This document shows positions 1 through 64,000 of a DNA stretch of 64,000 nt, in pieces (position 1 is the first letter of the stretch; every line of letters begins with the position of its first letter). The stretch is from NCBI RefSeq assembly GCF_000429025.1, contig NZ_AUBB01000017.1:269157-333156 (forward strand), in the 5' to 3' direction. This DNA is from Actinospineispora spinosispora DSM 44797. Its GTDB lineage: Bacteria > Actinomycetota > Actinomycetes > Mycobacteriales > Pseudonocardiaceae. Made by a program: the position numbers and the translations under genes. Below the pieces are notes generated by a model that did no database searches, had not been told where the DNA came from, and saw only the letters and a program-made list of their open reading frames with translations.

Positions 1-29
1 CTGTCACACGCGTAACGCCCGGGGTGACT

Positions 30-93
30 TCGCAGAGGCTCATGTCGCGTCGCACATGTTCCAACATCTGCGACGCAACACGTAGCTCTGCGA
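30..93. repeat. 64-bp palindromic repeat, copy 1
   Basis: Imperfect palindrome that starts TCGCAGAG and ends CTCTGCGA, with an inner arm ATGTCGCGTCGCA matched by TGCGACGCAACA. Two further copies of exactly the same length lie at 26680-26743 and 28707-28770. The shared layout is a short outer arm, 5-nt spacer, long inner arm, small loop, then the mirror image. Copy 1 is the most diverged in the loop. Confidence 0.8.
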
Positions 94-214
94 GGCGTGA
101 CAGAAGTGACCGCAGAGACTCCTGGGACTACGTGCACGCGCGAGGGCGCAGCCCAATGCGCAACAACGGCGCCATCGGCCCGCCACCACCTACGGCATGC
201 ACGCACACCTGCCC

Positions 215-375
215 CATCCCCGCGATCCTGGCTAAGCACTTGGCGTGGCCGCCCGCTGTCAACCCTGAAACCTCGCCCCCGAGCCCGTGCAACCAGGAAC
301 GAGCGCGAGGCCGGCGCCAGCCGGGGGTTGAGAGCGGGCGGCCACGCCAAGCACACTCAAAAGCCAGCGGGGATG
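215..375. repeat. ~160-bp palindromic element, copy A
   Basis: Two nested arm pairs: outer CATCCCCGC...TGGCT (215-233) against AGCCAGCGGGGATG (362-375), and inner 27-bp arms at 239-265 and 325-351 that match at 26 of 27 positions. The same element recurs at 52135-52292 beside the DUF222/HNH gene, with an identical 113-bp inner segment length. The similarity between copies extends some 25-30 bp left of the outer arm. It resembles a MITE-like or REP-like element and carries no open frame of its own. Confidence 0.8.
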
Positions 376-417
376 ACCACAGCAAGAATCAGCGGGAGTA
401 CGCCCTGCCGCCCCGAG

Positions 418-987
418 TCACTCACCGGCACCGGCACCGGCCTGCTGACGTCGGGCCCGCAGCGCGCGAACCCGTCCCCGGCTGGCGCACGCCGGCGCCG
501 GGCACCAGCGGCGTCGGCCGGTGGGGTCGATGAAGATCCCCTGGCAGTCGTGCTCGGCGCAGACGAGAAGGTCATGGCGCTCCACTCCGGTGAGATGTGA
601 GACCGCCTGACGCACGATCCGTCCGAGCGCTTCAGCGGTGTCGACGGGTGGCCGCCGGAGCAGTGCGTCGCCGGGAGCGAGCCGGACGTCGGCGGGCAGG
701 TCGCTCAACAGCTTGGCCAGTGCGCGGACGGCCACAGCGGGAACCGGCGTGCCGGTGGCTGTCGGGAGCGCCACGGCACGCACCGTCTCCCGAACCGAGA
801 CCGCCAGCTCCAGATCCGACGGACCGGGGGAGTGCTCCGGTGCCAGCTCGCAACGGGAGAGCCAGTCGGCCAGCCGCTCCGGTGTGTCGATGCGTTCGAT
901 CGGTCGCGCGCTGAAGGTCTGTCCGCTGGTCGCCAGCAGGTTGAGCCAGGTGGCGCCGCAGTCGAACCGGAAGTCCTTGGTGCTCAC
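418..987 (-). CDS. ABATE-domain / CGNR-type zinc-finger regulator
   Basis: The 189-residue protein has the N-terminal ABATE pattern (FDCGATWLNLLAT near residue 9) and a C-terminal treble-clef finger: CAEHDC followed about 16 residues later by WCPAPACASRGRV, where CASR replaces the signature CGNR. Family members are presumed stress-related DNA-binding regulators, but their ligands are unknown. The GTG start is not preceded by a ribosome binding site. A TACACT hexamer ends six bases before it on this strand, which would suit a leaderless transcript. The gene is divergent from the decarboxylase/phosphotriesterase pair, and the 78-bp gap holds two matched palindromes, so it probably controls that pair and itself. 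Confidence 0.8.
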   Translation of the reverse strand: MSTKDFRFDCGATWLNLLATSGQTFSARPIERIDTPERLADWLSRCELAPEHSPGPSDLELAVSVRETVRAVALPTATGTPVPAVAVRALAKLLSDLPADVRLAPGDALLRRPPVDTAEALGRIVRQAVSHLTGVERHDLLVCAEHDCQGIFIDPTGRRRWCPAPACASRGRVRALRARRQQAGAGAGE

Positions 988-996
988 CAGAAAAGT

Positions 997-1015
997 GTAA
1001 CGCTTCAGCCGTTAC
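997..1015. promoter_or_regulatory. Palindromic operator, site 1
   Basis: GTAACGCTTCAGCCGTTAC: hexamer half-sites GTAACG/CGTTAC separated by 7 nt, ending 10 nt from the start codon of the CGNR-type gene. Its twin is at 1027-1045, with centres exactly 30 bp apart (about three helical turns, same DNA face). Likely bound by the divergent regulator; the binding protein is inferred. Confidence 0.75.
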
Positions 1016-1026
1016 CTGTGTATGGT

Positions 1027-1045
1027 GTAACGGGTCAAGCGTTAC
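1027..1045. promoter_or_regulatory. Palindromic operator, site 2
   Basis: GTAACGGGTCAAGCGTTAC: the same half-sites and the same 7-nt gap as site 1 but a different spacer, so the arms are the conserved part. It ends 7 nt before the GAGGAG ribosome binding site of the downstream gene, where bound protein would block transcription of that gene. Confidence 0.75.
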
Positions 1046-1064
1046 ATTGAACAGAGGAGTGAGC

Positions 1065-1472
1065 GTGGCCGAGAACAACGAGATCTCTCCGGCGGTACTG
1101 GACCGGGACGCCGGCTATCGACTGCTGGAGCAGCTGCAGGACGAACAGACCCGCGCCGGTTGGTCGAGCATGCTGGAGAGCCAGGTCCCCGGTTTCGCCG
1201 ACTGGGTCATCACCGCCCTGTTCGGCGGGACCTACCAGCGTGACGGCCTGTCGCTGCGCGACCGGCAGCTGGTCAACCTCGCGGCACTGACCGCGCTCGG
1301 TGGTGTCGACCCTCAGCTCACCGGGCACGTCAGGACCAGCCTCCGGGTCGGGATGTCGAAGCAGGAGATTCTCGAGGTCTTCGTGCACCTCGCCCCCTAC
1401 ATCGGGATGCCGAAGACCCTCGCCGGACTGCGGGTGGCCACGGCGGCCCTGGACGACGAGGCCGGTCGATGA
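1065..1472 (+). CDS. Carboxymuconolactone decarboxylase family protein
   Basis: A 135-residue all-helical CMD/AhpD-fold protein. The segment from DRQLVNLAALTALGG to the HVRTSLRVGMSKQEILEVFVH stretch is typical of the PcaC-like branch. The CxxC pair of AhpD-type peroxidases is absent, so a decarboxylase or isomerase-like role on an aromatic or lactone intermediate is more likely than thiol redox. The GTG at 1065 is chosen because GAGGAG (1053-1058) lies six bases upstream; a TTG at 1047 has no such site. Its last codons overlap the phosphotriesterase-like gene (ATGA), so the two are translationally coupled. Confidence 0.82.
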   Translation: MAENNEISPAVLDRDAGYRLLEQLQDEQTRAGWSSMLESQVPGFADWVITALFGGTYQRDGLSLRDRQLVNLAALTALGGVDPQLTGHVRTSLRVGMSKQEILEVFVHLAPYIGMPKTLAGLRVATAALDDEAGR

Positions 1473-2389
1473 GCACCGTCCGCACGGTTCTCGGTGATGT
1501 CGCGCCGGAACAGCTGGGCGTCACCGACGCGCACGACCACCTGTTCCTGCGGATGCCGAGGCTGGCCGGTGAGGAGCTGGACGACCAGGACGCGGCGATC
1601 GCCGAACTGGCCGCCTTCCGCGACGCGGGCGGCGACACGGTGATCCACTGGACCCCGCACGGGCTGGGACGCAGGGCCGGTGATCTGGTGGCGGTCTCCG
1701 AGGCGGCCGGGGCGCACGTCGTCGCCGCGACCGGTCTTCACCAGGAAGCGCACTACGACCCCCAGCTGCTCGCCGGGCTGCGGTCCGGCCTGGCCGAGCT
1801 GTTCGTCACCGAGCTGACCGAGGGCATCGAAGGCGAAGGGCCCGCGACCCCCAGAGCGGGGATGATCAAGGTCGCCGGTGACTTCCACAGCCTCAGTCGG
1901 CACACCCGCTGGGTGATGACCGCGGCCGCCGAGGCGCACCGCGAGACGGGCGCGACGATCGGCGTGCACCTGGAACGCGGCACCGCCGCCGCGCTGGTGG
2001 TCGACCTGCTCTGCGTCCGGCTGGGCGTGCCCCCGGCCAAGGTCGTGCTCGGCCATCTGAACCGTTCACCCGATCTCGGCATGTACCACGAGGTCGCCGC
2101 GGCCGGCGTGTTCCTGGCGTTCGACGGACCGTCCCGGGCCAACCACGAGTCCGACTGGCGCCTGTTCGAGTCGCTGGTCGCGCTGGCCGAGTTCGGTTGC
2201 TCCGATCGGTTGTTGTTCGGCGGCGACACCACGACCGCATCGGCCAGGGCCGCCACGGACGGCGGGCCGGGAATGCCGTACCTGCTCAGCACGATGCGCC
2301 CGAGGCTGACCAGCGAACTCGGCGAGGACGTGGTGCGGCGGATGATGGTGACCAATCCGGCCAGGGCATTCGCGAACGACTGGAGGTGA
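1469..2389 (+). CDS. Phosphotriesterase-family hydrolase (lactonase-like)
   Basis: A 306-residue amidohydrolase-fold enzyme of the phosphotriesterase branch. Visible metal-centre residues are the HxH-type DAHDH near residue 21, the lysine in MIKVAGD near 132 (carbamylated in the family), the histidines in GVHLERG near 166 and GHLNRS near 192, and the aspartate in GGDTTT near 251. Most bacterial members are lactonases or organophosphate hydrolases. Coupling to a CMD-family gene suggests lactone or muconolactone-type chemistry; the substrate is unknown. It overlaps the upstream stop by four bases. Confidence 0.85.
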   Translation: MSTVRTVLGDVAPEQLGVTDAHDHLFLRMPRLAGEELDDQDAAIAELAAFRDAGGDTVIHWTPHGLGRRAGDLVAVSEAAGAHVVAATGLHQEAHYDPQLLAGLRSGLAELFVTELTEGIEGEGPATPRAGMIKVAGDFHSLSRHTRWVMTAAAEAHRETGATIGVHLERGTAAALVVDLLCVRLGVPPAKVVLGHLNRSPDLGMYHEVAAAGVFLAFDGPSRANHESDWRLFESLVALAEFGCSDRLLFGGDTTTASARAATDGGPGMPYLLSTMRPRLTSELGEDVVRRMMVTNPARAFANDWR

Positions 2390-2650
2390 CCGCGAACTTC
2401 ACACGCCCACAGTGCCTGCGCGGGGGTGGGGGCATGAGAGCCTTCTCCCCAGCCGGTGAGGGTTGTGGACGAAGGGAGTGACGGCGCTGGGTACCCCTGC
2501 GCAAAAACCGTCGTTCAGGGGTGGCCGTCGCCGCCGGATCCGTAGCAACATCACCGGTGACCAGGACAACGTCGACGAGCATCGTGTGCTCGACGGCGAA
2601 CGAGTGGGCAGTTCAAGTGGGCCCGGCCGGCCAGCGAGGATGAGCACTAC

Positions 2651-8299
<5,649 letters not shown>

Positions 8300-8303
8300 G
8301 GGC

Positions 8304-8340
8304 AGCGGTTGCCGAACGGGCACGCCGTTCGGCAACCGCT
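8304..8340 (+). terminator. Terminator hairpin after the carboxylase gene
   Basis: Perfect inverted repeat with 16-bp arms (AGCGGTTGCCGAACGG and its complement) and a 5-nt loop, beginning five bases after the carboxylase stop codon. It lacks a long T-run, as is usual for actinomycete terminators. Confidence 0.8.
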
Positions 8341-8496
8341 TGTCATCTGTTCGTTGCCTTGTGTTCTCCCCAGGGCCGGTTCGATGCGTCCGTTCGGGTG
8401 GTCTAGCACGTGATCGTGGTTCCCATCCGGCAGGGCGGGCAACACTGTCACCAACGGACCCGCCACTTGTCGCTGGGGAGCGGATAGGTGGCCGCG

Positions 8497-8537
8497 GGGG
8501 CCGGAGTAGCCGTCTCGGGGGCGGCAGCTCCGGCCCC
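8497..8537 (+). terminator. Second hairpin in the same gap
   Basis: GGGGCCGGAG (8497-8506) pairs with CTCCGGCCCC (8528-8537) and is followed by a T-rich run. Together with the hairpin at 8304-8340 it isolates the carboxylase transcript from the GntR/MFS pair. It could instead be a leader structure of the downstream genes. Confidence 0.5.
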
Positions 8538-8586
8538 TTCTTATTTCCCACCTCACCGGCGTGAGACGGTGTGTCGACTGCCATAG

Positions 8587-8611
8587 ATACAAGCTTGTAT
8601 TGATGCTTGTA
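8587..8611. promoter_or_regulatory. Probable GntR operator
   Basis: ATACAAGCTTGTAT is a perfect 14-bp palindrome, followed four bases later by a further half-site TGCTTGTA. It lies 12-36 bp upstream of the GntR start codon. Short AT-rich palindromes of this kind at the regulator's own promoter are typical of FadR-subfamily autoregulation; binding is inferred. Confidence 0.65.
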
Positions 8612-8622
8612 CGCTTCGCGTC

Positions 8623-9276
8623 GTGAACAGCTCACCGGAGATCGAACCGGACGCGCTCCCGGCCGCGGAGCGCGCCTACGACCTGACCAAGGAGCTCGTG
8701 CTCACCGGCGAACTGCCCGGTGGGCACCTGTTCAGCGAGGGCGACATCGCCGGGCGCCTCGGCGTCAGCCGGACGCCGGTGCGTGAGGCGTTCCTACGGT
8801 TGCAGGCCGAGGACCTGCTGCGGCTCATCCCCAAACGCGGCGCGGTCGTGGTGCCGGTTCCGCCTGGCGAGGCGGAGGACGTGTTGGATGCACGGGAGGC
8901 GATCGAGACAGCCGCCGTCCGCCGGCTGTTGCGGCGCCCCGAGCTGGTCGCCGACGCGGTGGCCGGGCTCAGGACGGTGCTGCGGCTCCAGCGGGAGCAC
9001 GCCGAGGCGCGCGATCTCGCCGCGTTCGCGGAGGCCGACGAGAAGTTCCACCGAACGATCGTGGCGGCCGGCCGCAACAACCTCACCATCCGCTTCTACG
9101 CGGGTCTCGCCGACCGGCAGCGGCGGATGAGCATGCTCGCGCTCGGCCCGGTGCCGGAGGAGCTCCTGCCGATCGTCACCGACCACGAGCGGCTGGTCGG
9201 CATCATCGAGGCTGGCGACGACGCGGAGTTCGCCTCGGCGCTGCGCTCGCACCTGGACAGGACACACCGGCGATGA
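8623..9276 (+). CDS. GntR-family regulator with FCD domain
   Basis: A 217-residue FadR-subfamily regulator. The winged helix-turn-helix (about residues 15-80) shows SEGDIAGRLGVSRTPVREAF, and the FCD effector-binding domain (about 90-210) shows DAREAIETAAVRRL and DEKFHRTIVAAG. FCD proteins usually sense small carboxylic acids through a metal held by Asp and His residues. The start is a GTG. The MFS gene overlaps the stop by four bases, so a regulator/transporter pair is clear. Control of the upstream carboxylase is possible but separated by two hairpins. Confidence 0.88.
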   Translation: MNSSPEIEPDALPAAERAYDLTKELVLTGELPGGHLFSEGDIAGRLGVSRTPVREAFLRLQAEDLLRLIPKRGAVVVPVPPGEAEDVLDAREAIETAAVRRLLRRPELVADAVAGLRTVLRLQREHAEARDLAAFAEADEKFHRTIVAAGRNNLTIRFYAGLADRQRRMSMLALGPVPEELLPIVTDHERLVGIIEAGDDAEFASALRSHLDRTHRR

Positions 9277-10475
9277 GCGCGCGCAGGTCCGGGTACTGGA
9301 AGCCGGTTGCCGCCGCGATGTTCTGCTGCGGCTGGGGCGGCAACCAGTTCACCCCGCTATTGATCATGTACCGGCAGCACGGGTTGTCCGCGCTCGCGGT
9401 CGACTCGCTGCTCGGCGCGTACGTCTTCGGGCTCGTGCCCGGGCTGCTGATGGCCGGCGGACTGTCCGACCGCTACGGGCGGCGGCCGGTGATGATCGCC
9501 GGAACGGTGTTGTCGCTGGTGGCGAGCGTGTTCCTGGCGATGGGGGAGTGGGGCTCGACCTGGATCGCGCTCGGCAGGTTCCTCACCGGGATCGCGGTGG
9601 CGGTCGCCATGGCCGTCGGTTCCACCTGGATCAAGGAGCTGTCCGACCTCGACGAGTCCGGAGCCGACTCGGGGGCACGCCGGGCGACCCTGTGGCTGAC
9701 ACTGGGCTTCGGCGTCGGCCCCGGCGTCGCCGGAGTGCTGGCGCAGTGGGGGCCCCGGCCGATGGAGGTCCCCTACCTGGTGCACGTCCTGGTCGCGCTG
9801 GTCGTCGTGCCGGTCCTGGTGCTGGGGACCCGCGCGGCCCCGACGACGGTTCCGACCGGCGCGGAGGCCGGCTCGCGGTTCGGCGGGGCGCGTCACCCCA
9901 GGTTCCTCAGGGTGGTCATCCCGATGGCCCCGTGGATCTTCGGCTCGGCGGGGGTGGCCTACGCGATCATGCCGCAGCTCGTCGGCGAGCGTCTCGGCTC
10001 CTGGGGACTGCCGTACTCGACCCTGGTGACGGTCTGCACGCTCGGTGCGGGTGTGCTCATCCAACCGGTCGCCGGCTGGCTCGACCGGGAGACGAGCGCT
10101 CGCGCGGTGGTCGTCTCGATGATCGTGATGTCGATGGGGCTGGCGGTGAGCGCGATCGCCGCCACGATCGGGTCGCCGCTGGTGGCGCTCGGAGCCGCGA
10201 TCGTGCTCGGTGCCGCGTACGGGATCGCGGTCGTGTCCGGTCTGCTGGAGCTGCAACGCATGTCGCGGCCCGACGAGCTCGCCGGCCTGACGGGCATCTA
10301 CTACGCGCTGGCCTACGTCGGCTTCCTGGTGCCCTCGGTCCTGCAGCTGCTCAACGCGGTGGCCAGCTACCCGGTGTTGCTGAGCGGTCTGGCGGTCATC
10401 GCGCTGCTGGGCACGGCGGTCATCGCGCGGCACTCACGCGCGCACCTGCCGGTCACAGCCAGCTCCGCCTTTTGA
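9273..10475 (+). CDS. MFS transporter
   Basis: A 400-residue integral membrane protein with about twelve hydrophobic segments and the loop 2-3 MFS signature GGLSDRYGRRPV near residue 63. No substrate can be named. It is translationally coupled to the GntR gene by an ATGA overlap and is probably a carboxylate or drug-type transporter under that regulator. Its last 23 bp overlap the 3' end of the convergent corA gene, so the two transcripts are partly antisense. Confidence 0.85.
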   Translation: MSARRSGYWKPVAAAMFCCGWGGNQFTPLLIMYRQHGLSALAVDSLLGAYVFGLVPGLLMAGGLSDRYGRRPVMIAGTVLSLVASVFLAMGEWGSTWIALGRFLTGIAVAVAMAVGSTWIKELSDLDESGADSGARRATLWLTLGFGVGPGVAGVLAQWGPRPMEVPYLVHVLVALVVVPVLVLGTRAAPTTVPTGAEAGSRFGGARHPRFLRVVIPMAPWIFGSAGVAYAIMPQLVGERLGSWGLPYSTLVTVCTLGAGVLIQPVAGWLDRETSARAVVVSMIVMSMGLAVSAIAATIGSPLVALGAAIVLGAAYGIAVVSGLLELQRMSRPDELAGLTGIYYALAYVGFLVPSVLQLLNAVASYPVLLSGLAVIALLGTAVIARHSRAHLPVTASSAF

Positions 10476-11487
10476 ACGCCAGATACAGGATCAGGCTCAT
10501 CAGCAGCATCAAACCGATCGCCATCGGATAGCCGAGGACCCAGTTGATCTCCGGCATGTGCGTGAAGTTCATTCCGTAGATGCCGGCGATCAGGGTCGGG
10601 GCGAACAGGATGGCGGCCCAGGAGGAGATGCGTTTGACCTGCTCACCCTGCTTGTAGCTGGCCTCGGTCAACCGGGTCATCTCGTCGTTCTGCCGCTGGG
10701 CGACGAGCGTCGCGTTGACCGTCAGGATGTTCGCCAGCAGCTGGCGGAACGACTCGGTGCGCTCCACCACCCGGGTCACGTGGTCCGCGACGTCGCGCAA
10801 CATCCGACGCAGCTCGAGATCGTCCTCGCTCGCGTGCTCCTTGAGCAGGTCACGCAGCATGATCAGGATGTCCGGCAGCGGGTCGACCGCGCGCTGGAAC
10901 TCGATCACCTCGCGGGTCAGCTGGTAGATGCGCCGGGAGGCGCCCGGGTCGCCGTCGAAGACCTGGACCTCGATCTCGTCGATGTCGTTGCGCAGCCCGT
11001 CCAGCACCGGGCCGTAGTCGTCGACGATCTTGTCCAGCAGCGCGTAGAGCACCGAGTAGGGGCCTCGCCTGAGCAGCTCGGGCTCCTCCTCGAGGCGCTT
11101 GCGGACCTCCTTGATGTTCGGCTCCTCGGCGTGCCGGACACCGACCACGAAGCCGGGGCCGAGGAACAGGTGCAGCTCACCGATCTCGACGACCTCGACC
11201 GGGTCGACGTAGCGCGCCGGTCGCAGGACGACGAACAGGGTGTTGCCGTAGCGCTCCAGCTTGGGGCGCTGATGGGCGTCGATGGCGTCCTCGACCGCGA
11301 GCGGATGCAGGTCGAACTCCTTGGCAACGGACAGGATCTCGGCCTCGGTGGGGCGCAGCAGCCCGATCCAGCAGAAACTGTGACCCTGCTGAGGACAGTC
11401 CTGCAATTTGTCGTAGGTGTCCGCCAGTGACGAGGGCACAACGGCCCGCTCGCCGTCGATGTAGATCACGTTGTCGACCAGTGACAT
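10453..11487 (-). CDS. corA: CorA-family magnesium/cobalt transporter
   Basis: A 344-residue CorA: a large cytoplasmic funnel domain (about residues 1-280, including LHPLAVEDAIDAHQRPKLE) followed by two transmembrane helices at the C-terminus. The selectivity motif YGMNF sits at the end of the first helix, and the protein ends with the basic tail KRRSWL. The ATG at 11487 is chosen because AGAGGAA precedes it by about five bases; an in-frame ATG 13 codons upstream lacks such a site. The usual role is Mg2+ uptake driven by membrane potential. The 3' end overlaps the MFS gene on the other strand. Confidence 0.92.
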   Translation of the reverse strand: MSLVDNVIYIDGERAVVPSSLADTYDKLQDCPQQGHSFCWIGLLRPTEAEILSVAKEFDLHPLAVEDAIDAHQRPKLERYGNTLFVVLRPARYVDPVEVVEIGELHLFLGPGFVVGVRHAEEPNIKEVRKRLEEEPELLRRGPYSVLYALLDKIVDDYGPVLDGLRNDIDEIEVQVFDGDPGASRRIYQLTREVIEFQRAVDPLPDILIMLRDLLKEHASEDDLELRRMLRDVADHVTRVVERTESFRQLLANILTVNATLVAQRQNDEMTRLTEASYKQGEQVKRISSWAAILFAPTLIAGIYGMNFTHMPEINWVLGYPMAIGLMLLMSLILYLAFKRRSWL

Positions 11488-11643
11488 GCGGTTCCTCTGT
11501 TCTGCGAGCGCCTCTGCGATCAGCATGCCGCGGCGGGCGATTGTTCACGTGGTCAACGCCACCTCCGGCAGACGTCACTGTTGCTCGTAACTGTCGGTGC
11601 ATACGCCTACCGTCGAGTACGTAGAGTCCGAGAGGGGGCGCTA

Positions 11644-12114
11644 ATGATGGTTGATGCACAGAACGCGAGCGCCGGTACCCGAGCCGGCGCGGCGGTGGCG
11701 GCGCAGTTCGCGCTGGTGCGCGTGCCGGTGGTGCTGTGCCTCGGCGCGGGTGAGCTGACCGTGAGCAAGGTCAGCGAGACGGTGGCCGACGCGCGGGTGC
11801 GCGCGGTCAAGGTGATCGGCAAGGCTCACCAGACGTATCTGGACCTGGCCGAACGCGGCGAGGGCACGCTCCGGCGGATTCGGAGCCAGCCACGGGTCGC
11901 CGACGTGCTGCGCAATGTCGCCGACGCGACCGAGCGGCTGGACAACCAGGTCGAGTTCGTGGTCGACGAGATGCACGACGCGTCCGAGGAGGCGCTCGGC
12001 AGGATGAGCATCGAGACCTGGGCGGCGCGCGAGCGCGCGGCCCGTGCGACGCAGCGCTTCGCCCGCGAAGCGGTGGACACGGTGACCGGAAGGCACGAGC
12101 CCGAGTCCGCGTAG
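11644..12114 (+). CDS. Heparin-binding hemagglutinin-like protein
   Basis: A 156-residue helical, probably coiled-coil protein. Its middle part (YLDLAERGEGTLRRIRSQP, about residues 68-86) resembles the YxxLxxRGExxLxRLRSQ segment of mycobacterial HbhA, but the lysine/alanine-rich heparin-binding tail of HbhA is absent. Homologues in non-mycobacterial actinomycetes have been linked to lipid inclusions and surface association; the role here is open. The start at 11644 follows GAGAGGGGG by about eight bases. It is monocistronic, ending just before a perfect bidirectional hairpin. Confidence 0.7.
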   Translation: MMVDAQNASAGTRAGAAVAAQFALVRVPVVLCLGAGELTVSKVSETVADARVRAVKVIGKAHQTYLDLAERGEGTLRRIRSQPRVADVLRNVADATERLDNQVEFVVDEMHDASEEALGRMSIETWAARERAARATQRFAREAVDTVTGRHEPESA

Positions 12115-12131
12115 CCGCCGCGGTCCGGAAG

Positions 12132-12183
12132 AATGCCGTGAGTGGCGAGTGGTCCCAGAGGACCACTCGCCACTCACGGCATT
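12132..12183. terminator. Perfect 24-bp inverted repeat, bidirectional terminator
   Basis: Two 24-bp arms with no mismatch around a 4-nt loop CAGA, placed between the convergent HbhA-like and hydrolase genes. The left arm begins AATGCCGTGAGTGGCGAGTG. The outer CCGTGAGTG is shared with the hairpin at 56814-56857, which suggests a lineage-specific intergenic palindrome rather than a one-off terminator. Confidence 0.8.
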
Positions 12184-12226
12184 GACCAGGAGATTTGCCG
12201 GCCGGGTAGGGCGTGGCGGAGAGGGG

Positions 12227-12943
12227 TCAGGCTCCCAGGAGCGCCTTGGCCAGGCCCTCGGGCTGGGTGAAGGGAGCTTCGTGGCTGCCGGGGGCGGTGA
12301 TCGGGTCGACGCCGAGGCGCTTGGCGAAGCGGTCCCAGCCGAACTCTCCCGGCGGCAGCGCGATGTCGTCGATGCTGAGCACGTAGGAGACCGGCACGTC
12401 GAACGACTCGAGATCCAGCGGCTCGACGGTCTCGGTGAAGTACTGGAAGGGCTGCGGGGTGAGCAGCTGGTGGACGAGGTGTTGGACGTGCTCGTCGGCG
12501 TCCTGCATGAACCCGTGCTGCCACACCTCGTAGGGCAGGGTGATGGTGTTGTTGCCGGAGGCCTCGGCGGTGGCCTGGAACAGCTGGCGGTGTTCGTCGG
12601 GGACCTCGTCCTGCAGCCCTCGTCCGGCGGCCGGGACGAACGCGCTGTAGTAGACGAGCTTGGTCAGCCGATCGGCGAGACGCGGCGCGGCTCCGGTGAT
12701 CACGTAGCCGCCCCAGCTGTGTCCCACGAGCGTCACATCGCGCAGGTCCTCGCGCTCGAACAGCTCGACGACGGCGTTCACGACGTCGGACAGTGACAGC
12801 TCAGTGGGGTCGTCGCCGTCGGCCAGCCCGGGAAGGGTGGGCGTGAGCACCCGGTGGCCCGCGGCGCGCAGGTGCTCGGCGACCGGACGCCAGGTCCATC
12901 CGCCGTGCCAGGCCCCGTGGATCAAAACGAACGTGTCGGACAT
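12227..12943 (-). CDS. Alpha/beta hydrolase, esterase-like
   Basis: A 238-residue single-domain alpha/beta hydrolase of the plant-esterase (MES/HNL-like) type. It begins FVLIHGAWHGGWTW (oxyanion region), carries the nucleophile elbow GHSWGG near residue 82, an Asp in SIDDIALP and a late histidine in PGSHEAP. The ATG at 12943 is used because GAGGAG precedes it by four bases. It lies 58 bp downstream of the marR gene on the same strand; an imperfect palindrome in that gap suggests MarR control. The substrate is unknown. Confidence 0.83.
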   Translation of the reverse strand: MSDTFVLIHGAWHGGWTWRPVAEHLRAAGHRVLTPTLPGLADGDDPTELSLSDVVNAVVELFEREDLRDVTLVGHSWGGYVITGAAPRLADRLTKLVYYSAFVPAAGRGLQDEVPDEHRQLFQATAEASGNNTITLPYEVWQHGFMQDADEHVQHLVHQLLTPQPFQYFTETVEPLDLESFDVPVSYVLSIDDIALPPGEFGWDRFAKRLGVDPITAPGSHEAPFTQPEGLAKALLGA

Positions 12944-12973
12944 GCTGCTCCTCGATGAGTTCGACATTGAACC

Positions 12974-12985
12974 TAATCGGGATTA
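12974..12985. promoter_or_regulatory. Possible MarR operator
   Basis: TAATCGGGATTA, an AT-rich imperfect palindrome in otherwise GC-rich DNA, in the 58-bp gap between the marR gene and the hydrolase gene. It is the only such sequence in the gap; the assignment to MarR is inference. Confidence 0.4.
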
Positions 12986-13001
12986 AACAACATCCGGGAG
13001 C

Positions 13002-13469
13002 TCACACGAGGTCGGGGACCCGGCCTTCGGCTGCGGGGTGGCTGTCGGCGAGCGCGCCGATGACCGGCGTCGCGGCGAGGAACAGCCGTAGGTCGTCGTC
13101 GGAGAGCGTGGCCAGCAGCTCGGTCAGCACCTCGGCCTCACCCCGTGCGACGGACTGCAGCGCGGCGCGTCCGGCCGTGGTCACGACCACCTGGATGGCG
13201 CGGCCGTCCGTCGGGTCGGGCGCACGGTCGACGAAGCCGATGGCTGCGAGCCCAGCGACGGCGGTCGTGGCGGTCGGCTGCGAACAGGGCACCCGCTTGG
13301 CCAGCTCGCCGATGCGCTGAGCGCCGTGCTGGTTGAGCAGGGCGAGGACGATGAGCTGGGTGGGATGAACCGCACTGGTGTCGCTGGCCCGCCGCAGATT
13401 TCGCAGCAGCCGATGCATCGCGATCACCGTGCTCAGCGCATCCTCGGTGCTCACCGTCCTCGCCGTCAT
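13002..13469 (-). CDS. MarR-family transcriptional regulator
   Basis: A 155-residue winged-helix regulator: HPTQLIVLALLNQHG then RIGELAKRVPCSQPTATTAVAGL forms the recognition helix, followed by a wing at RAPDPTDGRAIQVVVT. MarR proteins usually respond to phenolic ligands or oxidants; Cys in RVPCSQP could be a redox-sensitive residue. The start codon lies three bases after the asnB stop, so it is in the asnB transcription unit and upstream of the hydrolase. Confidence 0.85.
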   Translation of the reverse strand: MTARTVSTEDALSTVIAMHRLLRNLRRASDTSAVHPTQLIVLALLNQHGAQRIGELAKRVPCSQPTATTAVAGLAAIGFVDRAPDPTDGRAIQVVVTTAGRAALQSVARGEAEVLTELLATLSDDDLRLFLAATPVIGALADSHPAAEGRVPDLV

Positions 13470-13472
13470 GGG

Positions 13473-15314
13473 TCAGGACAATTTCAGGTTCGGCTTGTAC
13501 ATGTCCAGCCACAGCGCGATATCCAAGGTCCTTTCGAGGCCTCGGCGTGACGCCTGGGTGATCTGCGGCGTGTCGATGTCGACCGCGCCGGCCAGCCAGT
13601 CGTGGCTCACGATGTCGAACACCGGGTGGTTCGGCGTCGCCAGGTACTCACGGGCGTTGCGCTGCAGCTTCACCGCATAGCGCGGGTCCTGGGTGGACGG
13701 GTAGGGCGACTTGACCCGGTCGACCACCGACTGCGGCAGCACGTCCGCGGTGGCGCCGCGCAGCAGTGACTTCTCCCTGCCGTCGTAGGTCTTGAGCGAC
13801 CACGGCGTGTTGTACACGTACTCGACGAGGCGGTGGTCGCAGAACGGCACGCGCACCTCCAGGCCGACGGCCATCGACGCGCGGTCCTTGCGGTCGAGCA
13901 GGATGCGGACGAAGTGCGTCAGGTGCAGGTAGCAGACCTTGCGCATCTGCCATTCGAAGTCCGACTCGCCGGGGAGCCGCTCGATGGCCGAGATCGACGT
14001 GTCGTAGGCGTCGCGCACGTAGCCGGGCACGTCGAGTGCCGTGGACAGCTCCGGGACCAGCATCGTGTGGTCGTCGCCGAAGTGCCGGTCGTGGCGCACC
14101 AGCCACGGGAAGGTGCGGGCGCGACGGGCCTCGGGGTCGAAGAACTGCTTGTAGCCCCCGAACACCTCGTCGGCGGACTCGCCGGACAGCGCGACCGTCG
14201 AGTGCTCACGGATCGCCTTGAACAGCAGGTACAGCGAGGCGTCCATGTCGCCGAGGCCGATCGGGATGTCCCGTGCCTTGATGACCTTGGACCGCACCTC
14301 GGGGTCGGCGAGCTCGTCGGAGTCGAGCACGATGTCCTGGTGCTGGGTGTGTGACTTCTCCGCGACGTCGTGCACGTACGGCGTGTCCGGTGTGGCGCGC
14401 AGCTCGTCGGGGACGAAGTTCTCCGTCTGCCCGACGAAGTCCACCGCGAAGCTGCGGACCGTCTGGTTCTTCTCGGCGAGCTGGGCGGCGGCGATCGCGG
14501 TCATGGCCGAGGAGTCGAGCCCGCCGGACAGCAGGGTGCACCTCGGCACGTCGGCGACCAGCTGGCGGCGGACGATGTCCTCCAGCAGCTCGCGGACGTG
14601 GGCGACCGAGGCCTCCTGGCTGTCGGTGTGCTCGCGGGTCTGGAGGGTCCAGTAACGGGTGGTGCGGATGCCCTGGCTGCGCACCGTGACGACGGTGCCC
14701 GGCTCGACCTCGCGCATGCCCTCCCAGACGGCGTGGCCGGGGGTCTTGATGAATGCGAACAGCTCGCGCAGGCCGTCGAGGGTGACGGTGTGCTCGGCGA
14801 GCGGGTTGGCCAGGATGGCCTTCGGCTCCGAGCCGAACAGCACGCCGTCGGCGGTCTCGTAGTAGTAGAACGGCTTGATGCCCATCCGGTCGCGGATCAT
14901 CACGAGCTTGTCCTCGCGGGAGTCCCAGATGGCGAACGCGTACATGCCGTTGAGTCGCTCCGCGACGGCGTCGCCCCACTCCAGATAGGCGTGCAGGACG
15001 ACCTCGGTGTCGGAGTCGGTCTCGAACCGGTGGCCGCGCCCGGAGAGCTCCTCGCGCAGCTCGGAGAAGTTGTAGGCCTCGCCCGAGTAGACCATCGCCA
15101 CGTCGCCGTTGGGTGTGCTGACGCTCATCGGCTGACGCCCGCCGGGCAGGTCGATGATGGCGAGCCTGCGGTGTCCGAGCGCGGCGTGCGTATCGACCCA
15201 GGTTCCCCGGTCGTCGGGTCCTCGGCACGACATGGTCTCGGTCATCGCGTCGACGGTCGCCTGCTCCGATCGCAGGTCACGCCCGTACGACACCCATCCG
15301 CTGATTCCACACAT
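13473..15314 (-). CDS. asnB: Asparagine synthase, glutamine-hydrolysing
   Basis: A 613-residue class II amidotransferase. After processing, Cys2 (MCGISGW) is the glutaminase nucleophile of the N-terminal Ntn domain (about 1-190, with GHRRLAIIDL and GEAYNFSELR). The C-terminal synthetase domain has the pyrophosphate loop LSGGLDSSAM near residue 245. The start at 15314 is preceded by GGAGG at five bases and places Cys at position 2. It converts aspartate to asparagine with ATP and glutamine; some actinomycete paralogues act on specialised metabolites, and the following marR and hydrolase genes leave that open. Confidence 0.9.
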   Translation of the reverse strand: MCGISGWVSYGRDLRSEQATVDAMTETMSCRGPDDRGTWVDTHAALGHRRLAIIDLPGGRQPMSVSTPNGDVAMVYSGEAYNFSELREELSGRGHRFETDSDTEVVLHAYLEWGDAVAERLNGMYAFAIWDSREDKLVMIRDRMGIKPFYYYETADGVLFGSEPKAILANPLAEHTVTLDGLRELFAFIKTPGHAVWEGMREVEPGTVVTVRSQGIRTTRYWTLQTREHTDSQEASVAHVRELLEDIVRRQLVADVPRCTLLSGGLDSSAMTAIAAAQLAEKNQTVRSFAVDFVGQTENFVPDELRATPDTPYVHDVAEKSHTQHQDIVLDSDELADPEVRSKVIKARDIPIGLGDMDASLYLLFKAIREHSTVALSGESADEVFGGYKQFFDPEARRARTFPWLVRHDRHFGDDHTMLVPELSTALDVPGYVRDAYDTSISAIERLPGESDFEWQMRKVCYLHLTHFVRILLDRKDRASMAVGLEVRVPFCDHRLVEYVYNTPWSLKTYDGREKSLLRGATADVLPQSVVDRVKSPYPSTQDPRYAVKLQRNAREYLATPNHPVFDIVSHDWLAGAVDIDTPQITQASRRGLERTLDIALWLDMYKPNLKLS

Positions 15315-15646
15315 GTGCACCTCCACTGGTTGATGGCGCGGCACCTTTGTGGCCCTGAAATCGAGATCAGGGGTCACGCTGCGTCGATTTCCATTAGACG
15401 CCTATGTAAATCTCAGGTTTCAGACTTGTAACTCGGATGGGTCACGAGCGCAGGAAGTTAAGGACGTTATGAAAGAGAACCGTGCAGGTCGAGAGCCCGC
15501 AAGTTTTTGGAGTGACCTCAGTCACTACGCGCCAAAGTAGGCCCGCCGGCCGAGCGCGCTCTCAGGCGCACAGCGCGCACCTTGCGATCACGCCGCGCGG
15601 TGTGCACAGTGCGCGGCGTGATCGGGAGGTGCGCGGTGTCGGGTGG
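15315..15646. other. asnB promoter region and hlyD 3' hairpin
   Basis: Between the asnB start and the end of the adaptor gene, both on the minus strand. The asnB-proximal part is relatively AT-rich and holds GAAATCGA/TCGATTTC inverted copies, plausible as a promoter region. The other half holds the large GC-rich hairpin listed at 15573-15635. A 63-codon open frame on the plus strand has no ribosome binding site and no recognisable product. Confidence 0.5.
15573..15635 (-). terminator. Terminator hairpin of the HlyD-type gene
   Basis: Long imperfect inverted repeat: GCGCGCACCT and GATCACGCCGCGC on the left pair with GCGCGGCGTGATC and AGGTGCGCG on the right. It starts 12 bp beyond the minus-strand stop codon at 15647. 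Confidence 0.65.
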
Positions 15647-16447
15647 CTACTTCTTGTGGATGTAGACCGTGACGTTCATGCCGGGGACCAGGGCGAGGCC
15701 GTTGGTGTTGGTCAGCGCGATCTTGATCGGGATGACCTGGGTGACCTTCTGGAAGTTGCCGTTGGTGTTGCTCTCCGGGAAGAGTGAGAACACCCCGGCG
15801 GCCGAACCCTGGATCTCCTGGACGGTGCCGGTCACCGGTTGCCCGGAGAAGGCGTCGACCTTGATGTCGACCTGCGCTCCGAGGTGGACGTCCTCGACGT
15901 CGGTCTCGTCGACGCGCGCGGTCACGTAGATCTTGCTGAAGTCGTACGCCGTCGCCAGCTCGGTGCCCGCGTTGACGTACTGGCCGTTCACCACGCTGTT
16001 GACCGCCACGGTGCCGTTGCCGGGCGAGCGGATCGCCATCATCGGCTGCGCGCCGGAGCCCTGGATCGTGATCCGGCCGACGAGCTGGTTGGTCTTCACC
16101 GTGCTGCCCTGGTCGATCGACCAGTCGGTGAGGGTGCCGGTCGTCGGGGCGTTGATGTCGATCTTGTCGCCGTCGACCTGGGCGTTGTCGGTCGAGACGA
16201 ACTGGCTCGAGTACAGGAAGTAGGCGACACCGCCACCGATCGCCAGGATGCCCACGATGACCCCGAGGACGATCAGCAGTCTGCGGCGCCCTCGCGGCAT
16301 CTTCTTCTTCGCGGGAGGCGGCGGGGCCGCCTCCGGGCTCGGCGCGGTCGCGTCGGGAGACGAACCGTTGGTGCCGCTCGTCTCGGGCGGGGCACTCCGT
16401 TGGTCCTGTGCCGTCGTCTCCGATGCGGCGTCTGGGTTTTCCGCCAC
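15647..16447 (-). CDS. HlyD/EmrA-type membrane-fusion adaptor
   Basis: A 266-residue protein with a disordered Pro/Ala/Ser-rich cytoplasmic start (about 1-50), a basic stop KKKMPRGRRR, one transmembrane helix (about 60-80), then a biotinyl-lipoyl-like and beta-barrel adaptor domain (STDNAQVDGDKIDINAP, VVNGQYVNAGTELATAYD, LVPGMNVTVYI at the end). Adaptors of this kind extend an MFS or ABC exporter; in single-membrane bacteria they shape the extracellular side. No exporter gene adjoins it, which is unusual. The GTG at 16447 is chosen because GGAGG lies four bases upstream. Confidence 0.85.
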   Translation of the reverse strand: MAENPDAASETTAQDQRSAPPETSGTNGSSPDATAPSPEAAPPPPAKKKMPRGRRRLLIVLGVIVGILAIGGGVAYFLYSSQFVSTDNAQVDGDKIDINAPTTGTLTDWSIDQGSTVKTNQLVGRITIQGSGAQPMMAIRSPGNGTVAVNSVVNGQYVNAGTELATAYDFSKIYVTARVDETDVEDVHLGAQVDIKVDAFSGQPVTGTVQEIQGSAAGVFSLFPESNTNGNFQKVTQVIPIKIALTNTNGLALVPGMNVTVYIHKK

Positions 16448-16616
16448 CGTGTCCTCCAAGGCCTACGTGCTGTGTCTGCCCGCGACGCGTCGGAACTCAT
16501 TAGCAGACGTAAGGAAACGCTACCCCATCTACCGCGTGAAGGTCGTGTCGTCGAGGGCCGTCACGCAGGCAGAACGCGTGTTGAAGATCATAGACCAGCT
16601 TTGCGAAACCGCTGCA

Positions 16617-16632
16617 CTTTCACTTCCTTTCA
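16617..16632. promoter_or_regulatory. Candidate DeoR operator repeats
   Basis: CTTTCA occurs twice exactly 10 bp apart (16617 and 16627), flanked by further TTTCG motifs, in an AT-rich patch 80-95 bp upstream of the DeoR start. DeoR/GlpR-family regulators commonly bind short direct repeats such as this on one DNA face. It would control the whole deoxysugar operon; binding is inferred. Confidence 0.5.
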
Positions 16633-16710
16633 TTTCGTTGACTCCGGATTTCGCCGGTGGCATGTTTCTAGCGCGGCCGAGCCGTATGCGGCCCAGCGCA
16701 GGGAGGTGAC

Positions 16711-17526
16711 GTGCGACCACTCGGTGAGTTCGAGCGCGAGCAGGCGATCCTCCTGGACCTGGAGTCCGTCGGCAGGGTGACGGTCAGCGAGCTCACCGAG
16801 CGGTTCGGCGTGTCGGCCGTGACCGTTCGCAAGGACCTCAGCGCACTGGAGCACCGCGATCTGCTGGTGCGCGTCCGGGGCGGCGCGGTGAGCGCCGGCA
16901 CGAGCGACGAGGGTGCGTGGGCGATGCGGGTCCGGCACGCGCGCCGGGCGAAACAGGCGATCGCCCGCGCCGCCGCTGAGCAGGTCAGACATGGTGACGT
17001 CGTCGCGTTGGACTCCTCGACGACCTGTTACCACCTCGCGACCGAACTGGTGGATCGGCGCAACCTGGTGGTGATCACCAACGGGCTACGGGTGGCCACA
17101 CTGTTCATGGAGCGCACCAATTTCATGGTGCTGCTGCCCGGCGGTGTGCTGCGGCGGTCGGCCGAGTCGCTGGTCGGCCCGATCGGCGATCTGCTGACCG
17201 GGCGAGGCCGCATTCACAAGGGTTTCTTCGGCCTCGTCGGGCTGTCCCCGGAGCACGGTCTGATGGAGATCAGCGCCGAGGAGGCGCAGACGAAAGCGTT
17301 CATCGCGAGCGTGTGCGACGAGGTGTACGGCATGTTCGACGCATCGAAAGCGGACCGTTTCGCATTGCACCCGTTCGTCCGGCCTCAGCAGGTACATGCG
17401 CTCTATACCGACGACCGAATCTCACCCGAAGTGGTTGCCGGGTGGGCAGGCGTCGGCGTGCCGGTGCACCGCGCGCCGATCCTCGGCACCGAGCCGCTCG
17501 ACCCGGACGACGAGGACACCGAATGA
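16711..17526 (+). CDS. DeoR-family regulator of the deoxysugar operon
   Basis: A 271-residue DeoR/GlpR protein. The N-terminal helix-turn-helix reads VTVSELTERFGVSAVTVRKD, and the C-terminal sugar-phosphate sensing domain contains DVVALDSSTTCYHLA, VVITNGLRVA and FFGLVGLSPEHGLM. Such proteins are derepressed by a phosphorylated sugar intermediate, here plausibly rhamnulose-1-phosphate. GGGAGGTGAC precedes the GTG start. It is the first gene of an eight-gene run to 26612 and overlaps the kinase gene by ATGA. Confidence 0.88.
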   Translation: MRPLGEFEREQAILLDLESVGRVTVSELTERFGVSAVTVRKDLSALEHRDLLVRVRGGAVSAGTSDEGAWAMRVRHARRAKQAIARAAAEQVRHGDVVALDSSTTCYHLATELVDRRNLVVITNGLRVATLFMERTNFMVLLPGGVLRRSAESLVGPIGDLLTGRGRIHKGFFGLVGLSPEHGLMEISAEEAQTKAFIASVCDEVYGMFDASKADRFALHPFVRPQQVHALYTDDRISPEVVAGWAGVGVPVHRAPILGTEPLDPDDEDTE

Positions 17527-19022
17527 GCGCGGGGAGGACGGTCGCGGCCGTCGACCTCGGCGCGGAGAGCGGCCGGGTCGCCGCGATCGACTTCGACGGG
17601 TCCCGCCTCGGCGTGCGGGTGGCCCACCGGTTCAACCACGCTCCCTCGGTGAGCGACGGGATTCTGCGCTGGGACCTCGACACCCTGCGGGGCGGCGTGC
17701 TCGACGGACTCGCCGCGCTGGACGGGGGCCCCGGTCGGGTCGCCTCGGTCGGAGTGGACACCTGGGGCGTCGACTACGGCCTCTACCGCGACGACGAGAG
17801 CCTGGTGGACAACCCGACCTGCTACCGGGACCCGCGCCAGATCGACGCGATGGCGGCGGCGCTGCGCGAGGTCGGCTCCGACGAGCTGTACGACGCCACC
17901 GGCGTCCAGCTCATCCCGATCAACACCGTGTTCGGCCTGCTGTCCGACGTGCGCGAGCACCCGGAACGGCTCAGCGGCGCCCGTCGTCTGCTGATGATGC
18001 CGGACGTGTTCCACCACCTTCTCAGCGGCGCGGTCACCACCGAGTACACCGCCGCATCGACGAGCGGCGCTCTCGACATGCGCACCGGGCAGTGGGCGAC
18101 CGGCCTGCTCGACCGGCTCGGCATCCCGACCGGCCTGCTGCCGGAGCTGGTGGCGCCCGGCACCGACGTCGGCGCCGTCCGTGGCGACTTCGGTGGTGCG
18201 TTGCGCGGCAGCCGGGTCATCGTGCCGCCCGCGCACGACACCGCGAGCGCGGTCGTCGCGGTGCCGTTCCGCGAGCCCGGTTCGGTGTTCATCTCCTCGG
18301 GCACCTGGTCGCTGGTGGGCGTGGAGACCGATCGCGCGTGGGTCGGGCCGGCCGCACGCGCGGCGAACCTGACCAACGAGGGCGGCTACGGCGGAACCAT
18401 CCGGCTGCTGCGCAACGTCATGGGGCTGTGGCTGCTCCAGGAGTGCCGCAGGCAGTGGGCCGCCGAGGGGCACGACCTGAGCTACGGACAGATCGCCGAG
18501 CTCGCCGAGGCGCAGCCGGGCCTGGTGAGCGTCGTGAACCCGGATGCGCACGAGTTCCTCGCTCCCGGCGACATGCCCGAACGGGTCCGACAGCACTGCG
18601 CACGGAACGGAATGCCGGTTCCCTCGACGATCGGCGCCCTCGCGCGATGTGTCATCGACTCGCTCGCGCTGAGCTACCGGCTCGTCATCGAGAGCATCAC
18701 CGAGGTCACCGGGACAGCGCCGCGGTCGGTGCACATCGTCGGCGGCGGCTCGCAGCACACGCTGTTGTGCCAGCTCACCGCGGATGCGACCGGTCTCCCG
18801 GTTCACGGCGGGCCGGTCGAGGCGACCGCGATGGGCAACGCCGCCGTCCAGCTGGCCGCGCTCGGCGAGCTGAGCGGGCTCGCCGACATCCGCGCCGCGA
18901 TCGCCGCGTCGACACAGGTCACCGAGTACACCCCACGACCGGGGCGGGACTGGGCGTCGGCCGCCGCTGCCCTCACCGACACCAGCAGCACCGAATCGAA
19001 AACCAGGAGGTCATCTCAATGA
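17523..19022 (+). CDS. rhaB: Rhamnulokinase
   Basis: A 499-residue FGGY-family kinase. The RhaB branch is indicated by the start AAVDLGAESGRVAAIDFDG, SVGVDTWGVDYGL near residue 75, a CYRDPR segment near 101, and IFISSGTWSLVG-like sequence (VFISSGTWSLVGVE) near 256. A later VHIVGGGSQHTLLCQLTAD is the ADP-binding part. It phosphorylates L-rhamnulose (or a related 6-deoxyketose) at C1. The ATG at 17523 overlaps the deoR stop; a longer in-frame extension merely reads through deoR. Its stop overlaps the binding-protein gene. Confidence 0.88.
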   Translation: MSAGRTVAAVDLGAESGRVAAIDFDGSRLGVRVAHRFNHAPSVSDGILRWDLDTLRGGVLDGLAALDGGPGRVASVGVDTWGVDYGLYRDDESLVDNPTCYRDPRQIDAMAAALREVGSDELYDATGVQLIPINTVFGLLSDVREHPERLSGARRLLMMPDVFHHLLSGAVTTEYTAASTSGALDMRTGQWATGLLDRLGIPTGLLPELVAPGTDVGAVRGDFGGALRGSRVIVPPAHDTASAVVAVPFREPGSVFISSGTWSLVGVETDRAWVGPAARAANLTNEGGYGGTIRLLRNVMGLWLLQECRRQWAAEGHDLSYGQIAELAEAQPGLVSVVNPDAHEFLAPGDMPERVRQHCARNGMPVPSTIGALARCVIDSLALSYRLVIESITEVTGTAPRSVHIVGGGSQHTLLCQLTADATGLPVHGGPVEATAMGNAAVQLAALGELSGLADIRAAIAASTQVTEYTPRPGRDWASAAAALTDTSSTESKTRRSSQ

Positions 19023-20065
19023 CGAGATCACTCAAGAAGCGGACAGTGCTCCCCGCCCTGATCGCCGCATTGACCGTCGCCATGGTCGCGACGGGCTGCA
19101 CCCAGAAGAACAACAATGCGGGCTCGGGCGGCGCGGCCGGCGGTTCCGGTGGCAAGACCCAGGTCGCCTTCGTGCCGAAGCTGCAGGGCATCCCGTACTT
19201 CGAGGCGATGAACACCGGCGGCAAGAACGCCGAACAGGCGCTCGGCGACGTCACCTGGCTCTACCAGGGTCCGACGCAGGCGGACGCCGCCGCGCAGACC
19301 CAGATCGTGCGCTCGTTCATCCAGCGTGGTGTCTCGGTGATCGTGGTGGCCCCGAACGACCCCGACTCGATGGCTCCGGTTCTCAAGGAGGCGCAGGCCA
19401 AGGGCATCAAGGTCATGACGTCGGACACCGACGCGCCCAACTCGGTGCGGGACGTGTTCGTGAGCCAGGCCTCGACCGAGAAGATCGGCCAGGCGCTCAC
19501 CGACAGCCTCATGACGGCCATGGGCGGCAAGGGCAAGTACGCGATCGTCTCCTGCGGGGAGACCGCCGAGAACCTCAACGGCTGGATCGCGGTGCAGAAG
19601 CAGTACACCGCGCAGAAGTACCCGGGCGCACAGATCGTCGACATCGTGTACGCGGGTGAGGACCAGGCCAAGGCCACCCAGATGGCCGCCGACCTGATGA
19701 ACGCGCACCCGGACCTGACCGGGCTGGTCGGTGAGTGCACCTCGTCGGCACCGGGTGTCGCGCAGGCGGTGAAGGACGCCAACAAGATCGGCAAGGTGTT
19801 CACCGTCGGCCTCGGTACGCCCAAGTCCATGCAGCCGTACCTGGCGGACGGTTCGTCGTCCAGCTCGATCCTGTGGAACGTGGAGCAGCTCGGCTACCTG
19901 ACCGCGTGGGCGGGCGACCAGCTCGCCCAGGGCAAGGCGTTGCAGCCGACCAACCACGTCAGCGACGCGCTGCCGAACGTCACCTGGGACGCCGCGTCCA
20001 AGACTCTGCTGCTCGGTGATCCGTTGGTGATCACCAAGGACAACGCGGGCCAGTTCAACTACTGA
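19019..20065 (+). CDS. rhaS: Sugar ABC transporter binding lipoprotein (RhaS-like)
   Basis: A 348-residue periplasmic-binding-protein family 1 member. The signal peptide ends in a lipobox, VATGC, with Cys24 as the lipidation site, followed by a Gly/Ser/Asn linker. The mature domain starts TQVAFVPKLQGIPYFEAMNTG, typical of RhaS/autoinducer-2-like binding proteins. It captures extracellular sugar for the ABC transporter encoded next. It overlaps rhaB by ATGA and precedes the ATPase gene by 11 bp. Ligand assignment to rhamnose rests on the operon context. Confidence 0.85.
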   Translation: MTRSLKKRTVLPALIAALTVAMVATGCTQKNNNAGSGGAAGGSGGKTQVAFVPKLQGIPYFEAMNTGGKNAEQALGDVTWLYQGPTQADAAAQTQIVRSFIQRGVSVIVVAPNDPDSMAPVLKEAQAKGIKVMTSDTDAPNSVRDVFVSQASTEKIGQALTDSLMTAMGGKGKYAIVSCGETAENLNGWIAVQKQYTAQKYPGAQIVDIVYAGEDQAKATQMAADLMNAHPDLTGLVGECTSSAPGVAQAVKDANKIGKVFTVGLGTPKSMQPYLADGSSSSSILWNVEQLGYLTAWAGDQLAQGKALQPTNHVSDALPNVTWDAASKTLLLGDPLVITKDNAGQFNY

Positions 20066-20076
20066 GCGGATCGACG

Positions 20077-21600
20077 ATGACCGAGACGACCCAGCGCGCG
20101 CTCCGGCTGTCCATGACCGACGTGTCGAAGCGCTACGGCGCCGTGCGCGCGATCCGGCACGCCGACATCGAGGTGGCGGCCGGCAGCGTGCACGCGCTGG
20201 TCGGTGAGAACGGCGCCGGCAAGTCGACACTGATCAAGATCCTGTCCGGAGCGGTCACCCCCGACACCGGAACGGTCGTGTTCGACGGCTCGCCCGCACA
20301 GATCACCAGCACGACCGACGCGCTGGCGCTCGGCATCGCGACCGTGTACCAAGAACCGCAGCTGTTTGCCGAGCTGACTGTCTCGGAGAACATCTTCCTG
20401 GGGCGTGAGCTGCGGTCCGGCCCTCGCATCGACTGGGCGGCGCAGCACGCCAAGGTCGTCGAGCTGCTCGACCTGTTGGGTATCCCGGCCGCAGCGGCGA
20501 CCGCCGCGGTCGGGACCCTCTCCATCGCGGAACAACAGCAGGTGTCGATCGCCAAGGCCCTCGCGGGTGACGCGAAGCTGCTGATCCTCGACGAGCCGTC
20601 GGCGATCCTGACCGACTCGGAGATCGAGGTCCTGTTCCGCGTCATCCGGCGACTCGCCGCCTCCGGCGTGGCGATCATCTACATCTCGCACCGGCTGGAC
20701 GAGCTGTTCCGCATCGCCGACGAGGTGACGGTCATGCGGGACGGCGCCACGTTGGGCACCTATCCGATGCGGGACCTGTCCGTCCGGGAGATCGCCGAGC
20801 TCATGGTCGGCGGAATCCTGAACGACGACACCACTCCGAGAGCGGTCGCGGACGGCCCGCCGGTGCTCGAGCTCGACTCGGTCGGCTTGGCGGGGCGGTT
20901 CCACGACGTCAGCGTCTCGGTGCGCGGCGGCGAGATCGTCGGGCTGTACGGCCTCGTCGGGTCCGGGGTCTCGGAGATCGCCAACACGATCTACGGGATC
21001 GACCCGGCCACCGAGGGCGAGCTGCGGCTCGGCGGAGAACCTGTGCGCCCGACGTCACCGCGTCAGGCCCAGAAGCTGGGCATCGCGCTGCTGCCCGCCG
21101 ACCGTAAGAAACAGGGCATGTTCGTCTTCCAGCCGATCTCGTTCAACATCTCGATCGGTCACCTGGCGCTGCTGTCGAAGTTCGCGGTGTGGATGGACCG
21201 GGCACGGGAACGGACGGTCGCGCGGGACCTGATCGAGCGGCTGGCGGTCAAGACACCCAGCGAACGGCAACCCATCGGCGCGATGTCCGGCGGCAACGCG
21301 CAGAAGGTCGTGCTCGCCCGCCAGCTGGTCGAACGGCCGGACGTACTGGTCCTCGCCGAGCCCACTCAGGGCGTGGACGTGGGTGCGAAGGAGGAGATCC
21401 ACCGCATCATCACCGCGCTCGCCGACGAGGGCACCGCGGTGCTGGTGGTGACCTCGGACCTGCCCGAGGCACTGCGCATCGCGGACCGCCTGCTGGTGGT
21501 CCGTGACGGCACGATCGTCGCCGAGTTCCACGGCGACGCCTCCCAGGTGGATGTACTCGCGGCCGCCGCCGGTGCGCGCGACGAGAGCGAGGTGTCCTGA
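20077..21600 (+). CDS. Sugar ABC transporter ATP-binding protein
   Basis: A 507-residue RbsA/RhaT-type protein with two ABC domains in tandem. The first has a full Walker A (GENGAGKST near residue 44) and Walker B (LLILDEPSAIL). The second is degenerate at Walker A (GLVGSGVSE) but retains LADRKK-type and SGGNAQKVVLARQL signatures, as is normal for this family. It powers import through the two permeases. It abuts the first permease with no spacer. Confidence 0.92.
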   Translation: MTETTQRALRLSMTDVSKRYGAVRAIRHADIEVAAGSVHALVGENGAGKSTLIKILSGAVTPDTGTVVFDGSPAQITSTTDALALGIATVYQEPQLFAELTVSENIFLGRELRSGPRIDWAAQHAKVVELLDLLGIPAAAATAAVGTLSIAEQQQVSIAKALAGDAKLLILDEPSAILTDSEIEVLFRVIRRLAASGVAIIYISHRLDELFRIADEVTVMRDGATLGTYPMRDLSVREIAELMVGGILNDDTTPRAVADGPPVLELDSVGLAGRFHDVSVSVRGGEIVGLYGLVGSGVSEIANTIYGIDPATEGELRLGGEPVRPTSPRQAQKLGIALLPADRKKQGMFVFQPISFNISIGHLALLSKFAVWMDRARERTVARDLIERLAVKTPSERQPIGAMSGGNAQKVVLARQLVERPDVLVLAEPTQGVDVGAKEEIHRIITALADEGTAVLVVTSDLPEALRIADRLLVVRDGTIVAEFHGDASQVDVLAAAAGARDESEVS

Positions 21601-22602
21601 GTGACGACCACGACCAAGCCCTCCCGGGTGCGGGTCATCGCTCCGCTGGTCACCGGCCAGGAGGTCGTGCTGATCAGCGTCATCGCGGCGCTGTGGCTGG
21701 TGCTCTGGTGGGCGACACCCGCCTTCCTCACCGCCGGCTCGATCAGGCCGCTGCTGATCGAGGTCGCGCCGATCGCTCTCATCGGTGTCGGTATGACGCT
21801 GGTGATCGTGGCCGCCGGCATCGACGTCTCGGTCGGCGCCGGCCTGATGGTGTGCGGCGTGATCACCGCGAAACTGCTGGTCGACGCCCAGGTGTCGCTC
21901 GTCGTGGCGCTGCTCGCGGCGATCGTCGTCGGCGCTGTGCTCGGCGCGGTCAACGGCGTGCTGATCGCTTGGGGGCGCGTGCACGCCATCATCATCACGT
22001 TCGGCACGCTCAACCTGTTCCAGTTCGTCGGCCGGCAGATCTTCGGGTCGCAGACGGTCAACGGCATACCCGGAACCCTGGACGTGTTCGGCCGGGGCAG
22101 TGCCGGGCAGACACTCGGCGTCCCGCACAGCTTCGTGCTCACCGCTGTCGTGGCGGGCGCGGTCTGGTGGTACCTGCGCCAGACCCCGGGCGGTCGGCAC
22201 TTCTACGCGATCGGCGGTGACCCGGTCGCCGCCGAGCTGGCCGGGATCCGGGTGCGGCGCAGGGCGCTGATCGCCTACGTGGTGACCGGTGCGCTGGTCG
22301 GGGTCAGCGCGCTGTTCACGATCGCCAAGGGGACCTCGACGCTCGACCAGAGCATCGGGGCGGGCAAGGAGCTCGCGGTGATCGCCGCGGTCGTCATCGG
22401 CGGAACCTCGATCATCGGCGGCCGAGGCTCGGTGCTCGGCACGATCCTGGGCGCGCTGCTCGTGCAGACCGTGTCCTCCGGCGTCACCCAGCTCGGCTGG
22501 CCGAGCGACCTGTCCGACCTGTTCGTCGGCATCTTCGTGATCGTCGCGGTCGGCGCGGACCTGCTCCGGCAGCGCACCCGGACCCGTCAGAGGGAGCTCT
22601 AG
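21601..22602 (+). CDS. Sugar ABC transporter permease 1
   Basis: A 333-residue membrane protein of the RbsC family: about nine hydrophobic helices, with the characteristic GIDVSVGAGLMVCGV stretch near residue 73, NGVLIAWGRVHAIIITFGTL near 117 and GGTSIIGGRGSVLGTILGA near 260. The GTG start directly follows the ATPase stop, and the stop directly precedes the next permease. The two permeases probably form a heterodimer. Confidence 0.9.
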   Translation: MTTTTKPSRVRVIAPLVTGQEVVLISVIAALWLVLWWATPAFLTAGSIRPLLIEVAPIALIGVGMTLVIVAAGIDVSVGAGLMVCGVITAKLLVDAQVSLVVALLAAIVVGAVLGAVNGVLIAWGRVHAIIITFGTLNLFQFVGRQIFGSQTVNGIPGTLDVFGRGSAGQTLGVPHSFVLTAVVAGAVWWYLRQTPGGRHFYAIGGDPVAAELAGIRVRRRALIAYVVTGALVGVSALFTIAKGTSTLDQSIGAGKELAVIAAVVIGGTSIIGGRGSVLGTILGALLVQTVSSGVTQLGWPSDLSDLFVGIFVIVAVGADLLRQRTRTRQREL

Positions 22603-23697
22603 ATGACGTCGACTCCCCAGCGAACCACGGAACCGGCACCGTCTCCGGAGAACGGGGCAGGCTCGATCTGGTCCCGCTCACTGCGGGCGGTGCTGACCAG
22701 GCGCGAGATCCTGCTGGTCATCCTCCTGATCGCGGTGCTGATCTGGATGACCTCGCTCAGCTACGGCGGCTACCTGACCGGCCCGTACGACCCCGACTAC
22801 CTGGCCGGCTCTCTCGTGGACGCCGTACCGCTGGCGATCCTGGCACTCGCCGAGCTGGTGGTGATCGTGTCAGGACGGGGCGGCATCGACCTGTCCATCG
22901 GCGCGATCGTCTCGCTGACCGGCATGGTCTTCGGACTCGCCTACGGCTCGTGGGGCTGGTCGCTCCCGGTGGCGGTGTTGCTCGCGCTCGTCGTGGGCAC
23001 CGTGCTCGGCGCGGTCAACGGGGTGCTGATCGCCTGGCTCGGGTTCCCCGCGCTCATCACGACACTGGCGACCTACTACGCGTACAAGTCGCTCGCCGTG
23101 GTGATCAACGCGCAGAAGCCGATCAGCACGCCGGACATCCAGAGCCTGTACTCGCTCACCGGCGCGGTGGAGATCCCGCTGATCGGCCGGAACATCCCGA
23201 ACGTCCCGCTCGGGGTGTTCACCTTCCTGGTGCCGGCGGTCGTGCTGCTGTGGCTGCTGCTGCAACGCACCACCTACGGACGGCGGCTGTTCGCGATCGG
23301 CACCAACGACGTCGCCGCGACCTGGGCCGGTGTGCACGTCGCCGGGACCCGGTTGCGTGCCTACGCACTGGCCGGGCTGCTCGCCGGAGTCGTCGCCGTG
23401 TACGTCACCGGGCAGTTCGCCTCGGCTCGCCCCGACGCCGGTACCAGCGGGAACGGGCTCGCGCTGCCGGCGATCACGATCGCCGTCCTCGGCGGTGTCG
23501 CGATCACCGGCGGCATCGGACGGGTGTCCGGTGTGCTGCTCGCCGCCGTCCTCATCACCTGGCTCAACGCCGGAATCCTGCTGCTGTTCGAAGGCAACGA
23601 GGGCACCCAGTTCCAGCTTCTCGCGCTCGGCGCGGTGCTGGTCTTCTGCGCGCTGCTCAACGCGTACACGACGAGGAAATACGGGGGTACCCGATGA
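22603..23697 (+). CDS. Sugar ABC transporter permease 2
   Basis: A 364-residue RbsC-family permease, paralogous to the preceding gene. It has an N-terminal cytoplasmic segment of about 35 residues, GRGGIDLSIGAIVSLTGMV near residue 88, and AVLGGVAITGGIGRVSGVL near 295. It completes the binding protein-ATPase-permease-permease set. The stop overlaps the start of the aldolase/dehydrogenase gene (ATGA). Confidence 0.9.
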   Translation: MTSTPQRTTEPAPSPENGAGSIWSRSLRAVLTRREILLVILLIAVLIWMTSLSYGGYLTGPYDPDYLAGSLVDAVPLAILALAELVVIVSGRGGIDLSIGAIVSLTGMVFGLAYGSWGWSLPVAVLLALVVGTVLGAVNGVLIAWLGFPALITTLATYYAYKSLAVVINAQKPISTPDIQSLYSLTGAVEIPLIGRNIPNVPLGVFTFLVPAVVLLWLLLQRTTYGRRLFAIGTNDVAATWAGVHVAGTRLRAYALAGLLAGVVAVYVTGQFASARPDAGTSGNGLALPAITIAVLGGVAITGGIGRVSGVLLAAVLITWLNAGILLLFEGNEGTQFQLLALGAVLVFCALLNAYTTRKYGGTR

Positions 23698-25739
23698 CCG
23701 ACCCGACTCGACCCGATGCCGTGCGCCAGCTGTTGGAACGATCCAATCGCCTCGGCTCCGACCCGGCCGTCACCAACTACGGCGGTGGGAACACCTCGGT
23801 CAAGGTGACCGTCGACAGCCCGGCCACCGGGAAACCCGTCGAGCTGCTGTACGTCAAGGGCTCCGGCGGCGACCTCGGCACGCTGCGTGCCGAGGGGCTC
23901 GCGGTGCTCGAACGGGACCGGCTCGTCGCGTTGGACTCGGTGTACCGCGGCGTCGAGCACGAGGACGAGATGGTCGAGCTGTTCTCGTTCTGTGGCCACG
24001 GCCGGGGCGGTGCGACACCCTCGATCGACACCCCGATGCACGGTCTCGTGGACCTGGACCACGTCGACCACCTGCACCCGGACTCGGTCATCGCATTGGC
24101 CTGCGCCGCCGACGGCGAGCGGCTGGTGCGCGAGATCTGGGGCGGCCGGGTCGCCTGGGTCCCGTGGAAACGTCCCGGCTGGGAGCTGGGCAAGGCCATG
24201 GCGGAGCTGTCCGCCGACCCCTCCGTGATCGGCGCCGTCCTCGGTGGGCACGGGCTGACCAGCTGGGGCGCCACGAGCGACGAGGTCGAGCAGCGTTCGC
24301 TGCGGATCATCGCGGAGGCCGCGGCGTACCTGGAGGAGCATTCGGTGGCCGAGCCGTTCGGTGCCGAGGTTCCGGGTCGGGCGGCGCTGCCGGCCGAGGA
24401 CCGCCGACGGCGCGCGGCCGAGCTGTTCCCGCACCTGCGCGCGGTCGCGTCGATGGACCGGCGCCAGGTCGGACACTTCACCGACAGCGACGTCGTGCTG
24501 GACTTCCTGACCAGGGAGAAGCTGGCACACCTGGTCAGCCTCGGCACGTCCTGCCCCGACCACTTCCTGCGGACCAAGGTGCGTCCGCTGCTCCTGGACA
24601 CCGCGCCGGACACGCCGCTCGACGAGGTCGTGAAGCGGCTCGGCGAGCTGCACGCCGAGTACCGCGAGGAGTACAGCGCCTACTACCGGCGCCACGCCAC
24701 GCCCGACTCGCCCGCGATGCGTGGTGCCGACCCGGCGATCATCCTCGTGCCCGGGGTCGGGATGTTCTCGTTCGGCGCGGACAAGCAGACCGCGCGGGTG
24801 GCCGGCGAGTTCTACGTCAACGCGATCAACGTGATGCGCGGCGCCGAGGGCGTCTCGACCTACGAGCCGGTGACCGAGGCCGACAAGTTCGCCGTCGAGT
24901 ACTGGCTGCTGGAGGAGAAGAAGCTCCAGCTGCGTCCGAAGCCCAAGGCACTGGCAGGCCGGATCGCCGTCGTGACCGGGGGCGCGTCCGGTATCGGGCT
25001 GGCGACGGCGACGATGCTCGCGGAGCACGGTGCGAACGTGGTGGTCGCGGATCTGGACGAGGCGAAGTCGTCGGCGGTGGCCGATGAGCTGGGCGGACCG
25101 GACCGTGCGGCCGGCATCGCGATGGACGTGACCGACCCGGACGCGATCACCGCCGGTATGGATGCCGCCGTGCTCGCCTTCGGCGGGGCGGATCTGATCG
25201 TCAACAACGCCGGCATCAGCCGCGCTGGCTCACTGGCCGAGACCTCGACCCAGGACTGGGATCTGCTCTACGACATCCTGGCGCGTGGCTCGTTCCTGGT
25301 GGCCAAGGCGGCCGAACCGGTTCTGCGGGCGCAGCGGCTCGGCGGGGACATCATCAACATCTGCTCGAAGAACGCGGTGTTCGCCGGTCCCAACAACGTC
25401 GCCTACTCGTCGGCGAAGGCGGCGCAGGCGCACATGGTCCGGCTGCTCGCGGCGGAGCTGGGTGAGATCGGCGTCCGGGTCAACGGCATCAACCCGGACG
25501 GAGTGGTGCGCGGCTCCGGGATCTTCTCCAGCGGCTGGGGTGCGTCGCGCGCCGCGACGTACGGCATCGACGAGTCCGAGCTGGGCAAGTACTACGCCAA
25601 CCGCACCGTGCTCAAGGTCGAGGTGCTGCCCGAGCACGTCGCGTCCGCGGTGCTGGCGCTGACCAACGGGACGTTGCCGATCACCACCGGGCTGATCGTT
25701 CCGGTCGACTCCGGGGTGCCCCAGGCATTCCTGCGATAG
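23694..25739 (+). CDS. rhaD: Bifunctional rhamnulose-1-P aldolase / dehydrogenase
   Basis: A 681-residue fusion. Residues 1-410 are a class II aldolase/AraD-like domain (NYGGGNTSVKV near 24; metal-ligand histidines in TPMHGLVDLDHVDHLHP near 115; VLGGHGLTSWG near 182). Residues 420-681 are a short-chain dehydrogenase (VTGGASGIG near 425, active-site YSSAKAA near 566). The known fused family splits rhamnulose-1-phosphate into dihydroxyacetone phosphate and L-lactaldehyde and then oxidises or reduces the aldehyde. The start at 23694 overlaps the permease stop. Confidence 0.88.
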   Translation: MTDPTRPDAVRQLLERSNRLGSDPAVTNYGGGNTSVKVTVDSPATGKPVELLYVKGSGGDLGTLRAEGLAVLERDRLVALDSVYRGVEHEDEMVELFSFCGHGRGGATPSIDTPMHGLVDLDHVDHLHPDSVIALACAADGERLVREIWGGRVAWVPWKRPGWELGKAMAELSADPSVIGAVLGGHGLTSWGATSDEVEQRSLRIIAEAAAYLEEHSVAEPFGAEVPGRAALPAEDRRRRAAELFPHLRAVASMDRRQVGHFTDSDVVLDFLTREKLAHLVSLGTSCPDHFLRTKVRPLLLDTAPDTPLDEVVKRLGELHAEYREEYSAYYRRHATPDSPAMRGADPAIILVPGVGMFSFGADKQTARVAGEFYVNAINVMRGAEGVSTYEPVTEADKFAVEYWLLEEKKLQLRPKPKALAGRIAVVTGGASGIGLATATMLAEHGANVVVADLDEAKSSAVADELGGPDRAAGIAMDVTDPDAITAGMDAAVLAFGGADLIVNNAGISRAGSLAETSTQDWDLLYDILARGSFLVAKAAEPVLRAQRLGGDIINICSKNAVFAGPNNVAYSSAKAAQAHMVRLLAAELGEIGVRVNGINPDGVVRGSGIFSSGWGASRAATYGIDESELGKYYANRTVLKVEVLPEHVASAVLALTNGTLPITTGLIVPVDSGVPQAFLR

Positions 25740-25748
25740 GGGAGAACC

Positions 25749-26612
25749 TTGTCCAACAAGATCGGAATCCACGCACTGGTGTGGGTCGGCGGCTGGAGCG
25801 AGCGCGAGGCACGCCACGCGATCAGCTCGTCAGCGGCGGCAGGCTACGACCTGATCGAGCTCGCGGCGATCCAGCCCGAGCTGTTCGACGCCGACCTGAC
25901 CGCCCGGCTGCTCGCCGAACACGGCCTGTCCGCCGGGGTGAGCCTCGGCCTGGACGACACGACCGACGTGTCCAGCGACGACCCGGACATCGTGGCGGCG
26001 GGCCGGAAGCGTCTGGACCTCGCGCTCGACCTGGTGCGTGACGTCGGCGGCGACTATCTGGGCGGTGTCATCTTCGGCAAGCTCGGCCGCTACACCACGC
26101 CGCTGACCGAACGCGGCAGGGCGCATTCCGTCGAGACGATCGCGCGGCTCGCCGACCGCGCCGCGGAGTCCGGCATCACGCTCGGGCTGGAGTTCTGCAA
26201 CCGGTACGAGACCAACGTGCTCAACACGACCGAGCAGACCCTCGCGTTCATCGCCGAGACCGGCCGGGACAACGTCGTCGCGCACCTGGACACGTACCAC
26301 ATGAACATCGAGGAGACGTCGTTCCGCGAGCCCGTCCTCGCGGCGGCCGCGGCGGGCAAGCTCGGCTACGTGCACGTCGGCGAGTCGCACCGAGGGCAGC
26401 TGGGCACGGGCTCGGTGCCGTGGGCCGAGTTCTTCGAGGCGCTGCACGAGGTCGACTACCGCGGCACGATCACGTTCGAGTCGTTCTCCTCCGAGGTGGT
26501 CCACCCGACCCTGTCCTCGGCGTTGTCGATCTGGCGCAACCTGTGGACCGACGGCATGGACCTGGCAACCGGAGCCCGAGCGTTCCTGAAGCAGAACTAC
26601 GAAACCCGCTGA
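25749..26612 (+). CDS. TIM-barrel sugar isomerase/epimerase
   Basis: A 287-residue xylose-isomerase-like TIM barrel, closest in appearance to the D-psicose/D-tagatose 3-epimerase group: metal ligands are suggested by GLEFCNRYE near residue 147, AHLDTYHMNIEE near 180, YVHVGESHRGQLGTG near 203 and TFESF near 239. Classical L-rhamnose isomerases are about 420 residues, so this protein either replaces that step or acts on another ketose. The TTG start is preceded by GGGGAGAA. It is the last gene of the operon, nine bases after the aldolase gene. Confidence 0.8.
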   Translation: MSNKIGIHALVWVGGWSEREARHAISSSAAAGYDLIELAAIQPELFDADLTARLLAEHGLSAGVSLGLDDTTDVSSDDPDIVAAGRKRLDLALDLVRDVGGDYLGGVIFGKLGRYTTPLTERGRAHSVETIARLADRAAESGITLGLEFCNRYETNVLNTTEQTLAFIAETGRDNVVAHLDTYHMNIEETSFREPVLAAAAAGKLGYVHVGESHRGQLGTGSVPWAEFFEALHEVDYRGTITFESFSSEVVHPTLSSALSIWRNLWTDGMDLATGARAFLKQNYETR

Positions 26613-26679
26613 GCGCAGTTCGTGTTCACCACGGTTCACCACGAGCATCTTCAGTCTCGCTGATCACTTCAGTATCGGC

Positions 26680-26743
26680 TCGCAGAGCGTCATGTCGCGT
26701 CGCAGACGCCGCAATGTCTGCGACGCGACATCAGCGTCTGCGA
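26680..26743. repeat. 64-bp palindromic repeat, copy 2
   Basis: Starts TCGCAGAG, ends TCTGCGA; inner arms ATGTCGCGTCGCAGAC and GTCTGCGACGCGACAT are fully complementary (16 bp). It lies between the end of the deoxysugar operon and the HD-domain gene. Copy 3 is 2 kb away on the other side of the XRE/HD module. Confidence 0.85.
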
Positions 26744-26835
26744 AGTCGTCCGAGCGCGCCGCACACATGCCGCGCGTGTTGTTCATCTGCTCACCCCCGG
26801 GCCGTGGTGATCATGGTTCGTGGGTTGTCGGACGC

Positions 26836-27423
26836 TCAGCGGCCGCGCCAGGCCAGGGGTGATGTGGTGAGCGCGGCATCGGCGATCCGCGCCGCCGTGT
26901 CAGTGGTGAGTGCGGCCCGGGAGCTGTCGATCCAGCCCTGCACGGTGGAGTAGCCGGCCTCGCGGTATTCGACGGCTTGGATGAGGCACTCGAGTTTGTC
27001 GGCGTCCTTGGCGCAGCGAACTTCGACTGTGCGCTGCTCCTCGTATTCGTCGACGATGGCTCGTACGGTCTTGCTAGTGGTGTCCGGCAGGCTCTGGGTC
27101 TGGTCAGCTGTGATCGCGGCCGGGACAGGTTTGTCGAGGTAGGGCCTTGCGGTATGTGGAATGTCGCCGGTCCTGGTCTCTTGCGAGTCGTGCCAGACGG
27201 CGAGGAGGGCCGCGCGGGCCGGGTCGGCGCCTTCCTCTGCTGCGATGATCGTCGCAAGTTGGGCGACGCGCAGGCTGTGCTCGGCGACCGACTCGGGATC
27301 ACGGAGGCCGACCTGCCACCAGCCGGAGCGGCGGATTCTCTTGAGCAGTCCGAGCTCGAAGGCGAAACTGGCGATGGCTTCGGATTGGAGGTCCGCTGCG
27401 TGCTCTTCCACGACCGGTGACAC
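26836..27423 (-). CDS. HD-domain hydrolase
   Basis: A 195-residue protein of the YfbR/HDDC2-like HD superfamily. The metal site is visible as ESVAEHSLRVAQLA near residue 44, AVWHDSQE near 76 and the distant Asp in AKDADKLE near 139. Relatives are 5'-deoxynucleotidases or act on other phosphate monoesters; the substrate here is not known. Its start lies three bases after the C-terminal fragment of the XRE gene, so the two are one unit. Base composition is lower in GC than the neighbours. Confidence 0.8.
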   Translation of the reverse strand: MSPVVEEHAADLQSEAIASFAFELGLLKRIRRSGWWQVGLRDPESVAEHSLRVAQLATIIAAEEGADPARAALLAVWHDSQETRTGDIPHTARPYLDKPVPAAITADQTQSLPDTTSKTVRAIVDEYEEQRTVEVRCAKDADKLECLIQAVEYREAGYSTVQGWIDSSRAALTTDTAARIADAALTTSPLAWRGR

Positions 27424-27426
27424 TAC

Positions 27427-28355
27427 CTATCGTTGAGCTGCTCGGGCGGCATAGCTCACATCCGAGAGCTCGCGTCTGGTCAGCGGCGAGAGATCATTGT
27501 GGTCCATGAGTACCGCGACGGCTGTCTGCAGTCGCTCGCCGAATAGGGGTCGATTTCCGAGCAGCTCGGGGTGGGTGAGTAGCAGCGCCCACAACGTGTG
27601 GACGTTGAGCTGTTCCTGGTCGGTGCGGGGGATCAGACGATCGAGGAGGTGCTCCATCAGTATGGTCCCGTCCCAGGAGCGAGGCTGGGTATCGATCATG
27701 AATTCGTCGTTGAGATGCACGGTGGTCATCTCACCGACCCAGTACGCCCAGTAGTTCAGATTCGCTTGTTCTTGCTGCTGAGACGTTCGTACGCCATGGA
27801 CGAATCGTTCCAGAGGTTCGCGGTCGCCGCCGGAGGCCAGTGCTACCGCTGAGGACCGCACCGTGACCCACGTGTCGGCCTTTTTGGCACCGGCCCGCGT
27901 CTCACTGAGGTTGCATGGACAGGGAATCTCAGTTCTGCGGGCGTGTTGCCGGTGAACGGCCAAGTTATCAAAGCAGTAAGCCTGCGCTGATGTGCCGTAC
28001 TTCCGAGAAGGTTCATCTCGGGTTCGATCGGTTTCATGCCTGCTTCTACTGCGTCCCCTATGAGTAGGTCGGCATCGATGGCGTCCCTCAAAGCGCGCAC
28101 GGCCACCGATGTCGTACCTCGCTGGAGGAGCCTGGTCCGCAGCCGCGTGAGGTCGCGGACCCGCAACGATGCCAACGGTCGGCGGCCACTTTCCCACCCC
28201 TGCACGGTGGCGACATCGACATCGTGCTCGTGGGCAAGTTGAGACTGAGTCATCGCTATGGACTCACGGATCAGTTTGAGTGCGAACCCAGACACCACTC
28301 CTGGATCTCTTAGCGAACCCTGACTGGCATGTCGGGTTCCAGTGGTACCGGCCAT
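27427..28355 (-). pseudogene. XRE-family regulator, apparent frameshift
   Basis: Two overlapping minus-strand frames form one protein. The 5' frame (to 27843) has a helix-turn-helix, FALKLIRESIAMTQSQLAHE then DVATVQGWESGRRPL, and runs to MNLLGSTAHQRRLTAL. The 3' frame (to 27427) supplies the C-terminal part (NLNYWAYWVGE, SWDGTILMEHLLDRL, LNVHTLWALLLTHPELL). The 5' extension of the second frame does not look like protein. The frames meet at an A5 run (27881-27885 as T5 on the plus strand): one extra A, or a -1 slip, would join them into about 310 residues. It may be a sequencing error, a decayed gene or a slippery site. The start used follows GAGG; an ATG at 28379 is also possible. Confidence 0.65.
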
Positions 28356-28379
28356 CGAACCCAACCTCACTCCCAGCAT

Positions 28380-28801
28380 TGAGCTGCGCTAATTCGTACT
28401 CGCGGTCCGTTCTGCGCCAGTCCGGATCAGCTTAGCGTTTGACGATCGGAATAGGGGAATGGGCCTTGTTTCATGGTGACTTCGAGAGGTTCGCCCGTGG
28501 TCTCGCGGAATCTTTGCGATTGCAATCTGTTCGTGGTGATTGGCTGATGGTCTGGAAGCTCTGCCTAGGTGCGACTGATCACTGGGTGACGGGTGAAGAC
28601 GCCGAGCCCGGATGCGGAACCGTCACGGGGATATGTGGGGCACACGCCTACGCGATCGGCGTGGGGGGAACGCCTGATCGAAGGTGCGGCCGTTGCAGGG
28701 CACGTCTCGCAGACCGTGGTGTCGCGTCGCAGACACTGCAGTGTCTGTGATGCGACATGAAGCTCCGCGAAGTGCCGGTTCCGGAGCCGTAGGCTGACGG
28801 G
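28380..28801. other. Intergenic region before the NAD kinase gene
   Basis: About 420 bp of lower-GC DNA. It should contain the promoter of the minus-strand XRE gene and of the NAD kinase gene, but no clear hexamers stand out. A 103-codon plus-strand frame (28439-28750) runs into the repeat copy at 28707-28770 and resembles no known family, so it is not called. Confidence 0.5.
28707..28770. repeat. 64-bp palindromic repeat, copy 3
   Basis: Same length and layout as copies 1 and 2: begins TCGCAGAC, ends CTCCGCGA, inner arms TGTCGCGTCGCAGACACT and AGTGTCTGTGATGCGACA with two mismatches. It ends 31 bp before the NAD kinase start codon. Confidence 0.85.
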
Positions 28802-29662
28802 GTGGGTCACTTCGGGGTCATCGGGCTCGTTCTGCATCCGGCTCGTGACTGCGGGCCCGCTGTTCGGACCATCGCGGCGTGGGCGGCGGCCCGCGGGGTT
28901 CGGGTGCTCGGCATCGCGGGGGAGCCGGATGACGTGCCTGGTGTCGAGGTGTGTCCCCAGGAGCAGCTGGCGAAGCAGGCCGACCTGCTGGTGAGCCTCG
29001 GTGGGGACGGCACCATGTTGCGCACCCTGCGGCTCGCCGTCGAGCACCAGATCCCGGTGCTGGGCGTCAACCTCGGCAAGCTCGGTTTCCTTGCCGAGAT
29101 CGACGTGCCGGACCTCGAGTCGGCGTTGGGTGCGATCGCGGCACAGCAGTACGAGGTGGAACCTCGGGTCGCGGTGGAAGCCACCGTGGTGGGTGACGGC
29201 AGCCGGATCGCGTTCAACGACGTCGTCCTGATCCGCATGCCGGGCCAGCGCCAGGCCGCGATCGGGCTGCACATCGACGGGCAGCCGTTCGTCCGGTACG
29301 TCGCCGACGCGGTGGTCGTGTCGACGCCCACCGGATCGACGGCCTACAGCTTCTCGGCGGGCGGGCCGATCGTGTCGCCGAGGGCGCAGGGGCTCGTGGT
29401 GATCCCGGTCGCGCCGCACTCGGCGTTCAACCGTGCGTTGGTGCTGGCCTGCAGTGAGCCGCTCGCACTGGAGTTGCTGCCCAGCAGCGGGCCGCTCGGC
29501 CTCGAGGTGGACGGTGAACTGGCCCGCACGGTCCATCCGGGGGAGCGCGTCGAGCTGACCACGAAGGTCGCGGCCGGGTCTGTCGTACGGCTGGGGAGCA
29601 CGACCTTCTACCAGCGGGCGCAGCGGAAGCTCAAGCTGTCCGACCCGGGTGAGCTCGGCTAG
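28802..29662 (+). CDS. nadK: NAD kinase
   Basis: A 286-residue NAD(+)/NADH kinase. The diagnostic GGDGTMLRT lies near residue 64, followed by LGVNLGKLGFLAEID near 81, a FNDVVLIR stretch near 139 (usual NEVVI), and TPTGSTAYSFSAGGPIVSP near 176. It makes NADP(H), which the downstream ketoreductase and P450 redox partners consume, though no functional link is implied. The start is a GTG. It ends 159 bp before the polyketide synthase start. Confidence 0.9.
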   Translation: MGHFGVIGLVLHPARDCGPAVRTIAAWAAARGVRVLGIAGEPDDVPGVEVCPQEQLAKQADLLVSLGGDGTMLRTLRLAVEHQIPVLGVNLGKLGFLAEIDVPDLESALGAIAAQQYEVEPRVAVEATVVGDGSRIAFNDVVLIRMPGQRQAAIGLHIDGQPFVRYVADAVVVSTPTGSTAYSFSAGGPIVSPRAQGLVVIPVAPHSAFNRALVLACSEPLALELLPSSGPLGLEVDGELARTVHPGERVELTTKVAAGSVVRLGSTTFYQRAQRKLKLSDPGELG

Positions 29663-29768
29663 CTACTCGTCCATTTGAGTGTTCTCAATACGATCACGTC
29701 CAATCACGCTTGTGATGCAGGTCACAGTGTGATGCGGTCAGAGCTGCCTTTCTAAAATCCAAGCAAGT

Positions 29769-29788
29769 GGTTAAGTATCCTCTTAACC
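29769..29788. promoter_or_regulatory. Inverted repeat in the PKS leader
   Basis: GGTTAAG-TATCCT-CTTAACC, a 7-bp perfect inverted repeat in an AT-rich patch, 34 bp upstream of the first synthase start codon. Just upstream (29704-29735) two TCAC...GTGATGC half-repeats occur. Either could be the operator of a pathway regulator; none is encoded in the cluster. Confidence 0.45.
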
Positions 29789-29821
29789 TGCTGGGGGTTG
29801 CAGCCGGAGGTGAGTTCGCTC

Positions 29822-32800
29822 GTGCGTCCTTGGGCGAAGAACACGGTGTACGAGTGGCTCGTCGCGCGACTGGCCGAGCTCAGCGGACTACCGGCCGAGG
29901 CCATCGACGGACGTGAGCCCTTCACCCGGTTCGGGCTCGACTCCGTCAGCGTGACAGCACTGGCCGCCGAGCTGAGCGAAGCATCCGGGCACCGCGTCCC
30001 GCCGACGGCGCTGTGGGCCCACCCGACCCCGCGAGCGCTCGCGGCGGCGCTGGACGGCGAGGACGGGACGCCGGTCGCGGAGGCGGCTCGGCGAACGGAC
30101 GACCCGATCGCCGTCGTCGGGCTGTCCTGCCGGTTCCCTGGCGCGCCCGACGCCGACCGGTTCTGGGAGCTGCTGAGCACCGGGGCCGACGCGATCGGAG
30201 ACATGCCGGCTGACCGGTGGACCGGTGGGCGGCGAGCCCGCGGCGGTTTCCTCGACCAGGTCGACGGGTTCGACCCGGAATTCTTCGACATCTCACCGCG
30301 CGAGGCCCCGCACATCGACCCACAGCAGCGGCTCGTGCTCGAACTGGCCTGGGAGGCGCTCGAAGACGCCGGCATCGGTCCGAGGAGCCTCGGTGGAAGC
30401 CGGACCGGTGTCTTCATCGGCGCCATGTGGAACGAGTACGGCGCCGGCATCCAGGCCGATCCCGACCTGGTCACCCAACACTCGCTTTCCGGCGGTGACC
30501 CGAGCATCATCCCGGCGCGCGTCTCCTACCACCTGGGGCTGCGCGGCCCGAGCCTGCAGGTCAACACCGCGTGCTCGTCGTCGCTGGTGGCGGTGCACCT
30601 CGCGGCGCGCAGCATCAGGGACGGCGAGTGCGAGCTGGCGCTCGCCGGCGGAGTCAGCCTCATGCTCGGCAAGGACACGATGACCGCGCTGGAAGGCCTC
30701 GGTGCGCTCTCGCCGAACGGTCGGACGAAGGCCTTCGACGCGAGCGCCGACGGCTACGGCCGCGGCGAGGGCGCCGGCCTCGTCGTACTGAAACCACTGG
30801 GCAGGGCTGTCGCCGACGGCGACCCGATCTACTGCGTGATCAAGGGCAGCGCGGTGAACCACGACGGGTTCTCCAACGGGCTGACCGCGCCGAGCCCGGC
30901 CGCGCAGGAGGCGATGCTGCGCGACGCCTACGCGCGAGCCGGCGTGGCGCCCCACGACGTCCAGTACGTCGAGGCGCACGGAACCGGCACCGTCCTGGGC
31001 GACCCGATCGAGGCCGGTGCGCTGAGCGCCGTCCTCGGCGCGGACCGGCCGTCCGACCGGCCGCTGGCGATCGGATCGGTGAAGAGCAACATCGGGCACC
31101 TGGAGCCCGCCGCCGGCGTTGCCGGACTGATCAAGGTGGCGTTGTCGATGCGTCACCGTGCTCTGCCCCCGACCGTGGCCGTGAGCGAGCCGAACCCCCA
31201 CATCCCGTTCGCCGAGTGGCGGTTGCGATTACCACGCCAGCTGGAGCACTGGCCGGCGGACGAGCACGGCCGGCTCGTCGCGGGTGTGAGTGCGTTCGGG
31301 TTCGGCGGCACGAACTGCCACGTCGTGCTGGAAGGGGACGCCACGACGCCGACGCGGGCGGTCACGCTGTCGGCCGACAGCGACGAAGGACTGCGGGACA
31401 TCGTCCGGAGGCTGGCGAACACCGAGGACGGTCAGGATCTCGACCGGCTGACGTCCTCGATGCGCGACACCGGCGGTTCCCACCGGCTGGCGCTGTCCGC
31501 CCACGACCGGGCCGAGCTCGCTTCTCGCGCGCGGAGCCACCTGGCGGGTCACGAGGTTCCCGGGGTGTCGGCCGGACGAGCGACCGGACAGCGGCCGAGG
31601 GTCGTCTTCGTGTTCGGCGGCCAGGGCTCGCAGTGGGCCGGGATGGGCGCACGGCTGATGCGGGTCGAGCCGGCGTTCCGCGCGGCTCTCGCGCGGTGCG
31701 ACGCGGCGCTGCGACCGCACACCGGCTGGTCCCTCGTCGAGCTGCTGACCTCGGACGACGACGACTGGAACGAACGGACCGACCTGGCCCAGCCGGCGAT
31801 CTTCGGGATGCAGGTCGCGCTCGCCGAGATGTGGCGCCACCGGGGCGTGGAGCCGGACGCAGTCGCCGGGATGAGCATGGGAGAGGTCGCCGCGGCACAC
31901 GTCGCCGGTGCGTTGAGCCTCGACGACGCCGCGCTGATCATGGCTCGGCGCAGCCGTCTCGCGGCGTCGCTGAGCGGTCGTGGCGCGATGGCGGTCCTGG
32001 AACTCTCACCCGACGACACGGCACAGCGCCTGCGGTCTCACCCCGACCAGGTGTGGATCGCGGGTCTCGCGGGCCCCCGGTCGACGATCATCTCCGGTGA
32101 CCGCGCCGCCGTGGAGTCGATCCTGCGTGGGCTCCACGACGACGGTATTCGCGGCGGGTTGATCCGCGTCGACTACGCGTCGCACTGCCCGGTCGTCGAC
32201 GGCGTACTGCCGGACCTGCGCGTGGCGCTCGCCGGCGTGCGGCCCGCGCAGCCGAGGCTGCCGTTCCATTCCTGCGCCACCGGGCGACGGATGGCGGGCA
32301 CCGAGCTGACCGCCGAACACTGGGCGCGCACCGAACGGGACCCGTGGCGGTTCGCGCCGGTCGTCGAGGAGCTGGCCGCCCAGGGAAACTGCGTCTTTCT
32401 CGACGTCAACCCGCATCCGGTGCTGACCCCGGTGCTGGCGCAACACGGTGTGGACGGGTTCGGTTCGTTGAGCCGAGCTGACGACGGCCGCACCACGATG
32501 ATCGATTCATGGGGCGCCCTGTACGTCCGGGGGGTGACTCGCCCGGCGTCGGACGACGACCGTCAGCGGCTGCTCCTGCTGTCGGCCCGTTCCCACGAGT
32601 CGTTGCTCACCGCCGCGGACCGGATGGCGGATCATCTGCTCGCCGAGCCGCCCCCGTCCCTCCTGGACGTGTGCCACACGGCGGGAGCGCGGCGGGACCA
32701 CCACGAGCACCGGCTCGCCGTGGTCACGGGCACCCGGGGGCACACGGTCGAGCTGCTCCGCTCCGTCGCCGAGGGACTGTTCCCCGGTGGCGTCGAGCTG

Positions 32801-35800
32801 GGGCGCGCCGAACCCGACGAGCAGCCCGGCCCCGTTCTGGTCTTCTCCGGCCAGGGTTCCCAGTGGGCGGGCATGGGACGTCGGCTGATGGCCGACGAAC
32901 CGGTGTTCCGCGCGGTGATCGACGACTGTGACGAGCTGCTGCGTCCGCTGTCCGGATGGTCGTTGGTCGACGAGCTGTGCGAGGACCCCGACGACAGCAG
33001 GCTCGCGCGCACCGACGTGGCACAACCGGCGCTGTTCGCCGTGCAGGTCGCGCTGACCCGGCTGTGGCGTCACTGGGGCGTGGAGCCGGCCGCGGTGATC
33101 GGCCACAGCGTCGGCGAGGTCGCGGCCGCGCACGTCGCGGGTGTGCTGCCGCTCGACGAGGCGATCCGGGTCGTCTGGCACCGGGGCAGGCTGATGCGCG
33201 AGGCAGCAGGCGCCGGCCGGATGGCGCAGGTCGAGCTGCCGGTCGGTCGCCTCGCCTCCCAGCTGGGCGAATGGGCTGATCGGGTCGCGGTGGCGGCGGT
33301 CAACGACCCCGATTCCACCGTCCTGTCCGGTGACGCCGAGGCGGTCGCCCAGGTGCTCGCGCGGCTGGGCAGAGCCGGCGTGGCCTCCCGTGAGCTGAGG
33401 GTCGAGTACGCCTTTCACAGCCCGGCCATGGAACCGGCGCGAGCGGCGCTGACCGGTGCACTCGGCGAGGTCGCATGTGGGCCGGGCACGGTGCCGATCG
33501 CCAGCACCGTGACCGGAACCTGGCGGGACGGCAGCGACTTCGGCGCCGGACACTGGGCAGCCACGGTCCGCGACACCGTGCGATTCGCCGACGCGGTGGG
33601 CGCGGCGATCGCGGCGGGCCACCGGAGTTTCGTGGAGATCGGGCCGCACCCAGTACTGCTGGAGAACGTCCGCCGATGCCTCGCCTCGGCGGCCGTGCGG
33701 GGACGTGTGGTCGGCTCGTTGCAACGCGACCGGGACGACCGGGACGCGATGCTGCGCGCAGCGGGTGCGCTGCACGTGCAAGGCCTCACGCTCGACCTCG
33801 ACCGCGTGGGTGGTTCCGCCGAGGGCACGGTCGTGCCGTTACCCGCGCCGGTCTGGCGGCGCGAACGGTACTGGCTCGCGGCGGACCGGCATGCGGTGGT
33901 CGACGGCCACCCGCTGCTGGGCCCCGGTCTGACGTCGTCGATCGAGCCCGGAACCCGGTACTGGCAGCGGAAGCTCGACCCGGCGCGGCTGCCGTACCTG
34001 ACGGACCTGCGAGTCCACGGGGAACCTGTCGTGTCCGCCGCCGTGTTCGCCGAGCTGGCGGTCGCGGCCGCGACCGACGCCCAGGGGCCCGTGACACTGA
34101 CAGGCCTGCGTTTCGAGCGCATGTTGCCGCTCGACGGTGTTCCGCCGCTCGTCCAGGTCGTCCACACCCTCGGGGACGGGGCGTTGTCGATGTCGAGCAG
34201 CCCGGGTGACCCGGGCAGCGACTGGGTCCGGCACGCGGTCGCGACCGCCACCGTGCCGGCGGCCCGGCGCGAGCCGGCTGAGACACCGGACGACATCCGG
34301 CGGCGGTGCACCCGGGCGCGGTCCGGCACGGAGCACTATCGGCTGCTCGCCGACGCCGGGCTCGACATCACCGGCGACTCGGCCGCCGTGCGTGACCTGT
34401 GGTTCGGGCCGGACGAGGTGCTCGCGCGGATCGTGCTCCCCGAGTCGGCCGGACACGTGGCCGGCTACCACGTCCATCCCGCGCTGCTCGACGCCGCGCT
34501 CCAGAGCCTGATCGCACTGCGCGCCGAGCGGGCCGGCGTGCAGGTCGTGACCGGGATCGACCGGCTCACCACGTGGGCCCGGCTCGGTGGGTCCGTCTGG
34601 GTACACGCCCGCGCCGACGGTGACCTGCTGGTGTTCGACGACGCGGGTGTGGTCGTGGCCGAGGTCGGTGGTGTGCGGCTGCGGCCACTGGCGCCCCCGG
34701 GCGACCGCGATCCGCTGCACGACCGGATGTACACGCTGACCTGGCACCGCCACGAGCACCTCCCGGCCCCCGCGCCGGTGGACCCCGCTTCCTGGCTGGT
34801 GCTCACGGACCCGGACGGCCCCGGGCACGCGCTCGCGCGAGAGCTGCGCGACCACGGCCAGCTCAGCACCGTCGTGACCACGGCGGACATCGAGCCGAAC
34901 GAGCCGGACCCGCACCTGGCCGGTGATCCGCCCTCGGGCATCGTCGTTGCCTGGGACCAGCCGGTCGCCTCGGTCGAGGCGCTCGTCGCGGCGGTCGCGC
35001 GACGAGGCTGGCGGGATTCGCCTCGACTGTGGCTGGTGACCCGGAACTCCAGAATCGTCGGCTCGGACAGCCACCAGACGCCGCCCCGGCAGGCCGCGCT
35101 CTGGGGCCGGGGCGCAACGATCGCGCTGGAGCACCACGACCTGTACTGCACACGGATCGATCTGGCGTCCGAGCCGGATGCCGAGGACGTCAGGCGGCTG
35201 GCGAACGAGCTGCTCACCGACGCGGCGGACCGTGAACCAGAGGTGGCGCTGCGCCGGGACGGCCGATATCTCGCGCGGCTCGAACGGTTCCCCGCCGGGC
35301 AGCTCCGGGATGTCTCGCTGTCCCGGGACGGAGCCCACCTCGTCGTGACCGACGACCGGGAGCTCGCCGGAGTACTCGCAGAGTGGCTGGTCGGACTGGG
35401 CGTCCGGGAGGTGGTGGTCGCGGACCGGTCGGGCACGGTCGGTCACCTCACGGTGGCGGGCGCCCAGGTCTCGACCGTGCACTGTGATGTCTCCGACGAG
35501 GGCCGGCTCACCGAGCTGCCGGGTCACCTGCGCGGCGTGGTGTACGCCCAGAGCGGCAGTGCCGGCGCGTGGAACCTGCATCGGCACAGTCCCGGCCTGG
35601 AGCTCTTCATGCTGTTCTCGTCGGTCGCCTCGCTGCTCGGCTACCCGGGCGGCGCCGCCGACGCGGCCGTCCTCGACGCGATCGCGGCCTCCCGCCGCGC
35701 TCAGGGCCGGACCGCACTGAGTATCAACGTCGTCCCCGCCGGCACCCCGGCACTGGGCGTCGGCGGTGTGCCGATGGCCGACGTGACCGGGGCGATGACG

Positions 35801-36335
35801 CGCGCGCTGGGTACCGGCCTCGGCCAGCTGGCGGTCATGACGTTCGATCCCCGGCAGTGGGCGGAGTCGTTCCCCGGCGCCGCCGGGTCACCGCTGCTGG
35901 CCGTGACCTCGGCCCGGGCCGGAACGACGCCGCTCGGCGACCGGATCGCCTCGGCGACCCCGGGGGAGCGGCTCGACCTGGTCGAGGCGCACCTGATCGA
36001 ACAGCTCGCCCTGACCGTGGGCCGGCGGCGGGACAGCCTGGACCGGTCGACGACGTTCCGCAACCTGGGGCTCGAATCGTTGATGGCGGTGGAGCTGCGC
36101 AACCGGCTGGAAGCCACGCTCGGTGTCGAGCTGTCGGTGGCGGCCCTGTTCAGCCACGCCACGATCGCGGCGCTCGCCGGGCACGTCCTCGGCGAGCTGG
36201 GACAACCGGCCCCGGCCGTCGAGGAGGAACCGGAGGACTGGGCGGACCTGGAACACGACATCGCGGAGATGTCCGACGCGGAGGCCGAAGCCGTGTTGCT
36301 GGCGAGCCTCGCCCTGGTCGAGGAAGGACTCCGAG

Positions 36336-36343
<8 letters not shown>
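29822..36343 (+). CDS. Type I PKS: ACP-KS-AT-AT-(DH)-(KR)-ACP
   Basis: A 2173-residue synthase. Domains: N-terminal carrier (GLDSV, Ser41); KS about 95-500 with Cys251 (TACSSS), EAHGTGT and NIGH; AT1 about 590-890 (GQGSQ, GMSMGE, YASH); a second KS-AT-type linker; AT2 about 1000-1290 (GHSVGE, YAFH); DH about 1355-1620; KR about 1630-1970; C-terminal carrier (GLESL, Ser about 2085). The DH motif HxxxGxxxxP reads LRVHGEPVVS, so the catalytic His is Leu and the Pro is Ser. The KR lacks GGxGxxG, its Tyr is Asp (GGAADAA) and the Lys region is deleted. Both reducing domains should be inactive. The ATs differ in specificity motif (methylmalonyl-like, then malonyl-like). The GTG at 29822 is preceded by GGAGGTGA. 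Its stop overlaps the next gene by 8 bp. Confidence 0.85.
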
Positions 36344-41656
<5,313 letters not shown>

Positions 41657-41660
<4 letters not shown>

Positions 41661-44600
41661 GTGGTGCGTCCCCCGACGTCGAGGCCCGCTACCGGTCGCG
41701 GCTGGTCAGCGCGGCGTCCGCGCTGCGCGAGCTGCAAGGCCAGGTCGACCGCCTGCGCCGGGAGAAGACCGAACCCATCGCGGTCGTCGGCATGGGGTGC
41801 CGGTTCCCCGGCGGCGGCGACGACCCGGAGTCGTACTGGTCCATGCTGCTCGACGGAACCGACGCGGTGTCCGAGCGCTACCCGGACGCGCCGGTCACCG
41901 AGGCGCGGTGGGGCGCCTTCCTGGAGGGCACGGACACCTTCGACGCCGCGTTCTTCGGCATCTCACCGCGCGAGGCCGCCCGGCTCGACCCGCAGCAGCG
42001 GCTGCTGCTGGAGGTGTCCTGGGAAGCGCTCGACGACGCCGGGGTGGTGCCGTCGAGGCTCGCCGGCACCGACACCGGAGTGTTCGTCGGGATCAGCGGC
42101 AACGACTACCTGCTGCTGGGGTCGAACGAACGGGACGGCTACATCGGCACCGGGACCGCGCACTGCTTCGCACCCGGACGCCTGTCCTACCTGCTCGGCG
42201 TGCACGGACCGAGCCTCGCGGTGGACACCGCCTGCTCGTCCTCGCTGGTCGCGGTGCACCTGGCGATGCAGAGCCTGCGCAGCGGGGAGAGCGCGCTCGC
42301 GGTGGCCGGTGGGGTCAACCTGATCCTGGACCAGGCCGGGACACAGATCGTGGCCGACCTCAAGGCCTTGTCGCCCGACGGCCGGTGCCGCACGTTCGAT
42401 GCGCGCGCCAACGGGTTCGTGCGGGGCGAAGGGTGCGGGGTGGTCGTGCTGAAACGGCTGTCCGACGCCGAGGCGGACGGCGACCGGGTGCTCGCGGTGC
42501 TGCGCGGTTCGGCTGTCAACTCGGACGGTCGCTCGGCGGGACTCACCGCGCCGAACCTCGTCGCCCAGCGGGCCATGCTCGTCGGCGCACTGGAGTCATC
42601 GGGTCTGCCCGCCGAGCGGATCGGCTACATCGAGACACACGGAACCGGGACCGCGCTCGGCGATCCGATCGAGTACGAGGCACTGACAGAGGTGTTCGGG
42701 ACGCCCCGGGCGGACGGCACGCCGTGCGTGCTCGGCGCGGTCAAGAGCAACATCGGCCATCTCGAGGCGGCCGCCGGGATCGCCGGGCTGATCAAAGCGG
42801 TACTGGCACTGCGGCACGGGCGGATTCCGGGCAACCTGCACTTCCGCACGCTCAACCCGAGGATCTCGCTGGACGGCACGCCGTTCGTGATCCCCACCGT
42901 GGCACGCGACTGGCCGGCGACCGACACACCGCGCGCCGCCGGGATCAGCTCGTTCGGCATGAGCGGCACCAACGCGCACCTCGTGCTGACCGAGGCCGCG
43001 CCGCAACCCGAGTCGCCCACGAGCGCCGGGCCGGTTCTGGTGCCGTTGTCGGCCCGTGACCCGCACGCGCTGACCGAACTCGCCGTCAGGTATGCGGACC
43101 TGCTGGATCGCGACGAGCACGCCCTGGCGGACCTCGCGTACACGGCCGGTGTCCGGCGCGGCCATCACAGCAGGCGCACGGCGGTGGTCGGGGAGTCGGC
43201 CACCGAGGTCGCCGAAGGACTGCGGGTGTTCGCCCGACGTCCGGTGGAACCGACCCCGGCGCCGGACGTACCGACGGTCGGGTTCGTGTTCTCCGGGCAG
43301 GGCAGCCAGTGGATCGGTATGGGCCGGGAGTTGCTGGCGACCGAGCCGGTCTTCGCCGAGGCCGTGTCCCGGTGCGACGTGCTGATCGCGAAGTACGGCT
43401 CGTTCTCCCTGCTGGAGGAGCTGACCGAGGGCTCGGCTCTGCACCGGACGCGGATCGCCCAGCCCGCCATCTTCGCCGTCCAGGTCGCGCTCGCCGCGTG
43501 GCTCGCCCATCAGGGCATCCGGCCGGACGCGGTGATCGGCCACAGCGTCGGTGAGATCGCCGCCGCGCACGTCGCCGGGGCGCTGAGCCTGGAGGAAGCC
43601 ACCCGCCTGGTCGTCACCCGGGGACGGATCATGGCCCGCGCCGAGGGTTCCGGCGCGATGGCGGCAGCCGCGGCGAGCCCGGAGGTGGCGACGGAGGCGC
43701 TGTCCGGCACCGGCGTGGTGATCGCCGCGGTCAACGACGCCCGGTCCGTCGTCCTGTCCGGGCCGGCCGAGCAGCTGGCCGAGGTGACGCGGAGGCTGAC
43801 CGCCGGCGGCGTGCGCTGCCGGCCGCTGCAGGTGGACTACGCGTTCCACTCGCCGGCGATGGCGCCGCTGGCCGAGGAACTCGCGCGAGACCTCGGACCG
43901 GTCGAGACGGGCAGGACCGGCTGTTCCTTCTACAGCACCGTTCTCGGCGAACGAGTCGACGGCACGCACCTGACCACCCGGTACTGGGCGCGCAACGTCG
44001 CCGATCCGGTGCGGTTCGCCGACGCGCTGAGCGCCGCGGCCGCCGACGGCCACCAGGTCTTCCTCGAACTGGCACCGCACGCGGTCCTGTCCGCGAACAT
44101 CCGGGAGAGCGGTGTGACGTCGGTGCCGACGTTGCGCCGGGAGCGTCCGGAGAGACGCGCGCTGCTCGAGGCACTCGGCGCTCTCTACACGGCCGGATAC
44201 CCGGTCGACTTCGCTCGGCTGTACCCGGCGGGCGGCACCGTCCGCTCATTGCCGAACTACCCGTGGCGCCGGGTCCGCCACTGGCTCGACGAGCCGGGAC
44301 GGCGGTCACCCTCGGCGGCCACCCCGGACCCGGTACTGGGCACCAGGCTCGACGTCGCCGGCACCCTGGCCGTCTTCGAGAACGAATGGGCTCCGGGCCG
44401 CACCCCACCGGCGATACCGGACCTGGTGCACGCCGGAGCGGTCCGGGTGCTGGGTACCCAGCGGATCGCGGTGACGGAACTGTCGGTCGAGCGGATGCTC
44501 ACCGCGCCGTGCCGAGCGCAGCTCGTCCTGCGCGCCGACGACGAGACCGTCACGGCGACGGTCTACAGCAGGACCGGGGACGGACCGTGGACGGCGCATG

Positions 44601-44938
44601 CGCGCGGGCGGGTCGATGCCGCCGGGTCCGCCCCATGGCCGGACGAGGTACGTGCGCTGCCCGCCACCGAACGGGAGACCGTGGTGGGGGACGCGGTGCG
44701 TACCGACGTGTGTGCCGTGCTGCAGCTGCCCCCGGACTTCCAGCTGCCCCTCGACGAGCCGCTGACCGAGCTGGGCATGGACTCGCTCATGGCCGTGCAG
44801 GTGCGACACGAGCTCGCCGCGCGGACCGGCTGGGAGCTGCCGTCCACCCTGGTCTTCGACCATCCGACCCCCCGGGCCGTCACCGGGTACTTGTTGCGGC
44901 TTCTCGCCGGGGAACCCTTGGAGGAAATGGCTTCATGA
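41657..44938 (+). CDS. Type I PKS: KS-AT-(DH remnant)-ACP
   Basis: A 1093-residue synthase. A docking helix (SAASALRELQGQVDRLRREK) precedes the KS (Cys193, ETHGTGT, NIGH), AT (GHSVGE with Ser630; YAFH, malonyl-like), about 130 residues resembling the shell of a DH N-terminal half (VLGTRLDVAGTL to RGRVDAAGS) without an HxxxGxxxxP motif, and a carrier (GMDSLM, Ser1043). No thioesterase or reductase release domain follows, so the last carrier ends the line. A beta-keto product and off-loading by another protein or by cyclisation are the simplest reading. It overlaps both neighbours by four bases. Confidence 0.87.
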
Positions 44939-45594
44939 AGGTCTACGGAACCGCCACCAGCGCGGCCACCCATCCGGTGCTGATGGTGCTCGCGGAGAAG
45001 GAGCACGAGGCGGAGCTGGTCCACGTCAGCATCCTGAAGGGCGAGGACAAGCTGCCCGAGCATCGACGGCTCCAGCCGTTCGGCGAGGTCCCGGTGCTGG
45101 AGGACGACGGTTTCCTGCTGTACGAGTCCCGGGCGATCATGCGCTACCTCGACCGGCGGCTGCCCGGCATCCAGCTGAGCCCCGCCGATCCCCAGGCCTG
45201 GGCGTTGATGGAGCAGTGGATCAGCATCGAGCAGTGCTACGTCAGCTCGCCGGTCTGGGAGATGGTCCGCTCCGGCCCGGTGTACGACATCATCCGGCGC
45301 AGTGTCGGCATGGAGCTGCCCCCGCCGCCCGACGCCGCCGGGGTCGCGGCCGCCCGTTCCACGCTCGCCACGGCGTTCGACGTCGCCGACACGACACTCG
45401 GCGGGCAGCAGTACCTGGCCGGGGACACCTTCTCCCTCGCGGAGGTGTCCTGGCTGCCGTACCTGCAGTACCTGGTCGCGTCGAACGGCGGTGACCTGAT
45501 CACCGAGCGCCCCAACCTCGCCAGGTGGTGGGCGGCGATCAGCACCCGCCCGAGCTGGGCCCGCGTCGGCCACGTACTGGAGGAAGCTGAGTGA
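44935..45594 (+). CDS. Glutathione-S-transferase-like protein
   Basis: A 219-residue protein with the GST fold: a thioredoxin-like N-terminal domain (MKVYGTATSAATHPVLMVLAE; FGEVPVLEDDGFLLYESRAI with the cis-Pro and Glu-Ser of the G-site, about 44-63) and a helical C-terminal domain (GDTFSLAEVSWLPYL near 162). Actinomycetes use mycothiol rather than glutathione, so it may act on another thiol or as an isomerase of an unsaturated chain, as maleylacetoacetate isomerases do. It overlaps the third synthase (ATGA) and the P450 gene (GTGA), a firm operon position. Confidence 0.83.
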   Translation: MKVYGTATSAATHPVLMVLAEKEHEAELVHVSILKGEDKLPEHRRLQPFGEVPVLEDDGFLLYESRAIMRYLDRRLPGIQLSPADPQAWALMEQWISIEQCYVSSPVWEMVRSGPVYDIIRRSVGMELPPPPDAAGVAAARSTLATAFDVADTTLGGQQYLAGDTFSLAEVSWLPYLQYLVASNGGDLITERPNLARWWAAISTRPSWARVGHVLEEAE

Positions 45595-46784
45595 ACCGGT
45601 TCGACCTGTGGGCCGAACAGATGAGTGTCGACCCGCTGCCGACGCTCGCCAGAATGCGCGCCGAAGCACCCTTGGTGCGCCTGCACAACCCGAACCAGGA
45701 CGCGCCGGAATGGCACGTGACCCGGTACGCCGACGTCGTGGCGCTGCTGCGTGACCCTCGGTTCAGCAAGGACAAGCGCAAGCTGTCCGACGAGGCCAGG
45801 GGCCGGTACTTCAGGGTCACGGAGTTCGATGGTCTCGACAAGCACATGCTCTTCGCCGACCCACCCGAGCACACGAGGTTGCGCTCGCTCGTGGCGAAGG
45901 CCTTCACCCCGCGCAGGATCGCGGACCTGCGGCCCTCGGTCGAGAAGGCGACCGAGCGGCTGCTCGACGAGGTCGCCGAGCACACGGAGGTCGACCTGCT
46001 CGACGCGTTGGCCTTCCGGCTGCCGATCACGGTGCTCGCCGAGCTGATCGGGATCCCGGTGACCGACCAGGATCGGTTCCGGGAATGGACCGGCATCCTC
46101 GTCGCGCCCGCCGACTTCGACCAGCTGCGCCGGATGGTGATCGAGCTGGAGGAGTATCTGGGGCAGTTCCTGGCGATGCGCAGGCGTCACCCGGGTGACG
46201 ACCTCACCAGCGCGCTGCTCGCCGCCGAGCAGGATGGTGACCGGCTGTCCCCGGTCGAGCTGATGAGCATGACGTTCCTGCTGGTGGCGGCCGGGTTCGA
46301 GACGACGGGCAACGTCATCGGCAACGGGGTGTGGGCTCTGTTGCGTCATCCCGAGCAGCTGCGGCGGCTGCGCGGCGAGCCGGAGCTGATCGGGTCCGCG
46401 ATCGAGGAGATCCTCCGGTGGTGCCCCTCGGTGAAGAACACCACCGGCGTCTTCCCGCTCACCGACGTCGAGTTCCTCGACACGGTGATCCCCGCCGAGG
46501 AGATGGTGATCGGCTCGATCCTGTCCGCACACCACGATCCCGAGGCGTTCGACCGGCCGGAGCTCTTCGACATCGCGCGGACGCCGAACAAGCACCTGGC
46601 GTTCGGGCTGGGCACGCACTTCTGCCTGGGGTCCTCGCTGGCCCGCGTGGAGGCGTCGGTGGCGGTCGGCGCGGTGGTGCGACGGTTCCCGGCACTGCGC
46701 TGCGCCGCCGACCCCGACGCGCTCGCCTGGAAGGACGGCGTGTTCATCCGAGGTCTCGAACGACTTCCCGTGGAGGTGCGATGA
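45591..46784 (+). CDS. Cytochrome P450
   Basis: A 397-residue bacterial P450. The heme thiolate is in FGLGTHFCLGSSLAR near residue 343; the I-helix oxygen-activation motif is AGFETTG near 233; EEILRW near 269 provides the ExxR pair. No ferredoxin or reductase gene adjoins it, so redox partners must come from elsewhere. It probably hydroxylates or otherwise oxidises the polyketide. It is coupled to both neighbours by four-base overlaps. Confidence 0.92.
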   Translation: MNRFDLWAEQMSVDPLPTLARMRAEAPLVRLHNPNQDAPEWHVTRYADVVALLRDPRFSKDKRKLSDEARGRYFRVTEFDGLDKHMLFADPPEHTRLRSLVAKAFTPRRIADLRPSVEKATERLLDEVAEHTEVDLLDALAFRLPITVLAELIGIPVTDQDRFREWTGILVAPADFDQLRRMVIELEEYLGQFLAMRRRHPGDDLTSALLAAEQDGDRLSPVELMSMTFLLVAAGFETTGNVIGNGVWALLRHPEQLRRLRGEPELIGSAIEEILRWCPSVKNTTGVFPLTDVEFLDTVIPAEEMVIGSILSAHHDPEAFDRPELFDIARTPNKHLAFGLGTHFCLGSSLARVEASVAVGAVVRRFPALRCAADPDALAWKDGVFIRGLERLPVEVR

Positions 46785-47404
46785 CACTCGAGGTGCGTCA
46801 GGCGAGCCTGGCCGACCTGGACGACATCATGTCGGTCGAGGCCGACTGGGAGGAGTCGCAGCGGGCGAGCCGGGAGCAGATGGCGACCCGGTTGGAGAAG
46901 TTCGCGGCCGGGTTCTGGCTGTACGAGCAGGACGGCGAGGTCGTCGGCACGCTGATGAGCTTCCCGCTGCGGTACGCCCCCGAGGAGGTCTCCCAGCTCA
47001 GCAGCTGGGACCGGGTGACCAATGAGGGCGACTATCCGGACATCGACCTGGCTTCGGCCAACGGGCTGTACCTGGCGTCCGGTTCGATCAAGAAACGGGC
47101 GCGGGGCAGCACCGTGTACGTGGCGATGATGGAGACCCCGGTCGATGCGGCCAGGGACATGGGCTTGAGGTACGTGCTGGCCGGCGCGAAGATCCCCGGT
47201 TACGACGCCTACTGCCGCCGCTTCGGCGACGTCGACGCCGCGGACTACGCGTTCCGCCGTCTCGGCGGTGCCCTGGTCGACCCGTTGCTGGAGATGTACC
47301 GAGGTCATGACTACCACGTCCCCGACCGCGCGCACATCGTGAAGGACTACTATCCCGATCCGCCGAGCCGCGATTACGGAGCCCTGGTGGTCCGAACGCT
47401 CTAG
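46781..47404 (+). CDS. GNAT-family acetyltransferase-like protein
   Basis: A 207-residue GCN5-related fold: RQASLADLDDIMSVE at the start, WLYEQDGEVVGTLMSFP (beta3-beta4, about 47-63) and a central VYVAMMETPVDAARDMGLRYVL acyl-CoA-binding stretch near 107, with the glycine-rich loop weakly conserved. It could acetylate the product, load a starter, or help off-load the chain; related folds in other PKS systems decarboxylate and transfer malonyl groups. It is the last gene of the six-gene unit, with the start overlapping the P450 stop. Confidence 0.72.
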   Translation: MTLEVRQASLADLDDIMSVEADWEESQRASREQMATRLEKFAAGFWLYEQDGEVVGTLMSFPLRYAPEEVSQLSSWDRVTNEGDYPDIDLASANGLYLASGSIKKRARGSTVYVAMMETPVDAARDMGLRYVLAGAKIPGYDAYCRRFGDVDAADYAFRRLGGALVDPLLEMYRGHDYHVPDRAHIVKDYYPDPPSRDYGALVVRTL

Positions 47405-47515
47405 CCGGACACAGCGTATTCGCCGTATCGGCTTCCGGTATATTGATGTAGTTATGATTCGCGGGACGTTGCCCGTGATACGTGTCAATTCAATGTGAAG
47501 AAAGTGGGCTACCCG

Positions 47516-47977
47516 ATGGCGCAAAAGGTCTTCGTCGAGATGGTGGATGATCTTGATGGCTCCACCGGCGAAGATGTCGCTACGATAGCTTTCTCGCTCG
47601 ACGGTGCCAGTTACGAAATTGATCTGAACAGCAAGAACGCCGAAAACCTCCGGTCGAGCCTCGACGAGTTCATCGGCGCCGCACGGCGCCAGCGAGGTAC
47701 TCGTGGTGGCGCCCGCACGCGGCCGACCGCGGTGTCCGATTCGGCGAGTAGGGAACGTTCGCAGGAAATCCGGGAATGGGCGCGTAAGGCCGGCCACGAG
47801 GTTTCCGAGCGGGGTCGTATCCCGTCCGCCGTCGCGGAGGCATATGAGGCGGCGCATCGCCCGTCGACAGCCTCGAACTCGGAGCCCTCAGCGGCTGCGA
47901 AGGAGGATTCGGCCGCCGCGAATTCGGCGCCCGCCACGCGCGCTCCGGAGCCGAAGCTGCCGTCGTTCTCTGGCTGA
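47516..47977 (+). CDS. lsr2: Lsr2-like nucleoid-associated silencer
   Basis: A 153-residue Lsr2. The N-terminal dimerisation domain begins AQKVFVEMVDDLDGS and includes IAFSLDGASYEIDLN. The C-terminal DNA-binding domain reads IREWARKAGHEVSERGRIPSAVAEAYEAAH, with RGR as the AT-hook-like minor-groove motif. The extra Ala/Ser/Pro tail is longer than in Mycobacterium. Lsr2 silences AT-rich and foreign DNA, including biosynthetic clusters. The ATG at 47516 matches the family start. Its own promoter region (47405-47515) is AT-rich, containing TATATTGATGTAG and TATGAT. Confidence 0.92.
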   Translation: MAQKVFVEMVDDLDGSTGEDVATIAFSLDGASYEIDLNSKNAENLRSSLDEFIGAARRQRGTRGGARTRPTAVSDSASRERSQEIREWARKAGHEVSERGRIPSAVAEAYEAAHRPSTASNSEPSAAAKEDSAAANSAPATRAPEPKLPSFSG

Positions 47978-48094
47978 CGGCGGCGGAGGGCCGCATCGTC
48001 GGAGGCCCCCGGGTTCGTCGGCGTATCGGGAACAGCGAAGATATGCCGACGAACCGCGCTGTGCGCACCACGTTGTGAAGGGGGCCCTCTGATC

Positions 48095-48925
48095 GTGCTC
48101 CCTGGCTTGGTGTTCGCCCTGATCGGAATGCTGCTCAACAGCGTGGCCGGTCTGTTGCAGTCGGCCGCGTCGCAGAAGTCCACCAAACGCCAGCCGTTGA
48201 TCGTGCAGCCCGGTTATCTCGCCGGGCTGGTGATGGACGGCCTGGGCTGGGCCGCCACCGTCGTGGCGTTGAGGCACCTGCCGGTGTTCGCGGTTCAGGC
48301 CATTCTCGGCGGCTCGATCGCGGTCACCGTGCTGGCCACGAAGGTCCTGTACGGCGCGACGCTGCGCACGCTCGACCGTGTCGCGATCGGATGCTGTCTC
48401 GCCGGGCTGGTACTGGTCGCGGCGAGCGCGGGCAGCGAACGACCGACCGCCGCGACGACCACCGCGCTGTGGGTCCTGTTCGTCGCGTCGCTGCTCATGG
48501 CTGTGGCGGTGCTCGGACTCTGGAACGGTGGACGTGCCTGGCCGTTGGCTCTGATCGCGGGACTGGGCTTCGGCGGCACGTCGCTGGCCGTCCACGCGGT
48601 GCGGGTGCCGGACGTCGGATCGAACGGCGGCTTGATCGCCCTGCTCACCCAGCCCGCCGTGTACCTCGTGGTGTTCTTCTGGCTGGTCGGTCTGTCCAGT
48701 TTCACCCGGGCACTGCAGGTGGGCACCCTGGCGAGGGTGACGGCGGTGTTCCAGGTGACCGAGGTCGTGGTGCCGGGAATCGTGGGCATCGTGCTGCTCG
48801 GCGACCCGGTGCGATCCGGCTGGTGGGTGCCGATGGCGCTGGGCCTGATCCTGGCCGTAATCGGCGTGATGGTGCTCGCCCGGCTGCCGGTCAACCAGCC
48901 GAAGGAACCGTCCCGGGTGTGTTGA
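48095..48925 (+). CDS. DMT-type membrane transporter
   Basis: A 276-residue membrane protein with nine to ten hydrophobic helices in two repeated halves and short loops, resembling the DMT/EamA or NIPA-like group (GLGWAATVVALRHLPVFAVQA near residue 48; LARVTAVFQVTEVVVPGIVGIVLLGDP near 209). No substrate can be named. GAAGGGGG precedes the GTG start by nine bases. It might export a product of the adjoining cluster, but it is separated from it by lsr2. Confidence 0.75.
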   Translation: MLPGLVFALIGMLLNSVAGLLQSAASQKSTKRQPLIVQPGYLAGLVMDGLGWAATVVALRHLPVFAVQAILGGSIAVTVLATKVLYGATLRTLDRVAIGCCLAGLVLVAASAGSERPTAATTTALWVLFVASLLMAVAVLGLWNGGRAWPLALIAGLGFGGTSLAVHAVRVPDVGSNGGLIALLTQPAVYLVVFFWLVGLSSFTRALQVGTLARVTAVFQVTEVVVPGIVGIVLLGDPVRSGWWVPMALGLILAVIGVMVLARLPVNQPKEPSRVC

Positions 48926-48931
48926 GCCTGC

Positions 48932-49339
48932 TCAGCGAGCGGCCGGGGCAGGCGATGGCTTCTTCCACAGCACGGACAGCCGAGCCGACTGCGATCCGAT
49001 CAGGTCGAGCAGCAGGTCGGCGTCGAAGCCAGGCAGCTCGCGCAACCGGGTGATCAGTCCGCAGGCGGCGGGTTCGCTGAACCCGACCTCGTGCCAGCGG
49101 CCGTCCGACGTGCAGAGCAGGAATGACGCGTGTTCCTGCCAGCAGCCGTCCTGGCTCGTCCACGCCGCCACCTCGACCAGGTCCTGGCACACGCGCTCCA
49201 GGTGAGCGTTCGGTGAGGTGTCGGCCTTGGGCAGCAACCGGCGCAGCGAGTCGCACAGCGGTGACCGCGGCTTCGGGACGACACTCAACATCTCGATGGG
49301 CAGCGCCGTCCGCCGGCTTTCGCGCCGCGATGTGGCCAT
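48932..49339 (-). CDS. Hypothetical protein
   Basis: A 135-residue cytoplasmic protein I do not recognise. It has a basic start (MATSRRESRRTA), a middle with VCQDLVEVAAW and QEHASFLLCTSDGRWHEVGFSEP, and a C-terminal LRELPGFDADLLLDLIGSQ. The ATG at 49339 is preceded by GGGAGG at five bases; an upstream in-frame extension has no such site. It is convergent with the transporter gene, six bases apart, and downstream of the WYL regulator gene on the same strand. Confidence 0.65.
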   Translation of the reverse strand: MATSRRESRRTALPIEMLSVVPKPRSPLCDSLRRLLPKADTSPNAHLERVCQDLVEVAAWTSQDGCWQEHASFLLCTSDGRWHEVGFSEPAACGLITRLRELPGFDADLLLDLIGSQSARLSVLWKKPSPAPAAR

Positions 49340-49444
49340 GGCGACCTCCCGTTCGATGTCGTGTCGCCACCTTAGGGCCTCAGAACCTCCTATGGCGGAT
49401 TGACGAGGCGAGGCATAGCAAACACATAGGAAGCACACAGTGGG

Positions 49445-50434
49445 TCAGGCACCCGAACGGCCGCGTCCATACAGGTCTGCCATCTCGTTCGCGGTACGGG
49501 TAAGCCGCTCCCGAAGCGCGGGCGGGCCGAGAACCTCCAAATCGGCGCCGAGGCGCAGCAGCTCGGGGATCGTCTGTTCGGTCGATTCGATCGGGATGGT
49601 GACCTGAACCCACCCGTGCTCGTCCGGCGCTCCGGCAGCCTGGCGGGCGGCCTGGGCGAGAGCGGGTTCCCACAGGTAGGGGAGCCGTTCGAGGGCGTGC
49701 GGGGAGAGCCGCACGGTCGCCTCACCCTGATGTCGACGTGCGTCGAACTGAGCCAGGTAGCCCTGCCAGTGACCGACGAGGTCGAAATCGTCCGGCCGGT
49801 CGAACGTCTCGTCGAGCACTTCCACCCGCACGATGCGGGACACCCGGTAGGTGCGCAGCTGCTCGGAGTGCCGGGCGACGAGATACCAGCGCCCCGCTTT
49901 CAGGACCAACCCGAACGGCTGCACCGTCCGATCGACCTCCCGCGGCTCGGCCCACCGGACGTAACGCATCCGCAGGGTGCGCTGGTTCCACACGGCGTCC
50001 GCGACGAAGGTCAGGTGCGGCGTGTGGTCGCGGTCGCCGTACCAGGACGGCGCGTCGAGGTGGAACCGCTGCGCGATACGCCCCGCCCGGTCCCGCAGTT
50101 CCTCCGGCAGCGCCGCCATGAGCTTGAGCTGCGCGGCGGTCACCACCGCGCTGAGACCGAGATCGGTGGCGGCGGCAGGCAGCCCGGTCAGGAACAGCGA
50201 CTCGGCCTCACCGGAGGTCAGCCCGGTGAGCCGGGTGCGATACCCGCCGAGCAGCTGGTAGCCGCCGTCATGCCCCGCCTCGCCGTACAGCGGGACACCT
50301 GCGGCCCCGAGCGCCTCCATGTCGCGGTACACGGTGCGGACCGAGACCTCCAGGACGTCCGCGAGCTCGTGAGCCGTCATGCGTCCCCTGGTCTGCAGGA
50401 GCATGAGGGCGGACACCAACCGGCTCGCTCGCAT
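49445..50434 (-). CDS. WYL-domain transcriptional regulator (YafY/PafC type)
   Basis: A 329-residue regulator with an N-terminal helix-turn-helix (RMTAHELADVLEVSVRTVYRDMEAL, about 17-41), a middle helical part, the WYL domain (about 140-215; RWAEPREVDRTVQPFGLVLKAGRWYLVAR, quoted in part as GLVLKAGRWYLVAR) and a WCX extension (about 235-320). WYL proteins can sense nucleic acids or nucleotides, and relatives respond to DNA damage. Several in-frame starts occur; MRASRL is chosen as the usual family beginning. A longer open frame runs back through the HNH gene and is not real. Confidence 0.85.
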   Translation of the reverse strand: MRASRLVSALMLLQTRGRMTAHELADVLEVSVRTVYRDMEALGAAGVPLYGEAGHDGGYQLLGGYRTRLTGLTSGEAESLFLTGLPAAATDLGLSAVVTAAQLKLMAALPEELRDRAGRIAQRFHLDAPSWYGDRDHTPHLTFVADAVWNQRTLRMRYVRWAEPREVDRTVQPFGLVLKAGRWYLVARHSEQLRTYRVSRIVRVEVLDETFDRPDDFDLVGHWQGYLAQFDARRHQGEATVRLSPHALERLPYLWEPALAQAARQAAGAPDEHGWVQVTIPIESTEQTIPELLRLGADLEVLGPPALRERLTRTANEMADLYGRGRSGA

Positions 50435-50474
50435 GTCCACCAGCATCCCGCGGGGCACCGACAGTTCCGCATGC

Positions 50475-51998
50475 TCAGAAGGGCGGTGGATCATCACCTG
50501 GTGTGGAGGGTGGTGGGGTGATGATCGGGTCGCCTCGGGTGTGGTGGGTCTGGCCGAATGGGCTGGTCCAGCGGAATTGGCCTGGTGTGGGTTGTTGGAG
50601 GCGCCATCGGCCTCGGGTTTTGAGGTCGTGGTCGTGGGTGCAGAGTTGGCCGCCGTTGGTGTCGGTGGTGGGGCCGCCGTGGTGGAAGTCGATGGTGTGG
50701 TCGAACTCCGATTCCCGGGCTGGGCGTCGGCAGCCTGGGCCGAGGCAGTAGCGGTCGCGGATTTGGCTGTAGAGCCGGAGTGCTGCGGTGGGGAAGCGTC
50801 GGTTCGGGCGGGCGTTGATCGCATTCCGGTTGTCTGGCCAGGCGGCGCACTGGTTTGCGATGTCGGCGATGACTCGTTCCCAGCCTGGTGGCGGGTTCTG
50901 CACCAGCTGTGCCAGCAGGCTGGCGGTGAGTTGTAGTTCGACCGCGCCGCCGGCACGCCCTCGGGCGGCGTGGGTCGGGCGGGAGCGCAGCACACCGGGT
51001 ACGAGGAGGTGGCCGTGTTCGTCGCAGACGGCGAAAGTCCACGACCCGCCCCGCTGCTGCAGAACGGTCCGGCGGGTGTTGCCGGCCAGGATCGGCCCCC
51101 AGCCCGGTAGATCGCCCGGACGTTCGCTGAGGTCGAGCAGGGTGGCGAGTTCAGCGCGGACCTCGACACCTTGCGGCCTGCCCGCTGGGGCTTCATCACG
51201 GAAGTGGGCGACGATTCCAGCGCGGTCCAGGCCGTGCAGGGTGCCATCCAGCAGCCCGCAGAACACATCCGCGCGAATCTGATCCACCCGCGCCGGGTAC
51301 CCGGCCCGTTTGATCGCCCGGGCCAGAGCATTGACTCGGGTGCACGCGGCGGCCATGTCCTCCGGGGCGATGCCCGAGGCGGAGAGGGTGGCGGTGCCGT
51401 CCTCGTTCAGATAGCCGACCACGCTGCGGCGCTCGAACGCCTTCTCGTACAGGTCCTGGGCGCGGTCGGGGTCGGAGCCGATGACCAGCTTGCGTAGATA
51501 AGCGGCCAGCTTCCCAGTCGTCCACGGCGGGGTCTTGGGCAACACCGTCGCGCAGATTCCGGTGCGCCGATCCTCGGGGAGGTCGGCGAGGTAGGTGGCG
51601 AAGATGCGGGCTTTGGGCAGATCGATCAGGCCAGAGTCCAGGGCGTCGAACACCAGCGGCAGGCGGGAGAGCAGCAGCCATGAGAAGTCCAGCTCCGCAT
51701 CCGACTTACGCCGGGTCCAGGACAACGCCACCCGCAGCTCATCCGCGACGTACCGACCCGGCTCGGCCACAAAGGCGATCTCACGCGGATCGGCTTCGGG
51801 GTCACGCCCACCCAACGCCGCGATGTCCGCGGCGAGCTGGGCAGCCACATGGGCCTGCAGGCGATACCGAGCTTTCAGCACCTCCACGAGGTCACCGTTG
51901 GACACCGAGGCCCGGTCGATCTGGGCCAGGGCAGCGGCGAGTTCCGGGCCTGGCGCCATCGACGCCAACCCTTCAGGAACCACACCAGCCGCTGCCAT
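50475..51998 (-). CDS. DUF222/HNH endonuclease, 13E12 repeat family
   Basis: A 507-residue protein with an N-terminal DUF222 region (about 20-330) and a C-terminal HNH nuclease motif: DRYCLGPGCRRPARESEFDHTIDFHHGG then NGGQLCTHDHDLKTRGRW (parts quoted, about 420-475). The family is the 13E12-type repeat protein, present in many copies in actinomycete genomes and considered mobile or formerly mobile. The sequence looks intact. A palindromic element repeated elsewhere in the window lies immediately upstream (52135-52292). The start is uncertain; the ATG used has no clear ribosome binding site. Confidence 0.85.
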   Translation of the reverse strand: MAAAGVVPEGLASMAPGPELAAALAQIDRASVSNGDLVEVLKARYRLQAHVAAQLAADIAALGGRDPEADPREIAFVAEPGRYVADELRVALSWTRRKSDAELDFSWLLLSRLPLVFDALDSGLIDLPKARIFATYLADLPEDRRTGICATVLPKTPPWTTGKLAAYLRKLVIGSDPDRAQDLYEKAFERRSVVGYLNEDGTATLSASGIAPEDMAAACTRVNALARAIKRAGYPARVDQIRADVFCGLLDGTLHGLDRAGIVAHFRDEAPAGRPQGVEVRAELATLLDLSERPGDLPGWGPILAGNTRRTVLQQRGGSWTFAVCDEHGHLLVPGVLRSRPTHAARGRAGGAVELQLTASLLAQLVQNPPPGWERVIADIANQCAAWPDNRNAINARPNRRFPTAALRLYSQIRDRYCLGPGCRRPARESEFDHTIDFHHGGPTTDTNGGQLCTHDHDLKTRGRWRLQQPTPGQFRWTSPFGQTHHTRGDPIITPPPSTPGDDPPPF

Positions 51999-52528
51999 AA
52001 CCCAGACGCTACGGCCGACCCCCGACAAAAACCGGCGCCGGAGACTAGGCCAAAAGGGTGATATATCCAGGCCAGCAAGCCACAACACGAAACAGGCCGT
52101 GCACACCGTCTACGGCGTGCACGCACACCACCCCCATCCCCGCGATCCTGGCTAGCACTTGGCGTGGCCGCCCGCTGTCAACCCTGAAACCTCGCCCCCG
52201 AACTATGCGCAACCAGGAACCCGGGCGAGGCCGGCGAAGCCGGGGGTTGAGAGCGGGCGGCCACGCCAAGACAATTCGAGCCAGCGGGGATGACGCCCCG
52301 GAGGCCAGCGGGGACGCCCCCCAAGAGACACCACATGAACCAGCGGGGACGAGAGCCACCACAAACCAAGATCCCGCGTACTGTCGAGTAGATACGGTCG
52401 TCCGGGGCCACTCGATGTGCCTCGTACGTCGCATCCGGGAGTCGGAGGGACAGGGCACTGCCCGGCGTCGACCCACGGCGGCCGTTTGTGCGTGCACCCG
52501 GGCCGTTGAACGGCCCGCGAGGAGAGTC
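51999..52528. other. Intergenic region around palindromic element B
   Basis: About 530 bp between the divergent DUF222/HNH gene and a 41-codon gene. It holds the 158-bp palindromic element (52135-52292). After it, CCAGCGGGGA recurs three times (52281, about 52313 and about 52342), a short degenerate tandem array. The final 100 bp contain GGCCGTTGAACGGCC, a palindrome just upstream of the small gene's ribosome binding site. Confidence 0.6.
52135..52292. repeat. ~160-bp palindromic element, copy B
   Basis: Same nested structure as copy A at the left edge: inner 27-bp arms at 52158-52184 and 52244-52270, 113 bp in total, and outer CATCCCCGC/GCGGGGATG arms. Sequence identity with copy A is high throughout, apart from a few substitutions and a short indel between the inner and outer right arms. 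It lies 137 bp upstream of the DUF222/HNH start codon. Confidence 0.85.
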
Positions 52529-52654
52529 ATGTCAGACAAGTCCCCACGCCAGGCGTTGAGCAAGAAGTCCGGTAAGTCGCTGAAGGAGAAGCGCGCGATC
52601 AAAAAGCAGAAGAAGGGCGACGGATCGGGCGGCTCGACCCCGTTCAACCGCTGA
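52529..52654 (+). CDS. Small basic conserved protein
   Basis: A 41-residue lysine-rich peptide (MSDKSPRQALSKKSGKSLKE at the start, then EKRAIKKQKK) of a type found across actinomycetes without a known function. GAGGAG lies seven bases before the ATG, which decides the start inside a much longer spurious frame. The charge suggests nucleic-acid or ribosome contact, but that is a guess. It is probably monocistronic. Confidence 0.75.
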   Translation: MSDKSPRQALSKKSGKSLKEKRAIKKQKKGDGSGGSTPFNR

Positions 52655-52717
52655 ACACAGTTCCGCCCCGCTCTCCGACGACGGGATGAGCGGGGCGGAA
52701 CGTTCAGCTGAGCAGGT

Positions 52718-52918
52718 TCACGAGACGTAGGGCGGCAGCAGCTGACCTTCCGGCGTCTGGGTGAGACCGAGCATCGCGAGCAGCTCGATGCAGTCCTCGG
52801 TGCCGGTCGAGTGGCCCGCGACGACGAGGGTTGCCTGGCGGCCGCGGAACTCGTCGGCCATCTTGGCCGCTTCCCGGGTCTGGTCGTCGGTGATGCCTGC
52901 TCTACCTTCGAACTTCAT
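52718..52918 (-). CDS. Small hypothetical protein
   Basis: A 66-residue protein beginning MKFEGRAGITDDQTREAAKM, with a mixed hydrophobic centre ATLVVAGHSTGTEDCIELLAML. I cannot assign a family. An AGGAG-type site (GAGGAGACC on the minus strand) lies just before the ATG, which supports it as a real gene. It is convergent with the small basic protein gene. Confidence 0.6.
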   Translation of the reverse strand: MKFEGRAGITDDQTREAAKMADEFRGRQATLVVAGHSTGTEDCIELLAMLGLTQTPEGQLLPPYVS

Positions 52919-53068
52919 TCGCGGTCTCCTCAGGCACTGAGCGCAACGGTGACGTCGCTGTATGACGCGGCCGGGGAACTCATCGTTCCAGCGCAGGGGG
53001 CCGCGTCGACCCCGCCTGATATCAACAGTCTACCCCAGTCGCGTGAACGGCACCGTTAGTCTCGACGG

Positions 53069-54547
53069 GTGCCGGATGCCGCCGCAGCACGATGTGTGCT
53101 GGTCGTGGACGCGGGAACGAGCGCGGTCAAGGCCGCGTCGTTCACCTTCTCGGGCAGAGTGCTCGCCTCGGACAGTGCGCCGCTGACGATCGACCATCCG
53201 GCGCCGGGACGGGCGGAACAGCAGCCCGACGACTGGTGGAGAGCGTTCGTCGCGGCGGTCGCCGGGTGCCGGGTACCGGGCCGCGGACCCGAAGCCCTGG
53301 TCGTCACCGGGCAGATGCAGGACCTCGTGGTGGTGGGTGCGGACGGTGCCGCGCTGGCGCCCGCACTGCTCTACTCGGACGGACGGGCGTCCGCTGAGCT
53401 GGCGCAGCTGAACGCCCGGTTGGGCGAGTCGTGGCGGCACGCCGCCGGCAACACGCAAGACGCATCGAGCACGGCCGCGCAGCTGCGCTGGACCAGTGGG
53501 CATCGGCCTGACGTGTGGCGGCGTGCGCACCGGCTGCTCTTCGGCGCGCCCGGTTACCTCGTGCACCGCGCCGGCGGCGGCGCGTGGTGCGACCTGACCA
53601 CAGCGTCCACGACCGGGCTGCTCGACAGCCGCACACATGGCTGGTGGCGGCCGGTCCTGGACGAACTGGATCTCTCGGACGAGCTCCTGCCCGCGCTGGT
53701 GGACGGTGTGACGGTGACCGGCTCGCTGGCGCGGGGGCCGGCGGCGCAACTCGGCCTGACCGCTGGACTGCCGATCATTCACGTGGCGGGCGACGCCGGG
53801 GCCGTCACCGAAGGACTTGTCGGTGACCAGGTCGGGATGCCGACGATCTCTCTCGGCACGAGCGGCTGGGTCGCCGCGCTGTCGGAGTCGAGCGGTGCGC
53901 TGGACGAGGCGGTCCACCGGCTGGTGGGTCCCGAGGGGCACGGCCTGATCCTGATCGCCGCGTTGCTCTCGGCGGGTGCGACCGTGGACTGGGCCCGCAC
54001 GACGTATCTGCCCGGCGAGAGCCACGGGCACGCCGAACGGGCGATCGCCGACCTCGGGCCCACCGGGCTGTTGATGCTGCCCAGCCTCGCGGGTGAGCGA
54101 TCCCCGGTACGTAACCCCGACGCACTGGGTGCCGTGGTCGGGTTGCGGCCGACGACGACGGCGGCGCACCTGTACCGGGCGTCGATGGAAGGCGTCGCCT
54201 ACTCACTGCACCATGCGATGACCCTGGTGGGCGCGGATTCCGACCAGCCGGTGCCGCTGTCCGGGGGCGCGGCCAGGTCGGGCACGTTCCGGCGGATCCT
54301 CGCCGACGTACTGCAGCGGCCGGTGCTCCCGGTGGACGCCGAAGGAGCCGGTCTGCACGGCGCACTGCGCGCGGCGACGCGCGCGCTCGGGGAACCGGCG
54401 CCCGCACCGCTGCGCGACCTGGCCGATCCCTCCACCGCGCTGCACCCGGGGAAGGACCGATACGAGGTCCTCCGCGGCGCGCACCGGGAGCTGTGGGCGG
54501 CGCTGGACCCGGCGTTCACCGGAATCGCCCGATGGGCGGGCGGATGA
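53069..54547 (+). CDS. FGGY-family carbohydrate kinase
   Basis: A 492-residue two-domain sugar kinase: VLVVDAGTSAVKAASFT (phosphate 1 loop, about 9-25), VVTGQMQDLVVV near 79, a catalytic Asp in GDAGAVTEG near 239 and SLGTSGWVAAL near 262, and SGGAARSGTFRRILADVL near 395. It is related to xylulokinases, but the substrate cannot be set from sequence. It stands alone, with no transporter or isomerase nearby, and is unrelated to the rhamnulokinase in the deoxysugar operon. Confidence 0.85.
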   Translation: MPDAAAARCVLVVDAGTSAVKAASFTFSGRVLASDSAPLTIDHPAPGRAEQQPDDWWRAFVAAVAGCRVPGRGPEALVVTGQMQDLVVVGADGAALAPALLYSDGRASAELAQLNARLGESWRHAAGNTQDASSTAAQLRWTSGHRPDVWRRAHRLLFGAPGYLVHRAGGGAWCDLTTASTTGLLDSRTHGWWRPVLDELDLSDELLPALVDGVTVTGSLARGPAAQLGLTAGLPIIHVAGDAGAVTEGLVGDQVGMPTISLGTSGWVAALSESSGALDEAVHRLVGPEGHGLILIAALLSAGATVDWARTTYLPGESHGHAERAIADLGPTGLLMLPSLAGERSPVRNPDALGAVVGLRPTTTAAHLYRASMEGVAYSLHHAMTLVGADSDQPVPLSGGAARSGTFRRILADVLQRPVLPVDAEGAGLHGALRAATRALGEPAPAPLRDLADPSTALHPGKDRYEVLRGAHRELWAALDPAFTGIARWAGG

Positions 54548-54605
54548 ACATACCGGTCGGTGTGCCGGTAAGAGTCGGCGCTCGGGCACGCCGTACGGTG
54601 CATCC

Positions 54606-55490
54606 ATGGGAGAGCGCACGGAGATGCCCGGGACGGACACCGCGAACCGCGTCGAGTACCACAGCGACGGTCTGACCCTGGTCGGCGATCTCTGGCGCAC
54701 CGACGAGCCGCGGGGCACCGTGGTGCTGCTGCACGGCGGCGGCCAGACCCGTCATTCGTGGTCCCGGACCGGCCAGCGACTCGGATCGCACGGGTGGAAC
54801 GCGCTGAGCCTGGACTGCCGGGGACACGGTGAATCCGGCTGGGCCCCCGACCACGACTACAGCCTCGACGCGCTGGTGGCCGACCTGCGTGCGGTCGTCG
54901 CCCAGCTCGGCACCCGACCGGTGCTGGTCGGCGCCTCGATGGGCGGCAACACCTCGCTCGTCGCGCAGGGCGAACACCCAGGGTTGGCGCGGGCGCTCGT
55001 ACTGGTGGACATCGTGCCGAGGATCGAGCCGAAGGGGGTCGCCCGGATCGCGGCCTTCATGACGGCTCGCCCTGACGGCTTCGAGTCACTGGACGAGGTC
55101 GCCGAGGCGGTGCACGCGTACAACCCGCACCGTGCTCGCCCCGCGAGCCCCGAGGGCCTGCGCAAGAACGTCCGGCAGCACAGCGACGGGCGCTGGTACT
55201 GGCACTGGGACCCGGCGTTCGTGCTGGGCGGCGACGAGCCCGCGCGTGCCGAACGGTTCGAACGGGTCGCCTCGGCCGCGCGCGCGATCACCGTACCGAC
55301 CATGCTGGTGCGCGGTCGTCAGTCGGACATCGTGAGCGACGAGGGCGTCGCCGAACTCCTCGAGATGATCCCGCACGCCCGCTCGGTCGACGTCGGCAAC
55401 GCCGGGCACATGGTGGCCGGGGACGACAACGACCTGTTCACCGGAAGCCTCGCGGACTTCCTGGCGGGCCTGCCCGACGACGCGGTCTGA
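54606..55490 (+). CDS. Alpha/beta hydrolase
   Basis: A 294-residue alpha/beta hydrolase. VVLLHGGGQTRHSW near residue 39 is the oxyanion region, VGASMGGNTSLVA near 105 is the nucleophile elbow (Ser in GASMGG), and the late histidine is in NAGHMVAGDDND. The cap region (about 145-215) is of the peroxidase/epoxide-hydrolase-like type. No substrate is evident. It ends 11 bp before the antisense candidate 6C RNA. Confidence 0.83.
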   Translation: MGERTEMPGTDTANRVEYHSDGLTLVGDLWRTDEPRGTVVLLHGGGQTRHSWSRTGQRLGSHGWNALSLDCRGHGESGWAPDHDYSLDALVADLRAVVAQLGTRPVLVGASMGGNTSLVAQGEHPGLARALVLVDIVPRIEPKGVARIAAFMTARPDGFESLDEVAEAVHAYNPHRARPASPEGLRKNVRQHSDGRWYWHWDPAFVLGGDEPARAERFERVASAARAITVPTMLVRGRQSDIVSDEGVAELLEMIPHARSVDVGNAGHMVAGDDNDLFTGSLADFLAGLPDDAV

Positions 55491-55501
55491 CAACACACAA
55501 C

Positions 55502-55602
55502 GGGTCGCGCGGCCGCCCCAGTGCTCGGGGGTCCTTTGCACTGGCGCTGGAGCGACGCCTCGGGGGGTTCGACACCGCTCCAACAGGCCGACCGCGCGAC
55601 CC
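55502..55602 (-). ncRNA. Candidate 6C small RNA
   Basis: On the minus strand this region folds into an 11-bp closing stem (55592-55602 with 55502-55512, GGGTCGCGCGG/CCGCGCGACCC) enclosing two hairpins. The first (TGGAGCG/CGCTCCA) has a loop with six consecutive C; the second (CAGTGC/GCACTG) has a loop with five. Two hairpins with C-rich loops define the actinobacterial 6C RNA, which is thought to act by pairing its loops with G-rich ribosome binding sites. The downstream side (GTTGTGTGTTGTC) is moderately T-rich. No reading frame here looks like protein. Confidence 0.75.
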
Positions 55603-55710
55603 ACTGATGACATCGGCGCAAAACCCCGATGTGTTGCACCTTGTGGGTTACGGAATGGTCTCGCTTGGTGCCGAGGTAGATCACGGCAATCCGGCAGCGG
55701 GACGGCTACC

Positions 55711-55986
55711 GTGCTGGGTGTGATTATCTTCGGCTTCCGTCGCTACCTGAGCCAGCTGGCGATGCTCACCCTCGTGTGCGGGCACTGCAACAACCCGTGC
55801 GCGCACCCGCTGCGCAAGGCCGTCACGAAGTTCACGCTGTTCTTCGTGCCGCTGTTCCCGGTCCGCGTCGTCTACTCCGTGCAGTGCACGTTCTGCGGGA
55901 CCACCGCGCAGTTCGGCAGGCAACGCGCGGACGAGCTGATGAAACAGGCCCCGTCAGGCGGGGGATCGCTGCCGCTGCCCCGGTAG
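55711..55986 (+). CDS. Small zinc-ribbon protein
   Basis: A 91-residue protein with a hydrophobic N-terminal stretch (IIFGFRRYLSQLAML), then CGHCNNPCAHPL, a second hydrophobic run (FTLFFVPLFPVRVVYSVQ) and CTFCGTTAQFG. The CxxC pairs look like a zinc ribbon flanking a membrane-associated segment, a pattern seen in actinobacterial zinc-ribbon proteins of unknown function. GTG codons at 55711 and 55720 are both possible starts. It is convergent with rnhA, four bases apart. Confidence 0.72.
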   Translation: MLGVIIFGFRRYLSQLAMLTLVCGHCNNPCAHPLRKAVTKFTLFFVPLFPVRVVYSVQCTFCGTTAQFGRQRADELMKQAPSGGGSLPLPR

Positions 55987-55990
55987 CGAG

Positions 55991-56428
55991 TCAGTCACGA
56001 CCGCTCGCCTCGCGCACACCCCGGACGGCGAGCTGGTCAGCGCGCTCGTTCTCCGGATGCCCCGCGTGGCCCTTGACCCATTCCCAGCGCACCTGATGTG
56101 CGCTGGTCGCCGCGTCGAGGCGTTGCCACAGGTCGGCGTTCTTGACCGGCTCCTTGGCCTGGGTACGCCAGCCGTTGTTCTTCCACCTGGGCAGCCACTG
56201 CATGATGCCGTTCCGCACGTAGGTGCTGTCCGTGTAGATGCACACCGTCGACGGCCGGGTCAGGCTCTCCAACGCCCGGATCGGCGCGGTCAGCTCCATC
56301 CGGTTGTTGGTCGTCGTGCCGGCTTCGCCGCCGTACAACTCCTTCTCGTGCTTCCCGTACCGAAGCACGGCCCCCCAGCCGCCCGGGCCCGGATTACCGC
56401 TGCACGCGCCATCGGTGAAGATCTCCAC
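55991..56428 (-). CDS. rnhA: Ribonuclease HI
   Basis: A 145-residue RNase HI. The catalytic carboxylates are visible: Asp in [18 protein letters not shown], Glu in [10 protein letters not shown], Asp in [12 protein letters not shown], and the final Asp in NERADQLA, with the basic-protrusion-like WKNNGW present. It removes RNA from RNA-DNA hybrids. The GTG start (VEIFTDG) fits the usual family length; an in-frame ATG at 56467 would add 13 residues, and a longer upstream extension in repetitive ARARAR sequence is unlikely to be protein. Confidence 0.9.
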
Positions 56429-57135
56429 GACCGGTCCGCCCTCTTGCTCCACCACGGCGAAGAACATATCCGGTCTGGCTCTGGCTCTGGCTGGGGCTGC
56501 TGTGGCTGGGTTTTGTAGGTCGGGCTGTGGGGTTTTAGCGGTGGGTGGAGGTGCAGGCTGTGTTGCTTGGGCCTGTTTCGCGCGCGGTATTTTTCTGTGA
56601 CCACCCCGGCTCGCGTAAACGCTCGCTGGGGTACTCCCAGAAAAAAAGGCTCGGGGACTCGCCCGGGCGCGCGCTTGGGGCCACTTCGGGAGCCGCCCTG
56701 GCAGCTGGGTGGGTGGTCGCTGACATTCACTACGCCGGCCTTCGCCGGAACTCCTTCGGAGACTTGCGGAGCCGGTTTTACAGACGTATGGGCACGCGCA
56801 GCGGGATGGGGAGCCGTGAGTGTTTTGGGTTGCTGGGGCAGCCCAAAACACTCACGGGTCCTTATGGCGAACGCACGTTTCACGGGTGGCCCCGCAGAGG
56901 CGCCCGGAGGGGTTCCGCCGAAGGCGGGTAGTGCATGAGGGGCGGCTCCCAGGCCGGGGCACCAAGCGCGCGCGTCGCCGGAGGCGACATTTTTCCGAGT
57001 GGGCCCCTCAGCCCGAAGGGTTGAGGGGCCCGGGAGGAAAAAGCCCAGGCAGCGGCCCCGAAGGGGTTGCCGCCTGGATCGTTCCCGGTCGGCCCGGAGG
57101 GCCTTCCGGGAACGATGGCGCGCGGAACAGGCCGA
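56429..57135. other. Hairpin-rich intergenic stretch
   Basis: About 700 bp with no credible gene. It begins with a CTGGCT-type short tandem array (about 56476-56512) and then carries at least five stem-loops, several with GAAG- or GGAG-type loops: 56814-56857, 56974-56988 (GTCGCC/GGCGAC, followed by ATTTTT), 57001-57031 (GGGCCCCTCA/TGAGGGGCCC), about 57046-57076 (GGCAGCGGCCCC/GGGGTTGCCGCC) and 57078-57116 (ATCGTTCCCGG/CCGGGAACGAT). The last ones probably include the terminator of the minus-strand MBL gene. Confidence 0.6.
56814..56857. repeat. 16-bp perfect inverted repeat
   Basis: CCGTGAGTGTTTTGGG (56814-56829) pairs exactly with 56842-56857. The outer CCGTGAGTG is the same as in the bidirectional hairpin at 12132-12183, suggesting a common origin of these intergenic palindromes. 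Confidence 0.75.
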
Positions 57136-57810
57136 CTACCAGCCCCGAGAGCGCCACTCCGGCAAAGACTGGCGCTGCGCGCCCAGGGTGGAGTCGTCGC
57201 CGTGACCGGGGTAGAACCAGGTGTCGTCCGGCAGGGTCTCGAAGACGCGCTCCTGGACGTCGTCGATCAGCGACGTGAAGTCCTCGGGCGAACCGGTCTT
57301 CCCGATACCTCCGGGGAACAGCGAATCCCCGGTGAACAGGTGTGGCCGGTCGGGGCCTCGGTAGACGAGCGCGATCGAGCCGGGGGTGTGGCCTCGGAGG
57401 TGGATCACCTCGAGCTCGGCGTCACCGACCCGGATGGTGTCGCCGTGCTCGACCAGGGTGTCGGCGGGGATGGGCAGCTCGGGGGCGTCGAGCGGGTGCG
57501 CCACCGTCACCGGCTCGCACATGCCGGCCACAGCGCCCAGTGCCTGCCAGTGGTCCCAGTGCTGGTGTGTCGTGACGATCGTGCGCAGCTGCGGGCGGTC
57601 GTCACCGTGGCCGATCACGTCCATCAGGCGGTCCGGCTCGTTCGCCGCGTCGATCAACAGCGCGTCCCGGGTGTTGGTGCACACCAGCAGGTAGGCGTTG
57701 TTGTCCATCGGGCCGACCGAGACCTTGGTGATCGTCAGCGCTCCCAGGTCGCGGCGGGTCGCGGCGCCGCCGGGATCGGTGTGACCGGTGTATTCATCCA
57801 GGACGTCCAC
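57136..57810 (-). CDS. MBL-fold metallo-hydrolase (glyoxalase II-like)
   Basis: A 224-residue metallo-beta-lactamase-fold hydrolase. The metal motif is TTHQHWDHW near residue 82; further ligands are in HLRGHTPGS near 136, TGDSLFPGG near 158 and the final YPGHGD near 201. The pattern is that of hydroxyacylglutathione-hydrolase-like enzymes, which in actinomycetes act on other thioesters or persulfide-type substrates. GTG at 57810 is the best available start although no good ribosome binding site precedes it. It is divergent from the DUF998 gene. Confidence 0.83.
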   Translation of the reverse strand: MDVLDEYTGHTDPGGAATRRDLGALTITKVSVGPMDNNAYLLVCTNTRDALLIDAANEPDRLMDVIGHGDDRPQLRTIVTTHQHWDHWQALGAVAGMCEPVTVAHPLDAPELPIPADTLVEHGDTIRVGDAELEVIHLRGHTPGSIALVYRGPDRPHLFTGDSLFPGGIGKTGSPEDFTSLIDDVQERVFETLPDDTWFYPGHGDDSTLGAQRQSLPEWRSRGW

Positions 57811-57876
57811 ACGGACGAGCGTAGTGGGAATCCGGTGTGCGAGCCCACCGGAAGGACAACGGGTGATACTCGTCGG

Positions 57877-58521
57877 GTGAGCGACCGGGCGGTTCCGTGG
57901 TGGGCACTGGGGTCCTCGGCGGCCGCCCCGGTCCTGCTCATCGGAGGCTGGACCATCGCCCAGAGCCGGCGGGCAGCGAGTGTCGATCCGCTGCGGGACA
58001 GCATCAGCGCGCTGGCGGCTCTGGGCGCCACGGACCGCTGGATCATGACCGCCGCGCTGGCCGCCGTGGGCGTGTGCCACATGGTCACCGGGCTCGGGCT
58101 GAGCACGTCGGCGTCGCCGGGCCGGGCGGTGCTCGCCGTGGGTGGACTGGCGACGGTCCTGGTGGCGGCGCTTCCGTTGCCCTCTGGCGCACACGGGGTC
58201 GCCGCCGCCGTGGCGTTCGGGGCCCTGGCGGTGTGGCCGGCGCTGTCCTCGGGTGGTGCCCGCCCGTCGGACGTGATGCCGCTGGTCGTGACCGCCGTGC
58301 TGGTGCTCCTGCTCGGCTGGTTCGTCGTCGAGCTCGCGGTCGACGGCCGTATAGGACTGGCCGAGCGGTGCGCGGCGGGAGCGCAGGCGCTGTGGCCGTT
58401 CGTGGCCGTCCTGCGCGCGACTCGGCGCGGCCAGCGGGCTATTCGGCGACGGGCGTCTCGTGCACGTGCCGCCAGCGAAGGCCGTGCGGCGCCTCCTCGG
58501 CGATCTGGAGGAGCGCCGTGA
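57877..58521 (+). CDS. DUF998 membrane protein
   Basis: A 214-residue membrane protein with six hydrophobic helices and the DUF998 signature SVDPLRDSISALAALGATDRW (quoted in part: DPLRDSISALAALG) near residue 35. The C-terminus is basic and low-complexity (RRASRARAASEGRAAPPRR). Function is unknown in the family. The last 83 bp overlap the convergent DUF4440-like gene, so one of the two 3' ends may be shorter than drawn. The start is a GTG. Confidence 0.75.
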   Translation: MSDRAVPWWALGSSAAAPVLLIGGWTIAQSRRAASVDPLRDSISALAALGATDRWIMTAALAAVGVCHMVTGLGLSTSASPGRAVLAVGGLATVLVAALPLPSGAHGVAAAVAFGALAVWPALSSGGARPSDVMPLVVTAVLVLLLGWFVVELAVDGRIGLAERCAAGAQALWPFVAVLRATRRGQRAIRRRASRARAASEGRAAPPRRSGGAP

Positions 58522-58834
58522 CCCGGCGTGCGGCCGTGTGCCCGTGGTCCACGTGGGTCTCGAGGAACTCGACGAGCAGCGCCTCGCCCAGGTCCGCGAC
58601 CTCCCGTACGCCCCCGATCAGGATGCGCAGGCCCGGCCGGGCGTTCGAGGCGCCGGCGAGCGCGTCCAGCAACGCCTGTCGCCCCACGGAGCGGCCCTCG
58701 GCGGTCACCATGGAGAAATCGCTGGTGTGAGCCGCGTCCAGGGCTTCGAGGACGTCGGGCTGCGCGGACGTGCCGAGCCAGTTCGCCAGCAACCGGTGCT
58801 GCCGCTCGACCTCCGCGACCACGTCGGGTCTCAT
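58439..58834 (-). CDS. DUF4440 / SnoaL-like (NTF2-fold) protein
   Basis: A 131-residue small cone-shaped-fold protein: an N-terminal helix pair (EVERQHRLLANWLGTSAQPDVLEAL, part), then HTSDFSMVTAEGRSVGRQALLDAL and a beta-rich half ending LRWRHVHETPVAE. Members are often ligand-binding or minor catalytic proteins with no fixed reaction. Its 3' end overlaps the DUF998 gene on the opposite strand by 83 bp. Confidence 0.75.
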   Translation of the reverse strand: MRPDVVAEVERQHRLLANWLGTSAQPDVLEALDAAHTSDFSMVTAEGRSVGRQALLDALAGASNARPGLRILIGGVREVADLGEALLVEFLETHVDHGHTAARRVTALLQIAEEAPHGLRWRHVHETPVAE

Positions 58835-58914
58835 GGCGGGTCAGGCTACCGCCGAGCGGGCCGGAATATCTGAGGCGCCGGGTGGGTAGGGGTCCATGAG
58901 AGACCCCGGCGCGT

Positions 58915-58930
58915 TCGAGCGTATGTTCGA
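58915..58930. promoter_or_regulatory. SOS (LexA) box upstream of uvrA
   Basis: TCGAGCGTATGTTCGA differs by one base from the actinobacterial LexA consensus TCGAAC-N4-GTTCGA. It lies 139 bp upstream of the uvrA start codon and overlaps a possible -35 region, with TATCCT 19 bp downstream as a candidate -10. DNA-damage induction of uvrA is well established in bacteria. Confidence 0.75.
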
Positions 58931-59068
58931 GTCCTTCGAGCGCTCGGTCTATCCTGTGAGTGCGCCACCGACCGCGAACGTTTTCTGTCGGTGGGCCCAC
59001 TTAGCATGGATCCGGGGTCCGAACCGCGTGTTCTTCCTGTCTAGCGTGTCCACTGGGGAGTTGAAGTC

Positions 59069-61996
<2,928 letters not shown>

Positions 61997-62009
61997 CAGT
62001 GCTCGCCCC

Positions 62010-62073
62010 ATGATCACCACCGTGTGAGGGCTGTTTTTCCGCGTAAGAACAGCCCTCACGCGGTGGTGATCAT
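62010..62073. terminator. Bidirectional terminator after uvrA
   Basis: Near-perfect inverted repeat with 26-bp arms (62010-62035 and 62048-62073, one mismatch) and a 12-nt loop, placed between the convergent uvrA and methyltransferase genes. The arms begin ATGATCACCACCG. The left arm ends in a T5 run on the plus strand. Confidence 0.85.
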
Positions 62074-62079
62074 GAGCGG

Positions 62080-62703
62080 TCAGCGCACGGCTGAGCCGGT
62101 GATGAGTGGGCGGACGAGCGGGGGCATGCCGCGCCACGTGCTGTGTTCCACACGGTCGAGACGCAGCGTGGAAGTGATGGTGTCCAGGAGCGGCCGGTCG
62201 CATCGGCAGCCGATGGCGAACGCCGCCCAGGGGCGCGCCAGGCGGCGCTGCGCGGCGGCGAGCACCTGCCGGTCCGACAGGATGTGCTCGCAGAACAGGA
62301 AGTGCCCGCCGGGGCGGAGCACGCGCGCGATCTCGGCGAGAGCGGCTGAGGCGTCCGGGACGGTGCACAGGACCAGCGTCGAGACGACCGTGTCCACCGA
62401 CGAGTCCTCGACCGGAAGCTCGGTCGCGGGCACGGTCAGCACAGTGGCCGGCCTGCCGACGCCGGAGACACGCCGGTGCAACGACGAGGCCATCGCCGGT
62501 GACGGCTCGGTGAGCAGCAACTCGTCGACATCCGATGGGTAGTGCGGCAGATTGAGGCCCGTACCAGCACCGATCTCCAGCGTCCGGCCACGGGCGGCGC
62601 GCAGGAGCGCGGCCCGGCGGTCGCGCATGCCGCGCCGTTCACCGAGCCACAGGAACGGGTCGTAGACCGAGCTGACCAGCCGCTCCCACCTGTCGGAACT
62701 CAT
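62080..62703 (-). CDS. Class I SAM-dependent methyltransferase
   Basis: A 207-residue methyltransferase of the UbiE/type 11 kind: motif I TLEIGAGTGLNLPHY near residue 41, an acidic residue after beta2 in LLTEPSPAM near 63, STLVLCTVPDASAAL near 108 and LRPGGHFLFCEH near 128. The substrate is unknown; small-molecule or lipid methylation is typical. It stands alone between uvrA and the infC operon. Confidence 0.85.
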   Translation of the reverse strand: MSSDRWERLVSSVYDPFLWLGERRGMRDRRAALLRAARGRTLEIGAGTGLNLPHYPSDVDELLLTEPSPAMASSLHRRVSGVGRPATVLTVPATELPVEDSSVDTVVSTLVLCTVPDASAALAEIARVLRPGGHFLFCEHILSDRQVLAAAQRRLARPWAAFAIGCRCDRPLLDTITSTLRLDRVEHSTWRGMPPLVRPLITGSAVR

Positions 62704-62935
62704 GGTGTTACTCTATGCACAGCGACCAGTCCTTCGCGCGTGCGTGACGGACAGCAAGCGGAGCCCCGCTCCCACCCGACGCCGCAACAGACGCTCGGGT
62801 CCGGTCCTGCCAGACACCTTGGTGGACGGCAGTAGTGCATGCGAGTGTGGTGCATGTCGATCGGTCGGCGCGGGCCTCGACGCCTTTTGTGGCGGCGGGG
62901 CCTTCTGTCGTGGGTTGGGAATCCGGGCGAGGTCG

Positions 62936-62958
62936 GCGACGTTGATCAGGAACGTCGC
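62936..62958 (+). promoter_or_regulatory. Leader hairpin upstream of infC
   Basis: GCGACGTT-GATCAGG-AACGTCGC, a perfect 8-bp stem with a 7-nt loop, ending 35 nt before the infC start. An imperfect larger stem (GGCCTCGACGCC with GGCGGCGGGGCC) lies further upstream at about 62874-62902. Leaders of infC-rpmI-rplT operons are often regulated by structure, but no known motif was matched. Confidence 0.45.
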
Positions 62959-62993
62959 GTGCCACACGTGACCGGAGAGACAGAGGAGACCCC

Positions 62994-63554
62994 ATCACCA
63001 CAGAGACGCGCATCAACGACCGCATCCGAGTGCCCGAAGTTCGACTGGTCGGGCCCAACGGCGAGCAGGTCGGCATTGTGCGCATCGAAGACGCCCTCCG
63101 CCTGGCGCGGGAGGCCGACCTCGACCTGGTCGAGGTAGCGGCCCAGGCACGACCGCCGGTCTGCAAGCTCATGGACTACGGCAAGTTCAAGTACGAGAGC
63201 GCGCAGAAGGCCCGTGAGTCCCGCCGTAACCAGCAGCTGACCGTCATCAAGGAGCAGAAGCTCCGGCCGAAGATCGACAACCATGACTACGAGACCAAGA
63301 AGGGCCACGTGCGGCGCTTCCTCGAGCATGGCAACAAGGTCAAGGTGACGATCATGTTCCGCGGCCGGGAGCAGTCCCGCCCGGAGCTTGGTTTCCGGTT
63401 GCTGCAACGACTGGCTGAGGACATTCAGGACCTCGGTGTCGTCGAAGCCGCGCCGAAGCAGGACGGGCGAAACATGACCATGGTGATTGCGCCGCACAAG
63501 AACCGCGCGAAGGTTGCCAAGCCTGCCGCGGCCACGAGCGACAGCGACGCCTGA
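62994..63554 (+). CDS. infC: Translation initiation factor IF-3, AUC start
   Basis: A 186-residue IF-3. The true N-terminus is upstream of the first GTG: reading from ATC at 62994 gives [19 protein letters not shown], the conserved actinobacterial start, preceded by GAGGAG at five bases. IF-3 genes commonly use a rare start (AUU in E. coli), which IF-3 itself discriminates against, giving autoregulation. The N-terminal domain (about 10-85), the lysine-rich linker and the C-terminal domain ([17 protein letters not shown]) are complete. It heads the operon with rpmI and rplT. Confidence 0.95.
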
Positions 63555-63607
63555 CCTGTAACGGCATCGCCAGCACTGTCACCTCACCGAGCGACGAAGG
63601 ATTTTTC

Positions 63608-63802
63608 ATGCCTAAGAACAAGTCCCACAGCGGGACGAAGAAGCGCATCAAGGTCACCGGCAGCGGCAAGCTGCTGCGGCAGAAGGCGGGCATGCGCCAC
63701 CTGCTCGAGCGCAAGTCGAGCGAGCAGACCCGCCGCCTGGCCGGCACCGTCGAGGTTGCCAAGTCGGACGCCAAGAGGCTTCGCAAGCTGCTCGGCCGCT
63801 GA
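63608..63802 (+). CDS. rpmI: 50S ribosomal protein L35
   Basis: A 64-residue L35: [20 protein letters not shown] at the start, [15 protein letters not shown] in the middle, LRKLLGR at the end, the normal length and sequence pattern for actinobacteria. GAAGGA lies seven bases before the ATG. It follows infC by 53 bp and precedes rplT by 84 bp. Confidence 0.97.
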
Positions 63803-63886
63803 CCCGGGGCGCCGGTCCCGGCGCAGCATCGACCCCACCCCGACCCCGGCGGCCCGACCGCCAGACGACCGAATGAGGATTAAGCA

Positions 63887-64000
63887 GTGGCACGCGTGAA
63901 GCGGGCGGTCAACGCCCAGAAGAAGCGTCGGGCAACCCTCGAGATGGCCAGCGGCTACCGAGGACAGCGGTCCCGGCTGTACCGCAAGGCCAAGGAGCAG
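63887..64000 (+). CDS. rplT: 50S ribosomal protein L20, partial
   Basis: The first 38 codons of L20 ([20 protein letters not shown], then [16 protein letters not shown]) are visible before the window ends; about 80 more residues are expected. The GTG start is preceded by GAGGAT at about seven bases. L20 binds 23S rRNA early in 50S assembly and represses this operon in some bacteria. Confidence 0.95.

Follow-up and report, generated by a model that had tools for sequence, protein, structure and literature searches.

A polyketide synthase gene with two adjacent acyltransferase (AT) domains and two lost reducing domains raises the question of what each AT loads and what the assembly line makes. 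The gene lies in a window of 64,000 nucleotides, the whole stretch of Actinospineispora spinosispora DNA that was analysed. Its product, PKS1, is a member of the published 'separated starter' design, known from myxobacterial synthases and Streptomyces JomP1. It is considered probable that PKS1 provides the split-loading start, with a malonyl-type starter, of a non-iterative, three-protein tetraketide line, and a product of the alkylsalicylate type is predicted.

Domain organization of PKS1

The PKS1 frame (29822-36343, forward strand, as are all features below) runs from GTG at 29822 to TGA at 36341-36343, its sole stop, and encodes 2173 residues. GGAGG precedes the GTG by 11 bases. Further in-frame starts lie at 29810 (GTG) and 29798 (TTG). 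Pfam matched an ACP, a KS (N-terminal, C-terminal and associated parts), two Acyl_transf_1 domains, both DH parts, a partial KR and a second ACP. Together with the local HMM architecture this confirmed the order ACP-KS-AT-AT-DH-KR-ACP given in a preliminary description of the sequence.

The putative loading carrier ACP0 (29846-30055), with GLDS at residue 38, was matched by Pfam PP-binding in two stretches and by the local HMM at residues 9-78. KS1 (30095-31351; Pfam, local HMM) has intact TACSS, HGTGT and NIGHLE motifs, with an active Cys and not KSQ. AT1 (31601-32533, residues 594-904) and AT2 (32831-33784, residues 1004-1321) were assigned by Pfam, local HMM and motif alignment. AT1 contains GGQGSQ, GMSMGE, an Arg in ARRSRLA, and DYASHC; AT2 contains SGQGSQ, GHSVGE, HRGRLM and EYAFHS. 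Both thus have the full GQGSQ/GxSxGE cores and the YASH (AT1) and YAFH (AT2) motifs already described, with GQGSQ, the active Ser, the catalytic His and the Arg aligned in each. The intervening stretch (32534-32830) was matched by Pfam CurL-like_PKS_C (residues 917-977) and RhiE-like_linker (residues 917-985 for the two), and AT2 is preceded, as had been proposed, by a linker of the KS-to-AT type.

The DH (33908-34702; Pfam, motif alignment) reads LRVHGEPVVS at the HxxxGxxxxP site, with His changed to Leu and Pro to Ser, and retains the second-site Asp (HPALLDAALQ). The KR is an inactive remnant (34721-35791, limits approximate), for which the partial Pfam match at residues 1914-1972 covers profile positions 114-177 of 180. 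The sequence at its TGGxGxxG site is VTDDRELAG, the Lys region has disappeared, the Tyr site is aligned as PGG---AADAA, and a Ser is still present (FSSVAS). The local KR profile made no call in PKS1, and the NCBIfam KR prefix matched weakly (30.8 bits, cut-off 35). Both domains are dead, in agreement with the earlier reading. ACP1 (35981-36190; Pfam, local HMM) carries GLESLM.

Relatives and phylogeny of PKS1

To find relatives, genomes were scanned for the AT1-linker-AT2 region and whole-genome searches were made. The scan used two short AT peptide patterns, with 80 of 584 relatives taken, and is not a census; the trees are biased toward those patterns in the AT neighbours that they show. AT-AT in one frame was found at at least six loci (6 of the 80 taken). 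With the whole-genome searches, at least 14 other synthases had adjacent ATs in one frame: a second copy in the window's own genome, one in a congener (G011), five in Sorangium cellulosum So ce26, and one each in Myxococcus xanthus AM003, an Acidobacteriota MAG, Crossiella, Saccharopolyspora, a deltaproteobacterial MAG and two Sorangium-family genomes (G705 and G706). Four of them, from G011, M. xanthus AM003, the deltaproteobacterial MAG and So ce26 (L141), start with exactly ACP-KS-AT-AT-DH-KR-ACP. The G011 protein continues with KS-AT.

The supposition that the order was undescribed was therefore mistaken. Published examples come from myxobacteria and, in one case, from Streptomyces. MiuA is ACP-KS-AT-AT-KR-ACP, in which the KS parts the first AT from the first ACP, and the same loading type was given for soraphen, myxothiazol, myxalamid and chondramide (PMC10051162). 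JomP1 of Streptomyces caniferus is ACP-KS-AT1-AT2-KR-ACP and was placed closest to StiA of stigmatellin (PMC6117699).

In the KS tree, whose random rows excluded L138 and L084, the first KS of all 15 split modules fell inside a 17-row clade (SH-aLRT 99). The remaining two rows, from Sphaerisporangium L071 and from G066 (the genome of the Frankia locus), were KS-AT-ACP modules with a single AT, and strict monophyly of the 15 was not rejected (p-AU 0.37). KS1 of PKS1 and KS1 of G706 share 72% identity. As the tandem AT arrangement is common to this clade, it arose before PKS1. One So ce26 synthase (L140) is probably SorA, judging from the strain, which produces soraphen, the domain order and an adjoining frame of 8818 residues, set beside the known sizes of the soraphen synthases.

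The free AT tree needed four changes of the first-AT label and did not join the 15 first ATs. A single clade of all 15 was not rejected (p-AU 0.543), the constrained tree being 2.87 log units better, and neither was a clade of AT1 with the SorA-type first ATs (p-AU 0.757). In the AT tree with G705 and G706, from which the long AT rows of L128, L019 and L138 were dropped, AT1 grouped with the AT1 of both genomes (SH-aLRT 100), and the equivalent AT2 grouping reached only 47. Identity between AT1 and AT2 is 46%, and that of each to the AT in its own position in G705 and G706 is 57-58%. A recent duplication, or an AT segment doubled by an assembly error, which the preliminary description had named as a possible refutation, was rejected on these values.

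The N-terminus of Pks13 is ACP-KS-AT, as in PKS1, and fusion of such a protein had been suggested as the origin. The comparisons with solved proteins and the placement of KS1 in the split-loading clade did not support this. KS1 matched 7zma best (665 bits, summed over two stretches), followed by PikAI (472), CurL (427) and Pks13 (416); AT1 scored 231 bits with PikAI and 116 with Pks13. Against NCBIfam Pks13, PKS1 scored 1042 bits, below the cut-off of 2100.

Acyltransferase specificity and the starter unit

At the position of the Arg, all 15 second ATs have Arg. Seven of the 15 first ATs also have it (the window, G705, G706, the second copy in the window's own genome, G011, So ce26 L142 and the Acidobacteriota MAG). 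The other eight have Tyr (L140, L143, L139, L158), Trp (Crossiella, Saccharopolyspora), Gln (L141) or Glu (M. xanthus). In malonyl transferases this Arg binds the free carboxylate. Since AT1 keeps it, the starter probably arrives as malonyl or methylmalonyl, which suggests malonyl- or methylmalonyl-CoA as the AT1 substrate. The Gln in AT1 of the So ce26 cluster (L141) means that starters may differ between cluster members.

The starter is most likely loaded by AT1 and the extender, probably malonyl, by AT2. Divided labour of this kind is a published conjecture for the architecture (PMC10051162, PMC6117699), in which the starter is loaded by the first AT and the extender by the second (PMC6117699). 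Domain order and divided labour are thus both already in print, with one published case from an actinobacterium. In the earlier interpretation divided labour was combined with a Pks13-type origin; the former fits the residues and is retained, the latter is not.

The AT substrates are predicted from motifs. YASH has been taken to indicate methylmalonyl and HAFH malonyl (PMC6164871), and the motifs YAFH (AT2 and PKS3) and VASH (PKS2) are neither of these. GMSMGE of AT1 departs from GHSxGE and is atypical for an extender AT, which would suit a first AT that accepts a non-carboxylated acyl-CoA (acetyl, propionyl, branched or aryl) directly. Such loading has been conjectured for soraphen, myxothiazol and miuraenamide and is how the synthase type is read in print (PMC10051162, PMC6117699), and the AU tests do not reject AT1 with the SorA-type first ATs (p 0.757) or all first ATs together (p 0.543). 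For PKS1 it is judged unlikely, if still of some weight: AT1 and its two close relatives have the Arg that is missing from the first ATs of the SorA type, Crossiella and Saccharopolyspora. A benzoyl starter was conjectured for SorA (PMC6117699), and if L140 is SorA, it would be an instance in which loss of the Arg goes together with a non-carboxylated starter. The rule linking Arg to starter chemistry is anchored in this one case. By this residue, starter ATs of the type fall into two classes, from which a testable prediction of starter chemistry follows.

An arrangement in which one AT is idle, with the other serving both carriers or only a single unit loaded, has a precedent in JomP1, of which AT2 was thought inactive by its authors (PMC6117699). 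It is very unlikely for PKS1, in which GQGSQ, active Ser, Arg and His are present in both ATs and AT1 forms a clade with its G705 and G706 counterparts (SH-aLRT 100; 47 for the same grouping of AT2).

Downstream genes and distribution of the cluster

PKS1 is followed on the same strand by five genes. PKS2 (36336-41660; domain search, motif alignment) is KS-AT-DH-KR-ACP, with intact DH and KR motifs and LDD in the KR. PKS3 (41657-44938; domain search) is KS-AT, a stretch with no domain assignment, and ACP; no reductive domain or thioesterase was found in it. These are followed by a GST-family protein (44935-45594; Pfam GST_N, GST_C), a cytochrome P450 (45591-46784; Pfam p450) and a GNAT-like protein (46781-47404). 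The last matched Pfam Acetyltransf_1 weakly (E 0.0035, under the gathering score), and its predicted fold was a useless model (mean pLDDT 34.6).

The three synthases with the GST-family and GNAT-like proteins were also found in four Sorangium-family genomes (So ce26, G705, G706 and G724), in which the GST-family protein is 58-71% and the GNAT-like protein 60-66% identical to that of the window. The So ce26 cluster (12.686-12.706 Mb) shows identities of 41% for PKS1, 50-60% for PKS2, up to 61% for PKS3, 58% for GST and 60% for GNAT-like, and in it an amidohydrolase takes the place of the P450. G705 and G706 have the window's order PKS1-PKS2-PKS3-GST-P450-GNAT with PKS1 and PKS2 fused; identities are 56-57% for PKS1 (ACP to AT2), 68-71% for GST, 65-66% for P450 and 64-66% for GNAT-like. 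G724 is represented by a 5.5-kb contig with the end of PKS3, GST, an amidohydrolase, the GNAT-like gene and another P450. Each of the five clusters seen contained GST and GNAT-like genes.

Cluster distribution was followed with the GNAT-like protein as marker. It was found only in the window's own genome among 62 genomes of the genus (E up to 1e-5), 60 relatives and 296 genomes sampled from the phylum (1e-20). In the phylum sample of So ce26 it was found in 1 of 282 genomes (1e-10), So ce26 itself. The family of So ce26 gave 15 matches in 108 genomes, four at 61-67% identity and 11 weak ones at 23-30%. The simplest reading is that the cluster was probably acquired from a myxobacterium. Its G+C content is 72.3%, with flanks of 68.9% and 69.0%; composition names no donor, because the related stretches are 66 and 68% G+C in G705 and G706 and 74-75% in So ce26.

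The GST-family protein scored 49.6 bits against NCBIfam maiA (maleylacetoacetate isomerase), below the cut-off of 171, and its best solved relatives include phi-class GSTs. The window copy lacks a Cys that the other four retain. In the host genome MshA scored over its curated cut-off, as it did in 1 of 14 control genomes, and glutathione synthetase gave two partial matches, both just above Pfam's low cut-off. This combination makes a glutathione-dependent role doubtful. The MshA score and the high G+C also point to an actinobacterial host. As a hypothesis, a GST fold would suit olefin isomerisation in the cluster.

Redox programme and predicted product

The module-1 KR was compared in 13 of the 15 split modules; L139 and L154, in which no KR was called, were left out. 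Tyr and Lys were lost in four (the window, So ce26 L141, G705 and G706), which are all the readable cluster members, and retained in the other nine. The lesions are not the same: the window has deletions, So ce26 has Arg in place of Tyr and Gly in place of Lys, and in G705 and G706 the DH is gone and a remnant of the KR is left. The PKS2 KR retained Tyr and Lys in all four clusters, with LDD in three and LED in So ce26. In So ce26 the Gly of HxxxGxxxxP is replaced by Gln or Glu in the DHs of PKS1 and PKS2 (Glu in PKS2), which makes dehydration uncertain there.

The two dead domains, and a PKS3 stretch that has no domain assignment and may be vestigial, would be expected of a decaying pseudogene, and an assembly artefact could also be imagined. 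Such readings are largely refuted by the conserved relatives and carry almost no weight: the frame holds 2173 stop-free codons with KS, AT and ACP active-site motifs kept, the order is repeated in other genomes, and the KR was lost through different lesions in relatives.

Only module 2 is predicted to reduce, which would be the redox programme of 6-methylsalicylate and would be identical in the four readable clusters. On the favoured reading, AT1 would reach past KS1, which lies between them, to put the starter on ACP0, and AT2 would load ACP1 with the first extender. A malonyl or methylmalonyl starter would be decarboxylated on the synthase, with KS1 the candidate although it has Cys and not Gln. 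KS1 would take the starter off ACP0 and condense it with the unit on ACP1, and with DH and KR dead the diketide would remain a ketone. PKS2 would extend, reduce and dehydrate, and PKS3 would extend without reduction to give R-CO-CHx-CH=CHy-CO-CHz-CO-S-ACP. Given a cis double bond, C2-C7 ring closure would yield an alkylsalicylate. The GST-family protein may isomerise the bond or help to close the ring. Acyl release or transfer is a possible role for the GNAT-like protein, and product oxidation for the P450.

The tetraketide might instead leave as a linear acid, a pyrone, or an amide formed by the GNAT-like protein. No cyclase or thioesterase domain was found (Pfam, PKS1-3), all five clusters seen carry the GNAT-like gene, and the PKS2 KR motif predicts a trans olefin. 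LDD goes with trans olefins generally, and some KRs before cis-forming DHs carry it too (PMC11228615). A non-aromatic product is a substantial possibility, judged less probable than a ring, in view of the same inferred redox pattern in four clusters despite differing module-1 lesions, and of the GST gene in all five. For the alkylsalicylate-type product, which is predicted from domain content, a more detailed version can be drawn: a three-protein, non-iterative 6-alkylsalicylate line with two malonyl-type ATs, loop lesions that differ by lineage, and a GST of myxobacterial origin that carries out the trans-to-cis isomerisation or cyclisation which iterative synthases perform within a single enzyme, and that works without glutathione in the actinobacterium. 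As a whole this version is doubtful.

To our knowledge, salicylate ring formation is known only from iterative enzymes, and we know of no product of the So ce26, G705 or G706 clusters. A literature search on this cluster or a non-iterative 6-MSA line, within a reach that left out most subscription papers, gave nothing on point. If a salicylate is made, the cluster would offer an assembly-line route to the ring, with a stand-alone protein for bond isomerisation. The parts that merit specialist attention are a rare cluster with a common redox programme and the residue-based division of the starter ATs.

Comparison with known systems

PKS1 shares ACP-KS-AT-AT-...-ACP with the myxobacterial starter synthases of soraphen, myxothiazol, myxalamid, chondramide and stigmatellin and with MiuA of miuraenamide, and for these too the first AT is proposed for the starter and the second for the extender. 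KS1 of the probable SorA shares a clade with KS1 of PKS1. Unlike these synthases, PKS1 combines a carboxylate-binding Arg in AT1 with a wholly dead module-1 reductive loop. JomP1 (jomthonic acid), compared through its published description, is actinobacterial like PKS1 but lacks a DH, has an AT2 that may be inactive according to its authors, and belongs to a cluster of other content (PMC6117699).

Neither KS1 nor AT1 is nearest to mycolate Pks13, which also differs in its TE domain, of which Pfam found no counterpart in PKS1-3. The So ce26, G705 and G706 clusters have the same three-module set, GST, GNAT-like gene and dead module-1 KR as the window; G705 and G706 differ in the PKS1-PKS2 fusion and a module 1 with no DH. 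6-Methylsalicylic acid synthase uses a starter and three extensions with one reduction, and the same programme is inferred for PKS1-3. It is one iterative module (KS-AT-TH-KR-ACP) with a thioester-hydrolase domain (PMC4797705), whereas PKS1-3 form a line of three separate modules on three proteins without one. A trans-to-cis isomerisation in 6-MSA formation was speculated on (PMC4797705). The same paper reports that fungal and bacterial 6-MSAS do not carry out dehydration on the triketide, so the likeness of PKS1-3 to these enzymes would be one of outcome and not of step order.

PKS3 and the GST-family gene of the cluster

The stretch of PKS3 between the AT and the ACP (44186-44686) comprises ∼165 residues and had no match in Pfam. 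Inspection by eye led us to read it as a worn-down DH half; the corresponding AT-to-ACP stretch of G705, a genome carrying a relative of the cluster, is only 62 residues in length. The AT of the Sorangium cellulosum So ce26 PKS3 is broken over two frames in the assembly used (locus L160, about 6900-7000).

The GST-family gene was located at 44935-45594. Cys is replaced by Ala in the S-x-C site of its product and is retained at this site in the copies from all four other clusters. The genome contains mshA and gave two matches to glutathione synthetase, both of which were partial.

Other genes in the window

A protein of 1882 aa combining biotin carboxylase and biotin carrier regions is encoded at 2651-8299; it scored under the cut-offs of the families shown and is possibly an acyl-CoA carboxylase. 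Sugar ABC transporter genes occupy 17396-26612. The binding protein is RhaS-like with a score under the cut-off, and the ATPase, permeases and isomerase-like gene were assigned by eye. Adjoining the cluster, a small protein (47495-47977) presumably resembles Lsr2, a nucleoid silencer.

PKS loci in this and other genomes

Contig C10 of the window's genome has, at about 70-217 kb, a modular PKS region of very large size whose frames reach up to 7434 aa. A second split-loading synthase (ACP-KS-AT-AT type) is located at about 243.5-252.2 kb of contig C11 (locus L028), with the domain order ACP-KS-AT-AT-DH-ER-KR-ACP-KS and intact DH and KR motifs. An acidobacterial module (L036:8639-15725) was scored as KS-AT-DH-KR-KR-ACP, with tandem KR domains. 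So ce26 alone contains at least five split-loading starter synthases (L139, L140, L141, L142 and L143), among which the residue at the carboxylate-binding Arg position of the first AT varies.
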